A DNA stretch of 64,000 bases from Desulfococcaceae bacterium (lineage in GTDB: Bacteria; Desulfobacterota; Desulfobacteria; Desulfobacterales; Desulfosalsimonadaceae). Position 1 is the stretch's first letter, and every line of letters begins with the position of its first letter. Below the pieces are notes generated by a model. It made no database searches, was not told the origin of the DNA, and saw nothing but the letters and a program-made list of their open reading frames with translations. Shown here one piece after another: positions 1-64,000 of this stretch. The translations under genes and the position numbers were made by a program. The stretch spans positions 62,001-126,000 of the forward strand of contig JAQYVU010000001.1 of NCBI GenBank assembly GCA_030145385.1. Reading direction: 5' to 3'.

Positions 1-396
1 CACCTGGAATGTATAAAAACTGATTCCGATTGGAAGAATAATATTCAGTGTATGTATAGACGGATTAAAACCGATTTTTTCGATAATGACAGCAAAGGAA
101 TCAATAAAAAAATTGAAATATTTAAAAAATCCCAAGCACCCAAAATTGAGCATAAGGCTTGTAACCAGAAAGATTTTTCGATGCCCGGCATTCTCAGATT
201 TGTTAATCTTAAGGGCTAAAAAATAGTTAAAGAATGTTGAAATAACAATTAACGGCAGGAATCGGTAGTCCCAATATCCATAAAAAAAATAACTTGCGGC
301 AATAAGAAAAAGGTTTTGCCATCGTATAGACACGCTATAATATATGGGGAGAACAATTATGAGGAAAAGGATAAAAACTGATGAGTTAAAAAGCAT
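1..396 (-). CDS. AlgI-type MBOAT O-acyltransferase, N-terminal part (gene runs off the left edge)
   Basis: The reverse strand is open from an ATG at 396 to the window edge (132 codons). The translation starts MLFNSSVFILFLIIVLPIYY and contains NLFLIAASYFFYGYWDYRFL, FFKYFNF and, at the edge, LPIGISFYTFQ. This is the typical N-terminus of the membrane-bound O-acyltransferase family represented by AlgI, which moves acetyl groups across the inner membrane for O-acetylation of exported polysaccharide. At least three membrane segments are visible; the catalytic histidine region lies outside the window. It sits 68 bases downstream of an aminotransferase on the same strand and is probably the last visible member of that transcription unit. 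Family assignment is firm, substrate unknown. A partner AlgJ/AlgX-like protein would be expected beyond the edge. Confidence 0.88.
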   Translation of the reverse strand, partial: MLFNSSVFILFLIIVLPIYYSVSIRWQNLFLIAASYFFYGYWDYRFLPLIVISTFFNYFLALKINKSENAGHRKIFLVTSLMLNFGCLGFFKYFNFFIDSFAVIIEKIGFNPSIHTLNIILPIGISFYTFQV

Positions 397-464
397 CGTT
401 GGGTTATAAATATCTCTTGTTTGAGGTTGAATCGTTGGCTGATATACTGAACCAGGCTTTCATA

Positions 465-1682
465 TTATTCTTTGTTAATTGTATTTTGAGATTCCAATAT
501 AGATTTTATACTCTCTCCATGCTTAACCGATAATTTAACAATCTGGCAAATTGCCTTTATATCATCAGTGTTAATTGCAGTTCCGGTGGGTAATATCAAA
601 ATCCGGTCGGTCATTTTTTCTGTTTCCGGCAGGAGTAGACCTGAATGCGGGAAATAGGAGCGATAGGGCTTCATCCGGTGACAACCGGGGTAGAAATAAC
701 GGCGTGCGAATATATTTTCTGTACGAAGCACTTTCAGAAGCTGGTCTCTCGAAAGCCTGGCAAGACGCTCATCAATTTCTAAGACAATGTATTGGAAATT
801 GTTTTTTTCATTTTCATCATAATTTATCAGGCTCACGCCTGGCAAGTCAGCCAAATCATCTTTATATTGCCTGTAATTCCTGAGATTGGTATCGACAATA
901 TCATCCATGTAATCCAGCGAAGCCAGACCCATGGCGGCGCACATTTCATTCATCTTGCCGTTGGTTCCGATATGAATCACGTTGTCATAACCGGCAAACC
1001 CGAAATTTTTCATCAGGCGAAGTTTCGCGGCCAGTTTGCCGTTGTTGGTCGCCACCATGCCGCCTTCAAATGAGTTAATGAATTTTGTGGCATGAAAGCT
1101 GAAAACCTCGGCTTCACCGAAATTTCCGATCATGTGCCCGTTATAAGAACAGTCAAAGGCATGGGCGGCGTCAAAAATGAGCATGAGATTATGATGATTC
1201 GTGATTTCAACCAGTTCGTTAATCGCGCATGGTCTGCCCCAGAGATGGACTCCGATAATGCCGGTTGTTCGCGGGGTGATCAAAGACTCAATCTTTTTTG
1301 GGTCAATCGTGTGGGTATCTGGATCGATGTCGCAGAAAACCGGTGTGATTTCCTGCCATTGAAGTGAGTGCGCCGTAGCGATAAAGGTGAAAGAGGGTAC
1401 AATAACTTCGCCGGTAAGTCCCAACCCACGAATGACAATCTCAAGAGCGATGGTCGCGTTGCACATGGCAATGCAGTGCCTGACACCCAGTATTTGAGCA
1501 ACTTTTTTTTCAAATTCCTGGACAAACGGGCCGTTATTGGTAAGCCAGCGGTTGTCAAGAATCTGTTTGAAGCTTTGAATCAATTGTTCCCTGTCACCAA
1601 TATTCGGGCGGCCTACATGAAGGGTTTCGTTAAATGCCGGTGGTCCTCCACATATTGCCAAATCGGAAATGTTTGTTTTCAT
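465..1682 (-). CDS. DegT/DnrJ/EryC1/StrS-family nucleotide-sugar aminotransferase
   Basis: A 405-residue PLP enzyme of the sugar aminotransferase family, which transaminates keto groups of nucleotide-linked 4-keto or 3-keto sugars. The fold markers are present: GPFVQEFEKKVA near residue 51, IVPSFTFIATAH near 94-105, DAAHAF at 171-176 (the Asp that contacts the PLP pyridine nitrogen) and SFHATK ending in Lys200, the expected Schiff-base lysine, followed by FEGGMV. The length is normal for the family. It resembles enzymes acting on dTDP-4-keto-6-deoxyglucose, but regio- and stereochemistry cannot be read from sequence. It lies between wecE upstream and the AlgI-like gene downstream, 188 bases after the wecE stop, so it may have its own promoter in that gap. 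Confidence 0.9.
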   Translation of the reverse strand: MKTNISDLAICGGPPAFNETLHVGRPNIGDREQLIQSFKQILDNRWLTNNGPFVQEFEKKVAQILGVRHCIAMCNATIALEIVIRGLGLTGEVIVPSFTFIATAHSLQWQEITPVFCDIDPDTHTIDPKKIESLITPRTTGIIGVHLWGRPCAINELVEITNHHNLMLIFDAAHAFDCSYNGHMIGNFGEAEVFSFHATKFINSFEGGMVATNNGKLAAKLRLMKNFGFAGYDNVIHIGTNGKMNEMCAAMGLASLDYMDDIVDTNLRNYRQYKDDLADLPGVSLINYDENEKNNFQYIVLEIDERLARLSRDQLLKVLRTENIFARRYFYPGCHRMKPYRSYFPHSGLLLPETEKMTDRILILPTGTAINTDDIKAICQIVKLSVKHGESIKSILESQNTINKE

Positions 1683-1870
1683 AGAATAGATATTTTTATT
1701 TAATTGTCTAAAAATTGGATATATTCAAAATTTGGTCTATTTTTCCCTGAAATTCCGCAATCGCACTATCGGTTTGGTTATGTCCGCATCCAGTGATTGT
1801 TTTGCGAATTTTTATAATTCACATAGCATCGAAGGGTCTATTTTTTGTTTTTTGAGAGAGTCCAAGTTTA

Positions 1871-3046
1871 TCATCGGTTTTGGAAAAATTTTTTAATGGC
1901 GTCAATAACGATTCCAACATCTGCATCAGTCATTTCATAAAATAGCGGCAACCGGACCAGGCGTTCGCTGAGGTCCTCCGTATGTGTCAATGGTCCACCC
2001 GGCCTTCCATACCGCTTCCCGCCCGGGGATGAATGGAGTGGCATATAATGAAAAATGGCATATATCCCTTTGTTTTTAAGGAATTCTATCAGGCGGGATC
2101 GGGTTTCAGGAGTATTTGTAATTATATAAAAAAGATGGCCATTGTGCGAACTGACAGCCGGGTCGAAAGCCGGCATCCTGATCAGATTTTGTTCTTCGAG
2201 CGGGCACAGTGATTCATAATACAGGTTAAAAATTTGTGCCCGCCTTGCGTTGATCTGTTCCGCCTGTTCGAATTGCGCATGCAGAAATGCCGCAGTTAAT
2301 TCTCCAGGCAAATAGGATGATCCGATATCCACCCAGGTATACTTATCCACTTCACCCCGGAAAAACTGTTTCCGATTGGTTCCTTTTTCCCATATGATTT
2401 CAGCCCGTTCAATAAATCTATCCCTGTTGACCAGCAGTGCCCCGCCTTCGCCGCTGATGATGTTTTTGGTTTCATGAAAACTGATGGCCCCGAAATCGCC
2501 GATCGTGCCGAGATGTTTGCCTTTATACGTGGATAGCAGTGCCTGAGCTGCATCTTCTATTACAAAAAGCTGATGTTCGGCTGCAATATCCATGATTTCA
2601 TCCATGGCGCATGCATTGCCGGCATAATGAACCGGGACAATGGCTCTTGTTTTTGGCGTAATGACAGCTTCAATTTTAGTTTCATCCATGTTGAGAGTAT
2701 CCGGCCGGATATCAACGAACACAGGAATTCCGCCGCGCAATACAAACGCATTGGCCGTTGAGACAAAGGTATAAGACGGCATGATGATCTCATCACCGGG
2801 TGCAATATTGCAAAGGATCGCTGCCATTTCCAGTCCTGCAGTGCAGGAATGTGTCAACAATGTTTTTTTGCAGTAAAGGTGCTCCTCCAGCCACGTCTGG
2901 CATAGGCGGGTGTAATATCCGTCACCGGCCAGATGCGCATTAGTGATGACAGCCTGGGCGATGTTAAAGAGTTCCTTGCCCACTATAAAGGGTTTGTTGA
3001 AAGGGATTTTTATGTCCATGGTGGGGAGAGTATATTCCTTTGTCAT
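1871..3046 (-). CDS. wecE: dTDP-4-amino-4,6-dideoxygalactose transaminase (WecE/RffA)
   Basis: WecE makes dTDP-4-amino-4,6-dideoxy-D-galactose from dTDP-4-keto-6-deoxyglucose with glutamate; in enterobacteria the product becomes Fuc4NAc. The protein follows E. coli WecE closely from memory over its whole length: IPFNKPF near the start, CGDG-like AGDGYYTR, EIIMPSYTFVSTANAFVLRG, VPVHYAG, EDAAQ (164-168), SFHETKN with the PLP lysine at about Lys194, and EKGTNRKQFFRGEVDKYTW. The start at 3046 overlaps the stop of the decayed methyltransferase upstream by ATGA; a second in-frame ATG at 3019 would give a terminus (MDIKIPFNKP) more like E. coli. No rmlA/rmlB for the dTDP-sugar precursor is visible here. 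Confidence 0.92.
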   Translation of the reverse strand: MTKEYTLPTMDIKIPFNKPFIVGKELFNIAQAVITNAHLAGDGYYTRLCQTWLEEHLYCKKTLLTHSCTAGLEMAAILCNIAPGDEIIMPSYTFVSTANAFVLRGGIPVFVDIRPDTLNMDETKIEAVITPKTRAIVPVHYAGNACAMDEIMDIAAEHQLFVIEDAAQALLSTYKGKHLGTIGDFGAISFHETKNIISGEGGALLVNRDRFIERAEIIWEKGTNRKQFFRGEVDKYTWVDIGSSYLPGELTAAFLHAQFEQAEQINARRAQIFNLYYESLCPLEEQNLIRMPAFDPAVSSHNGHLFYIITNTPETRSRLIEFLKNKGIYAIFHYMPLHSSPGGKRYGRPGGPLTHTEDLSERLVRLPLFYEMTDADVGIVIDAIKKFFQNR

Positions 3047-3395
3047 TTTGTTGCGATACAGAGCAATGAGCCGCCAAACGAAAAGTCAAGATTCTGTTGG
3101 ATCATTTTATTTTCCAGTGCGCAGATTTTCAGGAAAAGAGGTGTGAATTTTTTCGAGACCTGCAATTCGCCAATAGGGTCATGTTTTTTTTTCAAATGGT
3201 TGACGATATATCGGGAAAACAGCATCATAGACATTAACAGGCTGATGAAAGATGTCATCCGCTGGATAGTGAATCCGGTTTCTGCCAGGTTCCGCGTAAT
3301 AGAATGCTGCGAATAGCGCCTTTTGTGGCATGCGACCATATCCAGTTCAGACTAGTGCCATTCATGCTGGGGAACTGTCTGGTTTGACAATACCG
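3043..3395 (-). pseudogene. Decayed C-terminal fragment of a class I SAM methyltransferase
   Basis: The last 98 codons are open and read CHKRRYS near the start and FGGSLLCIATK at the end. They match the C-terminal third of the intact methyltransferase at 8610-9458 (CHKRRYSNRELRR, MTSF, FGGSLLCIAKK). Reading further upstream in the same frame gives VPQHEWH, then a TAG stop, then SELDMVACHKRRYS, which aligns with VPQHKRLWSTYDDMACHKRRYS of the intact copy. A frameshift follows before a GGIV stretch matching GGLIL. The SAM-binding N-terminal half is gone. The remnant therefore carries at least one nonsense mutation, one frameshift and a 5' deletion. Its stop overlaps the wecE start (ATGA), a trace of former translational coupling. 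Confidence 0.85.
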
Positions 3396-3399
3396 CCGA

Positions 3400-4191
3400 C
3401 TATTTTTTCCTGAATACAAACAATTTTTGAGTACCATAATTACCATATGCCGGAAATTGTGAAAACCATTTGTTCCAATGCATATCAGGGTTAGTTACAT
3501 CGATATTGTCACCCAGCGCTTTAGCCAGAAGGGGTTTAATCACCCTTGTTGCAACGTAATATGTGCTTGAAAAATTATTAAGTTCAATTAATTCCATATC
3601 TCCTGCTAAAAAATCAATTACCGCTTTTTCATCAAGATATGTGTTGAAGCGAGGTTCCGGGATATGCGGCAAGCCCCATTCTTCTCTGAATTGGTTTAAA
3701 TTATTCCAACCCTGCATGGTTGCCTCTGACAACAAAAGCAGGCCCTTTGTTTTTAAAACCTTTACACACTCTTTAAGGGCTGCTTTCTGGTTATTCCAGT
3801 TCTCGAGATTGATTAACACCCTTGTTGAAATTAACGTATCAAAGTGATTGATAAATTCTTTTAAATTTAAAATATCGCCGACATCGAAAGAAATTTTAGA
3901 TGATCCTGAATTGACATTATTTTGATTCTTTCTCGCTTGTTTAATCATTTCAGGGGTGTAATCCAGGCCCAGGATGCTGATGCCTTTTCTCGTTCCGTAA
4001 CAGAGGGTTGAATACCCATTGGCGCACCCGATATCCAGTACATTGTCACCATCATGGATCCATTTCTGTATCTCATTGATTTCCATATCGATGACCGCCA
4101 TGTCTGACCAGGATGCTTTTTGGGAAGTGCCGTGCGTCATCGCCTGTTCGGTCCAGTAGGATTTGATGTCGTTTAAATTGAATTTTTTCAT
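3400..4191 (-). CDS. Class I SAM-dependent methyltransferase
   Basis: A 263-residue Rossmann-fold methyltransferase. Motif I is VLDIGCANG at residues 51-59, followed by an acidic strand end in LGLDYTPEM and by VGDILNL (motif II region). The post-motif LISTRVLINLENWNNQ replaces the usual LEH signature. The C-terminal half is probably substrate-specific and ends FVFRKK. Such enzymes in polysaccharide loci methylate sugar hydroxyls or cap chain ends, but the target here is unknown. It lies 3 bases downstream of the glycosyltransferase at 4195-5112 on the same strand, so the two are almost certainly co-transcribed. The decayed methyltransferase follows immediately downstream. Confidence 0.85.
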   Translation of the reverse strand: MKKFNLNDIKSYWTEQAMTHGTSQKASWSDMAVIDMEINEIQKWIHDGDNVLDIGCANGYSTLCYGTRKGISILGLDYTPEMIKQARKNQNNVNSGSSKISFDVGDILNLKEFINHFDTLISTRVLINLENWNNQKAALKECVKVLKTKGLLLLSEATMQGWNNLNQFREEWGLPHIPEPRFNTYLDEKAVIDFLAGDMELIELNNFSSTYYVATRVIKPLLAKALGDNIDVTNPDMHWNKWFSQFPAYGNYGTQKLFVFRKK

Positions 4192-4194
4192 AAA

Positions 4195-5112
4195 TTATCT
4201 CTTTGATTGTTTGATAACATACGGCGGTTTGTTGAATGTCCGGAAATGTATCCGGGCCAGGTATTCCCCTATAATTCCTAAGACAAAAAGCTGGACACCG
4301 GAAAAAATGGCGATGATGGCAGCTACAAACGTAAATCCGGGCACAACCTGACCATATATTATAAAATTGTATAAAACAAAAATAATTATCAAAACGCCGA
4401 AACCCATGAACAGAAAACCCATATAGCTGGCAATTTGAAGGGGCAGGGTGCTGAAGCCGGTGAGCATGTTGAATGCATGGGTCATCAATTTTCCGAATGT
4501 GTAATTAGAAGCACCGAGTTTTCTTTCTTCATGCCGAACCGCCACGGCGGCAAAGCGGGTTGTTCCCCAGGTCAGCAGCACATCGATGGAGACAAACGGG
4601 CTTTGGTAATCGGCGAACGCGTTTCGGAGTTCGGTTCGAAACGCCCTGAACGCGCTAACATTTCTGGCGGTATGGGCTCCCATGGCCACCTGCAATGTCC
4701 ATTTGGTAAATTTTGAAGCCACATCCCGCCACAGACTATGCGCTTCTTCGTGGGGCGTGCCATATACCACGTCATGCCCCTCCTGTAATTTGTTTAGCAG
4801 TTTGGGGATTTCTTCGGGCGGATGCTGGAGATCATCATCTATGGTGATGATAATGTCATATTCGGCTTCCCGGATTCCGCATAGCAGGGCATTGTGCTGG
4901 CCGTAATTGCGCATCAGGTTAATACCCCTGATCCAGTCATGATGTGCGCATAAATCGTTGATGACCTGCCAGCTCTTATCCCGGCTGCCGTCGTTGATTA
5001 AAATTAATTCATATTGAGCTGCGTTGACCTTTAAAAATTGATAAAGACAATCAATGAGACTGGGAAGCGAACTTGCGCCATTATAAACAGGAATAACAAT
5101 CGATAGATCCAT
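4195..5112 (-). CDS. GT2 glycosyltransferase of the ArnC/DPM1 type with two C-terminal membrane segments
   Basis: The GT-A domain covers residues 1-220: SIVIPVYNGASSLPSL, ILINDGSRDKSW (nucleotide site) and TIDDDLQHPPEE (the DXD-like metal site at about 92-94). Two hydrophobic segments at about 228-252 and 262-285 (VPGFTFVAAIIAIFSGVQLF) form the membrane anchor seen in ArnC, GtrB and YfdH-like enzymes. Those enzymes load a sugar onto undecaprenyl phosphate for later transfer on the periplasmic side by a GT-C protein. The GT-C-like membrane protein at 5735-7585 upstream is a natural partner (inference). The start at 5112 is followed upstream by a 620-base gene-free stretch that must hold its promoter. 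Confidence 0.88.
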   Translation of the reverse strand: MDLSIVIPVYNGASSLPSLIDCLYQFLKVNAAQYELILINDGSRDKSWQVINDLCAHHDWIRGINLMRNYGQHNALLCGIREAEYDIIITIDDDLQHPPEEIPKLLNKLQEGHDVVYGTPHEEAHSLWRDVASKFTKWTLQVAMGAHTARNVSAFRAFRTELRNAFADYQSPFVSIDVLLTWGTTRFAAVAVRHEERKLGASNYTFGKLMTHAFNMLTGFSTLPLQIASYMGFLFMGFGVLIIIFVLYNFIIYGQVVPGFTFVAAIIAIFSGVQLFVLGIIGEYLARIHFRTFNKPPYVIKQSKR

Positions 5113-5220
5113 TAGTCTTTGTCATTTTTAAAATGGTTAATAAAATAGCATTTAATGGACAACTTTATACAAATTATTTGGTGGTATGTCAACGATGCAA
5201 AAACAACACAATGCAAAAGA

Positions 5221-5386
5221 AAAAACTATTCTGGTTATCCACTTCGGTTAAGTTATTCTAAAAATTGCGTGATTATGTGAACAAACGAAAAACCACATCG
5301 TGTCATTCCGGCCAGGGAGCGCAGCGACCAAGAGCCGGAATCCAGAAAATAAGCTCAACCTGAGCGAAGTGAATAACCAGAAAAAC
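5221..5386. repeat. Short element bounded by imperfect inverted repeats
   Basis: CTGGTTATCCACTTCG at 5231-5246 is the inverse of CGAAGTGAATAACCAG at 5365-5380 with one mismatch, and the similarity continues a few bases outward (actatt against actata). Inside is a second hairpin, ATTCCGGC (5305-5312) against GCCGGAAT (5334-5341), around gene-poor sequence. It has no coding capacity. The nested arrangement looks like a small non-autonomous element or a composite of two dispersed repeats. Confidence 0.5.
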
Positions 5387-5705
5387 TATATCAAATGAAT
5401 TTTATCAGCATTTGATGATCTCGTAAAAAAAAATCAAGGGGCCGCATCACCACTGTATGAGAAAAGATGACAGTCCGAAGTTCTTCCAACTTACTGAATT
5501 AATTAGTACTGGTCCGTCTTTGTCGTCATTTCGGCGAAGGCCGGAATTCAGTGCGATATCGGAGCAATAGAATTTTTGGATGTCGGATCAAGTTCGGAAT
5601 GACGATTTAAGAAAAATACTCGTCACCTGTCATTCCTGCAAAGGCAGAAATCCAGGAGTCCCAATATTTTCTGAACCCCGGCTTTCGCCGTGGTGACGGA
5701 TATTT
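5290..5705. repeat. Cluster of dispersed GTCATTCCGGC-type repeats in a 620-base gene-free stretch
   Basis: Several diverged copies of a short hairpin-forming motif (GTCATTCCGGCGAAAGCCGGAATCCAG-like) occur in both orientations: about 5300-5346, 5523-5550, 5592-5603 (reversed), 5627-5660 and 5678-5701 (reversed, as CCCCGGCTTTCGCCGTGG). A related copy lies at 8508-8531. Such motifs are common between genes in deltaproteobacteria (recalled, not checked). The whole interval 5113-5734 contains no convincing gene; it separates the glycosyltransferase at 4195-5112 from the membrane protein at 5735-7585. Confidence 0.65.
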
Positions 5706-5734
5706 AGCTTTTTACGGGGATATCAAAAAGAAAC

Positions 5735-7585
5735 TTAAAATTTTTTTTCGGATTTTTTGGGATTGTGCGCCAGGTTCTGATTCACATAGCACCTTATGAC
5801 GTGATCCTTTGATATCTTGCATGTTGATGCTGGCGTCATGTGGGTGCGAACATAGACGGAAATTGGATCCTGAGATGTCATGAAATCAATTTCTTTGGGT
5901 GGAAAATCCACTGTGCCCCGTTTAAGGGAAACTGGATAAAGCATCAACTCCCGTTCAAAAATAAACGCGATTTTTGGTTCACGACCCTCTTGCACCATTT
6001 TTTCAATACATTTTTCGTAATAAATATTAGATTTTAAAATGGTAATGTATGTATCGTCAAGTGAGGGCTTAAGCTTGGTTATCATATGGACCATCGGTGC
6101 TACCACGTAGGAAATTTCATAATCACCGGGTTGGGTGAAGGCTGCAGCATTAGCAATTAGCCAGCCATATAATTTTGAATATAATCGATTAGTGTAAATG
6201 CCTCTGCCGAAACCGCTTTCTATTCGGGTGTCCGCCTGTGCTGGCACTACATCAAAAAAAGTAAACTCCCAGTCATTTTCCGAAGTCATATAATAAAAAG
6301 GACCCAATATCAGCAAAACCATCACAAGTGTTAATACCGGCGGGTATTTCATTGGCTTTAATCTGCATGCCACAACGAAAAAGATGCCGGTCGTGGCTGG
6401 AATGGCGGTTTGACATACCGCCAGCGACCCCAGGCCGGAAAAAATGCTCATGGTCAATGCGCAGATGGTAAACGGGACGATTAAAATTATGGCGAGGTCT
6501 TCTTCCTTATTCAAACTCCTTTTCAATAAATATCTCGATATCATATAAATCCAGAAAAAGAGGATAAACGCTATCAATAAAGATGAAAACCACATGGGGC
6601 GGCCAAACCAACCATTATAGTAGGGCGTCAGAAAGCCCCAAAAGGATGTCTTGATAATAAAAAAAGAGATCAGGGACAGTGTGGCACCTGCTGTTAATAT
6701 GACAATCATATTTTGCAGATAAAGGATAAGAAAAAAAACAGCCAGCAACACTGAGGCAATCCCGACATATTTGATTAATTCCCAGTTTAGCTCGATGATT
6801 CCGGTGGAATGGGTGGGCATGGACAAAATTACCTCTATGGAAGAAAAAATATTCATCACATAGGGTTTGTTGAAAATGGCGATAAAAACCAACCAGGAAA
6901 AGATGAAGGGCGTCAGCACATATATCAGGTCTTTAACAGTAAAAAAATAATATTTAAAATTCAATTTGCGAGACAAGAAAAAGAGAAGTAGCGGTGATAC
7001 TATTATGACACTTAAATAAAAAGAGCTGAGGCTGATTCCCCAAAGACAGAAGCCGGACATTAAATATAAAAATTTCTTTTTCGAAGGCTTTTCAGCATGC
7101 AAGCCAAATAAAAAAAAAGAAAGGTGAAGCGTCAGAAATAAATGGGGGTAAGTCTGATAATACAGGTTAGAGACCATTCCGATAGGGTCCAGGCCGGTGA
7201 AGGCAAACACGGAAAAAATAAAAGGCAGTTCGGCATAACGACCGGAAACTTTAAAAAGGGCGAGGCCGAATAACAACAGCGCAAAAATTGTTAATATAAA
7301 CTGAAGCTTTCTGAAACCAAGCATTGTGATGTCCGGACAGACTTCAAAAATCAGACGATTGATCAGGGTGTAATGCATCAGGGCCCCGGTTAATTTATCT
7401 TTGAGAAAATGGTCCCCAACGGCCAGCCGCCAGCTTTCCGTGGCGTGATACCCTTCATCGATGAAATTAAAACCATATTGAAGCTTGACCCATCCAAAAC
7501 AGGCTGCAGCTATAAACAATATCACACCGCTGATGAATATCGGCATCTGGTAACGAAACGAATGGTTTTCCAATGCTGTTTCCAT
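5735..7585 (-). CDS. Polytopic membrane protein, probable GT-C-type glycosyltransferase
   Basis: A 616-residue protein with about a dozen hydrophobic segments. The first membrane helix (about 15-33) is followed by a loop with NFIDEGYHATESW (Asp-Glu at about 43-44), the position of the catalytic acidic residue in GT-C enzymes such as ArnT, PMT and GT39. A soluble C-terminal part begins near residue 430 (TSENDWEFTFFD). No family signature beyond this is recognised with certainty. In context it could move a polyprenyl-phosphate sugar, made by the ArnC-like enzyme downstream, onto the glycan in the periplasm (inference). It is 3 bases downstream of the methyltransferase at 7589-8407 and belongs to the same operon. 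Confidence 0.65.
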   Translation of the reverse strand: METALENHSFRYQMPIFISGVILFIAAACFGWVKLQYGFNFIDEGYHATESWRLAVGDHFLKDKLTGALMHYTLINRLIFEVCPDITMLGFRKLQFILTIFALLLFGLALFKVSGRYAELPFIFSVFAFTGLDPIGMVSNLYYQTYPHLFLTLHLSFFLFGLHAEKPSKKKFLYLMSGFCLWGISLSSFYLSVIIVSPLLLFFLSRKLNFKYYFFTVKDLIYVLTPFIFSWLVFIAIFNKPYVMNIFSSIEVILSMPTHSTGIIELNWELIKYVGIASVLLAVFFLILYLQNMIVILTAGATLSLISFFIIKTSFWGFLTPYYNGWFGRPMWFSSLLIAFILFFWIYMISRYLLKRSLNKEEDLAIILIVPFTICALTMSIFSGLGSLAVCQTAIPATTGIFFVVACRLKPMKYPPVLTLVMVLLILGPFYYMTSENDWEFTFFDVVPAQADTRIESGFGRGIYTNRLYSKLYGWLIANAAAFTQPGDYEISYVVAPMVHMITKLKPSLDDTYITILKSNIYYEKCIEKMVQEGREPKIAFIFERELMLYPVSLKRGTVDFPPKEIDFMTSQDPISVYVRTHMTPASTCKISKDHVIRCYVNQNLAHNPKKSEKKF

Positions 7586-7588
7586 GAT

Positions 7589-8407
7589 TTATTTTTTCCC
7601 TGTTACAACAAATCCGCTGGCGATTTTTTCCGCATGCGGGAAATGAATTAAAATGATATCAAGCAATTTGATGGGAGCAGTCAGGATCATTAGCAGCATA
7701 AAGATCATATCATGTAATGTCCGGTTGCCAAATGAAAGCATAATCGCCAGCCATTCCTGGACAACCCATAGCATACCGGAAGTAGGGCCGGCACCTATGG
7801 AGACGTTGACTTTGTTGAATTGCCGGAAGCAATGCCTCGCTCCTTCATATGTCCATCGGTGGAAATCATCAGGCGCAGCATGAAAAGGAACGATAAAAGG
7901 TAAATAGCAAAAAAAATCACCGTCTTTTTTTAGGATTCGATGAATTTCGTTTACGATATTTTGTGGGTCGGAAACATGCTCCAGCATGGCCGTATTGATG
8001 ATGACATCCACTGACAGGTCTTTAATCGGCAAGTGAAAAGCGTCGGCAACCAAATCGACTTGATTGAAGGCAAAAATATCGATATTAATAATATCCTGGC
8101 GGTTCTTCAATATGGCCGGGCCACTCCCCAGATTAATAATGATCTTTTTCTGGTCATGCCTGGCCAGTAGAATTTTTAGGTTATGATAATAGGTGTTTAG
8201 CAATACCGGAGAAAAGATTGTAATTAATAGGTAATATAGGCTGCCGAATTTTTTAAATAATCCCTGAACAGCAGCCAGAAAACCATTTCCGGCGCTATTC
8301 GCAGACATTCGATTTTTTGACAGGAAACACATGGCATTGTTTTGAAATGTGAATGGTCTGTCCTGGATGCGGATTCTATTTATTTTTTCTTTTTTTAAAG
8401 GATCCAA
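7589..8407 (-). CDS. Class I SAM-dependent methyltransferase (type 11 style)
   Basis: Motif I reads INLGSGPA at about residues 91-98, followed by NIDIFAFNQVDLVADAF, then NTAMLEHVSDPQNIVNEI (the LEH signature of this family) and GDFFCYLPFIVPFHAAPDDF. Residues 205-255 contain a hydrophobic stretch that may associate with the membrane. The codon at 8407 is TTG with no strong ribosome-binding site. ATG codons at about 8332 and 8308 are alternatives, and the first 80 residues carry no recognised domain, so the start is uncertain. Likely target: a sugar or lipid-linked glycan. It ends 3 bases before the GT-C-like gene starts. Confidence 0.8.
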   Translation of the reverse strand: MDPLKKEKINRIRIQDRPFTFQNNAMCFLSKNRMSANSAGNGFLAAVQGLFKKFGSLYYLLITIFSPVLLNTYYHNLKILLARHDQKKIIINLGSGPAILKNRQDIINIDIFAFNQVDLVADAFHLPIKDLSVDVIINTAMLEHVSDPQNIVNEIHRILKKDGDFFCYLPFIVPFHAAPDDFHRWTYEGARHCFRQFNKVNVSIGAGPTSGMLWVVQEWLAIMLSFGNRTLHDMIFMLLMILTAPIKLLDIILIHFPHAEKIASGFVVTGKK

Positions 8408-8484
8408 AAGTCACCTGTGTCAGTTTATGATGGGCTCATAAAAAATCTAAAAAACTACTATAGCTGTCATTAGGAAGCAGGCTG

Positions 8485-8560
8485 AAAATCAGTCTTTTCA
8501 GGATGTTCTGGACCCCGACCTACGCCGGGGTGACGAGAAAGGAATTTTTTACGAGATCAT
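8485..8560. repeat. Dispersed hairpin repeat (CCCCGACCTACGCCGGGGTGACG)
   Basis: Around 8508-8531 the sequence CCCCGACCTACGCCGGGG folds into a short hairpin followed by TGACGAGAAAGG. It resembles, in orientation and wording, the copy at 5678-5701. It lies in the 200-base gap between two methyltransferase genes on the minus strand and may act as a transcript-end or processing hairpin. Confidence 0.5.
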
Positions 8561-8609
8561 CAGTTTATTCGAATCTGTCAAAATAATTTCAAAATTGGCA
8601 TCATCTGCT

Positions 8610-9458
8610 TTATTTTTTTGCAATGCACAGCAATGAACCGCCAAACGGTAAATTTATATTTTGGTTAATCAGAACCTGTTCAGCCTGATTGATTTTATAA
8701 AAAATGGAATTCATGGCTCGGCTAATATTGAGAAGCGTTGATGGGTCAGATGTTTTTTTTAAACGGGAAGCCACCATTACCGGCAAAAGAAAGGTCATAA
8801 AAGATGTCATCCGGATAATCTTAAAACCGGCTTTTTTTAATTTTCTGCGTAATTCACGATTAGAATATCGACGCTTATGACAGGCCATATCATCATAGGT
8901 TGACCACAGACGCTTATGTTGTGGAACGGTTAAAATCAAACCTCCGTTATCCCTAAGTGCTTTGTGGATATTTTGCAGCGCAAGAGTGTCATCGTCGATA
9001 TGCTCTAATACATCAAAGCTGCCGATAACATCAAATTCAGACTCAAACGGAAAACGGCAAATATCAGCCTGGATCAGATTGGCATGCGGAACTCGTTTTA
9101 CTGCATAATATAGAGCGGAGAGATAGATTTCAGATCCGGTCACATCCATGCGCGGATTGTCTGCTGAAATCGCTTCAAGCACATTCCCGGTGCCGCAACC
9201 GATTTCACAATAATTTCGGGCGGCAGGAAAATATTTTTTAAGGCATTGTATGAGTAACTTATTTCTGCTTTTGAACCAGAAATGAATGGGTTCGATTTTA
9301 TATAGTGTTTCAAAAAGACTTTTGTCGAATCCTTCATTTTGAATGGCCAGTTCAGGAGCAAAGACAGAAAATCGTGCTGATATTTCAGGGTGATATCCTG
9401 AAACGGAATAAGGACGTTTGGGATTTTTGTGAGGGTTATCTTGAGAGAGTTGTTTCAT
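8610..9458 (-). CDS. Class I SAM-dependent methyltransferase
   Basis: A 282-residue enzyme with CEIGCGTGN at about 84-92 (motif I), VTGSEIYLSAL (motif II), IGSFDVLEHIDDDT (the acidic loop and LEH signature) and LILTVPQHKRLW. The segment WSTYDDMACHKRRYS is typical of a methyltransferase subfamily found next to glycosyltransferases. This intact gene is the template that identifies the decayed copy at 3043-3395, so the locus once carried two paralogues. The target is unknown. It is flanked by a repeat-bearing gap downstream and by a 119-base gap upstream that separates it from the PQQ-repeat gene. Confidence 0.85.
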   Translation of the reverse strand: MKQLSQDNPHKNPKRPYSVSGYHPEISARFSVFAPELAIQNEGFDKSLFETLYKIEPIHFWFKSRNKLLIQCLKKYFPAARNYCEIGCGTGNVLEAISADNPRMDVTGSEIYLSALYYAVKRVPHANLIQADICRFPFESEFDVIGSFDVLEHIDDDTLALQNIHKALRDNGGLILTVPQHKRLWSTYDDMACHKRRYSNRELRRKLKKAGFKIIRMTSFMTFLLPVMVASRLKKTSDPSTLLNISRAMNSIFYKINQAEQVLINQNINLPFGGSLLCIAKK

Positions 9459-9577
9459 TTATTGATTTTTGAGTTAAGATTTTCCAATGTTTTTTCTATA
9501 GTCTCTATTTGTAAAAAAAAGCATGTCATTGAGTTTTATGTAGGGCTGCAATTATATTAATTAAGCATGGTCTTTCA

Positions 9578-11521
9578 CTATTGAAAAACGGAGTCAATAA
9601 AGCAGCTAGGCCCCGGATCGGGATTGGGGTCTTTTTCGGTTTCTGCGACCGTGGTGAAAGTAAATGAATAGGTTAATTCGCTGGCAGTGCCATCACCTTC
9701 TGTTTCTTCTTGTGTCATATACTTAATTGATGCAGTGTACCTGGATCCAAATTCCAAAGATTCTTCATCGTTTAATCGGGTAAAAACCGCAGAAATGTGA
9801 TAGCCGGAGTTGTTGTAGCGGTTCCATTCTAAAGTCGCGATTCCTTCAATCGTTTCATTGCCGCTGCCCACATCGATCCTGGACAAAGTAAAAGAATCGG
9901 CTTGAATTTGTGATGATTCAATGTTCGGCGAAAAATTTATTTTGAATTGACTGGTGTCAACCGCAACATCAAAGAGATCACCTGCCGAATCATGTGCCGG
10001 ATCACTTGAAATGACGTCCGGGATGATGATGTTTTCGGCAGCACCAGTATGACGGGCATTATAATGAAACATCGGCCAACTGCTGTCAGCCGCCTGCATA
10101 TTCCCGGGGTTTACGGCATACAGGCAATTATCTCTGGAACCGAAATAAATGGTTCCGTCACTGTCTATGGTCGGTGACGATTCAATGATATCATCATTGG
10201 TTTTGAAAACCCAGTCATTCCGATTCGGATCATCATATTCAGGGGATTGCAGCGCATAGAAATTCCCATCTTTTGAGCCAACGTATAGTACCGGATCTTT
10301 TGAATTCACAACGCCAATGGCCGGAGATGAATTTATATCCGCCGGCGGGGAAGTTCTGCTTGTCCAGTTACCAACAGCGGTGTCTTTATTTAAAGTAAAT
10401 AGATATCCGTCCCATGATCCGACATAAACATTACCATCCGGTCCAATGGCCGGAGATGAATAAAAGCCGGTTCCGCCATCGAACTCCCATTTTTTAGATC
10501 CATCGATATTTAAACAGAACAAATTAAATTGATATTCATTTGCAGTTCCGGTTTTGCATTCACCGATATAAATACGGCCTGCATTGTCAATTGCCGGTGA
10601 ACCATAAACTTCCGCATTGGTTTCAAATACCCATTTTTTAGTACCGTTATTTGCCGCAAGAGCATAGACATGTTTGTCAAGAGAACCAAAATAAACAACC
10701 GGTTCAATCCCGTCATGCCCGAGAGCCGGCGAAGATATAATTTTATCTCCGGTTTCAAATTTCCATTTATAAGTTCCGCTGGTTGCATTAATCGCATACA
10801 TATGATTATCACTGGATCCGACATATACCGTTCGTCCGTCAGCACTTATGGCGGGTGATGAATATATAAAGTTGCCGATATTAAAAGACCATTTTTTGTT
10901 ACCGCTGGGACTTACTGCATAAAGGTTACCATCAGCTGACCCAAAATAAATTGTACCATCCGACCCGACTGCCGGCGAAGAGTTGATTTCACCATTGGTC
11001 ATAAAGCGCCAAATCTCCTGGCCTGTATCCGGGTCAATGGCATACAGATTGCGATCATCAGATCCGATATATACGGTGCCGTCAATGCCAATGGCTGCAG
11101 ATGAGTCAATGTCGTTCTGGGTTTCAAATTTCCATTTTGCAACGATTAATTTTGTCGGTTTAGATTGACTGGTAATGCCAATTATTTTTACGATAGAGCA
11201 AGATGGTTGAAAGTAGCCAGCTTCATAGGTATGCGTAAATGTGTGGGAATATAATGTCGATGCGACGGTTTCAGTGGGAGAGCCGTCGCCAAAATCAACT
11301 GTGTAGCTTGTCGGCTGAGAGGTCCCGGCACTTGTAACACAGACCAGTTGCACCTCAAGGGGGGCGACTCCGGATGAAGGTACCGAAGAGATGGTAATGG
11401 TAGCGGCAAAGATGTTTTCAGTCCATGTTGTGCATGCAGCAATGAAAACCAGAAAGCATATCAGGATCGGATTCAATCGCGAAGATGATTTAGCCATAAT
11501 GATGGTAATCCTTATAATCAT
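9578..11521 (-). CDS. Exported PKD plus PQQ-like beta-propeller protein
   Basis: The N-terminus has a hydrophobic segment (ILICFLVFIAAC, about 19-30) ending in IAAC, which satisfies the lipobox pattern; signal peptidase I cleavage near IFAAT is the alternative. A PKD domain (PSSGVAPLEVQL, VDFGDGSPTE) covers about 40-128. Seven or eight propeller blades follow to about 490, each with SSPAIG..DGTIYFGS.DGNLYA wording, then an Ig-like region (about 500-625) of the Big_5 type (DTSQFKINFSPNIES). The tail is PNPDPGPSCFIDSVFQ, reminiscent of a shortened CFIATA-type C-terminal tail. A start at ATG 11497 (MAKSSSRLN) is as good as 11521. Role: probably surface or periplasmic binding; no enzyme motif is seen. 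Confidence 0.85.
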   Translation of the reverse strand: MIIRITIIMAKSSSRLNPILICFLVFIAACTTWTENIFAATITISSVPSSGVAPLEVQLVCVTSAGTSQPTSYTVDFGDGSPTETVASTLYSHTFTHTYEAGYFQPSCSIVKIIGITSQSKPTKLIVAKWKFETQNDIDSSAAIGIDGTVYIGSDDRNLYAIDPDTGQEIWRFMTNGEINSSPAVGSDGTIYFGSADGNLYAVSPSGNKKWSFNIGNFIYSSPAISADGRTVYVGSSDNHMYAINATSGTYKWKFETGDKIISSPALGHDGIEPVVYFGSLDKHVYALAANNGTKKWVFETNAEVYGSPAIDNAGRIYIGECKTGTANEYQFNLFCLNIDGSKKWEFDGGTGFYSSPAIGPDGNVYVGSWDGYLFTLNKDTAVGNWTSRTSPPADINSSPAIGVVNSKDPVLYVGSKDGNFYALQSPEYDDPNRNDWVFKTNDDIIESSPTIDSDGTIYFGSRDNCLYAVNPGNMQAADSSWPMFHYNARHTGAAENIIIPDVISSDPAHDSAGDLFDVAVDTSQFKINFSPNIESSQIQADSFTLSRIDVGSGNETIEGIATLEWNRYNNSGYHISAVFTRLNDEESLEFGSRYTASIKYMTQEETEGDGTASELTYSFTFTTVAETEKDPNPDPGPSCFIDSVFQ

Positions 11522-11605
11522 ATTTAAATTAATATCAGCTTTAAATTATAAGATATAATTAATCAATAGTCAAAGAAAAAGAAAACCCAAGCCCACAGCC
11601 TGATT

Positions 11606-11763
11606 AGCCGCAGACTCACGCAGACTCACGCAGACGCAAATACAAATTTTTCAGGCTTGGTTTTAATGGTACACTTAAAATTTTCAAAACAAAATTAAAC
11701 ATTATGCGGTATTCAGTTTGAATGTTTAAACCATCTGCGTTTATCTGCGTGAGTCTGCGACCA
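11606..11763. repeat. MITE-like dispersed element with terminal inverted repeats (copy 1)
   Basis: The left end at 11607-11635 (GCCGCAGACTCACGCAGA, with the GACTCACGCA unit doubled) is the inverse of the right end at 11731-11762 (TCTGCGTGAGTCTGCGACC). The 95 bases between are non-coding. The same ends in the same order bound a similar-sized element at 59120-59284, and isolated left ends occur at 61344 and 61984. The flanking interval 11522-12012 holds no intact gene. Confidence 0.8.
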
Positions 11764-11782
11764 ATTTATTGTTTAAAAAGGA

Positions 11783-11939
11783 CTTCGCCCGAGTGGTCAC
11801 CTTGCGAGCATGGATATATCTTTGCAGAACAAAAGACCCTGTACTTGTGGAGTCCGCAGGTGACAGTGCCGCATTAAAAGAGTTGATTTTTCATCCTTTC
11901 GTTGATAACGATGTTCATGTTATTGAGATTGGAATCTGA
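11783..11939 (+). pseudogene. Possible fragment of a lost gene (unidentified)
   Basis: A frame without a start codon reads through about 50 codons to a TGA at 11937-11939, with protein-like composition (KDPVLVESAGDSAALKELIF, then HPFVDNDVHVIEIGI). It begins right after the dispersed element at 11606-11763. I do not recognise it; chance reading is possible. There is no ribosome-binding site or start. Confidence 0.25.
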
Positions 11940-12012
11940 GATGTAAATCAGATAATTACATAAACATAATGTATTATACAATCTAATTTTTAGGGGGTTA
12001 AAAAGGAGACCG

Positions 12013-12909
12013 ATGAAGTTTTTTTATCATTTTGTTATGGCAATGGTATTGGTTGTAATGTGTTGTGGTGGCTGCTCAAAGGATAGTAATAATACAGTGG
12101 AAGAGCTTAATAATAAAGCATTAAAGTTATTGCAGGTGAATCAGCCTGACAAAGCATTGGAAACTGTTACAGCTGCTTTGAAAAAAGCTGAAACTGAGTT
12201 GGGTGTTGAACATCATGAAACAGCTATGTGCTTGGAAACATTGGGAGTAGTTTACCAGGCGGTGAAAGAACCGCTAAAAGCAGAGTCAGCATATAAGCGT
12301 GCACTTTCGATTACATCTAAGGTGAAAGGTGAGGACAGTCTTGAATCAGCTAAAATATTAAATAATCTGGGCGCTCTTTTTTATTCCCAAAAACAATATG
12401 CATCCGCTGTCACCATTTATAAACAATCGCTTGCAATTGTAGAAAATATGTTCTCATCAGATGATCCGCGGCTGGAGTCGATCCGGAAAAATATTAAAAT
12501 ATGTGAAGACCTGCAAAACGGGAAATCGCCTTCGCAGATGGCTGGAACAGATGATTCTCAAAAATATGTTCAGGATTTGGTTCCGGATCAAGTCAAACAG
12601 TCCATGTTGTCACAGATGGCAAAACATAATATTGTCTTAACTGATTTATCCCCCCGGTCACCGGTAAGGATTAATAATAAAGGCATTGTTTTCCCATATC
12701 ATGCGTTAAAACAAGGTGATGATAGTGATGCGGTTCAGGAAATTGTTGTTTTATTCGCTTCCATTGCCAATCCGGAAAATCAGGGCGCCTTTATTTTTCA
12801 GAACTGCAGGCTTATCTCATTTCAAAGTTATTTAAGTGCTTTGAAAACAGGCGGTGTCGCACAGTTGAAAAAGGAATTGATAGAAGTTTTTCCTGATCTT
12901 TATTCTTAA
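12013..12909 (+). CDS. TPR-repeat lipoprotein
   Basis: A 298-residue exported protein. The N-terminal signal (hydrophobic 5-18) ends in CCGGCSKDS, a lipobox-like CGGC with an unusual Cys at -3. Three tetratricopeptide repeats of the kinesin-light-chain/TPR_12 kind follow at about 30-160 (NNKALKLLQVNQPDKALETV; ETAMCLETLGVVYQAVKEPL; ESAKILNNLGALFYSQKQYA). The C-terminal 120 residues (from DLVPDQVKQSML) form an unrecognised domain. GGAG at 12006-12009 is a good ribosome-binding site for the ATG at 12013. It is a single-gene unit closed by the terminator at 13026-13056. Likely a protein-interaction lipoprotein of the cell envelope; specific function unknown. Confidence 0.85.
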   Translation: MKFFYHFVMAMVLVVMCCGGCSKDSNNTVEELNNKALKLLQVNQPDKALETVTAALKKAETELGVEHHETAMCLETLGVVYQAVKEPLKAESAYKRALSITSKVKGEDSLESAKILNNLGALFYSQKQYASAVTIYKQSLAIVENMFSSDDPRLESIRKNIKICEDLQNGKSPSQMAGTDDSQKYVQDLVPDQVKQSMLSQMAKHNIVLTDLSPRSPVRINNKGIVFPYHALKQGDDSDAVQEIVVLFASIANPENQGAFIFQNCRLISFQSYLSALKTGGVAQLKKELIEVFPDLYS

Positions 12910-13025
12910 ATTGTACCCGTTCACGGGATCGAAATTATTAATTTTTCATAAACCACTGGCCTGTGAACGATTACCTTAAATTTGTATTTGTCACAGTTCT
13001 AATCCGTGCCGGCAGGATTAAAAAA

Positions 13026-13056
13026 GGGCAGGTCTATAAGACCCGCCCTTTTTTTT
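13026..13056 (+). terminator. Rho-independent terminator after the TPR lipoprotein gene
   Basis: GGGC-A-GGTCT pairs with AGACC-C-GCCC (13026-13048, ATA loop, one mismatch) and is followed directly by eight T residues. It lies about 117 bases past the stop at 12909. Confidence 0.9.
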
Positions 13057-13165
13057 GATTGACTAATCGTACAATACGTGGCATTATTAGCCTTGAAATT
13101 ATAACATAAAATGTATTAATTTTATTCCAAATAACAACAGGCTTGATGATGCCCTAAGTCAATTT

Positions 13166-14359
13166 TTAGATATTTTGTAAAATAAAATTTAACAACTTCT
13201 TAACTTTTACTTTGTAATCCATTTTTTGTAATGCATATTTTCTCATAATTTCAGGCGTTCTTTTGCCATATTTATTGTAAATGTCATTTTTAAATTTTAT
13301 TAATAGATCCATATCTACAGGATTGTCATCAGGGGGTAATCTTAAACATAAAGGAAATCCATTTTTGATATCCTCATCAAAATGGGAGATTACAAATGGT
13401 ATTCCCCTTGACATATATTCTCTGACTTTGAGTGTTGAAGCGGAATTTAATTTTTTTCTATGAATACCAAGTGTTCCGATAGCTATGTCCATTTTGTCAA
13501 ACAATTTATCCAGATCGTAACCAAATTTTAAACCGTGTAATATGATCTTGTGTTTTTTGTTTATTGCCTTTACCAAATCAATAATGCCCTGATTTACTGT
13601 ACCAACAATATTTAATTCAATCTTCACATTGCCATTGTAGGCTTTTATCCCGCTCAATAATCTGTCGGCACCTTGCCATAATGGAAAAAATGAACTGACG
13701 AATATTATTTTTAATTTATCAGTTTTTTGTGCTGCAAATGATTTAATCGGCAGCGTATCAACATTTACGCCATTTGTAAGGATGAAAGAGGGTATTTTTT
13801 TTTGTGCCCTTACAATTTCATATTCAGCAATTTCGGAAGTAACCCCAATAATGGCATCAATATTTTTAAAAAATATGTTTGCTTTTATAGATTCTATTAA
13901 AGTCCTTATCCTTGATAAACCCGATTTATTCGCAATTAACTCATCTGTCTCTTTGGTGTTGTGTTCACTGATAAAAAAAATATTTGGGGATACTTTTTTA
14001 GGATTAAATGGAAACGGAATTTCCAGCATATTGTATCTGAAAATAATTACATCAGGTTTAAAGATGTTTATTTCCCGGTATGCCGCTTTAAAAACAGGTC
14101 TTATGCGAAAAAATGGTACAATAATGCCGGGTTGAGAAATAAGTTCAGGGAAAGCAGTCCTGACATTTACTTGTTCAAAGTAATCGGTTTTTCGGTTTTC
14201 GGCAGTTTTGTTTTCCATGCGCCCAAGGTTCAAATGTACCCCTTTGAATCGGATATCGGACTCATTGCAAATATCATACATGGATTTGCAAAATTGAATA
14301 ATTTTTTTTGAAACTCCTAATGACATACCAACATGAAATGAGATGTACAGAATTTTCAA
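13166..14359 (-). CDS. GT4-type glycosyltransferase, paralogue of 49117-50349
   Basis: A 397-residue GT-B fold protein. The N-terminal half opens MKILYISFHVGMSLGVSKK; the acceptor/donor linker contains ISEHNTKETDE and AIIGVTSEIAEYE; the C-terminal half has LTNGVNVDTL, IIFVSSFFPLWQGADRLL, IVGTVNQG and VREYMSRGIPFVISHFDED. That last segment corresponds to the EX7E-type nucleotide-sugar site of GT4 enzymes, although the classic E-G-x-P wording is absent. The same unusual wording (IIGVTNEIIEYE, WHGVDRL, TREYTARGLPYVLAYDD) occurs in the protein at 49117-50349. It is transcribed divergently from the GT4 gene at 14560, so promoters for both lie in the 190-base gap. Confidence 0.82.
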   Translation of the reverse strand: MKILYISFHVGMSLGVSKKIIQFCKSMYDICNESDIRFKGVHLNLGRMENKTAENRKTDYFEQVNVRTAFPELISQPGIIVPFFRIRPVFKAAYREINIFKPDVIIFRYNMLEIPFPFNPKKVSPNIFFISEHNTKETDELIANKSGLSRIRTLIESIKANIFFKNIDAIIGVTSEIAEYEIVRAQKKIPSFILTNGVNVDTLPIKSFAAQKTDKLKIIFVSSFFPLWQGADRLLSGIKAYNGNVKIELNIVGTVNQGIIDLVKAINKKHKIILHGLKFGYDLDKLFDKMDIAIGTLGIHRKKLNSASTLKVREYMSRGIPFVISHFDEDIKNGFPLCLRLPPDDNPVDMDLLIKFKNDIYNKYGKRTPEIMRKYALQKMDYKVKVKKLLNFILQNI

Positions 14360-14559
14360 ATTTGAGCTCCTTAATTTATAACGTCCCGTTGAAACCTTTT
14401 ATTGTATGTGGTATGTGAGATATCACTCTGATAAGTTTAGAATTGTTTATAGAAGATAGAGCAAAGCCTGTCCAGAAAAATTATGTTAAATGTTTTAACC
14501 GATGATAACATAAATCAAAATTTTTATTTAAATGCGATCCTGATTGTGGAGTGTTTATT

Positions 14560-15681
14560 TTGAAAATCTTATTTGTTGTTCCCGGCCTTAACAAAACCGG
14601 GCCGAATATTGTTGTATATAATATAATAAAGTATTTAGACAGACAAAGGTTCGAACCCATTGTTTTGCGGCTTTTAGATAATAAGAGAAATACCTTTTTA
14701 AAACAATTTGAAGAACTGAATATACCAATTTATTCCATGAATCTTTCAACACAAGGCAGCCTTTTTTTTTCTTCAAAAAAAATAAAATCAGCCATTAACA
14801 AAATTGATCCTGATATTATTCATTCACATTGTACACTACCTGATTGCTTCTGTGCTATACATTGTTCTGAGAAAAACCTGATCAGTACAATTCATAACAA
14901 TCCTTTTAATATTGCTTATCGGTATGGCAATTTTTTTGGCAAAATCATCTTATATTTCCATATTTCCATGTTGAAAAGAATCAGATATCGAGTAGCATGT
15001 TCAAAGACACTTGCGGTTATGCTTTCTGAAAAACATAATATAAAGTTTGATTATGTTGGAAATGGTGTCGATACGGATAATTTCAAACCGGGCATTCCGA
15101 AAAATAAGGCTGCGATAAGAAAAAAACTGAACCTGCCTGATGATAAAATTATTTTAATATCTGTAGGCGCATTGTCCGCTCTAAAAGATCCTGTGACTAT
15201 TATCAAAGCTTTTAAAAACAGTAAATTGGCAAAAAAAGCATGTTTGCTTTTCCTGGGGGATGGAGACCTATTCGATGAGTGTAACCGGTTAATAGCAGAA
15301 GATAATATTAGAATGCCAGGTAAGGTAAAAAATGTTTTGCCATATTTACAATCCGCTGATTACTTTATTTCTGCATCTCACACTGAGGGGTTGCCGAATT
15401 CAGTGTTGGAGGCATTCGCTTGTGGATTACCTGTGATATTATCTGATATTCCTCCCCACAAAGAATTCTTTGAATTAAATGGGAAAAACACAGGCAAGCT
15501 ATTTGAATCTTCCAATATTGAACAACTTATAAGACTATTTAACGGGGTCCCCTTTTTGGATTATGTTCAGATGGTTGAAAATACTCAAAAACTCGTCAAA
15601 GGACATTTGAGTGCTCAAATAATGGCAGAGGAATATATGAAAATATACATTATGCCTTGGCATAGTGGAAAGCACACGTGA
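14560..15681 (+). CDS. GT4 glycosyltransferase whose 3' end is overwritten by an IS remnant
   Basis: A GT-B protein: KILFVVPGLNKTGPNIVVYN, PDIIHSHCTLPD, YVGNGVDTDNFKP, LISVGALSALKDPVT, LGDGDLF and HTEGLPNSVLEAFACGLPVI, the EX7E donor-binding signature. The start is taken as TTG 14560, which has GGAG at 14548-14551 upstream; GTG 14551 in the same frame would overlap that site. The last residues (after MAEEYMKIY) are read from sequence belonging to an ISAs1 transposase remnant in another frame, so the native C-terminus has probably been replaced by a short foreign tail (IMPWHSGKHT). The catalytic core is complete and the enzyme may still work. Confidence 0.85.
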   Translation: MKILFVVPGLNKTGPNIVVYNIIKYLDRQRFEPIVLRLLDNKRNTFLKQFEELNIPIYSMNLSTQGSLFFSSKKIKSAINKIDPDIIHSHCTLPDCFCAIHCSEKNLISTIHNNPFNIAYRYGNFFGKIILYFHISMLKRIRYRVACSKTLAVMLSEKHNIKFDYVGNGVDTDNFKPGIPKNKAAIRKKLNLPDDKIILISVGALSALKDPVTIIKAFKNSKLAKKACLLFLGDGDLFDECNRLIAEDNIRMPGKVKNVLPYLQSADYFISASHTEGLPNSVLEAFACGLPVILSDIPPHKEFFELNGKNTGKLFESSNIEQLIRLFNGVPFLDYVQMVENTQKLVKGHLSAQIMAEEYMKIYIMPWHSGKHT

Positions 15682-15999
15682 AATAAAAGGTGAGTTAAGC
15701 CATGAGAGGCGGTATTATTTATCGAGCCTTGAATGCCATGCCAAGGAGTTTGGCAATTCAGTCAGGAGTTACTTGGGGATCGAGAATTTCGTTCATTGGG
15801 TATTAGGCATTGGTTTCAGGGAAGATGAGAGCAAAATTAGAAAAGGATCAGGACCGGAAAATTTTGCTGCCATCCGGCACATTGCTTTGAATTTGTTGTG
15901 AAAGGATAAAACGTTTAAAGGCAGTGTAAAGACAAAAAGGCTAAACGCAGCTGTGGATACGGATTATTTGGAGGCAGTCGTGCTCAGTTGTGCACGAAT
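15650..15999 (+). pseudogene. ISAs1-family transposase, C-terminal remnant
   Basis: The frame through 15665 reads ESTREIKGELSHERRYYLSS, then GIENFVHWVLGIGF, REDESKIRKGSGPENFAA and IRHIALNLL, the very characteristic C-terminal half of ISAs1/H-repeat transposases. A TGA at 15899-15901 interrupts it; the same frame continues with KDKTFKGSVKTKRLNAAVDT and DYLEAVVLS, again matching the family tail. The N-terminal two thirds of the transposase and any terminal inverted repeat are missing. The remnant overlaps the end of the glycosyltransferase gene at 15681. Confidence 0.85.
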
Positions 16000-16083
16000 A
16001 ATGAACACCATAGGAATGTTAGAATATTTACTTGCGTTGGCCCTGATAAAGGGCCTGTTAAAACTTGACATACAATATAGTTC

Positions 16084-16305
16084 GTGAGATACATTGAGGC
16101 GTCAAAAGCAATGTCTTATTGCTTTATTCCTGAACACCAACGTTTGTTCTCGGAAGCCAGATTCAAGACCGAGTGGGTCGCGCCGTTGATGGATAAGCTT
16201 TTCCGGGAGAAAAAAGTTTGGGCGCAATATCTAACCCAAATACTCCATTATTCAGTGGACGATTTGGCCACTACCGGGTTTTCAGAGCTGATGAACAAGA
16301 AATAA
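16084..16305 (+). pseudogene. Unidentified open frame, possibly a gene tail
   Basis: A 73-codon frame (GTG 16084, or ATG 16111) with protein-like composition: PEHQRLFSEARFKTEWVAPL, KKVWAQYLTQILHYSVDDL, TTGFSELMNKK. I do not recognise it. It lies between the IS remnant and an intact small membrane protein gene, has no ribosome-binding site, and looks like the 3' end of a gene whose beginning was lost with the IS event. It could also be a real small gene. Confidence 0.3.
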
Positions 16306-16325
16306 CGGATAAGCAACGGTATAAA

Positions 16326-16778
16326 ATGCATATCAAAAGCGATGAGACGGTAAGTAGTGAAAAACGCCTTCGGTATTCGATTCTTTTTATGATCGCGATA
16401 TCGATCATATCGCTTGGGCATACAATGATTTCAAAACTGCATGTACCCGCAAGCCTTGCGGAACACGCAATTTCAAAATACCAGAAAAGAATTGAAACTG
16501 CTAAACCTTTCCTGAAAGCCAACACGATCGTCGGCTATGCGACTGATGATTTGTTTGATAAGACAATAAACAAATTTGATCATGCATATAAATATACGGT
16601 ATCCAGTTATTGTATCGCTCCCATACTTCTTTCGGACTCAATCCATCACAAAACGATTATCGGCGATTTTCACAAGCCATTTTATTTAAATGAGTTAAGG
16701 CAAAACAAGTTAAAAATTATAAAAAACTTGGGTGGTGGATTGTTCATTTTGGATAATGTTGGATTAAATGATTATTGA
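16326..16778 (+). CDS. Small membrane-anchored protein, coupled to a GT-C-like gene
   Basis: From ATG 16326 the protein has 151 residues: a basic N-terminus, one membrane helix at about 16-35 (YSILFMIAISIISLGH) and an extracytoplasmic domain containing TIVGYATDDLFDK, YTVSSYCIAPILL and NLGGGLFILDN. A longer frame back to 16218 exists, but the extra residues overlap the upstream frame and look non-native. The gene overlaps the following polytopic protein by 11 bases, so they are translated together. I know of no named family; short proteins of this plan often neighbour GT-C proteins (recalled, unverified), suggesting an accessory role in periplasmic glycosylation. Confidence 0.6.
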   Translation: MHIKSDETVSSEKRLRYSILFMIAISIISLGHTMISKLHVPASLAEHAISKYQKRIETAKPFLKANTIVGYATDDLFDKTINKFDHAYKYTVSSYCIAPILLSDSIHHKTIIGDFHKPFYLNELRQNKLKIIKNLGGGLFILDNVGLNDY

Positions 16779-18159
16779 AATTTATACGATAATTTGCTGG
16801 TTCATTTTTGGATCTTCTTTTTTAAATATTTTTACTTTACAAACGGTACCTCATAACAAACTTAAGAATAGTTTGTTTTGTGGGATTTCGATCGGTTTCG
16901 GCATAGGTATATCTTCACTCATATATTTCCTTTTTTCACTAATTTTAAGTGTAAATAGTACAATTTTCATTTTCTCCGAAGCGTTTATTGTTTTAGTGCT
17001 GATCGTTCTATTAATGCCCAAAAATATATGGTTCTGGAAAAAAAATTACTTTTCAGATAAGTTAAAAAATATTCAATCGATTGATATAATATTCACCGCC
17101 TGTATTATTTGCGCAATTATTATATTTATATTTGAGTTGTTTCAAAATCCATATGGTCGCTGGGATGCTTGGGAGATGTGGAATTTAAAAGCGAAATGGT
17201 TATCTAATGGGAATGGTTGGACGAATATATTTTCAAGTACAATCAGCCATCCTGATTATCCAATTTTGGTCCCCTTATCCGTTTCTCGTATCTGGACATT
17301 TAGAACAAATTTTCCAATATTTGACTCCGTGTTGGTTGCATTTGCGTTTTTTTCTTCCATCATATTGATTGAGTATGGCGCGTTGCGTATTTTAACGTCA
17401 TCGTACCAAGCGAAGTTAGCGGTCATTCTTCTAATCGCAACGCCCTTTTTTATCATTGATGCCGCGGGTCTTTGCGCGGATATACCCCTTTCCTTTTACT
17501 TTTTATCGTTTTTCATCACGTACGCGATCGCCAAAAAAATAAAAGCAAACAATCTGATCATTCTCTCCGGATTTTCTTTGGGGTTCGCTACATGGACGAA
17601 AAATGAAGGTTTATTGTTTTCATTTATCGTCCTTTTTAACCATTTCTTGATCATGGGATATAAACTTGGAATTCGTGTTTGGTTAAGAGAGTTTTGTCGA
17701 ATATGCATCGGATTTATACCTTTATTTGGAACAATGCTGCTAATGAAGCATTTGTATGCGCCGCCAAATGATTTAATTTCTAGTTTTAATATAAATGCAA
17801 TCATTGAAAATTGTTTTGAACTTGAACGTCATTTATTAATAATGAAATTTTTTGCATTTCAATTGTTAAATATCGGCGGTTGGTTTTTTCAAATTCCACT
17901 TATTTTGTTTTTATTTTCCATTATTGTTGGATTCGAATGTAATAGTAATAATAAACATATCTATTATATGTTTATTATTACTATTTTATTTATGTTATTT
18001 GGTTATTACATAGTATTTTTACTAACGCCTTATAATCTTTCTTGGCATTTGGAAAGATCCCTAAACAGACTCATTATTCAATTATGGCCATCTTTTGTGT
18101 TTGTATATTTTTATAGTATTAATCCAATTGGGTTTGGAAATATACGCGATGCTAAATAA
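16768..18159 (+). CDS. Polytopic membrane protein, probable GT-C/GT39-like glycosyltransferase
   Basis: A 463-residue protein with roughly eleven hydrophobic segments. A large loop after the third to fourth helix contains PYGRWDAWEMWNLKAKWL and then SHPDYPILVPLS, an arrangement seen in GT39-like enzymes, where the acidic residue (here in WDAW) is catalytic. Other marks are WTKNEGLLFS and LSWHLERSLNRLIIQLWPS, the latter typical of the C-terminal loop of such proteins. The likely reaction is transfer of a sugar from a polyprenyl phosphate on the periplasmic face. Its base composition is conspicuously AT-rich. It ends 266 bases before the convergent stop of the YfhO-type gene; nothing coding is seen in that gap. 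Confidence 0.65.
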   Translation: MIIEIYTIICWFIFGSSFLNIFTLQTVPHNKLKNSLFCGISIGFGIGISSLIYFLFSLILSVNSTIFIFSEAFIVLVLIVLLMPKNIWFWKKNYFSDKLKNIQSIDIIFTACIICAIIIFIFELFQNPYGRWDAWEMWNLKAKWLSNGNGWTNIFSSTISHPDYPILVPLSVSRIWTFRTNFPIFDSVLVAFAFFSSIILIEYGALRILTSSYQAKLAVILLIATPFFIIDAAGLCADIPLSFYFLSFFITYAIAKKIKANNLIILSGFSLGFATWTKNEGLLFSFIVLFNHFLIMGYKLGIRVWLREFCRICIGFIPLFGTMLLMKHLYAPPNDLISSFNINAIIENCFELERHLLIMKFFAFQLLNIGGWFFQIPLILFLFSIIVGFECNSNNKHIYYMFIITILFMLFGYYIVFLLTPYNLSWHLERSLNRLIIQLWPSFVFVYFYSINPIGFGNIRDAK

Positions 18160-18425
18160 TTCGGTATTACCGGGGTCTTTGCCATGGTGCATATTCCGGA
18201 CGATCTCGGCAGATATTGATATCAAATTATCCTCATAAGCGCTCACTTATGCAACTATCCAATAACATGGCTTAAGTCAGGATAAATTGCCAATCAATAG
18301 CATTAGATTTTGTTTTTTTAAGCGTCTACTGTTTTAGATTCTATGAAAACGAATACGAATCTTTATATAAATAGCAACCTAAATCTATGCAGGTTAATTG
18401 GTGAAAATTGGGGCGGGTTTGGTTA

Positions 18426-20774
18426 TCACTTTCTCCGTAGAAAGAATAACCCCGTAAGAATGCCCATGAATGTAAAAGTAGTGATAAATGCACCTACCTT
18501 TAAAGATACAGGGTCGAAGATAAATGAAATATGGTGTGTTCCGTAAGGCAGTTGAACTGCTTTAAAATTATAATTTGCCTTTAATACTTTTTCCGGTTTT
18601 CCATCAACCAATACACGCCATCCGGGATAATACGAATCATTAAAAAGCATAAACGCATTTTTTGTTGAAAAGGATTCCATTTCTACCCTGTTTGGAAAAT
18701 AGGATAATAATTTTACAGTTGCTTCATGATTTATTTTGGATGACTTATGTGCATCACCTGATGGTATTTTTGTGTTTCCTTCAATAATCACTGTTTTATG
18801 AGGATTAAAATCTCGATCCGACAACTTTTCCAGAATTTTATCCTCATTTTCCATAAACTCTGCATGTTCAAACATCATAGCTCTGCTTAATGGTTTTGTA
18901 TGGATCGTGATCGGGAGTTGTGGCGGTTTTATAACCACATGGTATCGCCCATTGCAAAGGTCCACCAGTCTATCAATATTTTTATTTCCAATTACTTCGG
19001 ATAATTTCGCATGTTGTTTCGTCACCACAGGGGAATATCCATCCACTAAGAATAACCTGTGAAGAAATGCCCTGTTAAATCCGATCTCCCGGAGTATCCA
19101 AGCATCGCGAGGGATTTTATTGGGTTGATCCTGCCGGCTTAAATAGATTCGAAACAACGGTTTTTCATTATAAATCTGACAAAGATCCAATGTGTCCATA
19201 TCATATAGGAGTTGTCCTGGTTCAAAGCCTGCATGACGAGCCAGTACAGAACCTACTTCAACTGCCTGTTCCTTAAGTTCATGCGGTGACGTTTCTTTTG
19301 AACCGGGAGCTTTACCCCCGACAGTTATTGTGCCGGATGTGAGAAAGAACATATCGCAAAATAATATTGCCACTAACATGTATTTCATCCATGCCAACCG
19401 TTTCCTCAGTTTCCATAGAAACAACAAAACAGTTCCGCATATAATGCCAAAAAAAAGGAAAAACATATGCAGACTTCTTTTTAATGTTTCAAATTGCAGC
19501 ATATCCCCAGGGGGATCGGGCAAAATTACATGATACAGAATAACTCCAAGAAGAAATACCAGTGAATAAAAACCAAAGGATTTAACTGTTGTTTTAGAGC
19601 CGGACAGGGATGCCATTCCTTCTGCGGCAAGAATGGCAACAAAAAAATGAAATACAAATAAAAAGCGCGCAATGAACTGGAAAAATGAAAAACCGGGAAT
19701 AACGTGAAAAAAAATATAAAAAATCGGGGTATTTATTCCCATTGAAATAACAAGAGCCAAAACCGCCCCGATACCGTAATATATCCGTTGGGTTCCCCGA
19801 CTCGCGACCATAGCCCATATGGATAGAAATATGGGCAGAACACCCATATATAAATTTTGTTGACAAATACCGATCCCCGTCTTCCAGTTAAAATATCCCT
19901 CAGCAGTTATGCCACCGAAATAATTGGGCAAAAAAAGAGTTATCATATTGATGAATTTAATACCCGATCCTGAGGAACTCAAAGATCTTGCCAAATCCCT
20001 GTTTGAAAGTTGTATAAGCTCCAGTGTAGGTAGAAGTTGAACCATTGACAGTAAAATGCCGATTGAAAAGAACAATAAACCGATTATTATAGCTTTATAA
20101 AACTCACCTTTACCGAACTTCCGAATGGAAATAGTTCTATATATCCAATGAACACCAAGTACAAAGCAAATATAAAAATATGTCTGGGGATGTCCTGCCA
20201 GAATACAGAAACATAAAAAAATAGCCCCAATTAAAGCGTATTTATAGTCTCTTTCTGCCAACGCTTTGTCTAAAAAAAGAAAAGTTGCCGGCAAAAAGGC
20301 AACAGAACAGATCATTGAATAATGCTGAAAATGCCCCAGAAGAAAACCTGAGAACATAAAAGATATGGCTCCCACAATTGATGCGCTAAAATTATATTTC
20401 AGGTGTCTGCACAATAAAAACATAAATGATCCAGACAAAAAAAAATGAAATGCTAAAAGACCATATATGACTTTTGGGGTAAAATTTGTAAATATGGATG
20501 CAATATAATTTATTGGATAGAATGTTTGGGCCTGAGGATCAGCAAAACTTGGGTATCCATTAAAGATGAATGGATTCCACAAAGGGAGTATTCCATTTTG
20601 GATGCATTTTGCATTATAGGCCAGCATAGGGTAAAAATAATCGGATGCGTCCCATAATATTGTGGTTGTGTCAGAAATCAGACCTCTCTGGAAAAAAATA
20701 ATTGTAATGAAAAAAAGGAGGGTTAGACTCAGTATTTCTTTTTTGTGGGGAAAAGTTCTTTTTAACGAAACCAT
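18426..20774 (-). CDS. YfhO-family large membrane protein
   Basis: A 782-residue protein with twelve or more membrane helices and a C-terminal extracytoplasmic beta domain. Typical YfhO wording: DASDYFYPMLAYNAKCIQNG, LPLWNPFIFNGYPSFADPQA, QTFYPINY, LAGHPQTYFYI, and near the end NDSYYPGWRVLVDGKPEKV, KANYNFKAVQLPYGTHHISF, then a last helix and RRK. YfhO proteins are GT-C-like; in Firmicutes they take part in glycosylation of lipoteichoic acid, while Gram-negative versions in polysaccharide loci lack an assigned role. It is 18 bases downstream of the ALG5-like glycosyltransferase at 20793-21545, which probably supplies a polyprenyl-phosphate sugar to it. Confidence 0.85.
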   Translation of the reverse strand: MVSLKRTFPHKKEILSLTLLFFITIIFFQRGLISDTTTILWDASDYFYPMLAYNAKCIQNGILPLWNPFIFNGYPSFADPQAQTFYPINYIASIFTNFTPKVIYGLLAFHFFLSGSFMFLLCRHLKYNFSASIVGAISFMFSGFLLGHFQHYSMICSVAFLPATFLFLDKALAERDYKYALIGAIFLCFCILAGHPQTYFYICFVLGVHWIYRTISIRKFGKGEFYKAIIIGLLFFSIGILLSMVQLLPTLELIQLSNRDLARSLSSSGSGIKFINMITLFLPNYFGGITAEGYFNWKTGIGICQQNLYMGVLPIFLSIWAMVASRGTQRIYYGIGAVLALVISMGINTPIFYIFFHVIPGFSFFQFIARFLFVFHFFVAILAAEGMASLSGSKTTVKSFGFYSLVFLLGVILYHVILPDPPGDMLQFETLKRSLHMFFLFFGIICGTVLLFLWKLRKRLAWMKYMLVAILFCDMFFLTSGTITVGGKAPGSKETSPHELKEQAVEVGSVLARHAGFEPGQLLYDMDTLDLCQIYNEKPLFRIYLSRQDQPNKIPRDAWILREIGFNRAFLHRLFLVDGYSPVVTKQHAKLSEVIGNKNIDRLVDLCNGRYHVVIKPPQLPITIHTKPLSRAMMFEHAEFMENEDKILEKLSDRDFNPHKTVIIEGNTKIPSGDAHKSSKINHEATVKLLSYFPNRVEMESFSTKNAFMLFNDSYYPGWRVLVDGKPEKVLKANYNFKAVQLPYGTHHISFIFDPVSLKVGAFITTFTFMGILTGLFFLRRK

Positions 20775-20792
20775 TTGAATCGGAATCTCTTT

Positions 20793-21545
20793 TTAAATAG
20801 AATTACATCTGTACCTTATATAAATCCTGACCATATCAAAAAACGCCGCCACAAATGTTTTCCAAGTCACTTTTGATCCTTGAATTTCAACCCATTCATC
20901 TAATGGATACTCATAAAGCCATGAGCAAATATCGGCATTTCGCTTTTTTCTGATTCGCATCAACAATTCAATGTCGAATAACCAGCGACTGCAAAACTTT
21001 CGATCAATATTGCCAATCAGAGACTTTGTCCGAAAGAGTTTTGCGCCACACTGCGTATCATAAACAGGAATATTCATCAGTACATTAAGTAGAGTCATAA
21101 ATACTCTGCTGATATAATGCCGAAATGGATTTCTAATGATTTTCCGGCCGCATAATTTTACCCGACTTCCTATGACAGATACAACATGGGGGTGTTGATG
21201 CATAATGGCCATAAAACCGTCCAATATTTCTAATGGAGTTGCCAGATCTGCATCCCAATACCCGATGGAATCATAAATACCTTCATTCAGTAGATGCTTA
21301 ATACCGAACCGAACAGCTTCAGCCTTTCCCCTGTTTTTTGATAATGATATACATTGCGCCACATTGTCATGATAGTCCCTGCAAAAGCCTTCCAAGATAT
21401 TACCCGTATTGTCACTACTTCCATCGTTGACAAATAATATTGTCAAATCATTTTCGCATTTTTCAAAATGCCTCTTTATTGCTGAAAGATTCAATCGTTC
21501 AGCTTCATTAAAACACGGGATTACCATGCCTACTTTTTGCTGCAT
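20793..21545 (-). CDS. GT2 glycosyltransferase, dolichyl/polyprenyl-phosphate glucosyltransferase (ALG5) type
   Basis: A 250-residue GT-A enzyme without membrane helices: GMVIPCFNEAERLN, ILFVNDGSSDNTGN, SKNRGKAEAVRFG, GYWDADLATPLE (metal-binding DAD) and YDTQCGAKLFR, followed by WLFDIELLMR. The wording CGAKLF plus FDIELL is characteristic of the ALG5/DPG branch, which makes polyprenyl-phosphate glucose for GT-C enzymes. It overlaps the upstream methyltransferase by 16 bases and precedes the YfhO-type gene by 18, forming a three-gene operon: methyltransferase, polyprenyl-phosphate sugar synthase, YfhO. Confidence 0.87.
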   Translation of the reverse strand: MQQKVGMVIPCFNEAERLNLSAIKRHFEKCENDLTILFVNDGSSDNTGNILEGFCRDYHDNVAQCISLSKNRGKAEAVRFGIKHLLNEGIYDSIGYWDADLATPLEILDGFMAIMHQHPHVVSVIGSRVKLCGRKIIRNPFRHYISRVFMTLLNVLMNIPVYDTQCGAKLFRTKSLIGNIDRKFCSRWLFDIELLMRIRKKRNADICSWLYEYPLDEWVEIQGSKVTWKTFVAAFFDMVRIYIRYRCNSI

Positions 21546-22282
21546 ACCATATAGCCCGACAACCCTGGGAAGATTCTCATTAAATGATAATCAAGTTTTA
21601 ATAAACCAACAATTAAACGAGTAACCAGTCTATGCCCATTCCAGGTGGAAACACCCTTTTGATGCTGTTTGGCATTGCTTTTGGAGTCACTCAAATAATA
21701 TCCAATTATTTTTTGAATCATTCGAATCAAAAACAAAAAGAAAAAGAACTGACCTTCTTTTTGTATTTTAAGACCGGTTTTTTTCGCCAACTCTTTGCAC
21801 TGGTGTTTTGAGTATCTTCTATAATGCCCAAGAAAAATATCATGTGGGCCATATAAAAATTTATGAAAAGGAACTGTAATAACAAGACGAGTATTAATAT
21901 CCATAAACATGTCTTGAATCATTGTGAGAAAACTTTCATCATTTTTTATATGTTCTATCAAATCAAGCATCAGTATGACGTGGAAATTTTGTTCCGGCAA
22001 TTCTCCCCATGAATTTGTCACGCATATTCCATCGTTTCTCATTTTAGTTACCTGAGAATCCATGAGTGCTGTATCAACTCCAAAGTATTCAATACCGGGA
22101 TATGCCACCAAAAGTTTAGAGGCAATATATCCATCACCACATCCAATATCGAGGACAGAAAATCTACGGTTTTTTCGCTTAATAATTTTTTCAATGAGTT
22201 GATTAACAAATAAAAATCTGGCAATCTCCCAAGGATGACGATTTTTATTCGTGTGCTGTATCAATAATTCACAAACATCCAT
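21530..22282 (-). CDS. Class I SAM-dependent methyltransferase
   Basis: 250 residues with VLDIGCGDGYIASKLL (motif I, about 43-58), EYFGVDTALMDSQV, and VILMLDLIEHIKNDESFLTM (the acidic/LEH region). VTVPFHKFLYGPHDIFLGHY and RRYSKHQCKELAKKTGLKI relate it to the same subfamily as the intact methyltransferase at 8610-9458. First gene of the operon with the ALG5-like and YfhO-type genes. ATG at 22282; upstream lies about 460 bases with no gene, the likely promoter region. Confidence 0.85.
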   Translation of the reverse strand: MDVCELLIQHTNKNRHPWEIARFLFVNQLIEKIIKRKNRRFSVLDIGCGDGYIASKLLVAYPGIEYFGVDTALMDSQVTKMRNDGICVTNSWGELPEQNFHVILMLDLIEHIKNDESFLTMIQDMFMDINTRLVITVPFHKFLYGPHDIFLGHYRRYSKHQCKELAKKTGLKIQKEGQFFFFLFLIRMIQKIIGYYLSDSKSNAKQHQKGVSTWNGHRLVTRLIVGLLKLDYHLMRIFPGLSGYMVCSKK

Positions 22283-22742
22283 TTTTTACCACTTTGCATG
22301 TAAATGGGGTCACCCAATAAAAGGACGGGGCAAGTAGAAAAAAACCTCTCCCTTCAAAAAAATACTATTTTTTTGCCTGATTTAATAATTTATAATCCGG
22401 CAAAGTTTTGTTTTTATATCCGCCGGCACCCGTTATTTCTTTTTTTGGGTTACGATCAACTCTGTGCTGTTCCGCACCGGTCACCAATATGAATCAAGGC
22501 TTTTGTGTATTGATAAAAAACAACTACTGGAGACACTGCCCCTGATCTTAATAATTTAAATGGGGGCACATTGATTATTGGCTATAAAACTAAATGATTA
22601 TTTCTCCATCACACACTTGTTTGCGAAATGAAACTTATATCAAATATCTTTTCTAAAAAAAAGGACTAATTTGAATAACGATATAATTCATGAATGTTGA
22701 GTTCGTATAAGCCTGATGTGGTATTTAGTTAGGTAAATAGCC
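22283..22742. other. Gene-free stretch
   Basis: No convincing frame, terminator or repeat is seen. It must contain the promoter of the minus-strand methyltransferase operon starting at 22282. The decayed transposase begins at its right end. Confidence 0.4.
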
Positions 22743-22935
22743 ATGGTAAAAATGGCACGAGCACCGGGGATTCCGCATTATGTGACACAGGGGGGAAGCA
22801 AGCGTCAGCAGACATTTTTTAATGATGAAGGTTGCCATGCTTATCTGGAATTAATGTCTGAATGGTGTCGGAAATATTATGTGGTGATTTGAACGTATTG
22901 TCGCCTAATCACATTCCCCTTTTCGCCGTATTGAA
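22743..22935 (+). pseudogene. REP-associated (Y1/IS200-like) transposase, N-terminal remnant
   Basis: From ATG 22743 the frame reads MARAPGIPHYVTQGGSKRQQ, TFFNDEGCHAYLELMSEWCR and KYYVVI before a TGA at 22890-22892. This is the start of a RAYT protein (usual wording: R.ARIV.PG.PHHVTQRGN.RQ..FF). Past the stop, TYC and a shifted PNHIPLF recall the family's TYCLMPNHVHL, whose HxH motif binds metal; here it is broken by a deletion. The catalytic tyrosine region is gone. A dead fragment. Confidence 0.85.
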
Positions 22936-22954
22936 AACAAAAGAAGGTTAAATC

Positions 22955-23259
22955 TTGCCGTTGGTGAGAGATCATTCCGGAACTTATTTGAAAATTGTTG
23001 ATGGTGGTAATAAAATTGATCGTGGCTATTATTATGAACCGACCCTGAGTATCTATGCATTTCAGGATCATGCGGTGGTTCACCAAAAATCTTTGGTCCG
23101 GTTGTTTCAGTCGTCCGGTTTAAGAATACAGATCAGGTGATTGAATGTGCGAATGATTCAAAATAAGGTCTGGCCTCATCTATTTGGGCAAAGGATATTT
23201 AAAAAAGCGCACATGGGATCCTCTATGCTGCAGAGGGTTTGATTGAGCGTGGACTTTAA
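22955..23259 (+). pseudogene. Aldehyde dehydrogenase, decayed C-terminal fragment
   Basis: The first frame reads GGNKIDRGYYYEPTLSIYAF then HAVVHQ. After a frameshift near 23088 it continues KIFGPVVSVVRFKNTDQVIE and CANDSK, then TAA, then GLASSIWAKDI, TAA and KSAHGILY. This is the familiar NAD-dependent aldehyde dehydrogenase stretch GYF.EPT ... EEIFGPV.SV.RF ... IE.AND..YGLA..VWTKD. At least one frameshift and two stops are present, and both the catalytic Cys/Glu domain and the C-terminus are absent. It abuts the transposase remnant, so an older gene may have been eroded after transposition. Confidence 0.82.
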
Positions 23260-23285
23260 TTTATATATCAGCCATCCCCCTCATT

Positions 23286-24065
23286 TTATGAGAAATGCCT
23301 TAACTCCGGAGAAACAAATGAGAGTGCTTCATTAATTTGTTTCTGGCTGGGTTGGATTGACAGAAATTCAATTAAATTCTGTATGCTATTTTCCGGGTCT
23401 TTAATCAATTGATCAAAATTGATATATAAATGCGGCTGGTCTGCAACGATCGAATCTATGTGGGCATAAAAAGAGGAGATAATACTTCCCATTTCATCTT
23501 CAGTGATACCAATGCTTTTGATGTTATGTAACACCTGGAACAATAACGTTGAAAAATGTTTCTTTTTTAAAGAGTATATTGCTGAAAGAATACGCTGGGA
23601 AGAAAAACGCCGGTTAACTTTGGTATGTCTGGAACGAGTATGGCTCTCAATATCTCTGTATACCACTATATAAAAGGGGTTGATGAGAAATTGTCTGAAA
23701 ACGGGGGCCAGCAGACTTAATCGCGGTTCTTTGGTTCCCCAGTGAACGTTTTGCTTTTGTCGATTGTTAATAAGCGTTTTAAAATTGGTTTTATATTTAT
23801 TTCCGATTTTTAACAAACAGTCCATATCCCATTCACGACGATTCTTTGATTGAATGCTGTACAAACTCCATATTTTTCCGGTTGTAGAAAAAAAATCTTC
23901 GTCCTCATAAAAACCTTTAGAGTTCATTTGTTGCGCTTCTTTTAAGTTTTCACCCATGTTTATACCCAGTCGGTGAAGTATGCCGGCGACACACGACGAA
24001 CCACTGCTGAGGTAACACATTACAATCACTTCTTTTAGAGAACTATTTGTTTTTATATCTTTCAA
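23286..24065 (-). CDS. Sulfotransferase-like protein
   Basis: A 259-residue protein with the sulfotransferase-family plan: a phosphosulfate-binding loop near the N-terminus (CYLSSGSSCVAGILHRLG, standing for PRSGTS.v...L...G), GFYEDEDF, WGTKEPRL (where the family has KDPR) and FYIVVYRDIESHTRSR (the 3'-phosphate motif, normally YR.P..v..S). These enzymes use PAPS to sulfate carbohydrate hydroxyls. TTG 24065 is the only start giving full length and has a weak ribosome-binding site. It lies 78 bases downstream of a rhamnosyltransferase-like gene. Together with the sulfoquinovose-synthase homologue at 26501 it suggests a sulfur-rich glycan. Activity on sugars is inference. Confidence 0.72.
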   Translation of the reverse strand: MKDIKTNSSLKEVIVMCYLSSGSSCVAGILHRLGINMGENLKEAQQMNSKGFYEDEDFFSTTGKIWSLYSIQSKNRREWDMDCLLKIGNKYKTNFKTLINNRQKQNVHWGTKEPRLSLLAPVFRQFLINPFYIVVYRDIESHTRSRHTKVNRRFSSQRILSAIYSLKKKHFSTLLFQVLHNIKSIGITEDEMGSIISSFYAHIDSIVADQPHLYINFDQLIKDPENSIQNLIEFLSIQPSQKQINEALSFVSPELRHFS

Positions 24066-24143
24066 TTTATGCCTGTCTGTTTTTTGATTTTTTGGAGAGT
24101 CTTTATTTCAGGAAATACTTACACCTGATCTGAACGTTTTAAA

Positions 24144-25160
24144 TCATGGCAGTTTAAAAATTATTTTTTTTAAAATTGAGAACCTGGAGATACATCGGGT
24201 TTTAATGATCCGTTTTTTTTCTGATGCATAGTCTGCCAAACCAAACAGAGCCAAAATCATACATCCTACTGAGAATAAGCCAAATGGAATGAACAGGACT
24301 GCTTTTTTGATCGGTTTAATCTGGAATTCGAAAATTTTAAACATTCCACCAGATAACAGCACTGGATAGAAAAACATAAATTCAGCAAAATCCAGGTTTT
24401 TGTAGAATGCGAATACCCGGTTCATGATCGCTTTTGCCGAAATCGACAGACTTTTTGCCCGGATTTTTACATTCGTGTTATGAAGATGAAAAACAATCGA
24501 ATCCCTGGTAACACATATTTTCTTACCCAGATTGTGAATTCTCAGAGAAAGATCCGTGTCTTCAGCATACATCCAGAAATTTTCGTCAAACAGATACTGC
24601 AAATCCCTTAATATGGAGCGACGGATTACAAAGGCGCAGCCGGAAAGTAGGCGGGTCGAGACAACTTCTTCAAATATTGTATGATAACGCCCATAACCTA
24701 AAATTGAAAGATCGCAGTATTCCAGGTATTCGAATTGCCCGACTCTGTCAAGCGTATCCTTTGGTGTCGCAAAAATAATATTTGAGTTGCATGCAGCCGT
24801 ATTTTTATCGGTTAGCATTACATGCATCAGGCTATATAGCCATTTCTGATGGCAGACTGTATCCTGGTTCAGAAAAGCAATAAAATCATGTTGAGCATGT
24901 TTTACTCCATGATTGTTACCCGCAGCAAAACCTGTATTTTTTTCTAAAGCTATCAATTTTACGGAAGGAAAGTGTTTCTGAACAATCGAACGGGTATTAT
25001 CGGTTGATGCGTTGTCAACTACAATGATTTCCATTAATTCTTCAGGGTATGACTGGTCCAGTAAAGAGAATAAAAGTGCTTCAATATAGCAGCTGCCATT
25101 AAAGGTTAAAATTACAATGCTGACAGGGGGGTAGCTATTTATAAATATATTTTTTTTCAT
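24144..25160 (-). CDS. GT2 glycosyltransferase, rhamnosyltransferase-like
   Basis: 338 residues. The GT-A domain shows VSIVILTFNGSCYIEALLFS, IIVVDNASTDNTRSIV, LEKNTGFAAGNNHGVKHAQ and FIAFLNQDTVCHQKWL (DXD replaced by the NQDT typical of rhamnosyltransferase-like GT2), then LLSGCAFVIRRSIL and FWMYAEDTDLSLRIHNLGKK, the ED catalytic-base segment. A C-terminal hydrophobic stretch (about 275-310) may anchor it. The likely role is adding a deoxyhexose to the lipid-linked repeat unit in the cytoplasm. Start ATG 25160. The 280-base gap upstream holds no convincing gene. Confidence 0.87.
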   Translation of the reverse strand: MKKNIFINSYPPVSIVILTFNGSCYIEALLFSLLDQSYPEELMEIIVVDNASTDNTRSIVQKHFPSVKLIALEKNTGFAAGNNHGVKHAQHDFIAFLNQDTVCHQKWLYSLMHVMLTDKNTAACNSNIIFATPKDTLDRVGQFEYLEYCDLSILGYGRYHTIFEEVVSTRLLSGCAFVIRRSILRDLQYLFDENFWMYAEDTDLSLRIHNLGKKICVTRDSIVFHLHNTNVKIRAKSLSISAKAIMNRVFAFYKNLDFAEFMFFYPVLLSGGMFKIFEFQIKPIKKAVLFIPFGLFSVGCMILALFGLADYASEKKRIIKTRCISRFSILKKIIFKLP

Positions 25161-25442
25161 ATTAAAGTATTTATCTTAGGGATTGAGAAAAAATGAACGT
25201 TACATCACGTTTTTTTGTGGGAAAGAATATTCGTGCCTCAATATTTTTGTTCATTCCTCATTCCTTGCAAAAAGAAAAAACGATAGGTTTTGTAACATTT
25301 CATCATGATATGATAACAGCTATGATAAATTCGACGGGTAAGAAACCCGGCCTTGAGTTATTAATAACCCGTTGATCAGGTACCGGTACTTATCGGGTAA
25401 ACAGCCGCTACAGTTTTTATTATCAAGTCGTGAAGCAAGCCA

Positions 25443-26489
25443 TTACTGTCGCCACCAGGTTTTTATAATTGTTTTCATAAAATACAAACCGTAAATAAAA
25501 TTTTTCCCTTTTTTGCTTTTACCATAATTTCTTTTTAGGATAGTGATTGGGGCTTCACCGATGGAAATATCTTTTTTTACCGCTTCAATGATGAGTTCAC
25601 TTGTGTGATACTGGTCCTCCAATAAAAGTATGGTATTCATTTTGTCCATTTTAAAGGCTCTGAATCCACTTGACGGATCAGAAAATTTTTTACCTAAAAG
25701 AAAGCTGATAAGAGCGCCAAATAAGTAGACACCTGCTATTCTTATGGTGCTGTCATGCTCTCTTGCCCCGAGGATGCGGGATCCGATGACAAAATCAAAT
25801 TGATTTTTTATAATCGGTGACACAAGTTTTATTATTTCTTCAGGCTGATGCTGGCCATCCGCATCCATTGTAACACAAATACTGCATGTGGATTTTTTCA
25901 AAATATCATATCCCACCCTTAATGCAGCCCCGCCTCCGCGGTTCACCGGGTTAGAGGCCACCAGAAACCCCTGGTCTAAGGTCACTTGTCGGGTTTGATC
26001 TTCACTTCCGTCATCGATGACCAGAACGCCGACCTGTTCGCCATTAACTTGATCCGGAATCTTTGGGAGCAGTTCTTTTAAATTATCTTCTTCATTTAAT
26101 GCGGGAATCAGAATCATTATTGGTTTGATTTTATTATGATAATCAGGATTGTCTGTCAGGTCGGCAGCCGTGAGATGTCTGATCAGTTTATCTATTTGGA
26201 TTAAAGTGGTTCCCTGTTTTGATTTTATGTAAGCAGTAAAGAAGAAGATAAAAATATTGAATAGAATTAATAACGAAAGTAATCTTCCATAAAGATATTC
26301 TTCAAGGGAAAGCATGTCTCGGGCAAAGTTAACAGAATCCGGATTAATACAAATTAAAATTAACAGCAGGCTGAACAAGGTAAGCAGAATAAAGTTTGAC
26401 CGCTTCCATTTAGGGCCCCGGTATCTTAAGAAAGTAAATAAGAGAGTGAAAACCCCTACAATTATCCCAAATAATCTAAGATTTGACAT
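25443..26489 (-). CDS. DUF2304-like membrane domain fused to a GT2 glycosyltransferase
   Basis: Residues 1-95 contain three hydrophobic helices (LFGIIVGVFTLLFTFLRYR; FILLTLFSLLLILICINPD; LLSLLILFNIFIFFFTAYI) with the DUF2304 layout. Residues 122-348 are a DPM-type GT-A domain: IMILIPALNEEDNLKELL, VLVIDDGSEDQTR, NRGGGAALRVGYDIL, CVTMDADGQHQPEE (DADG metal site) and DPSSGFRAFK. DUF2304 proteins are usually separate small membrane partners encoded next to a DPM-like transferase; here both are one chain. The enzyme probably makes a polyprenyl-phosphate sugar. It is 11 bases downstream of the sulfoquinovose-synthase homologue, indicating one operon. Confidence 0.85.
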   Translation of the reverse strand: MSNLRLFGIIVGVFTLLFTFLRYRGPKWKRSNFILLTLFSLLLILICINPDSVNFARDMLSLEEYLYGRLLSLLILFNIFIFFFTAYIKSKQGTTLIQIDKLIRHLTAADLTDNPDYHNKIKPIMILIPALNEEDNLKELLPKIPDQVNGEQVGVLVIDDGSEDQTRQVTLDQGFLVASNPVNRGGGAALRVGYDILKKSTCSICVTMDADGQHQPEEIIKLVSPIIKNQFDFVIGSRILGAREHDSTIRIAGVYLFGALISFLLGKKFSDPSSGFRAFKMDKMNTILLLEDQYHTSELIIEAVKKDISIGEAPITILKRNYGKSKKGKNFIYGLYFMKTIIKTWWRQ

Positions 26490-26500
26490 CTGTTATTAAA

Positions 26501-27649
26501 TTACCCCCACTTGATGTTGCGATAGATCTGGTCTTGATTAATTTTCGATTTGTATTTGATCACAAATTCCATCAACCGTGCCAGGACATCATCGGTCAAA
26601 TAATTCGGTTCTAACCCAAGTTCAAGTAATCCGGTGTGTTTGGGATTATAATAATGATTCTCTGCCTCTTTCCGGGGGTTTTCAAGGGACTGAATGCCTA
26701 CCTTGATACCCATTTGATCTCCTACATGCTGGATTCGCAAAGCCAGTTCATTGACGCTGAAAGTCTCGGTGAGTTGGTTAAAAATGCGCAGTTCACCTTG
26801 TTCGGCTGGATTCTCGGCAGACAGGCGAACACAGTTCAGGGTGTCTTTAATATTCAAATACCCTCTTGTCTGGCCGCCCTTGCCAAAAACGGTGAGAGGG
26901 AAACCGGCAACCGCCTGGACCACGAAACGATTTATTACGGTTCCAAAAAGTTCGTCATAATTAAAAAAAGGCAATAGCCGGGTATCGCTTTCATTTTCGT
27001 TTGTGAAAAGTCCGTAAACAGGCCCCTGCATGAGATCAGTTACGCGAATATTCCACATGCGGACATAAAACCAAAGAAGATCCGTATCCATTATTTTTGT
27101 CGTATGATACAGGCTGCCTGCCTGGCGGGGGAATAGAAATGTGTCTTTTTTCCCTTTGTGGTTGATGTCAATCCATCCTTCTTCAATGTCAATGTTGGGT
27201 GTACCGTATTCACCCATGGTACCCAGTTTGACAATATGTGCGTCAGGGCAGAATTCCCGGACCGCAAAAATGACATTTGCTGTGACCATCAGGTTGTTTT
27301 GAAGGGTAAGGGTTGCTGCGCGGCGATTGAGCATTGAATATGGTGCAGCCGGCTGTTCGGCATAATGAACAATGCAGTCTGGGGTAAACTTTTTAAATAT
27401 CTCTTCAACAAAATCCCATTGTGTTAAATCGCCGATGAATACCCGGATATCAAAACCTGAAAATTTTTTCCATAATTCGGACCGCCGGTTCAGGTTGGGT
27501 GTTTCAAACAAGGGATCGACATTTTCTTCACGGCATATTTGACGCCTTAAATAGTTATCAGCCACAGCCACCTCATGGCCGTTTGCCGTCAGATGCATGG
27601 CTGTGGGCCAGCCAAGATATCCATCACCGCCTAATACAAGGATTCGCAA
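26501..27649 (-). CDS. sqdB: UDP-sulfoquinovose synthase homologue (SQD1/SqdB/Agl3 family)
   Basis: SQD1 converts UDP-glucose plus sulfite to UDP-sulfoquinovose. The 382-residue protein matches SQD1 closely from memory: GGDGYLGWPTA (7-17), EQPAAPYSM (98-106), LGTMGEYGTPNIDIEEGWI (142-160; Thr144, Met145, Glu147), SLYHTTK (Tyr181, Lys185), GPVYG where SQD1 has GVVYG, VFGKGGQTRGYLNIKDT and NPRKEAENHYYNPKHTGLLE. The catalytic Thr/Tyr/Lys and the long conserved blocks are intact. One deviation: the Arg of SQD1's EQRSAPYSM is Pro here. In this setting the product probably enters an exported glycan, as in archaeal Agl3, because no sulfolipid transferase (SQD2/SqdX) is seen nearby. Upstream is the 4,6-dehydratase gene. 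Confidence 0.88.
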   Translation of the reverse strand: MRILVLGGDGYLGWPTAMHLTANGHEVAVADNYLRRQICREENVDPLFETPNLNRRSELWKKFSGFDIRVFIGDLTQWDFVEEIFKKFTPDCIVHYAEQPAAPYSMLNRRAATLTLQNNLMVTANVIFAVREFCPDAHIVKLGTMGEYGTPNIDIEEGWIDINHKGKKDTFLFPRQAGSLYHTTKIMDTDLLWFYVRMWNIRVTDLMQGPVYGLFTNENESDTRLLPFFNYDELFGTVINRFVVQAVAGFPLTVFGKGGQTRGYLNIKDTLNCVRLSAENPAEQGELRIFNQLTETFSVNELALRIQHVGDQMGIKVGIQSLENPRKEAENHYYNPKHTGLLELGLEPNYLTDDVLARLMEFVIKYKSKINQDQIYRNIKWG

Positions 27650-27717
27650 GTTTTTCTCCTTTATAATATTTTTCAGGATCGACTCTGGTATTCATGTCAA
27701 AGACTGAGATGAAGCGC

Positions 27718-28752
27718 CTATTCAAGTAGATGATTTGTTTTTAAAAACACAGTCAGCTCATTTTTTGATAACGGGATTTCATCATTTGAAAAATAGGGTT
27801 TGGTGACTGTCTTGCTGACAATCTTCGGGTAATTGTATTTAATATTTTGATAAATGTTTCTGAATGCAGGGAACACGACAAAATATTTTTCCAATTCCCA
27901 GGTGCGCCTTGTCTCTTCCTGGTTCATCAGTTCTTCATACATTTTTTCCCCGGGTTTCACGCCGATATTTTTTATTTCAATATCGCCTGGTGAATATCCA
28001 TATTCCGGCGCAAGTTCATTGATCATTACTTCCGCAAGGTCTTTGATGCGGATAACCGGCATTTTGGTAATGAAAACCTCTCCGCCGACCGAAATGAATG
28101 AAGATTCGATAACAAGGGTAACCGCTTCGTTGATACTCATGATAAATCGGCTCATTTCCGGATCAGTCAGGGTAACCGGTCCTCCCTTGCGAATTTGTTC
28201 CTTAAATATTGGAATCACGGAACCTCTTGAACCCAGAACATTGCCGAACCGTGTTGACGAAAATGTCGGCCCGTTTCCCCGGGATTTAAAATTAGCGGCA
28301 GTCATCAGGCGTTCGCCCATGAGTTTTGATGTTCCCATGACGCTGGTCGGGTTCACGGCTTTATCGGAACTGGTGAAGATAACTTTTTTTACATTGTTTT
28401 CAAAACCGGCTGCGATCAGGTTCTGGACGCCGATAATGTTTGTCTGAACAGCTTCAAAAGGAGACTGTTCGCATAAAACAACATGTTTAAAAGCGGCGGT
28501 GTGAAAAACAATATCAATATTTGCCATTTCTCTGGACAATCGATCCTTATCACGGACGTCGGCCAGAAAAAAGCTCATATTCGGATAGCTGCCGTATTCC
28601 TGCTGTGTAAAAAAAAGCTCGCTTTCGTTGTTGTCAAGGCCGAATATTTCACAATCAGAGGCGTATTCGGAAAGCTGACGGACGAGAACGCTGCCAACGG
28701 TTCCACAGGCGCCTGTTACAAGAATTCGTTTGTTCTTGAAAAAGTTTTTCAT
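27718..28752 (-). CDS. UDP-sugar 4,6-dehydratase, short CapD/PglF type
   Basis: A 344-residue soluble member of the polysaccharide biosynthesis protein family (Polysacc_synt_2). TGACGTVGS at 13-21 binds NAD; FHTAAFKHVVLCEQSP is the family's HAAAxKHVPxxE signature; FTSSDKAVNPTSVMGTSK (126-143) supplies Asp130, Lys131, Met139 and Lys143. Met in place of the usual catalytic Tyr defines the SMK class (PglF, WbpM, FlaA1-like). FSSTRFGNVLGSRGSVIPIF follows. The expected reaction is UDP-GlcNAc to UDP-4-keto-6-deoxy-GlcNAc, which could feed an aminotransferase of this locus. First gene of its operon. Confidence 0.87.
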   Translation of the reverse strand: MKNFFKNKRILVTGACGTVGSVLVRQLSEYASDCEIFGLDNNESELFFTQQEYGSYPNMSFFLADVRDKDRLSREMANIDIVFHTAAFKHVVLCEQSPFEAVQTNIIGVQNLIAAGFENNVKKVIFTSSDKAVNPTSVMGTSKLMGERLMTAANFKSRGNGPTFSSTRFGNVLGSRGSVIPIFKEQIRKGGPVTLTDPEMSRFIMSINEAVTLVIESSFISVGGEVFITKMPVIRIKDLAEVMINELAPEYGYSPGDIEIKNIGVKPGEKMYEELMNQEETRRTWELEKYFVVFPAFRNIYQNIKYNYPKIVSKTVTKPYFSNDEIPLSKNELTVFLKTNHLLE

Positions 28753-29240
28753 ATAATTATCCGGATAAGGCCAATTCTAAAGTATTATAATGATGGGGTA
28801 ATAAAAATTCGGTTGCTATCGGCTTTACTTCATAGCATAATGGTACAGATAATTTCCAGTAAAATATGGTTGTTAGCAAAAAATAAAGATCCTGAAATTT
28901 TATCATAGCAATTCAAGATAGATATCCATTGATTATTCGGGCATTGTTTGGCATTCTTAAAAAATATGTTTTCAGGTCTGACTGGTGTTTATGACGATAA
29001 ACGCTTTTAATTGCAAAAAAATTTAAAATCTTGGAATTACTTGTTTTTTCTGTTTTATTAAAATTGAAAAAAGTGGAAAATTTGATTGATTCGATTGATT
29101 AACTCGATGTCTTTATTAAACATGTTTGGATTTATGGTTGCATTTTCCCCCATATATGTTATTTGATAGAGGATAAAATGGTATAAATTTCATCAACTCA
29201 TCACACCGCAAAAGAAATTAAAGAAAAGGGGATTGATAAA
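28753..29240. other. Divergent intergenic region, no gene seen
   Basis: This 488-base AT-rich stretch separates the dehydratase (minus) from the VWA lipoprotein (plus) and must contain both promoters. I found no convincing hexamer pair, repeat or small gene in it. Confidence 0.4.
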
Positions 29241-32200
29241 ATGATCAATCAGAATAGGCGCCTTCTGAATACTCTTAATCATATTATTCTTAAAGGATTT
29301 TTTGTATTTTGTCTGGTTGCTGCTGCCGGAATATTTGGATGCAGTGACAGTGGCGGCAAAAGTAAAACAGCGTATCATCTTTCCGGATATGATGGCGGCG
29401 GTGATGGTATTCCCTCCGGTGAACAAGGCATTACATCCGCACTCGGGAATACCGGTCTTGATTTTTATTCTCAATTCCCCTGGTTTGTCAATTTGACATT
29501 TCAGGTTTTTGATGAAGATATGTGGGGGCTCCCTGATCTGGTGGTTGAAAATTTCAGTGTGATGGAAGACGGTGTTGAAGTTTCACAGATTAATTCTGAA
29601 ATGAATATACGAAAACGGGATTTCCTTCCATCTGCCTATTCATATACTATAAAAACCGTTTTGCTGCTTGATAACACACCCAGCACATCCCTGAATCTTG
29701 AAAAGATGATCGAAGCAGCACAGGTGATTGTTGATAATATGGATGAAAAACAGCAGCAGGAAATCGCGATTGTTGCTTATGATGAAGCGGGTGATTTCAC
29801 GGTCATTCAGGATTTTACAAATAATATATCTGTATTAAATGAAGAACTTATTAATCTTCAGCCGTCATATGGAACAACTAATTTTTACGGAGCAGTGATT
29901 GATTCTTTAGCGCTTTTTGATGATAATCAATCGCCTGCGAATACTGAATTCGTCCAAGGCTTTGTGGTCGCGATTACAGATGGTCTTGATACTTCCAACC
30001 TGAACGATGTTGGCGACGCCATGGCAGCGCGCGGAGACCAGCAAGTAATAACTGTTGCTGTCGGTGATTTGCCGGAGCAGGCATTAAGCGACTTAGATCG
30101 CCTGGGTAACAGTGGTTATTATCCGGTGCCGGTACCAGATCAGGACCCGGATGAGAAAGCCGGGAAAAAACCGGAAGATGAAAATCTGTGTGAATGGATG
30201 CTGGTTATCCAAAATCAAATGGTTGCATATGCTGACGGTTTTTACTGGATTCAATACAAGAGCGCATCCACAAGTGCTGATCAGAATCTGAGTCACAATG
30301 TGACATTATCCATTATAGATAATGGGAATGAAGATATTGACAGTAAAATTTCCGGAAGATTCAGCAGCAAAGACTTTTTCTCAGGGGCAACCAGCATTTA
30401 TTTTAATGCGTCTGCCGCTGATCCGGATGGTATCACTGATGAGGTTATTGTTATAGAACGAGGGCAGGGTGCCGGTGAAGTCTCATCTGAAGTAAGTGCC
30501 CTGACATATTCTTTCGGCAGTACCGATCCTTCACAATATACCTGGAGTTCCGGAAATGAAGGGGTCGTGACAGTTGAAGTGGATCCGAAGGATAGTTCAA
30601 AGGCCATTATCACGGTTATTGCCCCCGGGGAAACACAGATTGTTGTAAGTGATACAACAAATGGGGTTCAGCAAACGCTTGCCGTGACGGTTAAAAGACA
30701 GGCACCGGATTATGAATTTATTCAGCATGTGATTGATTCAGCGTCACCGTGGTTTGCAGACGCAACTTTCCAGGTTCGGGAAACTGAAAGTGAAAATAAT
30801 CAATGGGTCTGGATAACCGACCTTATTCGAGAGGATTTCACTGTCATGGAAAACAGTGAAAAGATTGATTTTGAAAAATCAGAAGTCAATATTCGCAAGC
30901 GCGATGATATCCCCTCGAATTATAGTTATGCATTTAAAACCGTTCTGTTGATTGATAATTCGCCCAGTGTCGGGTCTGATAACCTGGCATTGATTAAAGA
31001 CGCTGCCAAGGCATTTGTAAATCGGGCGTTGGAGAATGACCTGCAAGATGACACAGATGGGCCGCTTTTAGATGATGAATTTGATGAGCTTGCAACCATG
31101 TTTGACGGCCATCGCCAGCAGGAAATCGCAATAGTGACGTATGCTGAAAGCGGCGACAGTGTCGCGTTGTACCAGGATTTTACATCTGATGTAGATGTCC
31201 TGGAAGAAGCAATAGACGGGATCGAAAGAGGTTATGGGCCCACGGATTTTTATGGCGGAATGATCGATGCATTGAATTTGTGGGAAAATGACCAGTCGCC
31301 ATATGATCCAGATAATAATGATTTTGTGCAGGGTGCCGTTATTGCGATGACAGATGGGAATCACTCCATCACAGGATTTCACAACGCAGATTCTGTATTG
31401 GTGGAAATCGAAGACCGGCAGGTGTTTACTGTTGGGGTGGGTGATGATTTAATTTCAGAAGTGAATGACGATCTTGTTGCTTTTGGAAATGCCGGTTTTT
31501 ATTCTGTTTCGGATCCCGGTGCGCTTATTGAAATGAGGACTGTTGGTGATAAAAAAGAACCCGTTCCTTCTTACCCGAAATCTTATAACGTTGAATATAC
31601 GTCACTTGAAAAAACGTTAATGGATATTCAGGATCAGGTTGTGAATTATGCCAATAGCTTTTACTGGCTGGATTACAAAAGCTATGTAACACCGGCGTCT
31701 GATTGCATGGACAGGGAAAGTCTTGAGATTACGATAAACAATAATCAAAATACCGGAGCGGGTGACAGTGTTGCAGGGCAGTTTGAAAGCTGTGATTTTT
31801 TTGAAGGCATTGAAGGGTCCATTTATATAAACTACACTGCGTCAAATCCCTGGGGTGAGGATGGCCCCTTGTTACTGGAATTTTATGAGTTTGATGCGTT
31901 TAATACCGGTATAAATTCGGTTCAGTTGGAAGCCGTTACCTATCAGCAATCAAATCAGGCAGATTATGAATGGATTATCGATGATGAAAGTATTGCGGTA
32001 ATCGAAGTCGATGAAACGAATTCTTCCAGAGCGACTCTTTCTCTGCCGGATAATCCCCAGGCCGGTTCCACAGTCCTTCGGGTAATTGATCATGGCAATG
32101 GCGGAACGTTTAGGAATTTAACGGTTAATGTGGAAAAGCTGCCGCTCGGCTCTCCCATTGCTTTTTATCCTTTTAACGGAAATGCCGATGATGAAAGTGG

Positions 32201-32831
32201 AAATAATCATGATGGTGAAGCGATAGGAGCTCTTTTGACCGACAACCGTTTTGGCGCCCAGGAAAGCGCCTATGAATTTAATGGGTTTTCTGATTATATT
32301 GAATTAGATATGGCCTATGGCGGAGGTCCGGGTTCAGTTTCAGATAAAGTTGACGAAGTCAGTGTGTGTGCCTGGGTAAAATTTACCTCTAGTACTTCAC
32401 AAGCCATCATTTCCTTTGGTTTTGACTATTGGGTTTTATTTGCTGACGTAACATATAATCATAAGGTTAATCCTTTTGCCTGGCATACTGTTGACATCGA
32501 TACGGGAGGTGAAGGTCTCAATAGCAGTAAATTCTATAATGATGATCAATGGCATTTTGTGTGTGCCACATACAATTCAGATGTAGGTGGAATAAATAAA
32601 AAATTGTATGTTGACGGAGCTCTGGTCTCTCAGGCCAAAGCAAATGATGGGAATTCTTTAGGTGATGGAGAACCGTCTCCGGGGTATATTGGCGCCTCAT
32701 TTGATACCAATACTCCGGGTTGGTATTATTATTTTGAAGGCGTAATGGATGATGTGTTGATCTTTGAAGAGTCATTGACTGATGAAGAGGTTCAGGATCT
32801 TTATACAATCTTTAATGAAACCGATTTATAA
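29241..32831 (+). CDS. Giant lipoprotein with two VWA modules and a C-terminal LamG domain
   Basis: A 1196-residue surface protein. The signal peptide ends in AAAGIFGC (lipobox IFGC) followed by a Gly/Ser-rich linker. Two homologous modules follow. Each opens with a short conserved stretch (FSVMEDGVEVSQINSEMNIR; FTVMENSEKIDFEKSEVNIR), then a von Willebrand A domain: MIDAS DNTPS in the first at about residue 150, DNSPS in the second at about 577, plus YGTTNFYG / YGPTDFYG and ITDG / MTDG. Each ends in a bacterial Ig-like domain (VTVEVDPKDSSKA; AVIEVDETNSSRA). The LamG/concanavalin-like domain spans about 975-1190 (FYPFNGNADDESGNNHDGEA; YFEGVMDDVLIFEESLTDEE). AGGGG precedes ATG 29241. Likely a metal-dependent adhesin or glycan-binding surface protein. 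Confidence 0.9.
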   Translation: MINQNRRLLNTLNHIILKGFFVFCLVAAAGIFGCSDSGGKSKTAYHLSGYDGGGDGIPSGEQGITSALGNTGLDFYSQFPWFVNLTFQVFDEDMWGLPDLVVENFSVMEDGVEVSQINSEMNIRKRDFLPSAYSYTIKTVLLLDNTPSTSLNLEKMIEAAQVIVDNMDEKQQQEIAIVAYDEAGDFTVIQDFTNNISVLNEELINLQPSYGTTNFYGAVIDSLALFDDNQSPANTEFVQGFVVAITDGLDTSNLNDVGDAMAARGDQQVITVAVGDLPEQALSDLDRLGNSGYYPVPVPDQDPDEKAGKKPEDENLCEWMLVIQNQMVAYADGFYWIQYKSASTSADQNLSHNVTLSIIDNGNEDIDSKISGRFSSKDFFSGATSIYFNASAADPDGITDEVIVIERGQGAGEVSSEVSALTYSFGSTDPSQYTWSSGNEGVVTVEVDPKDSSKAIITVIAPGETQIVVSDTTNGVQQTLAVTVKRQAPDYEFIQHVIDSASPWFADATFQVRETESENNQWVWITDLIREDFTVMENSEKIDFEKSEVNIRKRDDIPSNYSYAFKTVLLIDNSPSVGSDNLALIKDAAKAFVNRALENDLQDDTDGPLLDDEFDELATMFDGHRQQEIAIVTYAESGDSVALYQDFTSDVDVLEEAIDGIERGYGPTDFYGGMIDALNLWENDQSPYDPDNNDFVQGAVIAMTDGNHSITGFHNADSVLVEIEDRQVFTVGVGDDLISEVNDDLVAFGNAGFYSVSDPGALIEMRTVGDKKEPVPSYPKSYNVEYTSLEKTLMDIQDQVVNYANSFYWLDYKSYVTPASDCMDRESLEITINNNQNTGAGDSVAGQFESCDFFEGIEGSIYINYTASNPWGEDGPLLLEFYEFDAFNTGINSVQLEAVTYQQSNQADYEWIIDDESIAVIEVDETNSSRATLSLPDNPQAGSTVLRVIDHGNGGTFRNLTVNVEKLPLGSPIAFYPFNGNADDESGNNHDGEAIGALLTDNRFGAQESAYEFNGFSDYIELDMAYGGGPGSVSDKVDEVSVCAWVKFTSSTSQAIISFGFDYWVLFADVTYNHKVNPFAWHTVDIDTGGEGLNSSKFYNDDQWHFVCATYNSDVGGINKKLYVDGALVSQAKANDGNSLGDGEPSPGYIGASFDTNTPGWYYYFEGVMDDVLIFEESLTDEEVQDLYTIFNETDL

Positions 32832-32864
32832 ACCCTGATTTGCTGCGAAGTATCAGATAATTAA

Positions 32865-32906
32865 CCCGCATTTGTATTATTAAGTGATACAAATGCGGGT
32901 TTTTTG
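32865..32906 (+). terminator. Rho-independent terminator of the VWA lipoprotein gene
   Basis: CCCGCATTTGTAT at 32865-32877 pairs perfectly with ATACAAATGCGGG at 32887-32899, followed by a run of T (32900-32905). It lies 34 bases after the stop at 32831. Confidence 0.93.
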
Positions 32907-32935
32907 TTGACATGACATCCTTGTTTTATTATGAG
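32907..32935 (+). promoter_or_regulatory. Candidate sigma-70 promoter of the HTH regulator operon
   Basis: TTGACA at 32907-32912 is a perfect -35 box; TATGAG at 32930-32935 stands 17 bases later as a fair -10. The -10 falls inside the left arm of the long palindrome, so a protein bound there would block it. No transcript data; based on sequence only. Confidence 0.5.
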
Positions 32936-32964
32936 TAGTTTTACTGCTCATAATAAAACAAGGA
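32918..32964 (+). promoter_or_regulatory. Long hairpin/palindrome covering the ribosome-binding site of the HTH regulator
   Basis: TCCTTGTTTTATTATGAG (32918-32935) is perfectly repeated in inverse at 32947-32964. The inner bases also pair (T-G wobble, then A-T, G-C, T-A) around a TTT loop, giving about 22 pairs in 47 bases. The right arm ends in AAGGA, the only ribosome-binding site for the ATG at 32968. In DNA it can be an operator; in RNA it would hide the start site. Confidence 0.8.
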
Positions 32965-32967
32965 ATC

Positions 32968-33510
32968 ATGAATAATTTATTTTCAGGTATTATTACCTCC
33001 AAAACACGTATCAAGCTCCTTATCAGGTTTTTTGTGAACCCTGATTCGCGTGCCTATCTTCGTGAGCTTTCAACTGAGTTTAATTTGTCTTCCAATTCCG
33101 TTCGGGAAGAACTGAATCAATTATCCCAATCAAACCTTTTGAAAAGTGAAAAACTCGGCAGGAAGATTTATTATCAGGCCAACCAGTCTCATCCGCTGTT
33201 TCCAGAGCTGAAATCCATGGTCAGCAAGTTTATGGGGCTTGATAAGGTCATTGACGGGCTGGTAAACCGACTGGGCGACCTTGAATCGGCTTATCTGATC
33301 GATGATTACGCAGAAGGCAAAGATACCGGTATTATCGATTTATTGCTGGTGGGTAATATAGACAGGTTTCATCTTGATGATTTGAGCAGGAAAACTGAAC
33401 GATATATCAATCGAAAAATCCGGACGCTTGTGTTGACCCGCAAAGAATTGATTGATTTTTTGCAAAATTATAGAAACAGGCCAATATTGCTTATCTGGGG
33501 GGCAGAATAA
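32968..33510 (+). CDS. Winged-helix regulator with a nucleotidyltransferase-like C-terminal domain
   Basis: A 180-residue protein. Residues 8-75 form an ArsR-like winged helix (SKTRIKLLIRFFVN, YLRELSTEFNLSSNSVREEL, SEKLGRKIYYQAN). Residues 85-175 resemble the fold of MNT-type nucleotidyltransferases (AYLIDDYAEGKDTGIIDLLL, RFHLDDLSRKTERYINRKI, LVLTRKELIDFL) but lack the GSxAxG and DxD catalytic signatures, so it is probably a sensor or dimerisation domain. Proteins of this type often stand at the head of polysaccharide loci (recalled). It is preceded by the long palindrome, suggesting autoregulation, and followed 74 bases later by the first glycosyltransferase of the right arm. Confidence 0.8.
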   Translation: MNNLFSGIITSKTRIKLLIRFFVNPDSRAYLRELSTEFNLSSNSVREELNQLSQSNLLKSEKLGRKIYYQANQSHPLFPELKSMVSKFMGLDKVIDGLVNRLGDLESAYLIDDYAEGKDTGIIDLLLVGNIDRFHLDDLSRKTERYINRKIRTLVLTRKELIDFLQNYRNRPILLIWGAE

Positions 33511-33584
33511 GTATATCTTTGATTATAAAAAATATCATAGTTTTTTTTCATTTTTATTAAGCACAAATAATACAAGGCGGTTTT

Positions 33585-34448
33585 ATGAAAATATGGATTT
33601 TATTGCCGGCGTTTAATGAACAAGAATCAGTAAAGTTGATGTTTCCGAAGATTAAGAAGCTTTGTGACGATAATAAATTTTCATATCGGATATTAGTCGT
33701 TGATGATGGCAGTACTGATGAAACTTTGAATGTACTCCGCGATATGCAAGATGTTTATCCATTAGATATTATAGCCCATAAAATCAATCGCGGTCTTGGA
33801 GAAACAGAGCGGGATGCATTTGAGTATGTTGCCGAAAACGCAGATGATAATGATGTTGCGGTTCGTCTGGATTGTGATGATACGCATGAGCCTCAATATA
33901 TTCAAACTCTTATTCAGAAGCTGCAGAATGGATATGATGTGGTTAATACCTCAAGATTTCAGCCGGGGGGCGGGCAGAAAGGTGTCAATGCGTATCGGGC
34001 GTTTATCAGTTATGCTGCAAATATTTTTATGAAATGCATGTTTAACATTTCCGGCGTTAAGGACTATTCCTGCGGATTCCGGGCTTATCGTGTCAGTGTT
34101 TTAAAAGATGGAATAAAAATTTTCGGCAATGGGTTTATTCAGTTAAAAGGGCTGGGATTTACATCAACGCTGGAAACAATTATCAAATTAAAACTCCTGG
34201 GGTGTCGGTTTGCAGAAGTCCCATTTATTCTTCGATATGATAAAAAAGCAAGTCCGAGCAAGATGGTCAGCAGCGTTACAACCATGGGATATTTAGCAAT
34301 GGCAATTCTTTATCATTGGCCATGGGGGGGATGGCGATCATTTTACAAGAATCTCGCAGCAGTTTATAAATTATCGCCAACAGATGCTGTTCAGAAGTTT
34401 GGTCGTCAAAATATTGAACGCCCTTCAGTCTGCAAAATTGGCGGATAA
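33585..34448 (+). CDS. GT2 glycosyltransferase, DPM1-like
   Basis: 287 residues: WILLPAFNEQESVKLMFPKI, LVVDDGSTDETLNVL, NRGLGETERDAFEY, VAVRLDCDDTHEPQYI (the metal site reads DCDDTH) and VKDYSCGFRAYR. No long C-terminal membrane domain, though SVTTMGYLAMAILYHWPW is hydrophobic. The family makes polyprenyl-phosphate sugars or extends lipid-linked glycans. Probably the first structural gene of the right-arm transcription unit after the regulator. Confidence 0.87.
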   Translation: MKIWILLPAFNEQESVKLMFPKIKKLCDDNKFSYRILVVDDGSTDETLNVLRDMQDVYPLDIIAHKINRGLGETERDAFEYVAENADDNDVAVRLDCDDTHEPQYIQTLIQKLQNGYDVVNTSRFQPGGGQKGVNAYRAFISYAANIFMKCMFNISGVKDYSCGFRAYRVSVLKDGIKIFGNGFIQLKGLGFTSTLETIIKLKLLGCRFAEVPFILRYDKKASPSKMVSSVTTMGYLAMAILYHWPWGGWRSFYKNLAAVYKLSPTDAVQKFGRQNIERPSVCKIGG

Positions 34449-34504
34449 AATAAACCTTCTCGACGTTTGCCTGGTTTCAACTCATTCATGGAGTGCTGGT
34501 TATC

Positions 34505-35335
34505 ATGGAAAAGATTTCAATTGAAAATGTCCGGTCCTTTTGGGAGAAAAATCCTTTATTCCAAGGCGAAAGTAAATATAAACCCGGGACCTTAGAGTTC
34601 TTTCAAGAACATCGCCGTGTTTATATCGAAGACTGTTTTGCCGGGAAACTTGATAACAGAATTTTTCCAACAGATATGACCGGGACTGTTTTAGACCTGG
34701 GCTGCGGGCCAGGATTCTGGACGGTTGAACTTGCCAGGCGAGGTGCCCGTGATTTGATCGCTGCTGATTTGACCCATAACGCATTATCGTTAGCCAGGAT
34801 GAGATGTCACTTAATGGGCATCCAATCCGGATTCAGTCAGGAAAATGCTGAAAATCTCAGTTTTGATAATGACGTTTTTGCCCATGTTAATTGTCAGGGG
34901 GTTATTCATCATACTCCAGATACGAACCGGGCGGTTGCTGAAATAGCCAGAGTTCTCAAAAAAAATGGTACTGCCGTAATTAGTGTTTATTACAAGAACC
35001 TAATATTAAGGTCCTGGAAAAAGATTGCATGGTTTGGCAAAATTCTGAATAAATCCGGAGCCGCATTGGCCGGAAGGGGAAGAGAAGGAATTTTTGCACA
35101 ATCTGATGTTAATGAAATTGTCAGAATTTATGATGGTATTGATAATCCATTGGGGAAAGCCTATTCAAAAAAAGAATTTTATGAATTACTGTCTCCTCAT
35201 TTCAATGTTGATGAGCTGTTTTATCATTTTTTCCCGGCACGATCGTTGCCAATTCCTATCCCCGGAATGATCCATAAATGGCTTGATCGTCATTTACCTT
35301 TTATGATTTTTGCCAGACTGACAAAAAAGAATTAA
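34505..35335 (+). CDS. Class I SAM-dependent methyltransferase
   Basis: About 276 residues from ATG 34505; a GTG at 34493 is in frame but abuts the GGAG ribosome-binding site at 34489-34492. Motif I is VLDLGCGPGFWTVEL, followed by IAADLTHNAL, then HVNCQGVIHHTPDTNRAVAE (LEH-equivalent region) and LKKNGTAVISVYYKN. The N-terminal FWEKNPLFQGESKYKPG is a recurring start of a methyltransferase subfamily found with asparagine-synthase-like genes in polysaccharide loci (recalled). The C-terminal half is substrate-specific and unrecognised. It is followed after 65 bases by the AsnB-type gene. Confidence 0.85.
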   Translation: MEKISIENVRSFWEKNPLFQGESKYKPGTLEFFQEHRRVYIEDCFAGKLDNRIFPTDMTGTVLDLGCGPGFWTVELARRGARDLIAADLTHNALSLARMRCHLMGIQSGFSQENAENLSFDNDVFAHVNCQGVIHHTPDTNRAVAEIARVLKKNGTAVISVYYKNLILRSWKKIAWFGKILNKSGAALAGRGREGIFAQSDVNEIVRIYDGIDNPLGKAYSKKEFYELLSPHFNVDELFYHFFPARSLPIPIPGMIHKWLDRHLPFMIFARLTKKN

Positions 35336-35400
35336 CCCCTCTGGTAAATATCAATCGTTTATTTGTGATATTAAAATGAGAGTAATAACGGGATAACGTC

Positions 35401-37296
35401 ATGTGTGGAATTTGTGGATTTTTTGGGCCTCAGGTATTGAAAACCGATACCCGTGCAATTGTTGAAAAAATGATGACGGTCCTTTCACATCGCGGGCCTG
35501 ATGATCTTGGGATGTCAAAAGGAGACGACTATGTCTTTGGACATCGGCGTTTATCTATTATCGACATTGAACACGGCAAGCAGCCCATGCAGACAGAAGA
35601 TGGCAGTATTACCCTTATTTTTAACGGTGAAATTTATAACTACCTGGAACTTCGACAGGAAATGATTCGGGCTGGGGTCCGATTCCGGACGTTTTCAGAT
35701 ACTGAAGTTCTGCTGCGCCTTTATCAGAATCATGGAAAAGAGTGTTTAAGCAAAATAAACGGTATGTTTGCCTTTGCAATATATGATAAACGAAAAAAAG
35801 AATTGTTTGCAGCACGGGATCATTTTGGAATTAAGCCATTTTATTATTATCAGTTTCCTGACGGCAGCATCGGTTTCGCCTCTGAAATTAAAGCCTTGTT
35901 TCAACATCCGGATATTAAGCCTGTCATTAATCAGACCGCGTTAAATGAATACCTGACATTCCAGTTCTGCTTAGGAGAGAAAACCCTTTTCAAAGGTATA
36001 CAGAAGCTGGAGCCCGGTTGTTTTTTGGTAAAGCAGGTATCCGATTCCCCGATCAAGATAGACAAATACTGGAACATTTCCTTTGACGTAGATACGCACC
36101 ACACTGAAGAATATTTTATTGATAAACTGCAGATGTTATTGCAACGCTCGATCGAAGGCCAGCTTCGCAGTGACGTTCCGGTGGGTGGATATCTGAGTGG
36201 CGGTGTGGATTCCAGTACGGTTGTGGCACTGGCATCCAATATCTATGGTAACGGATTTAAAAGCTTTACGGGTAAATTTGGAGAAGGACCGGAGTATGAT
36301 GAAAGTGGATATGCCCGAAAAGTTGCTCAGGAAAGTGGAAGCGAATATTTTGAAGTCATACCGACTGCCAATGACTTTATAGAGTGTCTGCCCAAATTGA
36401 TTTACCACATGGATGAACCGGCAGCAGGCCCCGGATTATTTCCGCAATACCTTGTGTCTAAGCTGGCCAAGAAGCATGTTACAGTGGTTTTGGGTGGGCA
36501 GGGAGGTGACGAAATATTCGGGGGGTATGCCCGTTATCTGGTCGCTTATCTTGAACAATGTTTAAAAGGCGGCATTTATGAAACTCAGGAAGAAGGACAG
36601 CATATTGTTACCTTGTCTTCCATTATTCCCAACCTTTCTATTCTGAAGCAGTATGTCCCTTTAATTCAGTCTTTCTGGAAAGACGGTGTGTTTGATTCAA
36701 TGGATGAACGTTATTTCAGATTGATTGATCGAAGCCATAATTTAAAAAATATTCTTCATAGCGATGTTTGGGCAGAATATAATCGGGATGATGTTTTTTC
36801 TCAGTTCCAAACAATTTTTAATCGACCGGACACACAATCTTACTTCAATAAAATGACTCACTTTGATCAGCAGACATTGCTTCCGGCTCTTTTGCAGGTA
36901 GAAGACCGGGTCAGCATGGCTGTTTCTCTTGAATCCAGAGTACCGCTTCTTGATCCGCGGTTAGCAGAGTTTGTTGCCCATATTCCGCCGAACCTTAAAT
37001 TCCAGGGCGGAAGTACAAAGTATTTGTTAAAAAAAGCGGTCGGTACGCTTCTGCCCGAACAAATAATCAATCGTAAGGATAAAATGGGATTCCCGGTACC
37101 CTTAAATGAATGGTGGGACGGGCCGCTTCGAGAGTTCGTCTCGGATATCCTTTTCAGCAAAACATGTCAGGAAAGGGGGATGTTTAATAATCAGGAATTA
37201 ATGTCACTGATCAAAGATGAGGGCAAATTCGGGCGTCAACTATGGGGGGCATTGTGTCTGGAATTATGGCAACGTGAGTTTTTTGATGCAAGTTAG
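35401..37296 (+). CDS. asnB: AsnB-type glutamine-dependent amidotransferase
   Basis: A 631-residue class II glutamine amidotransferase plus ATP-pyrophosphatase. Cys2 of MCGICGFFG is the glutaminase nucleophile; SHRGPDD, FNGEIYNYLELR and AARDHFGIKPFYY complete the N-terminal domain. YLSGGVDSST (264-273) is the ATP loop, with VLGGQGGDEIFGGY and SLESRVPLLDPRLAEFVAHI downstream. It can make asparagine, but within O-antigen loci this architecture (such as WbpS) amidates the carboxyl of uronic acids. The presence of a di-N-acetyl-uronate pathway in this window favours that reading (inference). Its stop overlaps the next gene by 11 bases. Confidence 0.9.
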   Translation: MCGICGFFGPQVLKTDTRAIVEKMMTVLSHRGPDDLGMSKGDDYVFGHRRLSIIDIEHGKQPMQTEDGSITLIFNGEIYNYLELRQEMIRAGVRFRTFSDTEVLLRLYQNHGKECLSKINGMFAFAIYDKRKKELFAARDHFGIKPFYYYQFPDGSIGFASEIKALFQHPDIKPVINQTALNEYLTFQFCLGEKTLFKGIQKLEPGCFLVKQVSDSPIKIDKYWNISFDVDTHHTEEYFIDKLQMLLQRSIEGQLRSDVPVGGYLSGGVDSSTVVALASNIYGNGFKSFTGKFGEGPEYDESGYARKVAQESGSEYFEVIPTANDFIECLPKLIYHMDEPAAGPGLFPQYLVSKLAKKHVTVVLGGQGGDEIFGGYARYLVAYLEQCLKGGIYETQEEGQHIVTLSSIIPNLSILKQYVPLIQSFWKDGVFDSMDERYFRLIDRSHNLKNILHSDVWAEYNRDDVFSQFQTIFNRPDTQSYFNKMTHFDQQTLLPALLQVEDRVSMAVSLESRVPLLDPRLAEFVAHIPPNLKFQGGSTKYLLKKAVGTLLPEQIINRKDKMGFPVPLNEWWDGPLREFVSDILFSKTCQERGMFNNQELMSLIKDEGKFGRQLWGALCLELWQREFFDAS

Positions 37297-38578
37297 AGAA
37301 TATATAATCGAGCAGGGTGGTGATTATTGGCACAAAAATTCTGATAAAATTTTGGATTTGCCGATTCCTCACCGGCCGCCTCAAGATATTTTTTCATCTA
37401 AAACCATACCGCCTTCAATGGAAATGATTGTACTTCCGGATTGGGCGGATGATTTAGGGATTTCCGCCAGGCTTCTTGTGCCAAAGGACTCAATTATCAA
37501 TGATCAAAAAACTGTATGGCAAAATGTTGACTGGTATTCTGCTGCATTCTGGTTTATTGCAGGCATTGCCGAAGTTGAGTTTGAAAAAAAATATGGTCCA
37601 ATCCATTCGTACTCCTTTCGGTTGAAAAATTGGGACAATCGAATCTGGAAACATGCCTGGGTGAACCGGATTTTTCTTTTTCTACGTCGATGGGCGGCAC
37701 GAGAGGCAGGTAACGATGAAGAAATGCTTTTTGGATCATTACCGAAAGCCGAAATCATCCTGACGCACGATGTCGATGCGGTTGAAAAAACATTTCCCAT
37801 TCGAATCAAGCAGACAGCATTCTATGGACTTAACTTTGTACGCAATATAATTCAAGGCCGCTTCACGGAGGCCGGGCTGTCAATGTGTAAGGCCTTTCGT
37901 TTTTTTTTTACCCAGGACAACTACTGGTGCTTTGATCAAATACAGAATCTGGAAAAAAGAAATAATCGAAATAGTATTTTTAATTTTTATGGCGGACGGA
38001 AAGGTAGAAACTTTAAATCCTGGATAATGAATCCGGGATATGATGTTAAGGATGATCGAATAGCGTCAAAGTTAAGTGGCCTTTGTTCGGACGGCTGGCA
38101 GATAGGATTGCACCAGGGATTTGATACCTGGGCTGATGCGGATAAAATGAAAATAGAAAAACAAAGCTTAGAAGAAAGTCTGGGGAAGAAAATTGAATAT
38201 TGCCGCCAGCACTGGCTCCGTTTCTCCTGGGAAAAAACGTGGCAGGCACAGGAAGATGCAGGATTTAAAACTGATACCACTCTGGCGTTTAATGATCGAC
38301 CGGGCTTCAGAAGCGCGACTGCTCTTTTGTACAATCCATGGAATCATGTGAATAACACAGGTTATAGCATAAAGGCACTTCCAACGGTGTTCATGGATTC
38401 ACATTTTTATGATTATCAGTCCATGCCAGATAAAGAGCGCAAGGAAAAAATGAGCGACTGGATCAATGAAATACGGGCGGTACATGGAAAAGCTGCTGTC
38501 ATATGGCATCAAAGGGTTTTTTCCAGGGATTATGGATGGGGCGACGGGTATAAACATCTTCTGGAGATGATTTCATGA
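37286..38578 (+). CDS. Polysaccharide deacetylase-like protein (DUF7033 type)
   Basis: Start taken at ATG 37286 (MQVREYIIEQGGDYWHKN), overlapping the asnB stop; an upstream in-frame GTG at 37217 only adds residues read through the asnB coding sequence. Signature segments are AEIILTHDVDAVEKT (NodB-like Asp-Asp motif region), GWQIGLHQGFDTWADADKM (His metal-ligand region), IEYCRQHWLRFSW and AFNDRPGFRSATALLYNPWN. This is the NodB/carbohydrate-esterase-4-like fold found beside glycan synthesis genes, expected to remove acetyl groups or simply bind glycan. It ends with an ATGA overlap to the next gene, so the amidotransferase, this protein and the next are translationally coupled. Confidence 0.8.
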   Translation: MQVREYIIEQGGDYWHKNSDKILDLPIPHRPPQDIFSSKTIPPSMEMIVLPDWADDLGISARLLVPKDSIINDQKTVWQNVDWYSAAFWFIAGIAEVEFEKKYGPIHSYSFRLKNWDNRIWKHAWVNRIFLFLRRWAAREAGNDEEMLFGSLPKAEIILTHDVDAVEKTFPIRIKQTAFYGLNFVRNIIQGRFTEAGLSMCKAFRFFFTQDNYWCFDQIQNLEKRNNRNSIFNFYGGRKGRNFKSWIMNPGYDVKDDRIASKLSGLCSDGWQIGLHQGFDTWADADKMKIEKQSLEESLGKKIEYCRQHWLRFSWEKTWQAQEDAGFKTDTTLAFNDRPGFRSATALLYNPWNHVNNTGYSIKALPTVFMDSHFYDYQSMPDKERKEKMSDWINEIRAVHGKAAVIWHQRVFSRDYGWGDGYKHLLEMIS

Positions 38579-40140
38579 ATCCATGGCTGGAGCAGGTCCA
38601 TGCGACACTTCCCAGGGTTTTAGCCTTGTTTGATGTTGATCCGCTGAGTCCCACCCGGGGAATTGGTGACAGGTTCCACTGGGCCTGGAAGTTAATCGAT
38701 TTCGGGAATGCCACGTTTCAGGGTGCGGCCCATGGCCTGGCACGACTGGTTCATGCCGGTCTGCTTCCGGAATGGGTGCACGAGCAGAAGATAATTGAGA
38801 TTATTGATGCAATTTTTGACGGCACAAAAAAGCTGACATATCCGGATGGCAGTCTTGAAGAAGCCTTTCCGCATGAGCGGTCTTTTTGTGTAACAGCCCT
38901 GGTTGCCTATGATCTTTTATCATGTATCGATCTTCTATGTGAAAAGATCGATGAACAAAAGAGAGCAGAATATATTGAAATTGTAAGACCTTTAATTAGA
39001 TTCTTAAAAAAATCTGATGAAACGCATGGCGTTATATCAAATCACCTGGCTACAGCGGCGGCTGCTTTGATTAAGTGGCGTCAAATTTCACAAGAAAATG
39101 ATGTGAATCGTGGGCTTGAAATTTTGGAAAGAGTCTTTTCGCATCAGTCATCCGAAGGATGGTATCAGGAGTATGAAGGTGCTGATCCCGGCTATATGTC
39201 TCTGGCGATATGTTATCTTGCAGATATTTATCAAATGAATCCAACTGATAAATTGAGAGATTCTCTGAATAAAGCAGTCGGTTTTTTAACGTACTGTGCA
39301 CATCCTGATGGCTCGTTTGGCGGCCATTATGGCAGCCGGAATACCCGTTTTTATTATCCGGCGGGGATTGCAATGCTTGCAGCCAGTTTTGATAAAGCTG
39401 ATATGCTGCATGCGTTTATGCGTAAGTCTATAATGGATATGACTTGTGTTACCTTGCTGAGCATGGACGAACCAAATCTAATCCCCATGTTTAATGCCTA
39501 TGTCCGTGCCGCTCAAGTGGACAGTCTGGAAAAGTCGGATCTCTTAAGAAAGGATAATAATCTCCCATTTAACAGCATGGTACCGTTAGAAAAATATTTC
39601 AGTGATGCGGGTTTGCTGGTTGTTAATCGTCCTCATTATTATGCTTTGTTTTCATTGTTTAAAGGAGGCATCGGCTCTGTTTTTTACAAAGATGGTGATG
39701 TGCATCATGTTCAGGGGGCGGCATTAGTGAATGGGAAAAAACGATTATACTCTAATCAATTATATTGTTCAGATAACAAGATTATAATCGAAAAAGATTT
39801 TTTAGAAATAACTTCGGAATTTAATAAAATAAACAATTCATTGCTATTGCCCTGGCAGATGATTGTATTGCGTACACTTAATTTAACAATCATGCGTTTC
39901 AGATTTTTTTCTGATCTGATTAAAGTTATGTTGGTTAAGATGCTTATTACCGGCCATAAATCCTTAGGTGTTTTTAATAAAAGAAGAGTCGTATTTGGAG
40001 AAACTGTCGTTGTTGAAGATTCACTTGAAGGGCCTCTCAAAAACATTAATGAGCTAAAAATTTTAAATATTGACCAGCCTTTTCGTTCAATTCATATGGC
40101 CAGTTCCGGATATTGGCAAAGACAGGATACTTTAAAGTGA
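38575..40140 (+). CDS. Conserved-looking protein of unknown function, predicted helical (alpha/alpha) toroid
   Basis: 521 residues, no signal peptide. Residues 60-330 are rich in paired helices with motifs seen in glycan-processing toroids: FPHERSFCVTALVAYDLL, VISNHLATAAAALIKW, SSEGWYQEYEGADPGYMSLA, HPDGSFGGHYGSRNTRFYYP. Residues 360-520 look like a beta-rich tail (LLVVNRPHYYALFSLFKGG; VHHVQGAALVNGKKRLYSNQ), a layout resembling heparinase II/III-type lyases. No catalytic residue can be named, so the lyase idea is only structural analogy. Coupled by ATGA to the deacetylase-like gene and by GTGA to the aminotransferase gene that follows. Confidence 0.6.
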   Translation: MNPWLEQVHATLPRVLALFDVDPLSPTRGIGDRFHWAWKLIDFGNATFQGAAHGLARLVHAGLLPEWVHEQKIIEIIDAIFDGTKKLTYPDGSLEEAFPHERSFCVTALVAYDLLSCIDLLCEKIDEQKRAEYIEIVRPLIRFLKKSDETHGVISNHLATAAAALIKWRQISQENDVNRGLEILERVFSHQSSEGWYQEYEGADPGYMSLAICYLADIYQMNPTDKLRDSLNKAVGFLTYCAHPDGSFGGHYGSRNTRFYYPAGIAMLAASFDKADMLHAFMRKSIMDMTCVTLLSMDEPNLIPMFNAYVRAAQVDSLEKSDLLRKDNNLPFNSMVPLEKYFSDAGLLVVNRPHYYALFSLFKGGIGSVFYKDGDVHHVQGAALVNGKKRLYSNQLYCSDNKIIIEKDFLEITSEFNKINNSLLLPWQMIVLRTLNLTIMRFRFFSDLIKVMLVKMLITGHKSLGVFNKRRVVFGETVVVEDSLEGPLKNINELKILNIDQPFRSIHMASSGYWQRQDTLK

Positions 40141-41324
40141 TTCCACGTTTAAAACCTACACTGGGCTGGGCCGAACTCAAGGCGGCGTTCAGCCCTCCGG
40201 GCAAAGATGATGTCAGATTATTTGAAGAAGCCTTTGCAAAATTGATGGGCCAAAAATATGCGCTGGCGTTTCCATACGGCCGGACCGGTATGATACTTCT
40301 TTTTGAAGCGCTTGGTTTTCAGGATAAGGAAATTATTTGTCCGGCTTATACGTGCGTTGTTGTCCCGCATGCGATTGTTCTCAGCGGTAACCGGCCTGTT
40401 TTTGTAGATTGTGCCGCAGGTGAATTTAATATGGATCTTGATCAGGTGGAGTCTGTGATCAATGAGAACACCGGAGCGATCATCGCAACCTCTCTTTTTG
40501 GGTATCCGGTAAATTTGGATAAACTGGATGAAATAAAAAAAAAGCATCCCCATGTTCAGATTATTCAGGATTGCGCGCACAGTTTTGCTGCTGAATGGAA
40601 AGGCAGACCAGTTCAAAAAGAAGGCATTGCTGCAGTCTTTGGATTAAACATTAGCAAAATTCTGACATCAATTTTTGGGGGAATGATAACTACTGATGAT
40701 GAAGCGATGTTTCTTAAATTAAAGAATTTGCGTAATTCACGATTGAAAGCCCCTTCCTGGAAAAAAAGCGGTAAACGGTTGCTTTATTTATTAGCAGTTT
40801 ATCCAAGTTTTTGGGGGCCTGTTTACGGGTTGATTAATCGGCTTGAACGATCAGGTTTTCTTAATAGATTTGTTAAATATTATGATGAGACGAAAATCGA
40901 AATGCCTGAGGACTACCTTGAAGGACTATGTAATATAGAAGCGCGGGTTGGCTTAACAAATATTAAAAAGTATAAACAAATCATAACCAATCGGCGAGTT
41001 GCGGCATCACATTATTTTGATTTTATACTTGAGAATTCTGATTTTATTCTTCCCTTAAAAGTTAAAGGTGCAACTTATTCACATTTTGTCGTACAAGTGA
41101 AAAATAAAAACCACTGGTTACTTTCTACTATTGGCTTCGGCCTTCAACTTGGTTGGCTTATAGAATATTGTATCCCTGAGATGGAGGCTTATGGTGCTGC
41201 CAATCCAGGCGAATATCCGATTGCTTCAAAATATGCACTTAAAACTATAAATTTACCGGTCTGGGGAGGAGTGAAAGAAGCCAGAAAGGTTACCTCTCTT
41301 TTAGATAACGTATCAATGGGTTGA
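40137..41324 (+). CDS. DegT-family nucleotide-sugar aminotransferase-like protein
   Basis: Start chosen at GTG 40137 (VIPRLKPTLGW), which overlaps the previous stop as GTGA and has AGGA at 40124-40127. The fold markers are GRTGMILLFEALG, EIICPAYTCVVVPHAI, PVFVDCAAGEFNMDLDQVES, IIQDCAHSFAAEW (Asp that contacts PLP) and FGLNISKILTSIFGGM with the Schiff-base lysine at about residue 174. It belongs to a divergent DegT branch (QDCAHSF in place of EDAAQ). It probably makes an amino sugar, which the hexapeptide acyltransferase and the acyl ligase/carrier pair downstream could then acylate. Regiochemistry unknown. Confidence 0.85.
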   Translation: MIPRLKPTLGWAELKAAFSPPGKDDVRLFEEAFAKLMGQKYALAFPYGRTGMILLFEALGFQDKEIICPAYTCVVVPHAIVLSGNRPVFVDCAAGEFNMDLDQVESVINENTGAIIATSLFGYPVNLDKLDEIKKKHPHVQIIQDCAHSFAAEWKGRPVQKEGIAAVFGLNISKILTSIFGGMITTDDEAMFLKLKNLRNSRLKAPSWKKSGKRLLYLLAVYPSFWGPVYGLINRLERSGFLNRFVKYYDETKIEMPEDYLEGLCNIEARVGLTNIKKYKQIITNRRVAASHYFDFILENSDFILPLKVKGATYSHFVVQVKNKNHWLLSTIGFGLQLGWLIEYCIPEMEAYGAANPGEYPIASKYALKTINLPVWGGVKEARKVTSLLDNVSMG

Positions 41325-41371
41325 AAAGTTGAACACCACCCTTTTAAACATAAATAATTTTTGGATCTGTT

Positions 41372-41971
41372 ATGAATAGGCCTAAAGAAAAAGGCAGTTT
41401 TTGGTATTATTTTTTTTGTAAAATTGGCTTTGAATTGCCACCCCAGTATAAAGATATCAAGATATCATTCGTGTTAATGAGTTTTATTAAAGACTATAAA
41501 AATAATTTTTTGGCGCAACTGGCAAAAAGAAGTTTTTTCTTAGGGAGTACCTTATCTTTGCACTGGACCAGGCAATTTTTTCACCGGTTACGAGGTTGTA
41601 CTATTGGTAAAAATACCAGAATAGCCGAAGATTGTATTATCGGGCTATACCATGCTGAAAAAATAACTATTGAGGATAATGTTGCTATTGCTGCCGGATG
41701 TATTTTATTGGAACACAAAAGAGATATCTCTCTGCTTAGATACGGTGGATCAATAATGAAATGTAATTATCTGGTTCAACCAATTTTATTGAAAAAGGGT
41801 TGTTTTATTGGAGTCGGTTCAATCATTATGCCTGGCGTAACAGTAGGTGAAGGTTCGATTGTTTCTCCGGGAAGCGTAGTGGCAAAAAAAGTCGCACCAT
41901 ATACAATTGTCCAGGGAAATCCAGCAAAAGAAATTTTTAAAATTCCTAAAACTGATGAAAATATAACATAG
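41372..41971 (+). CDS. Left-handed beta-helix acyltransferase
   Basis: 199 residues. After a 65-residue N-terminal helical part, hexapeptide repeats run to the end: CTIGKNTRIAEDCIIGLYHA, ITIEDNVAIAAGCILLEHKR, CFIGVGSIIMPGVTVGEGSI, VSPGSVVAKKVAPYTIVQGN, PAKEIFKIP. LEHKRD offers a histidine for catalysis where related enzymes have H(D/K). The family uses acetyl-CoA or acyl carrier protein as donor for O- or N-acylation of sugars. Its place directly before an acyl ligase and an acyl carrier protein makes carrier-bound acyl donors plausible (inference). It is preceded by a 47-base gap and followed by a 12-base gap. Confidence 0.85.
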   Translation: MNRPKEKGSFWYYFFCKIGFELPPQYKDIKISFVLMSFIKDYKNNFLAQLAKRSFFLGSTLSLHWTRQFFHRLRGCTIGKNTRIAEDCIIGLYHAEKITIEDNVAIAAGCILLEHKRDISLLRYGGSIMKCNYLVQPILLKKGCFIGVGSIIMPGVTVGEGSIVSPGSVVAKKVAPYTIVQGNPAKEIFKIPKTDENIT

Positions 41972-41982
41972 GATTTATTATT

Positions 41983-43434
41983 TTGGAACATTCAGAATTT
42001 ATAGGAGAAATCGAAAAAATATGTCTTCAAAACGCAGAAAGTATTTTTATTGAAGATATAACAATGAATAAGCAAATACGATATTTAGAGTTTTGGGAAG
42101 TAATCAACAATTATAAGAATACAGTTTTGAAAAAACTTTGCAGGCAAGATATTGTTCTTGTACCTCTGAAAAACGATATTGAATCTGTCTTTTTATTGTT
42201 TTCTGCATTCTTGGCCGGTGTTAAGCCTGTATTGGTCAAAAAAGAAGCATTTCATCGAGAATTTAAAAAAAATTCTGCTTATATGTTAACATCAAATATT
42301 ATATCATTTGAAAATAATGCGTTAACTATAAAAAAAAGTAAAACATATAGCTCGACCATTCCTTCACAGGTCGCTTATCTTGTTTTTACTTCCGGCTCCA
42401 CAGGCGTGCCTAAAGCAATTCAGATTTCTTATGAAAATTTAATTGTTGAAACGAGAAGTATGCTACGTGCATACAAATTAGAAAAACATGATACACACCT
42501 TTGTATTCTTCCCATAAACCATGCTTCCGGTTTATATAGAAACGTTTTAATGGCATTTTTTTCCGGTGCAAAAACAGTCTTGGTGAATAATTTTAATGTT
42601 AAGAAATTCTGGGACTTTATTGATAAATTTTCGATTAATTTTGTTCAAATTAATCCTACAATAATATCTTCACTTCTTCGGGAGTATGACGCAGAAAATT
42701 ATATAAAACCAAAATCCATAAAATTTATTGGAAGTGCCTCTGCTCCTCATTCCGAACATCTTGTTCGTGAATTTGAATCAAAATTCAAGATCCCATTATT
42801 GGTCGGCTATGGGATGACTGAGGCGACTTGTGGAATTACATTAAACAATGGCTCATTCTGTCAGAATGGTAGTGTTGGAAAGCCCATTGATATCTATGAA
42901 ATTAATATGTTTGACGAAGAAGACAGATTGATTCGTGAACCTTTTCAACAAGGTGAGGTCGTTGTGAAAGGGCCTGGGATAATGGCTGGCTACTTAACGA
43001 CAGATGATTCTGAAATCGATTATATTCGCCATGATTATAATATTCTTTATACCGGGGATTTGGGTTACAAAGATGACGATGGTTTTATTTATATTGCGGG
43101 GCGAAAAGACGATATCATAAAACGTGGAGGGTATCGTCTTAATATTTCTGAAATTGAAAAAGAGATATATTTTTTAGATTTTATAAATGAATGTGTTATT
43201 TTAGCCGTTCCAAATCAATGGCTTGGTAGTGATATCATCGGTTTTGTTGTATTAAAAGAAAATTCCAAAATAAATAGTCGTGGAATAATATCAAAACTTA
43301 AATCAATATTGCCTCCAGAGAAGATCCCTAGTGAATTTCTGATAATAGATAAAATTCCAAAAAACAATTCCAATAAAGTTAATAAAGATGAACTAATTAA
43401 TCTGTATAATATGAAAAAACAAAAGAGAGTGTAA
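41983..43434 (+). CDS. Acyl-adenylating ligase (ANL superfamily)
   Basis: 483 residues from TTG 41983 (AGGA at 41969-41972 upstream). Core motifs: LVFTSGSTGVPKAIQ (A3, 134-148), GYGMTEATCGITL (A5), YTGDLGYKDDDGFIYIAGRK (A7), DDIIKRGGYRLNISEIE (A8) and a C-terminal NSNKVNKDEL (A10 lysine). It should activate a carboxylic acid as acyl-AMP and load the carrier protein encoded 3 bases downstream. The small size and lack of condensation domains mean a stand-alone ligase, as in carrier-dependent sugar acylation systems. The acyl substrate cannot be read from the sequence. Confidence 0.88.
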   Translation: MEHSEFIGEIEKICLQNAESIFIEDITMNKQIRYLEFWEVINNYKNTVLKKLCRQDIVLVPLKNDIESVFLLFSAFLAGVKPVLVKKEAFHREFKKNSAYMLTSNIISFENNALTIKKSKTYSSTIPSQVAYLVFTSGSTGVPKAIQISYENLIVETRSMLRAYKLEKHDTHLCILPINHASGLYRNVLMAFFSGAKTVLVNNFNVKKFWDFIDKFSINFVQINPTIISSLLREYDAENYIKPKSIKFIGSASAPHSEHLVREFESKFKIPLLVGYGMTEATCGITLNNGSFCQNGSVGKPIDIYEINMFDEEDRLIREPFQQGEVVVKGPGIMAGYLTTDDSEIDYIRHDYNILYTGDLGYKDDDGFIYIAGRKDDIIKRGGYRLNISEIEKEIYFLDFINECVILAVPNQWLGSDIIGFVVLKENSKINSRGIISKLKSILPPEKIPSEFLIIDKIPKNNSNKVNKDELINLYNMKKQKRV

Positions 43435-43436
43435 AC

Positions 43437-43685
43437 ATGAAAAAAGAAGAAATCATTGAGATTTTAAATGACATTTTTTTGGATATTTTCGAATTAGAAA
43501 AATCTGTGCTCGATGAAACAGAAGATCTTTTTGAGATGGAGAATTGGGATTCACTGAATCAGGTGCGGTTAATTGCGACTGTCGAAAATGAATTCAATAT
43601 CAAGGTAACCGAGGCTGATATTAATAATTTCAAATCTTTCAGGACAATTGTTGACTTCATTTATTCAAAATTCGATTCAAAATAA
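43437..43685 (+). CDS. Acyl carrier protein
   Basis: 82 residues, acidic. The phosphopantetheine serine is Ser39 in ENWDSLNQVRLI, and helix III reads TEADINNFKSFRTIVDFIYS. It is 3 bases downstream of the ligase and 56 bases upstream of the flavoprotein, and clearly specialised rather than the fatty-acid AcpP, whose signature is DSLDTVEL. It needs a 4'-phosphopantetheinyl transferase encoded elsewhere. Confidence 0.92.
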   Translation: MKKEEIIEILNDIFLDIFELEKSVLDETEDLFEMENWDSLNQVRLIATVENEFNIKVTEADINNFKSFRTIVDFIYSKFDSK

Positions 43686-43741
43686 GAAAACTATTCATGT
43701 TAATTATAAATTAACTGAAATCTAAACGAGGTTCATAAAAT

Positions 43742-45142
43742 ATGAAACAACCTTTAATCCTTGGGGTCGCAGGGTCTATACGTTCAAGATTTAGGCATTT
43801 TGATAAGTTGAATGAATTTATCATGATTTCCAAAGATCATTTAGAGCTAAGTTCGAATATTGAATCTTCTTCTTATAAATTTTCGAATTCTGATATTGCA
43901 TTAGCTTTTGCGATGCTGAGTGTCAGGGCTAATAATATTAGTTTTAAAATAATTTCAATCTTAGAGTTATTTACTCAAAGAAAGAAATCAACTCCAACTA
44001 TTGTTGACGATGATTTGGTTCATATCAATAATATCCAGGATATCGATTCATTAAAGATCAACGAAAAAAAACTGAATGATTTTTTCCATCTACTTAGAAT
44101 ATCAAAAGGGATAGTTTTAAGTAGTCCGGTGTATTTTGGTGATCGTTCATCAATAGCAAATAAATTTATGCAGCTCACCAACAAAGAGCAGTTACTTAAA
44201 GATAAAGTATTTAGTATGATCGCCACTGGCGCAAAAAGAAACGGCGGGCAAGAAACAACTTGTATATATGGACTATTTGAGGCGCTATCGCAAGGAGCGG
44301 TCGCAGTGGGAAATGGCCCGGCAACCTCTCAATATGGCGGAACCGTTGTTGCAGGTGACCTACAAACTGCTTTAGAAGACAATTGGGGTATCGAAAGATG
44401 TATTGAACTCGGTCATCGTGTTTCAAGTACTGTAAAAGTTATAAACAATGGAATCGGAACAAATAATAAAAAAAGTAAAAGACTAAAGATAAAAATTATT
44501 ATAACCATGGATACGCCGGATAAATATTTTCATGGGATCGTAAAGGATTATTTTAACGAATTTTTTGAAGATAACGATTTTGAGATAATAGACTTAATTG
44601 ATTTTGATATATTCAGATGTGCGGCATGTAACATATGCCCATCTTATAAAAAAAGGAATACATCATCCGAGCATGAGTATTCCTGCAGTATACATCATAA
44701 AGACGACTCAATGCAGGAAATAGTCAGCCTATTAAAAAATAGCGATTGTTTAATTTTTGTTGGGGTCAATACGAAAAAGGATATTATTTATCGCTATCAG
44801 GCTTTTACCGAAAGAACACGTTTTATGCGACGAGATGACTTTCAATTAACGAATACACCTATCTTAAGTATGTATATCGATGAAGTCGGTTCCATTAACA
44901 ACACTTTACATAATCTTAAGATTTTAACATCATACATACGGCACAATACTATTCTTTTAAAACCCGTTAATATTATACTTGAGCGTGAAAAGATCATCTA
45001 TAAAGATAATTTCAATCAGTATTTACCGCTATTAAATTCAATTGCCAATGGCAGAGAAAACAGTCCGGCATCGTCTATCAGCTACAAGGCGACAGGTTAT
45101 TCCGATTCACGATTAAATGATACTTCAAGGATGCGAAGATAA
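43742..45142 (+). CDS. Two-domain flavodoxin-like oxidoreductase with a cysteine cluster
   Basis: 466 residues holding two flavodoxin-fold NAD(P)H:FMN-reductase-like domains in tandem. The first (1-235) has LGVAGSIRSRF, KGIVLSSPVYFGDRSSIANK (FMN-phosphate region, 122-141) and TGAKRNGGQETTCIYGLFEA. The second (248-440) has KIIITMDTPDKYFHGIVKDY, then RCAACNICPSYKK with Cys293, Cys296 and Cys299 and a further Cys near 314, as in iron-sulfur flavoproteins, and LIFVGVNTKKDII. It is not a usual polysaccharide enzyme. Its position after the carrier protein suggests it oxidises or reduces a carrier-bound acyl group or a sugar intermediate (inference). The start has no strong ribosome-binding site but ATG 43742 fits the family. 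Confidence 0.72.
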   Translation: MKQPLILGVAGSIRSRFRHFDKLNEFIMISKDHLELSSNIESSSYKFSNSDIALAFAMLSVRANNISFKIISILELFTQRKKSTPTIVDDDLVHINNIQDIDSLKINEKKLNDFFHLLRISKGIVLSSPVYFGDRSSIANKFMQLTNKEQLLKDKVFSMIATGAKRNGGQETTCIYGLFEALSQGAVAVGNGPATSQYGGTVVAGDLQTALEDNWGIERCIELGHRVSSTVKVINNGIGTNNKKSKRLKIKIIITMDTPDKYFHGIVKDYFNEFFEDNDFEIIDLIDFDIFRCAACNICPSYKKRNTSSEHEYSCSIHHKDDSMQEIVSLLKNSDCLIFVGVNTKKDIIYRYQAFTERTRFMRRDDFQLTNTPILSMYIDEVGSINNTLHNLKILTSYIRHNTILLKPVNIILEREKIIYKDNFNQYLPLLNSIANGRENSPASSISYKATGYSDSRLNDTSRMRR

Positions 45143-45223
45143 AAATTATAAAATGATATGCAAAAATATTATAGTATCAATGCATAGTCAAAATGAGAAT
45201 TTGAAAAGAACTGGAGATTAACT

Positions 45224-46009
45224 TTGTCGAATAATTTGAAAATTCGAAATATTTTACCTTATCCTATCTATAAGCGTTTGTTTGGAGACCGCCGAAAATA
45301 CAATCTTTATCCGGATAACATGGATAAAGATCTTGCTTTTTTTAAATCACAAAAGCTTGATTTTTATAATAATACTCAACAAAAAGGTGTTGGCGACCGA
45401 GTCTCTCGGATGGCTTATTCTGTTGTTAGGCGTGTGAATTTTGCAGGTAAGAAGGTACTTGAAATTGGACCGGGTGTTATTCGACATTTACAATATATAA
45501 ACGAAAAACCGAAAGAGTATGCTTTATGTGATATAAACCAAGATTTTCTTGAAATCGCTGCTAAGCAATTAAAAAATTCAAAAATTCCTTTTAAAAAAAT
45601 ATTAAACTGTGAATCTGAGGAGCATCGTCTCCCATTTGAAGATAAATCCATTGATATCATCATATCCTTCAATTCTTTAGAACACCTCTATCCACTTGAC
45701 AGTTATCTTTTGGAAATGAAGCGTGTGCTCTCTAATTCGGGATTAATTGTCGGTGGTATCCCGTGTGAGGGAGGATTAGCATGGGGAATAGGGCGGTTTT
45801 TAACTACAAGAAGGTATGTGCATAAAAAGTACGGGATCAATTACGATAAAATTATTTGTTGGCAGCATCCAAACTTCGCAGATTTCATTCTTCAAAGATT
45901 AGATAACCATTTCAATAGGAAATATCTTAAGCGGTCACCCTTTTTTTGGTTACCGATGGACCTTAATTTGGTGACAAGTTATATATATGAAAAATCAGAA
46001 ATAAAATGA
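45224..46009 (+). CDS. Class I SAM-dependent methyltransferase
   Basis: 261 residues from TTG 45224 (GGAG at 45213-45216). KKVLEIGPGVIRHLQYI is motif I, YALCDINQDFLEIAAKQL motif II, DIIISFNSLEHLYPLDSYLL the LEH block and SNSGLIVGGIPCEGGLAWG follows. The C-terminal part (CWQHPNFADFILQRLDNHF) recurs in methyltransferases of O-antigen loci. It overlaps the flippase gene by ATGA. It may methylate the acyl group or a sugar of the repeat unit made by the upstream cassette. Confidence 0.85.
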   Translation: MSNNLKIRNILPYPIYKRLFGDRRKYNLYPDNMDKDLAFFKSQKLDFYNNTQQKGVGDRVSRMAYSVVRRVNFAGKKVLEIGPGVIRHLQYINEKPKEYALCDINQDFLEIAAKQLKNSKIPFKKILNCESEEHRLPFEDKSIDIIISFNSLEHLYPLDSYLLEMKRVLSNSGLIVGGIPCEGGLAWGIGRFLTTRRYVHKKYGINYDKIICWQHPNFADFILQRLDNHFNRKYLKRSPFFWLPMDLNLVTSYIYEKSEIK

Positions 46010-47463
46010 TATCCCGTTTTAAGCAGCTCGGTAAAGATTCCATTATTTATGGCATTGGTGGTGCAGCTGCAAAGGCTGTTGGTTTTTTCCTGCTGCCTGT
46101 TTACACCCGCATTTTTTCTCCTGCTGAGTTCGGTACGATAGAAATGCTTGTAGTGATTAATGGGTTTCTGGGTACTTTTTTAGTGATGGGCATGGATTCC
46201 GCCCAAAGTTTTTTTTTCTTTGAGCAAAAAAAAGGGGGACAAAGGGCGCAGGCAAATTTAGTGTCTGCTGTATTGCAATGGCGTCTTGCATGGGGCGGGA
46301 CCATTGTTCTTTTTGGGACACTATCAGCTCCGCTGCTAAATAAGTTTTTTTTCAATGGGAACCTTTCATGGGAATATTTTGCGATTGCCTTTAGCGCAGC
46401 TCTTTTTGGTCAAGTCCAGAATCAAAGCGCTCAAGTTTATCGTCTGCTTTATAAGCCTTTGGGATATATGCTTGTCACATTAGGGCAGACATTGCTGTCT
46501 GCAGCATTGATTGTGTTACTAGTTGTTGTTTTTAACTTCGGAATTATCGGATATTTCTGTGGCATGTTGGTCGGGGCAGGTGTTGCATCAATCTGCGGCT
46601 GGTACTCTTTACGTGATTATATCCATCTTAAAGTTTGGCATAAGGAGTGGTGGCCAAAGCTGATAACGTTTGGTGCTCCGTTCTTGCCGGTAGGTCTTGC
46701 AATGTATGTATTAAGGACTTCAGACCGGTGGTTTATTAATTATTATCACGGGGAGGCAGCACTTGGGATTTATGCAATTGGCGCGAAATTTGCCTCGATT
46801 ATATTAATTGCAGTCGAGACTTTTAGACTCGCATGGTGGCCTCTTGCCATGGATTCCATGCACAGCGATGACGGACCTGATCTTTTTCGGGCGATCGGTA
46901 GGCTTTATCTCGGTTTAGGTGTCGCAGGGGTAGTCTTCATAACAACTCTATCCCCCATCCTTGTACGATTGTTTACCGCGCCTGCTTATCATAGTGCCTA
47001 CCCAGTTGTAGGGATTTTGGCCTGGTATGTGATATTTTATGGCTTTATTCTTATCGCGTCAGCGGGAGTTTGGATAAAGAAAAAGACCATGATTGTTCCT
47101 TTATTATCCGGAATTGCAGCCCTTTTAAATATTTTTCTTGATTATTTATTTGTGCCGAAGTTTGGAGGTTTTGGTGCTGCGATAGCTACATCCATATCTT
47201 TTTTTATTTGGGTAGTCCTGGCTTTAATTATCAGCGAAAAGCTGTGGTATGTTGGGCATAATTTATGGATTCTTTTTGCTGAAGTGATGGTAGGTGTTAT
47301 TGCATGTACTTATATATTATATGGTTATTCGCATAAGGGCGAGGTCTGGTCGGTATGGTTATGCTGTTTAGTGGCTATTTTTATTTTAGTTCTATTGTCA
47401 GTGAGTAAGACGCACCGATTACTTGCATGGCAAAAGATTACTATTAATAGAATAAGGTTATAA
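46006..47463 (+). CDS. wzx: Wzx-type oligosaccharide flippase
   Basis: 485 residues with about twelve to fourteen membrane helices and a typical Wzx/RfbX start: GKDSIIYGIGGAAAKAVGFF, LPVYTRIFSPAEFGTIEML. Further marks are FLPVGLAMYVLRTSDRWFIN and LFVPKFGGFGAAIATSISFF (typical of the polysaccharide transport/MOP superfamily). It should flip undecaprenyl-pyrophosphate-linked repeat units to the periplasm, placing this locus in the Wzx/Wzy-dependent class. Start ATG overlaps the preceding methyltransferase stop. Confidence 0.92.
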   Translation: MISRFKQLGKDSIIYGIGGAAAKAVGFFLLPVYTRIFSPAEFGTIEMLVVINGFLGTFLVMGMDSAQSFFFFEQKKGGQRAQANLVSAVLQWRLAWGGTIVLFGTLSAPLLNKFFFNGNLSWEYFAIAFSAALFGQVQNQSAQVYRLLYKPLGYMLVTLGQTLLSAALIVLLVVVFNFGIIGYFCGMLVGAGVASICGWYSLRDYIHLKVWHKEWWPKLITFGAPFLPVGLAMYVLRTSDRWFINYYHGEAALGIYAIGAKFASIILIAVETFRLAWWPLAMDSMHSDDGPDLFRAIGRLYLGLGVAGVVFITTLSPILVRLFTAPAYHSAYPVVGILAWYVIFYGFILIASAGVWIKKKTMIVPLLSGIAALLNIFLDYLFVPKFGGFGAAIATSISFFIWVVLALIISEKLWYVGHNLWILFAEVMVGVIACTYILYGYSHKGEVWSVWLCCLVAIFILVLLSVSKTHRLLAWQKITINRIRL

Positions 47464-47465
47464 AT

Positions 47466-49073
47466 ATGTGGCACCAAGAAGAAATTTATCGAAAATATAA
47501 TAAATTAATTGAAAAAGCCGGTTATAAAGGGGTTCTGGCCATTTTCTTTTATCCGGCGATCACTTTTTTTGTCACTCCTATACAACTTGTACGATCTTTG
47601 TGGAATTGCCGGATTCTGCTTGAAGGAAAATGGCAAGATTATAATGGATTTAATCCAAGAACAGGCATTAATAATCTTTTTTATTGGACCCGGGCACTTA
47701 ATTTTTATAAGTACGGTAGGTCGGGAACAAGCCCCACCCTTGGCATTGGGGAAACTTTTTTGGGCAATCTCTGGTTTTATACTTTATTCTCTTTATATGC
47801 CTACAGATTCTTTGCACCTGTTGTTCCTCTTTGCGGGCTTTTTGGGTGGTGGATTTCTCATTTGGTATATTTTGATCAGGTTTGTGTGATTTCTCTCTGG
47901 GGGGTCGCTGTTATGATGCTATCTCTTTTTTCAACTACTTTTTATGCTAATACATTTGTGATTCAAAATTATAACGCCCTTGGCTGGCTGTTTATGCCTG
48001 TCGGGCTTTACGGTTGGCTGACAGGGAACTGGTACCTTGCAGCCCTTGCATGGTTTGGGGCTTGTTTTAGTTCTTTTACCATTGTATTTTTAGCATGTAT
48101 TTTGTCGGTTTTTATTTCAATATCAACTTTTTCATTTTTGCCTGTATTAACTACCATTCCTGCTGGTTTAAAAATATTAACCCATTTCATACCGTTAATT
48201 AGAAATGGAAAAGGGGCTTTGCTGAAAAGTGTTTATTCTTTGGCTATCTCTCTTGGTATGGCAAATAGGAATGTAAAATATAGAAGACTAAGTTTTAAAT
48301 TTGATCTGCAGTTATTTTATTATCTTTTTATTTATATTCAGTTTGCAGTTATTTTATTCTTTTTTGAGCGGAGTGTTCCCTGGTTATTGGTAACTTCAAT
48401 AATTATTTTTCTTGTAAATAGGCTAATTGCACGCTTTGCTGACGATCAGACAATTTTTATGTTAGTCTTTAGTGTGGCAACCGCTTTAATGATGATTGTG
48501 CAAAATAACAGCCCTTTTTTGCTATTTTCGTATTGGATTTTGGTATCTCCAATGCCTCTTTTAGTTCAAATGCCACGAACATATTTTGCGATTGTCCCAG
48601 TTTTTAAGCCATTTTATGTTCACCCCATAATAACAGAAATGAGAAAGTTTTTATCTCCGGTTTCCAAAGGCCAACGAGTACTTATGGCTTTTAATGATCC
48701 GCATGGTATTTATAGTAATATTTTTGATGGTTACAGGGTTATTTTAGAAGCGCCGCTATATGTAGCAGCTTGTAAAGAAATCCATTTTATGCCGGATTTT
48801 TGGGGAAAAACACAACTAAATTATGAAGGCGCTCCTGATTTCTGGGGTAGAAGTGTTGACGATGTCAAAAGACAACTGGAAGCATGGAATGCTGATTATG
48901 CTGTGATCTACCAGGACAGTGGTACTGAGATTGATTCAAAGTGGGAAGAAGCAGGTTTTGAGATTTTATCATTTTTTTCATGGTCAATCTTTGACCAAGA
49001 CTTTGGAGATAGCAGGCCATATGATGGGCCTACACCCGACTGGTGGTTGCTTAGATACAAATTTATAAATTAA
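47466..49073 (+). CDS. Polytopic membrane protein, candidate polymerase or GT-C enzyme
   Basis: 535 residues with roughly ten membrane helices over 20-390 and a soluble C-terminal domain from about 400 (GQRVLMAFNDPHGIYSNIFD; WNADYAVIYQDSGTEIDSKW). The first loop contains LEGKWQDYNGFNPRTGINNL and a later helix FVIQNYNALGWLFMPVGLYG. No named family is recognised. It starts 3 bases after the flippase, the usual place for an O-antigen polymerase (Wzy), but the C-terminal globular domain resembles GT-C proteins more. Either way it probably acts on the periplasmic side. Nothing else nearby is a better Wzy candidate. Confidence 0.55.
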   Translation: MWHQEEIYRKYNKLIEKAGYKGVLAIFFYPAITFFVTPIQLVRSLWNCRILLEGKWQDYNGFNPRTGINNLFYWTRALNFYKYGRSGTSPTLGIGETFLGNLWFYTLFSLYAYRFFAPVVPLCGLFGWWISHLVYFDQVCVISLWGVAVMMLSLFSTTFYANTFVIQNYNALGWLFMPVGLYGWLTGNWYLAALAWFGACFSSFTIVFLACILSVFISISTFSFLPVLTTIPAGLKILTHFIPLIRNGKGALLKSVYSLAISLGMANRNVKYRRLSFKFDLQLFYYLFIYIQFAVILFFFERSVPWLLVTSIIIFLVNRLIARFADDQTIFMLVFSVATALMMIVQNNSPFLLFSYWILVSPMPLLVQMPRTYFAIVPVFKPFYVHPIITEMRKFLSPVSKGQRVLMAFNDPHGIYSNIFDGYRVILEAPLYVAACKEIHFMPDFWGKTQLNYEGAPDFWGRSVDDVKRQLEAWNADYAVIYQDSGTEIDSKWEEAGFEILSFFSWSIFDQDFGDSRPYDGPTPDWWLLRYKFIN

Positions 49074-49116
49074 AAGGGGCAAGGGTGCGGTTCTGTAAGA
49101 AAAAATTTCAGGATGT

Positions 49117-50349
49117 TTGGGGGGAAAGAAAATTGTTTTGAAACAGAATATTAAAAATCCAAAAATCGCGTATATTAATTTTTTTAAATATACCGCTCCG
49201 AATATTGAGAATAAATTATTGGCTATGGCCGAGGGCGCAAGGCGAGCCGGGATCACAAATATTGACTTTATCAATATAAATGGTGAAAAAAACGACGCGT
49301 CAGGACTGGTTCGATATGTTCGCTTCCCATACAATTATTTACCCATCAAATATTATTATTTTTTTTTAGACCGTTATCAACTCATCGAACGCAGTCTGAA
49401 TCTGGAAAAATATGATTACATCATTTTAAGGTATTGTAATGGAGATCCGTCAGGGGGCAGGTTTTTTAAAAAATATAATATTATTTCAGAACATCACACC
49501 CTGGAAGTCCCGGAATATCAATCCCATCTTCAGAGCAATCTTCCTGTCTACGATAAAATTGCAAGAGGATTCAGATTAAAACTTGAACAAGCGAATGGCC
49601 CGAAAATGCTTCAAAAAGCTAAGGGCATTATCGGGGTTACAAATGAAATCATTGAATATGAATTAAGTCGAATCAGTGATAACGTTCCAACGATAACTAT
49701 TCCAAATGGTATAACGGTTGAAAAAGTATCCAAAACCGGATTCAAAAAATTTGACGGTAAATGTCTGGACATTGTTATTGTCGCCAGTAAACCATCTCCC
49801 TGGCATGGAGTGGATCGGTTAGTTCGATCGATTGATGATTACAAAGGATGTGTGAACATTAATTTGCATATTATCGGGGATGTCAGAAAATCAGACGTCA
49901 TTTCAGTTTCAAATGAACATTGCAAAATCATATGCCATGGCTATAAATCTGATAATGACCTTGATGACATATTAAAAAATTCAAATATTGGTATCAGCAC
50001 ATTGGAGTTATACACGAAAAGGATGAACGAGGCTTGTTCATTAAAAACGCGTGAATACACGGCAAGGGGCTTGCCTTATGTTCTGGCCTATGATGATCCG
50101 GATTTACAGCAGGTTGATAAGAATAAGCAATTTTTTTTGAAATTTCCCAATGACAATAGCTTGATCGATTTTCAAGCGGTAATTCATTTTGCCGAAAACA
50201 TAAGCAAAAAAAAAGATCTGGCTGAATATATGAGAGATTATGCTTTAAAGTATATGGACTGGAGCGTTAAGATGAAACAATATATTAACTTTGTTCAATC
50301 TGTCGATCAGTTGAATTTGTTACAGTCAAGTAGGAAGATTAATCAATGA
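49117..50349 (+). CDS. GT4-type glycosyltransferase, paralogue of 13166-14359
   Basis: Up to 410 residues. TTG 49117 gives full length; TTG 49138 (just before KQNIKNPKIAYINF) lies at a better distance from the GGGGGG/AAAG ribosome-binding stretch at 49119-49127. GT-B fold with IISEHHTLEVPEYQSHLQ, GIIGVTNEIIEYELSR, TIPNGITVEKV, VIVASKPSPWHGVDRLV, HIIGDVRKSD and TREYTARGLPYVLAYDDPD. The wording is shared with the minus-strand gene at 13166-14359, showing duplication. It is followed immediately by the 2-epimerase gene (overlap at 50346-50349). Confidence 0.83.
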   Translation: MGGKKIVLKQNIKNPKIAYINFFKYTAPNIENKLLAMAEGARRAGITNIDFININGEKNDASGLVRYVRFPYNYLPIKYYYFFLDRYQLIERSLNLEKYDYIILRYCNGDPSGGRFFKKYNIISEHHTLEVPEYQSHLQSNLPVYDKIARGFRLKLEQANGPKMLQKAKGIIGVTNEIIEYELSRISDNVPTITIPNGITVEKVSKTGFKKFDGKCLDIVIVASKPSPWHGVDRLVRSIDDYKGCVNINLHIIGDVRKSDVISVSNEHCKIICHGYKSDNDLDDILKNSNIGISTLELYTKRMNEACSLKTREYTARGLPYVLAYDDPDLQQVDKNKQFFLKFPNDNSLIDFQAVIHFAENISKKKDLAEYMRDYALKYMDWSVKMKQYINFVQSVDQLNLLQSSRKINQ

Positions 50350-51428
50350 AACTCATAACAATAGTTGGCGCACGACCGCAATTTGTCAAAGCAGCTATGG
50401 TAAGCCGGGCAATACAGAAATATAATAAAAGGTGTCCTGATAAAATGGTGACGGAAATTATTGTACATACCGGTCAGCATTTTGATCATGCGATGAGTGA
50501 CGTTTTTTTTGAACAGTTGGAAATTCCTTATCCTGATATAAATCTCAACATTAATTCCTGCAGTCATGGTGAAATGACCGGCAGGATGCTCATAGAACTT
50601 GAAAAAATATATGCTGAGCATAAACCGGACAGGGTTCTTGTGTATGGAGATACCAATTCAACACTGGCCGGCGCCCTTGCGGCCGCAAAACTTCATATTC
50701 CGGTTGCACATGTTGAAGCTGGTTTGAGAAGTTTTAATCAGAAAATGCCGGAAGAAATCAACCGGGTACTGACCGATCATATGTCCAATATGCTTTTTTG
50801 CCCTACCGAGACATCAATTAAAAATCTTGAAAATGAAGGATTGAAACAAAAAGCTTATCTGGTTGGTGATGTGATGTATGATTCGATCCTTTATTATAGC
50901 GAGATGGCGAAAAAACAGAGTCATATTTTGTCTGAACTTGAACTAAAACCCGGTAATTACATTCTCGGGACATTACACCGAGCGGAAAATACGGATGATC
51001 CTTCCAAACTTAAATCCATTTGTCATGCTTTATGTGATCTTTGTGGAAAAGGAAAAACAATTGTTGTTCCATTGCATCCCCGGACTCGTAATAAGTTAGA
51101 AGAAAATAAAATTGATACTACGGGAATTCGGTTCATTGATCCGGTGGCTTATCTGGATATGTTGATGCTGGAACGTTCAGCGGCAACTGTATTAACTGAT
51201 TCCGGCGGAATGCAGAAAGAGGCCTATTGGCTGGGTGTGCCATGTATAACGCTTCGAGAAGAGACGGAGTGGGCAGAAACATGTGATTTAGGGTGGAATG
51301 TCCTGGTTGGTGCAAATAAAGGACAAATTATTCAGGCAGTAGCAAATATTAAAACCGGAAAAGCCGGAGAGAACGTATATGGGGACGGGAATGCTGCGAG
51401 GAAAATTGTAAACCTAATATCAGAGTAA
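50346..51428 (+). CDS. wbpI: UDP-GlcNAc 2-epimerase family, WbpI/WlbD type
   Basis: A 360-residue non-hydrolysing epimerase. Active-site segments are complete: GARPQFVKAA, HTGQHFDHAMSDVFFEQL, VYGDTNSTLAGALAAAKLHI, VAHVEAGLRSFNQKMPEEIN, LHRAENTDDP, VPLHPRTR, LTDSGGMQKEAYWLGVPCIT and LREETEWAE. The phrases DVMYDS and EETEWAE and the RSFNQKMPEEINR wording favour the WbpI/WlbD branch, which converts UDP-GlcNAc3NAcA to UDP-ManNAc3NAcA, over plain WecB. WbpB and WbpD homologues at 58169 and 59347 support this. Ordinary UDP-ManNAc synthesis cannot be excluded. Confidence 0.82.
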   Translation: MKLITIVGARPQFVKAAMVSRAIQKYNKRCPDKMVTEIIVHTGQHFDHAMSDVFFEQLEIPYPDINLNINSCSHGEMTGRMLIELEKIYAEHKPDRVLVYGDTNSTLAGALAAAKLHIPVAHVEAGLRSFNQKMPEEINRVLTDHMSNMLFCPTETSIKNLENEGLKQKAYLVGDVMYDSILYYSEMAKKQSHILSELELKPGNYILGTLHRAENTDDPSKLKSICHALCDLCGKGKTIVVPLHPRTRNKLEENKIDTTGIRFIDPVAYLDMLMLERSAATVLTDSGGMQKEAYWLGVPCITLREETEWAETCDLGWNVLVGANKGQIIQAVANIKTGKAGENVYGDGNAARKIVNLISE

Positions 51429-51754
51429 TACATGACAGAAGGTTTGCTTGCCTTTTAATCTTATTCAAGCTATTTTTCAATTAATTTGAATGTTTACCAA
51501 TATTCTGCGGCCTTGATGAAAAGGAAATTTTATAAATGATCCAGAATTATGAGGATTATTTGGTTTACAATGAAGCTGACAGAATTTCTTTGAATAAAAG
51601 GAAAGCTGTTTTTTCGCTGCTATATGAATAATCTGGTTTAACCGTTGCTCTTAGATTTCAAACTGATTGGAATCAGATTTAATTCAAGGGATGATTATCG
51701 CTTAATCAAAACCAAATTCTGTTAATGACATTAAAAAAGAGGTAGTGAGTGATG
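51429..51754 (+). other. Intergenic stretch with a possible acetyltransferase scrap
   Basis: No intact gene. A short frame at 51536-51631 reads MIQNYEDYLVYNEADRISL, recalling the N-terminus of serine-acetyltransferase-like proteins (.DYL.Y.EADRIAL), then stops. It may be a gene scrap; evidence is thin. Confidence 0.3.
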
Positions 51755-51946
51755 ATGTCTGAAAATATAGATATCCGTTGGGAACAGCGATTTGGAAATT
51801 ATAAATAAGCATTAAGGCAATTGCAGAAATTTATTGATAAAGGTGAATTGTCAGAATTGGAAAACCAAGGGCTTGTTAAAGCATGTGATTACACATATGA
51901 ACTTGCCTGGAATACCCTAAAGGATTTCCTTGAATTTCAAAGTTGA
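51755..51946 (+). pseudogene. HI0074/HEPN-type nucleotidyltransferase partner, broken
   Basis: The frame reads MSENIDIRWEQRFGNYK, then TAA (51806-51808), then ALRQLQKFIDKGELSELENQ, GLVKACDYTYELAWNTLKDF and LEFQS before a TGA. This matches the first half of the HI0074 family (nucleotidyltransferase substrate-binding, HEPN-like; DIRW.QRF.NF..AL..L...... EQGLI.AFEYTYELAWN.LKD). An internal stop and loss of the C-terminal half make it a pseudogene. Its usual partner, an MNT nucleotidyltransferase, is not recognisable nearby. It probably marks a lost toxin-antitoxin-like pair. Confidence 0.85.
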
Positions 51947-51967
51947 TAGATCGGAAAAAAAGAGACG

Positions 51968-53095
51968 ATGAAGATCATTAATGTTGTGGGTGCGCGGCCG
52001 AATTTTATGAAAATAGCGCCGATCGTTGAGGCGATGAATGCTCATTCGGATAAGATCCAACACCTTCTTGTACATACCGGGCAGCATTATGATAATCAGA
52101 TGAGCCAGTCTTTTTTTGATGATCTGGGCATATCCAAACCGGATGTGAATCTGGGGGTAGGGTCCGGTTCCCATGCCGAACAGACCGCTCAGATTATGGT
52201 GGCATTTGAAAAAATCTGTTTAAAAGAAAAGCCGGATCTGGTTGTTGTGGTGGGGGATGTGAATTCAACCATGGCCTGCACCATTACAGCAAAAAAGTTG
52301 GGGATTAAAGTGGCGCATGTGGAAGCCGGATTGCGTTCACGGGACATGAGCATGCCGGAAGAGATCAACCGGCTTTGTACTGATGTTTTGTGTGATTATC
52401 TGTTTGCCACCGATCATTTTGCCATTGAAAATCTGATGAATGAAGGGGTGTCCAAAGATCGTATTTTTTTTGTGGGCAATGTGATGATCGATACGCTGTA
52501 TCGGTTTAAGGATAAGGCGGAAAAGCAGAATATGCCTCAAAAACTTGGATTGCAGCCGCGTCAGTATGCCACCATTACGCTTCATCGGCCATCTAATGTT
52601 GATGATCCGGAGATTTTAAGCGGAATTCTGGAAGCATTCTCACAGATTGCCCGCGATATTCCGTTAATTTTTCCGCTTCATCCCCGGACAAAAAAAAATG
52701 CTGAAATTTTTGGTTTGTCGCATTATTTTTCAAACAGTTTTGAGAAAGGTCTTATCCGGGTGATGGAACCCATGGGATATCTGGAATTTTTAAGTCTGAA
52801 CATGCATGCGAAAATGGTGTTGACAGACAGCGGCGGACTTCAGGAGGAAACAACGATTCTGGGGGTCCCCTGTGTAACGATCCGGCCCAACACGGAAAGA
52901 CCTATTACCTGCGAAGTGGGAACAAATTATATGGTCGGCAATGATCCTCAAAAAATTCTTGAAACAGCGGCAAAAATTATGAACGGTGTGCAGATTAAGG
53001 GGGGAATCCCGGAAAAATGGGACGGCAAAGCTGCTCAGCGGATTGTTGAATATTTGTTGAAAACGAAACAAATCAGTCAATCGGAAATGCGGTGA
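51968..53095 (+). CDS. wecB: UDP-N-acetylglucosamine 2-epimerase (WecB type)
   Basis: A 375-residue second epimerase of the same fold: GARPNFMKIAPIVEAM, HTGQHYDNQMSQSFFDDLGI, VVGDVNSTMACTITAKKLGI, HVEAGLRSRDMSMPEEINRL, VGNVMIDTL, TLHRPSNVDDPE, LHPRTKKN, LTDSGGLQEETTILGVPCVT and NTERPITCEVGTN. The FVGNVMIDTL and NTERPIT wording is that of classic UDP-GlcNAc/UDP-ManNAc epimerases, distinct from the copy at 50346. Its ribosome-binding site GAGACG is modest. Its codon use looks more GC-rich than the preceding cassette, suggesting a different history. It overlaps the DUF354 gene at its end. Confidence 0.87.
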   Translation: MKIINVVGARPNFMKIAPIVEAMNAHSDKIQHLLVHTGQHYDNQMSQSFFDDLGISKPDVNLGVGSGSHAEQTAQIMVAFEKICLKEKPDLVVVVGDVNSTMACTITAKKLGIKVAHVEAGLRSRDMSMPEEINRLCTDVLCDYLFATDHFAIENLMNEGVSKDRIFFVGNVMIDTLYRFKDKAEKQNMPQKLGLQPRQYATITLHRPSNVDDPEILSGILEAFSQIARDIPLIFPLHPRTKKNAEIFGLSHYFSNSFEKGLIRVMEPMGYLEFLSLNMHAKMVLTDSGGLQEETTILGVPCVTIRPNTERPITCEVGTNYMVGNDPQKILETAAKIMNGVQIKGGIPEKWDGKAAQRIVEYLLKTKQISQSEMR

Positions 53096-54150
53096 TGCGG
53101 GTTTTATTTGATATTGTTCATCCTGCTCATGTTCATTTTTTTAAGCATATCATATGGGGATTGCAAAAAAAAAGACACCAGACAGCCGTTATTGCCCGTG
53201 AAAAAGATGTCACGCTTAAACTCCTTGATCTTTATGGATTTGAATATCAGACCATTGGTTTTTCCGGGGCGAAAAATCGCTTCCGGCAGTTTCAGGAACT
53301 GGTGCTTCGGGATTTTGCGATTCTCCGGCTGGCATTAAAATTTAAACCGGATGTGATTTTAACCCGTAATCCGGCCGGTGTTCAGGTTGCCCGTTTGATC
53401 GGGGCTACCGGCATATTTGATACGGATGACGGACTGGCAGCGGGGATCCATTTTAAGGCGGCTGCGCCGTTCGCGCATGTGATTACCACTCCGGATTCTT
53501 TGCCGGAAAATTATGGGAAAAAGCATGTGAAATATCCGGGATACAAACAAACCGCGTACCTGCACCCCAATCACTTTTCGCCGGACCCCGCAGTGCTGGA
53601 AATGCTCGGGGTAAAACCCGGTGAACCTTTCTTTATCGTGCGGTTTGTGGATATGGTAGCCACCCATGATGTCAATGAATCCGGTTTATCTCTTGAAGCG
53701 AAATCAACGATCATTAACAAGTTGAAATCTCATGGAAGCGTTTTTATTTCAAGTGAAGGGCCGTTGCCCGAACAATGGTCGGATATGCGGTTTGCTATTC
53801 CGCCGCATTTAATGCATGATGCGATGGCCTTTGCAAAAATGATTGTGGGAGACAGCCAGACAATGGCGGCTGAGGCCGCTGTTATGGGAACACCGAGTTT
53901 AAGGGTATCCACTTTTTCCGGACGGCTCGGGTATCTGAATGAACTGGAGGGCCGTTACGGGATTACCATTTCATTTCATCCTAAAGACGTTGAACAGTTA
54001 TTCCAAAAACTGGACGAGCTTCTTGGTGTTCCTGAAAAATTATTCGAAATGAAAGCCGTTCACCATCAAATTATTGCTGATAAGTGCGATGTCGCGCAAT
54101 GGTTTATCGATTGTCTGGAAGTGGGATTTACAAAGGATAAAATATGTTGA
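53092..54150 (+). CDS. DUF354-family glycosyltransferase-like protein
   Basis: 352 residues with the GT-B-like DUF354 plan: MRVLFDIVHPAHVHFFKHII, LLDLYGFEYQTIG, FKPDVILTRNPAGVQVARLI, IFDTDDGLAA, YPGYKQTAYLHPNHFSPDPA, VRFVDMVATHDVN (the family usually has RF..... HD) and DSQTMAAEAAVMGTPSLRVS. DUF354 proteins sit in polysaccharide loci beside UDP-GlcNAc 2-epimerases, as here (ATGA-style overlap at 53092-53095), and are thought to be glycosyltransferases. Acceptor and donor unknown. Confidence 0.85.
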   Translation: MMRVLFDIVHPAHVHFFKHIIWGLQKKRHQTAVIAREKDVTLKLLDLYGFEYQTIGFSGAKNRFRQFQELVLRDFAILRLALKFKPDVILTRNPAGVQVARLIGATGIFDTDDGLAAGIHFKAAAPFAHVITTPDSLPENYGKKHVKYPGYKQTAYLHPNHFSPDPAVLEMLGVKPGEPFFIVRFVDMVATHDVNESGLSLEAKSTIINKLKSHGSVFISSEGPLPEQWSDMRFAIPPHLMHDAMAFAKMIVGDSQTMAAEAAVMGTPSLRVSTFSGRLGYLNELEGRYGITISFHPKDVEQLFQKLDELLGVPEKLFEMKAVHHQIIADKCDVAQWFIDCLEVGFTKDKIC

Positions 54151-55239
54151 ATGATATTGATCATGAACAGTAAAAGAGAAATTGTCGCAATCATTCGAAT
54201 GGGCGACTCAAATGTATATTATCATTTAAAACCACTGGCCATGAGCAGCAATGTCTCTTTGGTTCATATTATTCGCCCCAGGCCGCCGGGTTCTATTTTA
54301 TTGAACGATAATTTCAGATATCATGAAATTCAGTCAAAAAGTAAACTTGTACAGTTTTTGAAAATTCTTATGCACTCAATAAGGCTTGCCAGGCGTCCTG
54401 AAGTTATGGCTATCGTATCCTTTTTTGCCTTCCCCTATGGTTTTTTTGCTTTACTGGCGGGATGGTGGACCGGGAAACCTGTTCATATCGGTTTTGTCGG
54501 AAGTGATTGGTATCGGGATTGTGAGTCCTGGTATGGTCGGTTTTTGAATTTTTTTCTGCGGAATGCACAACTGTTTACCGTTACCGGCAACCTAATGAAA
54601 AAAGAGATGGTCAGTCAAAATTATCCGGAAAATATAATATTTCATTTGCCTCATGCCATAGATATTTCCTCTTTTGAAAATATACCGCCGGATAAAAGAA
54701 AATATGACTGTATTTTTGTCGGGAATTTAATTTTCAGGAAAAGAGTGGATTTGATCATTGCTGCAATTGATCAGGTAAAAAGAAACTATCCGGACATTAA
54801 AGTCTGCATTGTGGGGGATGGGCCGCTGCGTGAAGAGCTGGAGAATGATGTTAGGGGCAGGGGACTGAACCAAAATATTTTTTTTGCAGGGCATCAAGTA
54901 AAGCCCAATTCTTTTTTTTCAAATGCAAAAATTAATTTAATTGCTTCTGATATGGAAGGATTCCCTTTTTCGATTGTCGAAGGGATTGCCTCAGGAACAG
55001 TACCCATATCAACGAACGTGGGAACAATTTCGGATATAATTGAACATGAAAAAAATGGTTTAATTATAACTCCCGGTAATTCAGACGCGTTGAGTGAAAA
55101 TATATTAAAGTTAATCGAAAATCCTGACCTGTATATGAAACTTCGCCAAGAGGTACTTTCAATTCGTGAATCGTTTAGCTTTGAAAATACATCAATATTA
55201 TGGGAGGAATGGTTAAAAAGAATGAATAATCAAAAATGA
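54151..55239 (+). CDS. GT4 glycosyltransferase
   Basis: 362 residues; the start ATG follows the previous stop directly. KPVHIGFVGSDWYRDCESWY lies in the N-terminal domain; the C-terminal domain has FVGNLIFRKRVDLIIAAI, VCIVGDGPLREELENDV, FFAGHQVKPNSFFS and ASDMEGFPFSIVEGIASGTV, the EX7E donor site (E..FPFSIVE), then IIEHEKNGLIITPGN. A standard retaining cytoplasmic transferase for chain assembly. A second Met at 54163 (MNSKRE) is possible. A 124-base gap follows. Confidence 0.9.
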   Translation: MILIMNSKREIVAIIRMGDSNVYYHLKPLAMSSNVSLVHIIRPRPPGSILLNDNFRYHEIQSKSKLVQFLKILMHSIRLARRPEVMAIVSFFAFPYGFFALLAGWWTGKPVHIGFVGSDWYRDCESWYGRFLNFFLRNAQLFTVTGNLMKKEMVSQNYPENIIFHLPHAIDISSFENIPPDKRKYDCIFVGNLIFRKRVDLIIAAIDQVKRNYPDIKVCIVGDGPLREELENDVRGRGLNQNIFFAGHQVKPNSFFSNAKINLIASDMEGFPFSIVEGIASGTVPISTNVGTISDIIEHEKNGLIITPGNSDALSENILKLIENPDLYMKLRQEVLSIRESFSFENTSILWEEWLKRMNNQK

Positions 55240-55363
55240 TATACGGCTTATTCGCTTATGGTTGAATCCGATGAAGATATCTTTTTTGACGTCTTCTGAA
55301 AGTCAATTATTATTTCTCAAATATATAATATAAAAATTGAATGATATTCCGTTTTGAGGTTTT

Positions 55364-56341
55364 ATGAAACTTATCGTCCAGATTCCCTGTTACAATGAAG
55401 AAAAGACGTTGCCGGAAACAGTCAAAGATATTCCCCGTAATATTGCAGGGATTGATTTGATTGAAATCTTGATAATCGATGATGGCAGTAATGATCGGAC
55501 GGTAGATGTTGCCAGGGAACTGGGCGTTGATCATATTGTTCAGAATACCTGTAATAAGGGGCTTGCGACTTCATTCATGAACGGACTGGAGGCCTGCCTG
55601 CGATTCGATGCGGATATTATTGTTAATACGGATGGTGATAACCAGTATAATGGCGCAGATATCGCAAAACTGGTCCAGCCGATTTTAAATCATGAAGCAG
55701 ATATTGTAATCGGGGATCGACAGACTGATACAATCGCTCATTTCAGTTTTATCAAAAAAAAGCTCCAGAAATTGGGAAGCAGGATGGTGCGTCTGCTTTC
55801 CGGTACCCAGGTGTCGGATACAGTCAGCGGATTCAGGGCATTTTCCCGGGAAGCGGCAATGCAGATAAATGTTGTTTCCTCTTATTCCTACACAGTGGAA
55901 ACGATTATTCAGGCCGGCAATAAGAAATTAAATATTACCAGTGTTCCTGTCGGAACCAATCCCAAAACCCGGGAATCAAGACTGGTCAAAAGTATACCCC
56001 GTTTTATCATGCAGCAGTTCTCAACGATGATCCGGATGTATGCCATGTTCAAACCATTCCGTACGTTCTTTTTTATTGGCGCGTTTTTTATTTTGTCAGC
56101 GATGATTCCATCTTTTCGATATCTGTATTTTTTTGTGATTGGCAAGGGGGGGGGGCATATTCAATCACTTATTCTGGCAACGATTCTTTTTATCGTCGGG
56201 TTTCAGGTTTTAATCGTGGGACTGCTCGGTGACGTGATTTCATTTAATAGAAAGTTAATTGAAGAAACGTTGTTGAGAGTCAGGAGGATGGAATTGGAGA
56301 ATAAAAAAGTAAAAAAGAACGAGGAAAAGAAGGACGTGTAA
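55364..56341 (+). CDS. GT2 glycosyltransferase with two C-terminal membrane helices
   Basis: 325 residues. VQIPCYNEEKTLPETVKDIP, ILIIDDGSNDRTVDVA, NKGLATSFMNGLEA and VNTDGDNQYNGADI (DGDNQY metal site) make up the DPM-type GT-A domain; VSDTVSGFRAFSREAAMQIN follows. Two helices at about 235-260 and 272-298 anchor the protein, and the tail is very basic and acidic (ENKKVKKNEEKKDV). The likely product is a polyprenyl-phosphate sugar. A run of eight G at 56148-56155 lies within the coding sequence (IGKGGGHI), a possible slippage site. Confidence 0.87.
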   Translation: MKLIVQIPCYNEEKTLPETVKDIPRNIAGIDLIEILIIDDGSNDRTVDVARELGVDHIVQNTCNKGLATSFMNGLEACLRFDADIIVNTDGDNQYNGADIAKLVQPILNHEADIVIGDRQTDTIAHFSFIKKKLQKLGSRMVRLLSGTQVSDTVSGFRAFSREAAMQINVVSSYSYTVETIIQAGNKKLNITSVPVGTNPKTRESRLVKSIPRFIMQQFSTMIRMYAMFKPFRTFFFIGAFFILSAMIPSFRYLYFFVIGKGGGHIQSLILATILFIVGFQVLIVGLLGDVISFNRKLIEETLLRVRRMELENKKVKKNEEKKDV

Positions 56342-56412
56342 TTGTAAGTAGTTAAGATTAAATGAAATTATTTTGGTATTTTCGGTCGTTATAAAGTTAG
56401 TGGAGGGCTTGC

Positions 56413-58035
56413 GTGATTAATCTTATGGATGGTTCGAGAAAAATTATTATCATGTTTCAAATGGTTTTTGTGTTATTAATTATCATCTCACAACCAGGAT
56501 GTGAGATGCTTGGGATACAAGATAAATACCCTTTGATAAAAGCCGCACAACAGGATGATATAATTAAAGCCGAAGAATTACTGCAAGAAAATATAGATAT
56601 AAATTGTGTGAATGAAAAAAACGAATTTGCATTATTGGAAGCTTCGGCAAGCAGTAATCTGGAAATGGTAAAATTAATGGTTAATAGTGGCGCGGATGTG
56701 AATTTATCAAATAAACAGGGGATGACTGCAGTGATGGCAGCGGCTTCTGCTGGAAATGAAGACGTCGTCAGTTTTTTAATTAGTCGTGGCGCCGATTTTT
56801 CGTTGATGAATAATTATGGTTTTTCCGCACTTCATTTTGCGATTAATGAGGATAATAAAAGTCTGGTCAGGGTTTTGATCGATAATGGCGCAACTGTCAA
56901 CAATACAAGTGAGGGAGAAATTTCACCACTGTTACTGGCATTTAAAAAAGGCAATAAAGATGTGGCCCGTCTCCTTATTGAAAACGGCGCAGATCTTGAG
57001 GGAACCGGTCCGGACGGCAGCACGGCATTACACATAACTGCAAAAAAGGCAAATTATGAACTTATAATGTTTTTGATTGATCAGGGAATTGATATACAAA
57101 TAAAAAATGATGAGGGTGAAGATGGATGTGTAATAATCGCCGGAGCAGATTACTACACAATTATGAATAATATTTTTGATCGCGTTGAAAAGACAATGAA
57201 TGCGTCATCCGATGAAAATACGGATGCAGGATATTCGATAAAAAGATACGATCTGATTGTTGTACTTAAGGCTTTGGCGAAGGTCGATCCTGAATATGAT
57301 TCAGATACTAAAATGGAAATTTTTTTTGATACCCTCAAAAACAGTACCTTATCAACTGAGATACCGGACAAAAAATTTAATTCAATTGCTGAACAATTAA
57401 AGACAGACTACCTTTTAATTTCGAAAGCACTTCTTGATAATGGAGTGGATGTAAATACTTCAGATAAAAATTTTCAATCTGTAATAATGAAAATATGTCA
57501 GCAGAATACTCGTGTATCAACCATATTTAAAGATAAATCAATTCCTCTTGAATCCGACATTGAAAAGCGATTCGATAAAGCGTTGAAGATTGCAAAAAAT
57601 ACACACATGGAATTGATGCAACTCTTTATAAATAAAGGAGCAGATGTAAATTTGCAGGCCGGAAACGGGCAGACCGCCCTGATGTGTGCCTGTGAAAATG
57701 GTCATTTTGAATATGCTGAACTTTTAGTGAAAAATGGTGCTGAAGTTAATCGATCCAATGATGATGGGTGGACCCCGTTAATTTATGCTGTATCCGCTGA
57801 GGATGTTCCTGTTTCCGAATTATTAATATCCGGCGGTGCCAATGTAAATGCAAAGAATGCCTTTGGTGAGACGGCGCTTTTAAAAGCTGTACACAGAAAT
57901 AATATGACGCTTGTCAAGCTGCTACTGAAAAACGGTGCAAACATTGGCCTTGAAAATTTGCAGGGTGATTCTCCACTCAGTGTTGCCCAAAAAAAAGGAT
58001 ATTCGAAAATTATCCAAGTATTTAAAATGTATTAA
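56413..58035 (+). CDS. Ankyrin-repeat lipoprotein-like protein
   Basis: 540 residues from GTG 56413 with a strong GGAGG at 56402-56406. A hydrophobic segment (IIIMFQMVFVLLIIIS) ends in QPGC, a weak lipobox. About six ankyrin repeats run from residue 40 to 240 (LVNSGADVN-type units: MVNSGADVNLSNKQGMTAVM; LIENGADLEGTGPDGSTALH), followed by a non-repeat helical insert (about 245-340), then more repeats to the end (LFINKGADVNLQAGNGQTAL; LLKNGANIGLENLQGDSPLS). Probably a periplasmic or outer-membrane scaffold. It interrupts the polysaccharide run between a glycosyltransferase and the WbpB homologue. Confidence 0.85.
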   Translation: MINLMDGSRKIIIMFQMVFVLLIIISQPGCEMLGIQDKYPLIKAAQQDDIIKAEELLQENIDINCVNEKNEFALLEASASSNLEMVKLMVNSGADVNLSNKQGMTAVMAAASAGNEDVVSFLISRGADFSLMNNYGFSALHFAINEDNKSLVRVLIDNGATVNNTSEGEISPLLLAFKKGNKDVARLLIENGADLEGTGPDGSTALHITAKKANYELIMFLIDQGIDIQIKNDEGEDGCVIIAGADYYTIMNNIFDRVEKTMNASSDENTDAGYSIKRYDLIVVLKALAKVDPEYDSDTKMEIFFDTLKNSTLSTEIPDKKFNSIAEQLKTDYLLISKALLDNGVDVNTSDKNFQSVIMKICQQNTRVSTIFKDKSIPLESDIEKRFDKALKIAKNTHMELMQLFINKGADVNLQAGNGQTALMCACENGHFEYAELLVKNGAEVNRSNDDGWTPLIYAVSAEDVPVSELLISGGANVNAKNAFGETALLKAVHRNNMTLVKLLLKNGANIGLENLQGDSPLSVAQKKGYSKIIQVFKMY

Positions 58036-58168
58036 TAATTTAAATGATATAAAAATTATCCAGGAAGTATTGACGAGATGAACGCATTAATTTTTTTCCA
58101 AAGTACGATATCATAATTTCCCAGGCGCTTGTTTTTGAAATGGATATTCAATAATTAAAGGAGACGAG

Positions 58169-59107
58169 ATGAAGGATTTTTTGTTGCTGGGCGGAGCTGG
58201 TTTTGTTGCACCGCGTCACATGCGGGCCATAAAGGATACGGGCAACCGGCTTGTGGCTGCCTTAGATCCCAATGATAGTGTTGGTATTATTGACAGTTAT
58301 TTTCCGGAAGCTGCTTTTTTTGTAGAATTTGAACGCTTTGATCGGCATGTTGACAAATTGCGGAGAAAAGGCAGCAAGGTGGATTATGCATCCATCTGTT
58401 CGCCGAATTATCTCCATGATGCCCATATTCGGTTTGCGTTGAGGAGTCAGGCCCATGCTATTTGCGAAAAGCCTTTGGTGCTGAATCCATGGAATATTGA
58501 CGGTCTGGAAGAAATGGAACGTGAAACCGGAAAAAATGTATATAATATCCTGCAGCTCAGGCTTCATCCTTCGATTATTGAGTTGAAAAAGAAGGTGGAG
58601 ATGCGGCCAAAGGAAAAAAAATATGATGTGGATCTGACTTATATCACCTCCCGGGGGCGATGGTATTTTACTTCATGGAAGGGTGACGTTCATAAATCCG
58701 GGGGAATCGCAACAAACATCGGTATTCATTTTTTTGATATGCTGATCTGGATCTTCGGGCCGATTCAGAAAAATGTTGTGAATTTACTGGAAGCCGACAA
58801 AGCCTCGGGTTTTCTTGAATTGGAAAATGCCCGGGTCAGGTGGTTTTTAAGTGTGGATGACAAAATGCTGCCAAAAGAAGTTGCTGACGCGGGACAGCGG
58901 ACTTTTCGGTCAATTACGGTTGAGGGCGAAGAACTTGAATTCAGCGGGGGTTTTACGGATCTGCATACTCTCAGTTATAAGGATGTCCTTACTGGCGGCG
59001 GTTTCAGGGCTTCTGAAGCAAGGCCGAGCATCGAGACGGTTTATACCATCAGAAATGCTGAACCTGTCGGTTTAAAAGGGGATTATCATCCATTTTTGAA
59101 ACGGTAG
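58169..59107 (+). CDS. wlbA: UDP-N-acetylglucosaminuronate 3-dehydrogenase (WlbA/WbpB, Gfo/Idh/MocA family)
   Basis: 312 residues. LLGGAGFVAPRHMRAIKDTG is the NAD site, LVAALDPNDSVGIIDSYFPE and FVEFERFDRHVDKL are typical of WlbA/WbpB, YASICSPNYLHDAHIRFALR and AICEKPLVLNPWNIDGL contain the EKP catalytic lysine, and RWYFTSWKGDVHKSGGIATN and IGIHFFDMLIWIFG complete the C-terminal domain. It oxidises C3 of UDP-GlcNAcA in the route to UDP-ManNAc3NAcA. AGGAG precedes ATG 58169. The acetyltransferase gene follows after the dispersed element. Confidence 0.92.
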   Translation: MKDFLLLGGAGFVAPRHMRAIKDTGNRLVAALDPNDSVGIIDSYFPEAAFFVEFERFDRHVDKLRRKGSKVDYASICSPNYLHDAHIRFALRSQAHAICEKPLVLNPWNIDGLEEMERETGKNVYNILQLRLHPSIIELKKKVEMRPKEKKYDVDLTYITSRGRWYFTSWKGDVHKSGGIATNIGIHFFDMLIWIFGPIQKNVVNLLEADKASGFLELENARVRWFLSVDDKMLPKEVADAGQRTFRSITVEGEELEFSGGFTDLHTLSYKDVLTGGGFRASEARPSIETVYTIRNAEPVGLKGDYHPFLKR

Positions 59108-59119
59108 GCCGGATTAATT

Positions 59120-59284
59120 GGCCGCTGACCCACGCAGATGAACGCAGACAAAAGTATATTAAAAGCAGCGGGACTTCAGGTTGGTCTTCTGGTTAATTTT
59201 CAATATCCAAAAACTGAAATTAAACGAATGGTTTTTGGCCTGCCAGAATAAATCATCTGCGTTTATCCGAGTGTGTCTGCGGCC
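59120..59284. repeat. MITE-like dispersed element with terminal inverted repeats (copy 2)
   Basis: GGCCGCTGACCCACGCAGATGAACGCAG at 59120-59147 is the inverse of the right end ATCTGCGTTTATCCGAGTGTGTCTGCGGCC (59255-59284) with a few mismatches. Same ends, order and near-equal size as the element at 11606-11763. It sits between wlbA and wlbB without breaking either. Confidence 0.8.
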
Positions 59285-59346
59285 GATTCTTAGCTGTGGT
59301 TTTACATGGATAAACGCAGGTTTTTCAAATGAAACGGATTGTCTTT

Positions 59347-59904
59347 ATGAATTATTTTGTTCACAAATCCAGCTATGTTGATGAAGCGGTCTCTATCGGT
59401 GACGGTACGAAAATTTGGCATTTTAGCCATATTATTTCCGGCTCCCGTATCGGCGATAGTTGTAATATCGGCCAGAATGTTGTGATCGGACCGGATGTTA
59501 TTATTGGTAACCGGTGTAAAATTCAGAATAATGTTTCGTTATACAAGGGCGTGACTCTGGAGGAGGATGTTTTTTGCGGTCCATCCATGGTATTTACCAA
59601 TGTATTTAATCCCAGGGCGCATATCCGACGGATGGATGAAGCGAGACCGACGATTGTAAAAAAAGGCGCAACGCTTGGGGCGAATTGCACCATCGTTTGT
59701 GGCCATACAATTGGTGCTTATGCGTTTGTGGGCGCAGGTGCCGTTGTGATAACGGATGTGCCGGATTATGCTTTGTTTGTTGGAAATCCTGCAAAACAGA
59801 CCGGATGGGTCTGTGAGTGCGGTGAAAAACTTTCATCAGATTTGTTTTGTTCACACTGTTCCATGCAATATTTAGAAAATGGCGCCCAGTTGAAAAAGGT
59901 TTAA
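59347..59904 (+). CDS. wlbB: UDP-2-acetamido-3-amino-glucuronate N-acetyltransferase (WlbB/WbpD)
   Basis: From ATG 59347 ([20 protein letters not shown]) 185 residues; an ATG at 59329 would add MKRIVF. Hexapeptide repeats run throughout: [92 protein letters not shown]. The His in VCGHTIG is the expected catalytic base, and the wording matches WlbB/WbpD closely. The C-terminal [20 protein letters not shown] is a CxC...CxxC zinc-ribbon-like tail, common in longer homologues. It acetylates the 3-amino group with acetyl-CoA. Confidence 0.92.
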
Positions 59905-60120
59905 AAGAAAGATATCTTGAAGGCCTTTTTTATTATGTTTCTATTTTTTTGCGCTGATTTATAAAGTGAATATCCCCATATCTTTTTAAGCTCCTTGAAT
60001 ATCAAACCAACCCCTTTTGTATTTTATACTTCTATTCAGTCTTGCCTTTGTATAAGATCGTCTATAAAATATCAGGTGATCGAAACTCTTTTTTAACATA
60101 AACTGAACGGGGTTTTTTTG

Positions 60121-61344
60121 ATGCAAAACTCGCTATCTGGAAAGCATATTGTTCTTTGCGTTTGCGGCGGAATCGCAGCATATAAAAGTGTTGAATTGTT
60201 GCGGCTGTTTCAAAAAGCCGGGGCGGATGTGAAGGTGGTTATGACCGGCAACGCAGAACATTTTGTGGGGTCCATGACATTTGAAGCCATATCCGGGCAT
60301 CCGGTGTTCAAGGGAATGTACGGTGGGGCTCCGGATGCGGAAATGCGGCATATCGCCTGGGCAGATGAAGCAGATGCCGTGGTTATCGCACCGGCTACCG
60401 CAAATATCATTGGAAAACTGGCAAACGGGATTGCCGATGACGCCATGACCACATTTATGCTGGCGGTCACAGCCCCCAAAATAATATGCCCTTCAATGAA
60501 TACGCACATGTATGAGAATCGCGCGGTTCAAAGAAACATAGATACCCTTGAAGGGGACGGTTTTGTCATTGTCGATCCCGGTGAAGGAGAATTGGCCTGT
60601 GGGGCAGTGGGTGCCGGGCGGTTGCCGGAACCGGGTTATATTTTTGACCGGGTAGTTAGTATCTTTTTTTCGAAAGATTTTAAAGGAAAAAAAGTGCTTG
60701 TCACTGCGGGGCCGACACGGGAAGCCATTGATCCGGTGCGCTTTGTCAGTAATCCTTCTTCCGGGAAAATGGGCTATGCAATTGCAAAAGCCGCAGCAGA
60801 TAGAGGGGCGGAAGTTATTTTAATTTCCGGTCCTACAAACCTTAAAACACCATATGGCGTCAGCAGAAATGATGTTGTATCCGCCGGAGAAATGGCAGAT
60901 GCTGTTTTTGATCAGGTGGATGCCGCAGATATTATAATTAAGGTTGCGGCGGTATCTGATTATACGCCGTCATCAAAAGCGGAACATAAAATCAAAAAAG
61001 GCGAGGGCGGCATTTCCATTAAAATGGAAAGAACCGTTGATATTTTAGCGGAACTGGGCAGGCGGAAAAAACATCAGATTCTTGTCGGTTTTGCGGCGGA
61101 AACTCAGAATTTAAAAGACAATGCCCTTGATAAACTCAACAGGAAAAACCTGGACATAATAGCGGGTAATCTGGTTGGTGACCCCTCATCCGGGTTTAAT
61201 TCGGATACCAATAAAATCAATCTTTTTTTAAAAGATGGAAGCATCGAAGAATTGCCGGAGATGGATAAGGATGCCGCAGCGCATGTGCTGCTGGATAGGA
61301 TTGCCAGCCGGATTATGGAAACTCAGAGCAAAAACAATAATTAG
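60121..61344 (+). CDS. coaBC: Bifunctional phosphopantothenoylcysteine decarboxylase / phosphopantothenate-cysteine ligase
   Basis: CoaBC carries out two consecutive steps of coenzyme A synthesis. The flavoprotein CoaC domain (1-185) has [49 protein letters not shown] (substrate-binding PXMNXXMW-type motif) and [16 protein letters not shown] with the flap cysteine. The CoaB domain (190-400) has [59 protein letters not shown] and [21 protein letters not shown] 60121 chosen; a TTG directly before is in frame. The stop codon TAG lies in the first bases of a dispersed repeat end. First housekeeping gene after the polysaccharide region. Confidence 0.95.
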
Positions 61345-61367
61345 CCGCAGGCACACGCTGATAAAAG
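61344..61367 (+). repeat. Isolated left end of the dispersed element (diverged)
   Basis: GCCGCAGGCACACGCTGATAAAAG begins with the last base of the coaBC stop and resembles the left ends at 11607 and 59121. No matching right end is seen nearby. Confidence 0.5.
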
Positions 61368-61506
61368 TAACAATTACCTTACATATCGGATTAGGAATTG
61401 TGAAATGAATAAAAGAAAGGTAAAAAAGTTATAGACGGCTTAAAAGTTATTGGAAGACATCATCAAGTGTGTTCATCAAAAAATATTACATTGAGGAGTT
61501 TGTAAA

Positions 61507-61722
61507 ATGCACAATGAATTTACAGCAATAATAGAAAAAGACGGAGAGTGGTTTTTTTCTTATTGTGCAGAAGTTCCTGGCGCGAATGGACAAGGGAAAA
61601 GCAAGGAAGAATGTTTGAAAAATTTGTCTGAAGCCATCAAGCTTATTTTGGAAGAACGGCGCAGAGATAGTTTAATGGGATTACCGGATAATGTTTTTTC
61701 TGAAACAGTTGCAATCGTATGA
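61507..61722 (+). CDS. hicB: HicB-family antitoxin
   Basis: 71 residues: FTAIIEKDGEWFFSYCAEVP, GANGQGKSKEECLKNLSEAI, KLILEERRRDS. This is the partially degraded RNase-H-like fold typical of HicB (Y...EDGGYWA.VPDLPG....G.T.EEA..NL.EAI...L). It has no added DNA-binding domain, so repression would need the complex or another contact. GAGGAG precedes ATG 61507 at good spacing. It overlaps the toxin gene by ATGA. Confidence 0.88.
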   Translation: MHNEFTAIIEKDGEWFFSYCAEVPGANGQGKSKEECLKNLSEAIKLILEERRRDSLMGLPDNVFSETVAIV

Positions 61723-61907
61723 AGAGAAAAGATTTAATAAAGCATCTTCGACGAAGTGGTTGTTTTTTGAAACGTGAAGGTGCGTCACATTCTTTATGGA
61801 TGAATCCAAATAATGGTCATATGGAAGCCGTTCCAAGGCATATTGAAATTCCAAATAAATTGGCCAGAAAAATATGCAAAGCCTTATCTGTCAAAGATAT
61901 TGGCTAA
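61719..61907 (+). CDS. hicA: HicA-family mRNA interferase toxin
   Basis: 62 residues with the double-stranded-RNA-binding-like HicA fold: LIKHLRRSGCFLKREGASHS (the catalytic His is in GASHSLW, residue 24), GHMEAVPRHIEIPNKLARKI, CKALSV. HicA cleaves mRNA when free of HicB. Gene order is antitoxin first, unlike E. coli hicAB. A second frame at 61813-62004 is a shadow. Confidence 0.9.
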   Translation: MKRKDLIKHLRRSGCFLKREGASHSLWMNPNNGHMEAVPRHIEIPNKLARKICKALSVKDIG

Positions 61908-61983
61908 TACTGGTAGCAAAAAAAAGTACAGGGTTAAAGCAGCCAAGGTTTTAGTATCCATGCAAATCCATCAATATAATTTA

Positions 61984-62013
61984 GCCGCTGACCCACGCAG
62001 ATGAACGCAGATT
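61984..62013 (+). repeat. Isolated left end of the dispersed element
   Basis: GCCGCTGACCCACGCAGATGAACGCAGATT is almost identical to the left end at 59121-59150. Together with the diverged copy at 61344 it brackets the HicB/HicA pair as a direct repeat about 640 bases apart. Confidence 0.75.
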
Positions 62014-62050
62014 GTAATATTAAAGATCTTATTTGATAGGTAATTAACAG

Positions 62051-62779
62051 ATGTCTGTTATTTCGAAGAGGCAAGAGAATGTTAAACACCCGGTTGCCGA
62101 GATATTTGACGGCCTTTCCGCTAATTTAAAATTTCTTTCGGAACTCGGCTGTGCTGGTATGGATTGTTCGGATAAAAGTCTTGAAATTATTCAAGACTGG
62201 GGGGCTTCCAGTGCAAAAACAAACAGAGATGCATCCGGTCTATACAATAATTTTATAAAATGCCGTAATTGTTCGCTGTCAAAAGATCGACAGCAGATTG
62301 TCTGCGGTGACGGGAATCAAAAAGCACGCCTGGCCATTGTCGGTGGGGTTGCGAGTCCGGATGATGTGCAGGCAGGGAAGCCCTATAGCGGAAAGGCCGG
62401 GGACCTTTTAAATAAAATAATTGCTGCAATGAATTTCAAACGGGATCAGGTTTATATTACCCGTGCCGTAAAGTGTTGTCTGCCGGATAATCAAAAACCG
62501 AAAATCACGGATGTCAATATTTGCAGGTCATATCTTAACAAGGAACTCGCATTGGTAAAGCCGGATGTTATTTGTGCTTTTGGAGAAATCGCAGCCATGT
62601 CCCTGCTTGAAACCTCGGTGCCGTTTTCCCGGCTACGCGGGAATTTTCATGATTTCAGGGGAATGCGTGTGATGCCGACTTATTCTCCGGAGTATCTGAT
62701 CGAAAACATGGATGCCAAACGAGTTGTGTGGGAAGATCTCAAGCAAATAATGAGGCTGTTTGAGCCTGAATCCGGTTGA
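62051..62779 (+). CDS. Uracil-DNA glycosylase family 4/5-like protein with altered motifs
   Basis: 242 residues. The C-terminal 170 follow the iron-sulfur UDG fold: FIKCRNCSLSKDRQQIV (two cluster cysteines), LAIVGGVASPDDVQAGKPYS, GKAGDLLNKIIAAMNF, VYITRAVKCCLPDNQKPKIT (third cysteine), DVNICRSYLNKELA (fourth), CAFGEIAAMSLL and MPTYSPEYLIENMDAKRVVW. In active family 4 enzymes the first motif reads GEAPG and the second HPA.LL; here they are GGVAS and SPEYLI, so the usual catalytic/His positions are changed. It may be inactive, have another specificity, or be a divergent paralogue. The N-terminal 65 residues are unassigned. Confidence 0.78.
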   Translation: MSVISKRQENVKHPVAEIFDGLSANLKFLSELGCAGMDCSDKSLEIIQDWGASSAKTNRDASGLYNNFIKCRNCSLSKDRQQIVCGDGNQKARLAIVGGVASPDDVQAGKPYSGKAGDLLNKIIAAMNFKRDQVYITRAVKCCLPDNQKPKITDVNICRSYLNKELALVKPDVICAFGEIAAMSLLETSVPFSRLRGNFHDFRGMRVMPTYSPEYLIENMDAKRVVWEDLKQIMRLFEPESG

Positions 62780-63014
62780 TTTTTTCATATTTTATTGTTT
62801 GAGATTAGTTTTTAAATATTCATTGACAATCCATAAAAAGATTGCTTTAAAAAATTATAATTCAGTTAGTTATGTCATATGGCGGGGGCGCTGACCTCCG
62901 CTTTGTATTTTGGAGCAAGAAAAGATTATAAAGGCGTAAAAAAAGTTATCGGCTTAACGGTAAAACAAACCAAAGAAAACCGTTTAAATCAGGCAGGAAA
63001 GAGGTGTCCGTTTG

Positions 63015-63587
63015 ATGATTCACCCGTCGGAACTGGCGTTTGACATAGATGGTGTGATCGCAGACACCATGACGTTGTTTATTGATATTGCCAAACAGGA
63101 TTTCGGGATATGTGATATTAAATATGAGGATATCAAAGAATACAGTCTGCACGGAATTGCCGGTGTGGATGAGCTGATTTTGATAAAAATTATTGATCGC
63201 ATTCTGGAAGGAAATTATTCCGGAACCCTGGCTCCTTTGGACGGTGCACCGGCAGTTTTGCAGAAGCTGAACCAAAAACACTGTCCCACTCTTTTTGTGA
63301 CAGCCCGGCCGGATTCGGAACAGGCCAGGCAGTGGATATTAAATACATTGTGCCTTTCCCCGGATTGTTGTGAGGTTGTTGCCACCGGGTCTTTTGATGA
63401 TAAGCGGGAAGTCCTCTTAAGCAAGGGGATGAAGTATTTTGTTGAGGACCGGCTGGAAACCTGTTTCACATTAAGTGAAGCCGGTATCCATCCCATTGTT
63501 TTCAAGCAGCCCTGGAATCGGAAGCCGCATCCTTTTTGTGAGGTTGAAAACTGGCAGGAACTGGAAGCTTTGATTGTATTTGAATGA
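63015..63587 (+). CDS. HAD-superfamily phosphatase (5'-nucleotidase C-like)
   Basis: 190 residues from ATG 63015 (GAGG at 63000-63003). Motif I is LAFDIDGVIADTM (nucleophile Asp and second Asp), motif II LFVTARPDSEQA, and the C-terminal VEDRLETCFTLSEAG supplies the acidic motif IV; a lysine before it (LLSKGMKYF) can serve as motif III. The small cap and layout resemble deoxyribonucleotidase/NT5C-like or uncharacterised HAD proteins common in deltaproteobacteria. Substrate unknown. Overlaps the next gene by ATGA. Confidence 0.82.
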   Translation: MIHPSELAFDIDGVIADTMTLFIDIAKQDFGICDIKYEDIKEYSLHGIAGVDELILIKIIDRILEGNYSGTLAPLDGAPAVLQKLNQKHCPTLFVTARPDSEQARQWILNTLCLSPDCCEVVATGSFDDKREVLLSKGMKYFVEDRLETCFTLSEAGIHPIVFKQPWNRKPHPFCEVENWQELEALIVFE

Positions 63588-64000
63588 ACTATACTTCATT
63601 AAAACAATTATTAGAAACGTTTGTGGATTTCCTTTCCACGGAGAAAGGGTATTCTGAAAATACCTGCCGGGCATATACAAATGACCTGGAGGATTTTATT
63701 GCATACTTTGTGGCGAACCGGGCGCTGGCAATAACAGATGACGATGAAAAGGATATCGATGTTCAGGATGTGGCTGCCGTCAGCGGTTTGATCATACGTG
63801 GCTATCTTGGTTTTTTGCATAAGCAGAACATAAAAAAATCATCAGTGGCCCGGAAGCTGTCATCCATTCGTTCTTTTTTTAAATTTCTGGAAAGACACGG
63901 TGTTATTTCTGAAAATCCTGCAACTTACGTGCTAACACCGAAGCAGGATAAACCGATACCGAAGTATCTGACGGTTGATGATATGTTCCGGCTTCTGGAT
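63584..64000 (+). CDS. XerC/XerD-type tyrosine recombinase, N-terminal part (runs off the right edge)
   Basis: Open from ATG 63584 to the window end, 139 codons. The N-terminal core-binding (SAM-like) domain is clear: LLETFVDFLSTEKGYSENTC, RAYTNDLEDFIAYF, IIRGYLGFLHKQNIKKSSVA, RKLSSIRSFFKFLERHGVIS, ENPATYVLTPKQDKPIPKYL. Catalytic R-H-R-Y residues lie beyond the edge. The size and wording fit the housekeeping Xer recombinase that resolves chromosome dimers. Translationally coupled to the HAD gene. Confidence 0.9.
   Translation, partial: MNYTSLKQLLETFVDFLSTEKGYSENTCRAYTNDLEDFIAYFVANRALAITDDDEKDIDVQDVAAVSGLIIRGYLGFLHKQNIKKSSVARKLSSIRSFFKFLERHGVISENPATYVLTPKQDKPIPKYLTVDDMFRLLD

Follow-up and report, generated by a model that had tools for sequence, protein, structure and literature searches.

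A five-gene block lying between an aminotransferase gene and a flippase gene of a Desulfococcaceae bacterium is most simply read as an imported acyl-tailoring cassette within a surface-polysaccharide locus. One of its products, a tandem flavoprotein, would be an FMN/[4Fe–4S] oxidoreductase that makes or adjusts the acid to be transferred, independently of the carrier protein. We consider this reading, taken as a whole, to be rather probable. The stretch that was analysed, referred to as the window, is 64 kb long.

Gene content and base composition of the block

The genes of the block and of its flanks are listed in Table 1; every Pfam match in it exceeds the curated cut-off of the corresponding model. 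All genes are on a single strand, and the gaps from the hexapeptide gene to the flippase gene are 11, 2, 56, 81 and −4 bp. The original prediction of five genes in a tight run just before the flippase is borne out by the open reading frames, these gaps and the Pfam matches. A carrier protein with a phosphopantetheine serine, encoded next to an ANL ligase, is present in the block according to the reading frames, Pfam and the alignment.

Table 1. Genes and motifs of the block and its flanks (window coordinates)
Feature	Position	Strand	Evidence and remarks
DegT/DnrJ/EryC1-type aminotransferase	40113..41324	+	Pfam DegT 151.8 bits; GC 40%, outside low-GC block
Hexapeptide-repeat acyltransferase, 199 aa	41372..41971	+	Pfam Hexapep 51.9 bits; GC 34%
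Acyl-adenylating (ANL) ligase, 483 aa, TTG start	41983..43434	+	AMP-binding 157.4 bits, AMP-binding_C 32.2 bits
Acyl carrier protein, 82 aa	43437..43685	+	Pfam PP-binding 34.2 bits
Carrier attachment Ser39 in NWDSL	codon 43551–43553	+	predicted phosphopantetheine serine
Tandem flavoprotein, 466 aa	43742..45142	+	FMN_red 40.2 bits, residues 48–173 only
C293-x2-C296-x2-C299-P...C315 codons	44618..44686	+	predicted Fe–S cluster ligands
Class I SAM methyltransferase, 261 aa, TTG start	45224..46009	+	Methyltransf_11 54.2 bits
Wzx-type polysaccharide flippase	46006..47463	+	Polysacc_synt 63.9 bits; GC 42%; next after block

The block (41372–46009) has a GC content of 32.6%, against a mean of 38.9% for the window. 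None of 594 segments of equal size, taken in 100-bp steps across the 64 kb, is as low; the minimum (32.64%) is reached by the segment beginning at 41301, which falls on the block itself. Nor does any of 1658 overlapping segments drawn from 17 further stretches of this genome come as low, their minimum being 36.0%. Since the block is the GC minimum of the window at this size, its five genes have probably been acquired horizontally, as far as composition can tell. On its downstream side the low-GC region has a slightly blurred edge, because two genes that follow the flippase gene are fairly AT-rich (36.4 and 35.3% GC). This compositional island and the fourth cysteine, C315, are additions to what the original prediction contained.

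The methyltransferase had been counted as part of the cassette. This is not supported by the comparison with the other flavoprotein loci, in which no similar reading frame was found at E 1e-4, and the gene is tied to the block by composition only.

The tandem flavoprotein

The flavoprotein consists of a WrbA-like FMN_red domain (residues ~1–240) and a C-terminal flavodoxin-like domain which carries a four-cysteine motif (~244–466). The AlphaFold2 model of the full-length protein has a mean pLDDT of 91.1 and a pTM of 0.91. The best structural matches of the N-half model are WrbA and PnpB (Z ~20, rmsd 2.3–2.7, 164–168 aligned residues); the C-half, whose pLDDT is 90.9 when it is modelled alone, best matches 1sqs (Z 15.0, rmsd 3.6, 191 aligned residues). 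Absence from these lists of matches was not used to exclude any fold family. The cysteines C293, C296 and C299 and the fourth one, C315, are invariant in 85/85 homologues, which were found with scan patterns that did not include the cysteine motif, and the C-half residues ERxRxxR are invariant too. Confident models and the homologue alignment thus agree with the two flavodoxin-like domains and the C-x2-C-x2-C cluster originally predicted. Alignments A2 and A3 have 74 rows, 11 of the 85 homologues being left out, and L046, L064, L087 and L107 were left out of the tree.

At the sequence level, a direct search of solved structures returns three WrbA matches (E 0.02–0.13), and the NCBIfam quinone reductase model NF002999 scores 16.0 bits, far from its cut-off of 141. 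The profile of the C-half has a weak and local match to the flavone reductase FLR (7d38; E 2.6e-5, about 60 of 310 residues, in the cysteine region), in which the four motif cysteines align with cysteines of FLR. The matches of the C-half to NCBIfam cobalt-precorrin methyltransferase models (26.9 bits, for a cut-off of 360) and the Pfam EutB and UL128 matches were judged to be due to chance.

Iron–sulfur flavoproteins (ISF) have a flavodoxin-like fold and a compact four-cysteine motif, with one such domain per chain, and bind FMN and a [4Fe–4S] cluster. The flavoprotein resembles ISF and FLR in its fold and its C-x2-C-x2-C...C motif, but it differs from ISF in that two flavodoxin-like domains are fused, of which only the second has the motif. 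The N-half shares the fold of the quinone reductases WrbA and PnpB, and contains a GGQE motif which we take to be the flavin-site motif of these enzymes, whose solved structures are, however, shorter, one-domain chains. FLR is an ene-reductase (PMC7862272), a class of enzymes that reduces activated C=C bonds; the terms iron–sulfur, Fe–S and cysteine were not found in the accessible part of that paper. We read the flavoprotein as an FMN/Fe–S oxidoreductase, with FMN presumably in the WrbA-like half and a putative [4Fe–4S] cluster in the cysteine half, which would shape a non-amino acid ahead of its coupling. It is by gene neighbourhood only that it would be linked to an acid.

Partner genes and the role of the carrier

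Homologues of the flavoprotein are scattered across many phyla, yet they are rare: of 395 genomes in the phylum, 3 have one, a count that includes the genome of the window, and with the flavoprotein as query neither plasmids nor named phages gave a match at E 1e-5. The tallies below refer to 85 loci, among which near-identical ones (e.g. L086/L087, L106/L107, L095/L101) are counted separately; L102, a 46-aa match from which no reading frame was recovered, was left out beforehand. As the neighbouring genes come from a simple calling script, some of them are uncertain, above all in high-GC loci, and the NeuB, PIG-L and cytidylyltransferase cluster labels were given by eye except where they are based on Pfam.

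Two partner sets, which rarely mix within 5 kb, recur beside these homologues: either a ligase, a carrier and an acyltransferase, or an enolase-superfamily enzyme and an ATP-grasp ligase. A carrier is encoded within 5 kb in 24/85 loci (counted with a profile clean of the fused ligase, with which both control sets, the N-half-only paralogue loci and 18 ligase loci, give 0), to which L040, where the gene caller missed it, and L058, where it is fused, must be added. Where an MBOAT-cluster protein is present, a protein of ~375 aa lies next to it, of which the one member tested has no Pfam or NCBIfam match, so that calling it "DltD-like" is a positional guess. In one locus, L058, AMP-binding, GNAT and PP-binding domains are fused in a single protein of 816 aa, beside the flavoprotein and an enolase-superfamily gene. 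No recognised coupling gene lies within 5 kb of 13 homologues, although in one of these loci, L101, a ligase is present that the gene caller overlooked. In other genomes too, ligase, carrier and acyltransferase genes recur with flavoprotein homologues, which supports this part of the original prediction; that the block is an acyl-tailoring cassette is well supported.

The nearest relatives of the ligase and carrier point in the same direction. The window ligase, of a subtype that we named beta (motifs LPINHASG, IGSASAPH and GYGMTEATCG), is closest to those of L040 and L039 (342 and 290 bits), in two other phyla, where ligase and flavoprotein genes overlap by 4 and 8 bp. The best other ligase in 146 relatives, with up to 10 candidates scored in each, reaches 183 bits, and the top ligase of the plasmid records, among the best 8 of 12, reaches 191 bits. 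The only matches of the carrier at E 1e-4 among the loci are the carriers of L039 and L040. For the hexapeptide enzyme, no close counterpart appears among the matches listed from the flavoprotein loci, the first nine of which share 26–32% identity across >100 aa, or 54% across 48 aa. With the closest ligase and carrier kin beside flavoproteins and all three functions fused in L058, ligase, carrier and acyltransferase appear to be inherited together.

In the original prediction, moreover, the flavoprotein modifies the acid in its carrier-bound, thioester form. Apart from the carrier loci counted above, what argues for this is the presence of a protein matching a methylmalonyl-CoA epimerase model in three of them (L030, L033 and L037, two of the three above the NCBIfam cut-off), which points to thioester chemistry. 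On the contrary, an ATP-grasp gene lies within 5 kb of 41/85 homologues, none of which has a carrier at that distance ("ATP-grasp" joins four clusters, one of which, with 9 loci, has a representative without Pfam match and with sub-cut-off NCBIfam matches only, to carbamoyl phosphate synthase-like proteins). Moreover, the enolase superfamily acts on free carboxylates, and the enolase-superfamily partner, present in 37/85 loci with its active-site residues conserved in 37/37, has a carrier within 5 kb only in L058 (it is ~6.4 kb away in L059 and L062). The occurrence of the flavoprotein without a carrier, which is the flavoprotein half of what the original prediction named as refuting it, thus speaks against modification on the carrier, which we regard as unlikely, but leaves the cassette itself untouched. 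Because the same kind of enzyme is elsewhere paired with an ATP-grasp ligase, its substrate is probably independent of the carrier.

The enolase-superfamily gene matches MenC_N, and together with a MenE-like ligase it could have indicated the OSB pathway; this idea was dropped because enolase and ligase genes occur together in only 2/85 loci.

It is rather improbable that the target of the flavoprotein is instead the sugar, or an acyl group already coupled to it. Polysaccharide and nonulosonate-type loci do host homologues (DegT within 5 kb in 16/85, NeuB-like in 13/85), and in L052 a cytidylyltransferase is fused to an ATP-grasp domain, but each of the NeuB-like and DegT genes is less frequent than the acid-coupling genes. 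We give still less credit to the idea that the block serves to make a small molecule for secretion instead of decorating a glycan: ligase, carrier and redox enzyme are also typical of small-molecule clusters, but the block is flanked by DegT aminotransferase and flippase genes in a locus of polysaccharide type, and in L030, which comes from another genome, a DegT-cluster gene lies upstream and there is an LpxD-like acyltransferase, the latter below the model cut-off. Last, a general quinone or stress reductase found there by chance, as the WrbA fold of the N-half might suggest, is hardly credible in view of the invariant ERxRxxR and cysteines of the C-half and of the partner genes found near 69/85 homologues against 0/17 N-half-only paralogues at similar distance (E limits of 1e-3 and 1e-5, respectively, with control loci from the window's relatives only).

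Proposed pathway and related systems

In the carrier-independent reading that we favour, the ligase would adenylate a carboxylic acid, which is probably not an alpha-amino acid. Amino-acid-activating domains carry an FDxS motif, with an amine-binding Asp; FDLS is found in one of 26 aligned ligases (L074), and the window ligase has LPINHASG instead. The adenylated acid would be loaded onto Ser39 of the carrier, and the hexapeptide enzyme, a candidate soluble transferase, would pass the acyl group on to a sugar, which may be an amino sugar; an amino-sugar acceptor made by the upstream DegT enzyme is possible. The flippase would then export the acylated unit. As to the flavoprotein, whose substrate is probably the acid in a carrier-independent form, the likeliest change would be a two-electron one next to the carboxyl group, for example the reduction of an alpha,beta-unsaturated acid.

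The Pseudomonas flagellin viosamine islands also combine an aminotransferase with a carrier-bound acyl group that is placed on an amino sugar, but there, unlike in the block, the acyl group is built by fatty-acid-type enzymes, and we know of no tandem flavoprotein in them. Nor, to our knowledge, is there a flavoprotein in AlmEFG, which attaches glycine to lipid A in Vibrio, and whose cargo (an amino acid) and acyltransferase type differ from those of the block. AlmEFG nevertheless resembles the block in using a ligase, a carrier and an acyltransferase for a surface glycolipid, as does DltABCD-mediated D-alanylation, where a small carrier is charged by an ANL ligase and a surface polymer is modified by an acyltransferase (accessible part of PMC3783018). 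The flavoprotein loci share a further feature with DltABCD, an MBOAT-cluster protein (DltB in the Dlt system) within 5 kb in 17/85. By contrast, a scan of nine window proteins, encoded between the DegT gene and position 50349, found no MBOAT, the FDxS motif is replaced and a redox enzyme is added. The roles given to AlmE and AlmF in the accessible part of PMC3783018 are the reverse of those usually assigned to them. In line with the original prediction, which knew of no described polysaccharide system of this kind, the matches listed in the open-access literature, which leaves most subscription papers outside its scope, include no description of the cassette or of the flavoprotein family.

More tentatively, and with slightly less than even confidence, we propose that the tandem FMN/Fe–S family defines a pathway to one acyl building block for surface glycans. 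Coupling by ligase, carrier and an acyltransferase of one of several kinds (hexapeptide, MBOAT, AAC(3)-like or GNAT) and coupling by ATP-grasp ligase would be interchangeable in this pathway. The alpha carbon would be handled at the stage of the free acid by the enolase-superfamily enzyme, or at that of a thioester by the methylmalonyl-CoA-epimerase-like enzyme of a few loci. If this is true, bacterial surface chemistry involves a rare but widely scattered enzyme family whose role in it has gone unrecognised, and its two alternative coupling machineries are a natural experiment for finding the acid that they share. Both types include named isolates, for the carrier type Marinomonas sp. MED121 (L070) and for the ATP-grasp type Roseivirga sp. 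E12 (L082), which make this role testable.

The block and its base composition

The five genes of the block and the flippase gene that follows them all lie where the original prediction had placed them, on a single strand, with intergenic gaps into the flippase gene of 11, 2, 56, 81 and −4 bp. The assignment of each gene is backed by Pfam, FMN_red covering only the N-half of the flavoprotein.

Coordinates of the block and of other features in the window and in homologue loci
Feature	Location	Coordinates	Strand	Content
Block	window	41372-46009	+	hexapeptide acyltransferase, ANL ligase, carrier, 466-aa flavoprotein, methyltransferase
Downstream gene pair	window	47466-50349		GC fairly low again, 36.4 and 35.3%
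Genes preceding the polysaccharide locus	window	29241-33510		1196-aa protein; 180-aa regulator-like protein (winged-helix by eye)
WecB-like genes (by eye)	window	50346-53095		two, near tandem, 539 bp between
Fusion protein	L052	5738-7573		cytidylyltransferase fused to ATP-grasp domain
~280-aa family	L089	7061-7906		one of six loci

The GC content of the four cassette genes and the methyltransferase gene is 30–34%; that of the DegT gene upstream is 40.1% and that of the flippase gene 41.8%. Not one of 594 windows of equal size, taken in 100-bp steps over the 64 kb (mean 38.9%), is as low as the whole block (32.6%), and the nearest to it falls on the block, starting at 41301. Across 17 stretches elsewhere in the genome, sampled as 1658 overlapping windows, the mean is 45.9% and the minimum 36.0%. 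Since it is lower than in all these comparison windows, we take the low GC of the block as a sign of import. The low-GC interval agrees with the one originally proposed. The methyltransferase belongs to the block by composition, but by no other tie: no similar ORF was found in the other flavoprotein loci at E 1e-4.

Elsewhere in the window, relatives of both genes that precede the polysaccharide locus are also present in a locus of another genome (L030/L024; L-numbers designate loci with flavoprotein homologues).

The flavoprotein family

The AlphaFold2 model of the flavoprotein (pLDDT 91.1, pTM 0.91) has an N-half that most resembles WrbA/PnpB (Z about 20, rmsd 2.3–2.7, 164–168 residues aligned), while the C-half, modelled separately (pLDDT 90.9), has a flavodoxin-like fold whose best match is 1sqs (Z 15.0, rmsd 3.6, 191 aligned). 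Homologues were found in 78 loci by a scan of genome contigs and in 7 by a scan of viral contigs; without L102 and with the window, 85 flavoproteins were compared. Two N-half motifs served as scan patterns, which biases their conservation; the C-half played a part only where hits were confirmed by tblastn and filtered with a whole-length profile. In the C-half, C293, C296, C299, P300 and C315 are invariant (85/85), and so are D322, E357, R358, R360 and R363. From G224 to C293 conservation stays below 85% at every intervening position, hence the expected place of a second flavin phosphate is not conserved, and we infer that each chain binds a single FMN and a single cluster.

Few genomes encode a member of this family. 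Within the phylum it occurs in 3 of 395, counting the window's own (E 1e-30, up to three candidates scored per genome); seven whole genomes of other loci contain a single copy each. The record titles, many of them of metagenome bins, name Desulfobacterales, Pseudodesulfovibrio, Bdellovibrionales, Omnitrophota, Planctomycetota, Nitrospirae, Flavobacteriales, alpha-, beta- and gammaproteobacterial groups, Elusimicrobia, Verrucomicrobia, KSB1, Spirochaetia, Acidobacteria, Nitrospinia and Parcubacteria. In four Pelagibacteraceae records (L067, L069, L090, L094) the flavoprotein gene is accompanied by a carrier gene no more than 5 kb away, which is unexpected in such streamlined bacteria. The seven viral-collection contigs (L103–L109) encode, within 5 kb, an ATP-grasp protein in six cases (all but L108) and a PIG-L-like protein in five.

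Two sets of partner genes

The genes found up to 5 kb from the 85 flavoprotein genes are ATP-grasp (41), enolase-superfamily (37), ANL ligase (26), carrier (24), MBOAT (17), an unannotated MBOAT partner of about 375 aa (16), DegT (16), NeuB-like (13) and hexapeptide (13), the gene caller having missed the carrier of L040 and the ligase of L101; in 13 cases the enolase, ATP-grasp, carrier, ligase and MBOAT genes are all absent. In this tally the carrier never co-occurs with the enolase or with the ATP-grasp gene, and enolase and ligase are together in two loci (L058, L074). The separation of the two sets is strong, not absolute, since in L058 the enolase gene adjoins a ligase with a fused carrier domain, and L059 and L062, both enolase/ATP-grasp loci, have a carrier gene at a distance of about 6.4 kb. 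A partner gene lies within 1.3 kb of 69/85 flavoproteins (E 1e-3), and within about 1.5 kb of none of 17 N-half-only paralogues (E 1e-5). A clean carrier profile finds no carrier in these 17 loci or in 18 unrelated ligase loci, and none of the latter 18 has the flavoprotein.

In a quick tree of 81 rows, which drew long-branch warnings, loci of like context tend to group together, though not cleanly: the carrier/ligase label changes 9 times versus 24.0 in shuffles, and the enolase/ATP-grasp label 10 times versus 27.2. Five changes remain once the 13 partnerless rows are excluded, so that repeated exchange of the partner sets is probable.

Among the ATP-grasp partners, the fusion in L052 links this protein with CMP-sugar-type pathways. 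The family of about 280 aa adjoins the ATP-grasp gene in its six loci, or lies one gene off; the one member tested matches nothing in Pfam or NCBIfam.

The window flavoprotein groups with those of L025 and L026, both of carrier type with MBOAT, and is nearest to L025, unlike its ligase and carrier. The window ligase shares its subtype (HASG-or-HASA / SASAP / TEATCG-like) with L039, L040, L058 and L098, and has 39% identity over 480 aa to L040 (342 bits) and 37% to L039 (290 bits); at E 1e-4 the carrier matches, among the loci, those of L039 and L040 only. The best ligase besides the window's own reaches 183 bits in 146 relatives (up to ten candidates scored per genome), and the best match in plasmid records 191 bits (best among 8 of 12). 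With a profile of five subtype ligases, the window's own included, the latter scores 708 bits and any other in 297 phylum genomes at most about 318 (up to five candidates scored per genome). The window ligase and carrier thus resemble those that accompany other flavoproteins, and the cassette looks mosaic.

The acyltransferase varies with the locus: hexapeptide (window, L030), MBOAT, AAC(3)-like or GNAT. The AAC(3)-like type, whose tested member is below the cut-off, occurs within 2 kb in L039, L040, L083, L094 and in the enolase/ATP-grasp locus L074. In L058, AMP-binding, GNAT and PP-binding domains form a single protein of 816 aa; the AMP-binding/GNAT protein of L098, with a carrier-like tail by eye that Pfam does not call, is weakly linked, its gene being about 4.6 kb from the flavoprotein gene on the opposite strand.

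Putative function of the cassette

These results support the acyl-tailoring cassette that had been proposed, and an amino sugar made by the DegT enzyme is a plausible candidate acceptor. Many homologues have no carrier nearby, which weakens the idea that the flavoprotein acts on a carrier-bound acid. Decoration by ligase, carrier and acyltransferase is already known from the Dlt and Alm systems (PMC3783018). We found no description of the tandem flavoprotein with two exchangeable partner sets in the open-access papers searched.

As to the acid, an aspartate in the FDxS core motif is a feature of amino-acid-activating domains. It is absent from 25 of 26 aligned ligases located near flavoproteins (the exception is L074), so an alpha-amino acid is an improbable substrate. 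In the enolase-superfamily partner, K145, K147, D176, E202, D227, K249 and K251 are conserved in 37/37 cases. Its similarity is to MR/MLE enzymes, o-succinylbenzoate synthases and dipeptide epimerases among them, and it is thus predicted to abstract a proton next to a free carboxylate. A protein matching the methylmalonyl-CoA epimerase model is found in three carrier-type loci (two above the model cut-off), which predicts a like step there, on a thioester. The C-half profile matches flavone reductase 7d38 (E 2.6e-5), an FMN ene-reductase (PMC7862272); the text of that paper mentions neither iron–sulfur, Fe-S nor cysteine, so this match lends no support to an Fe-S cluster. We propose that the flavoprotein would catalyze a redox step close to the carboxyl end of the acid, and our leading guess is that it would reduce an unsaturated acid.
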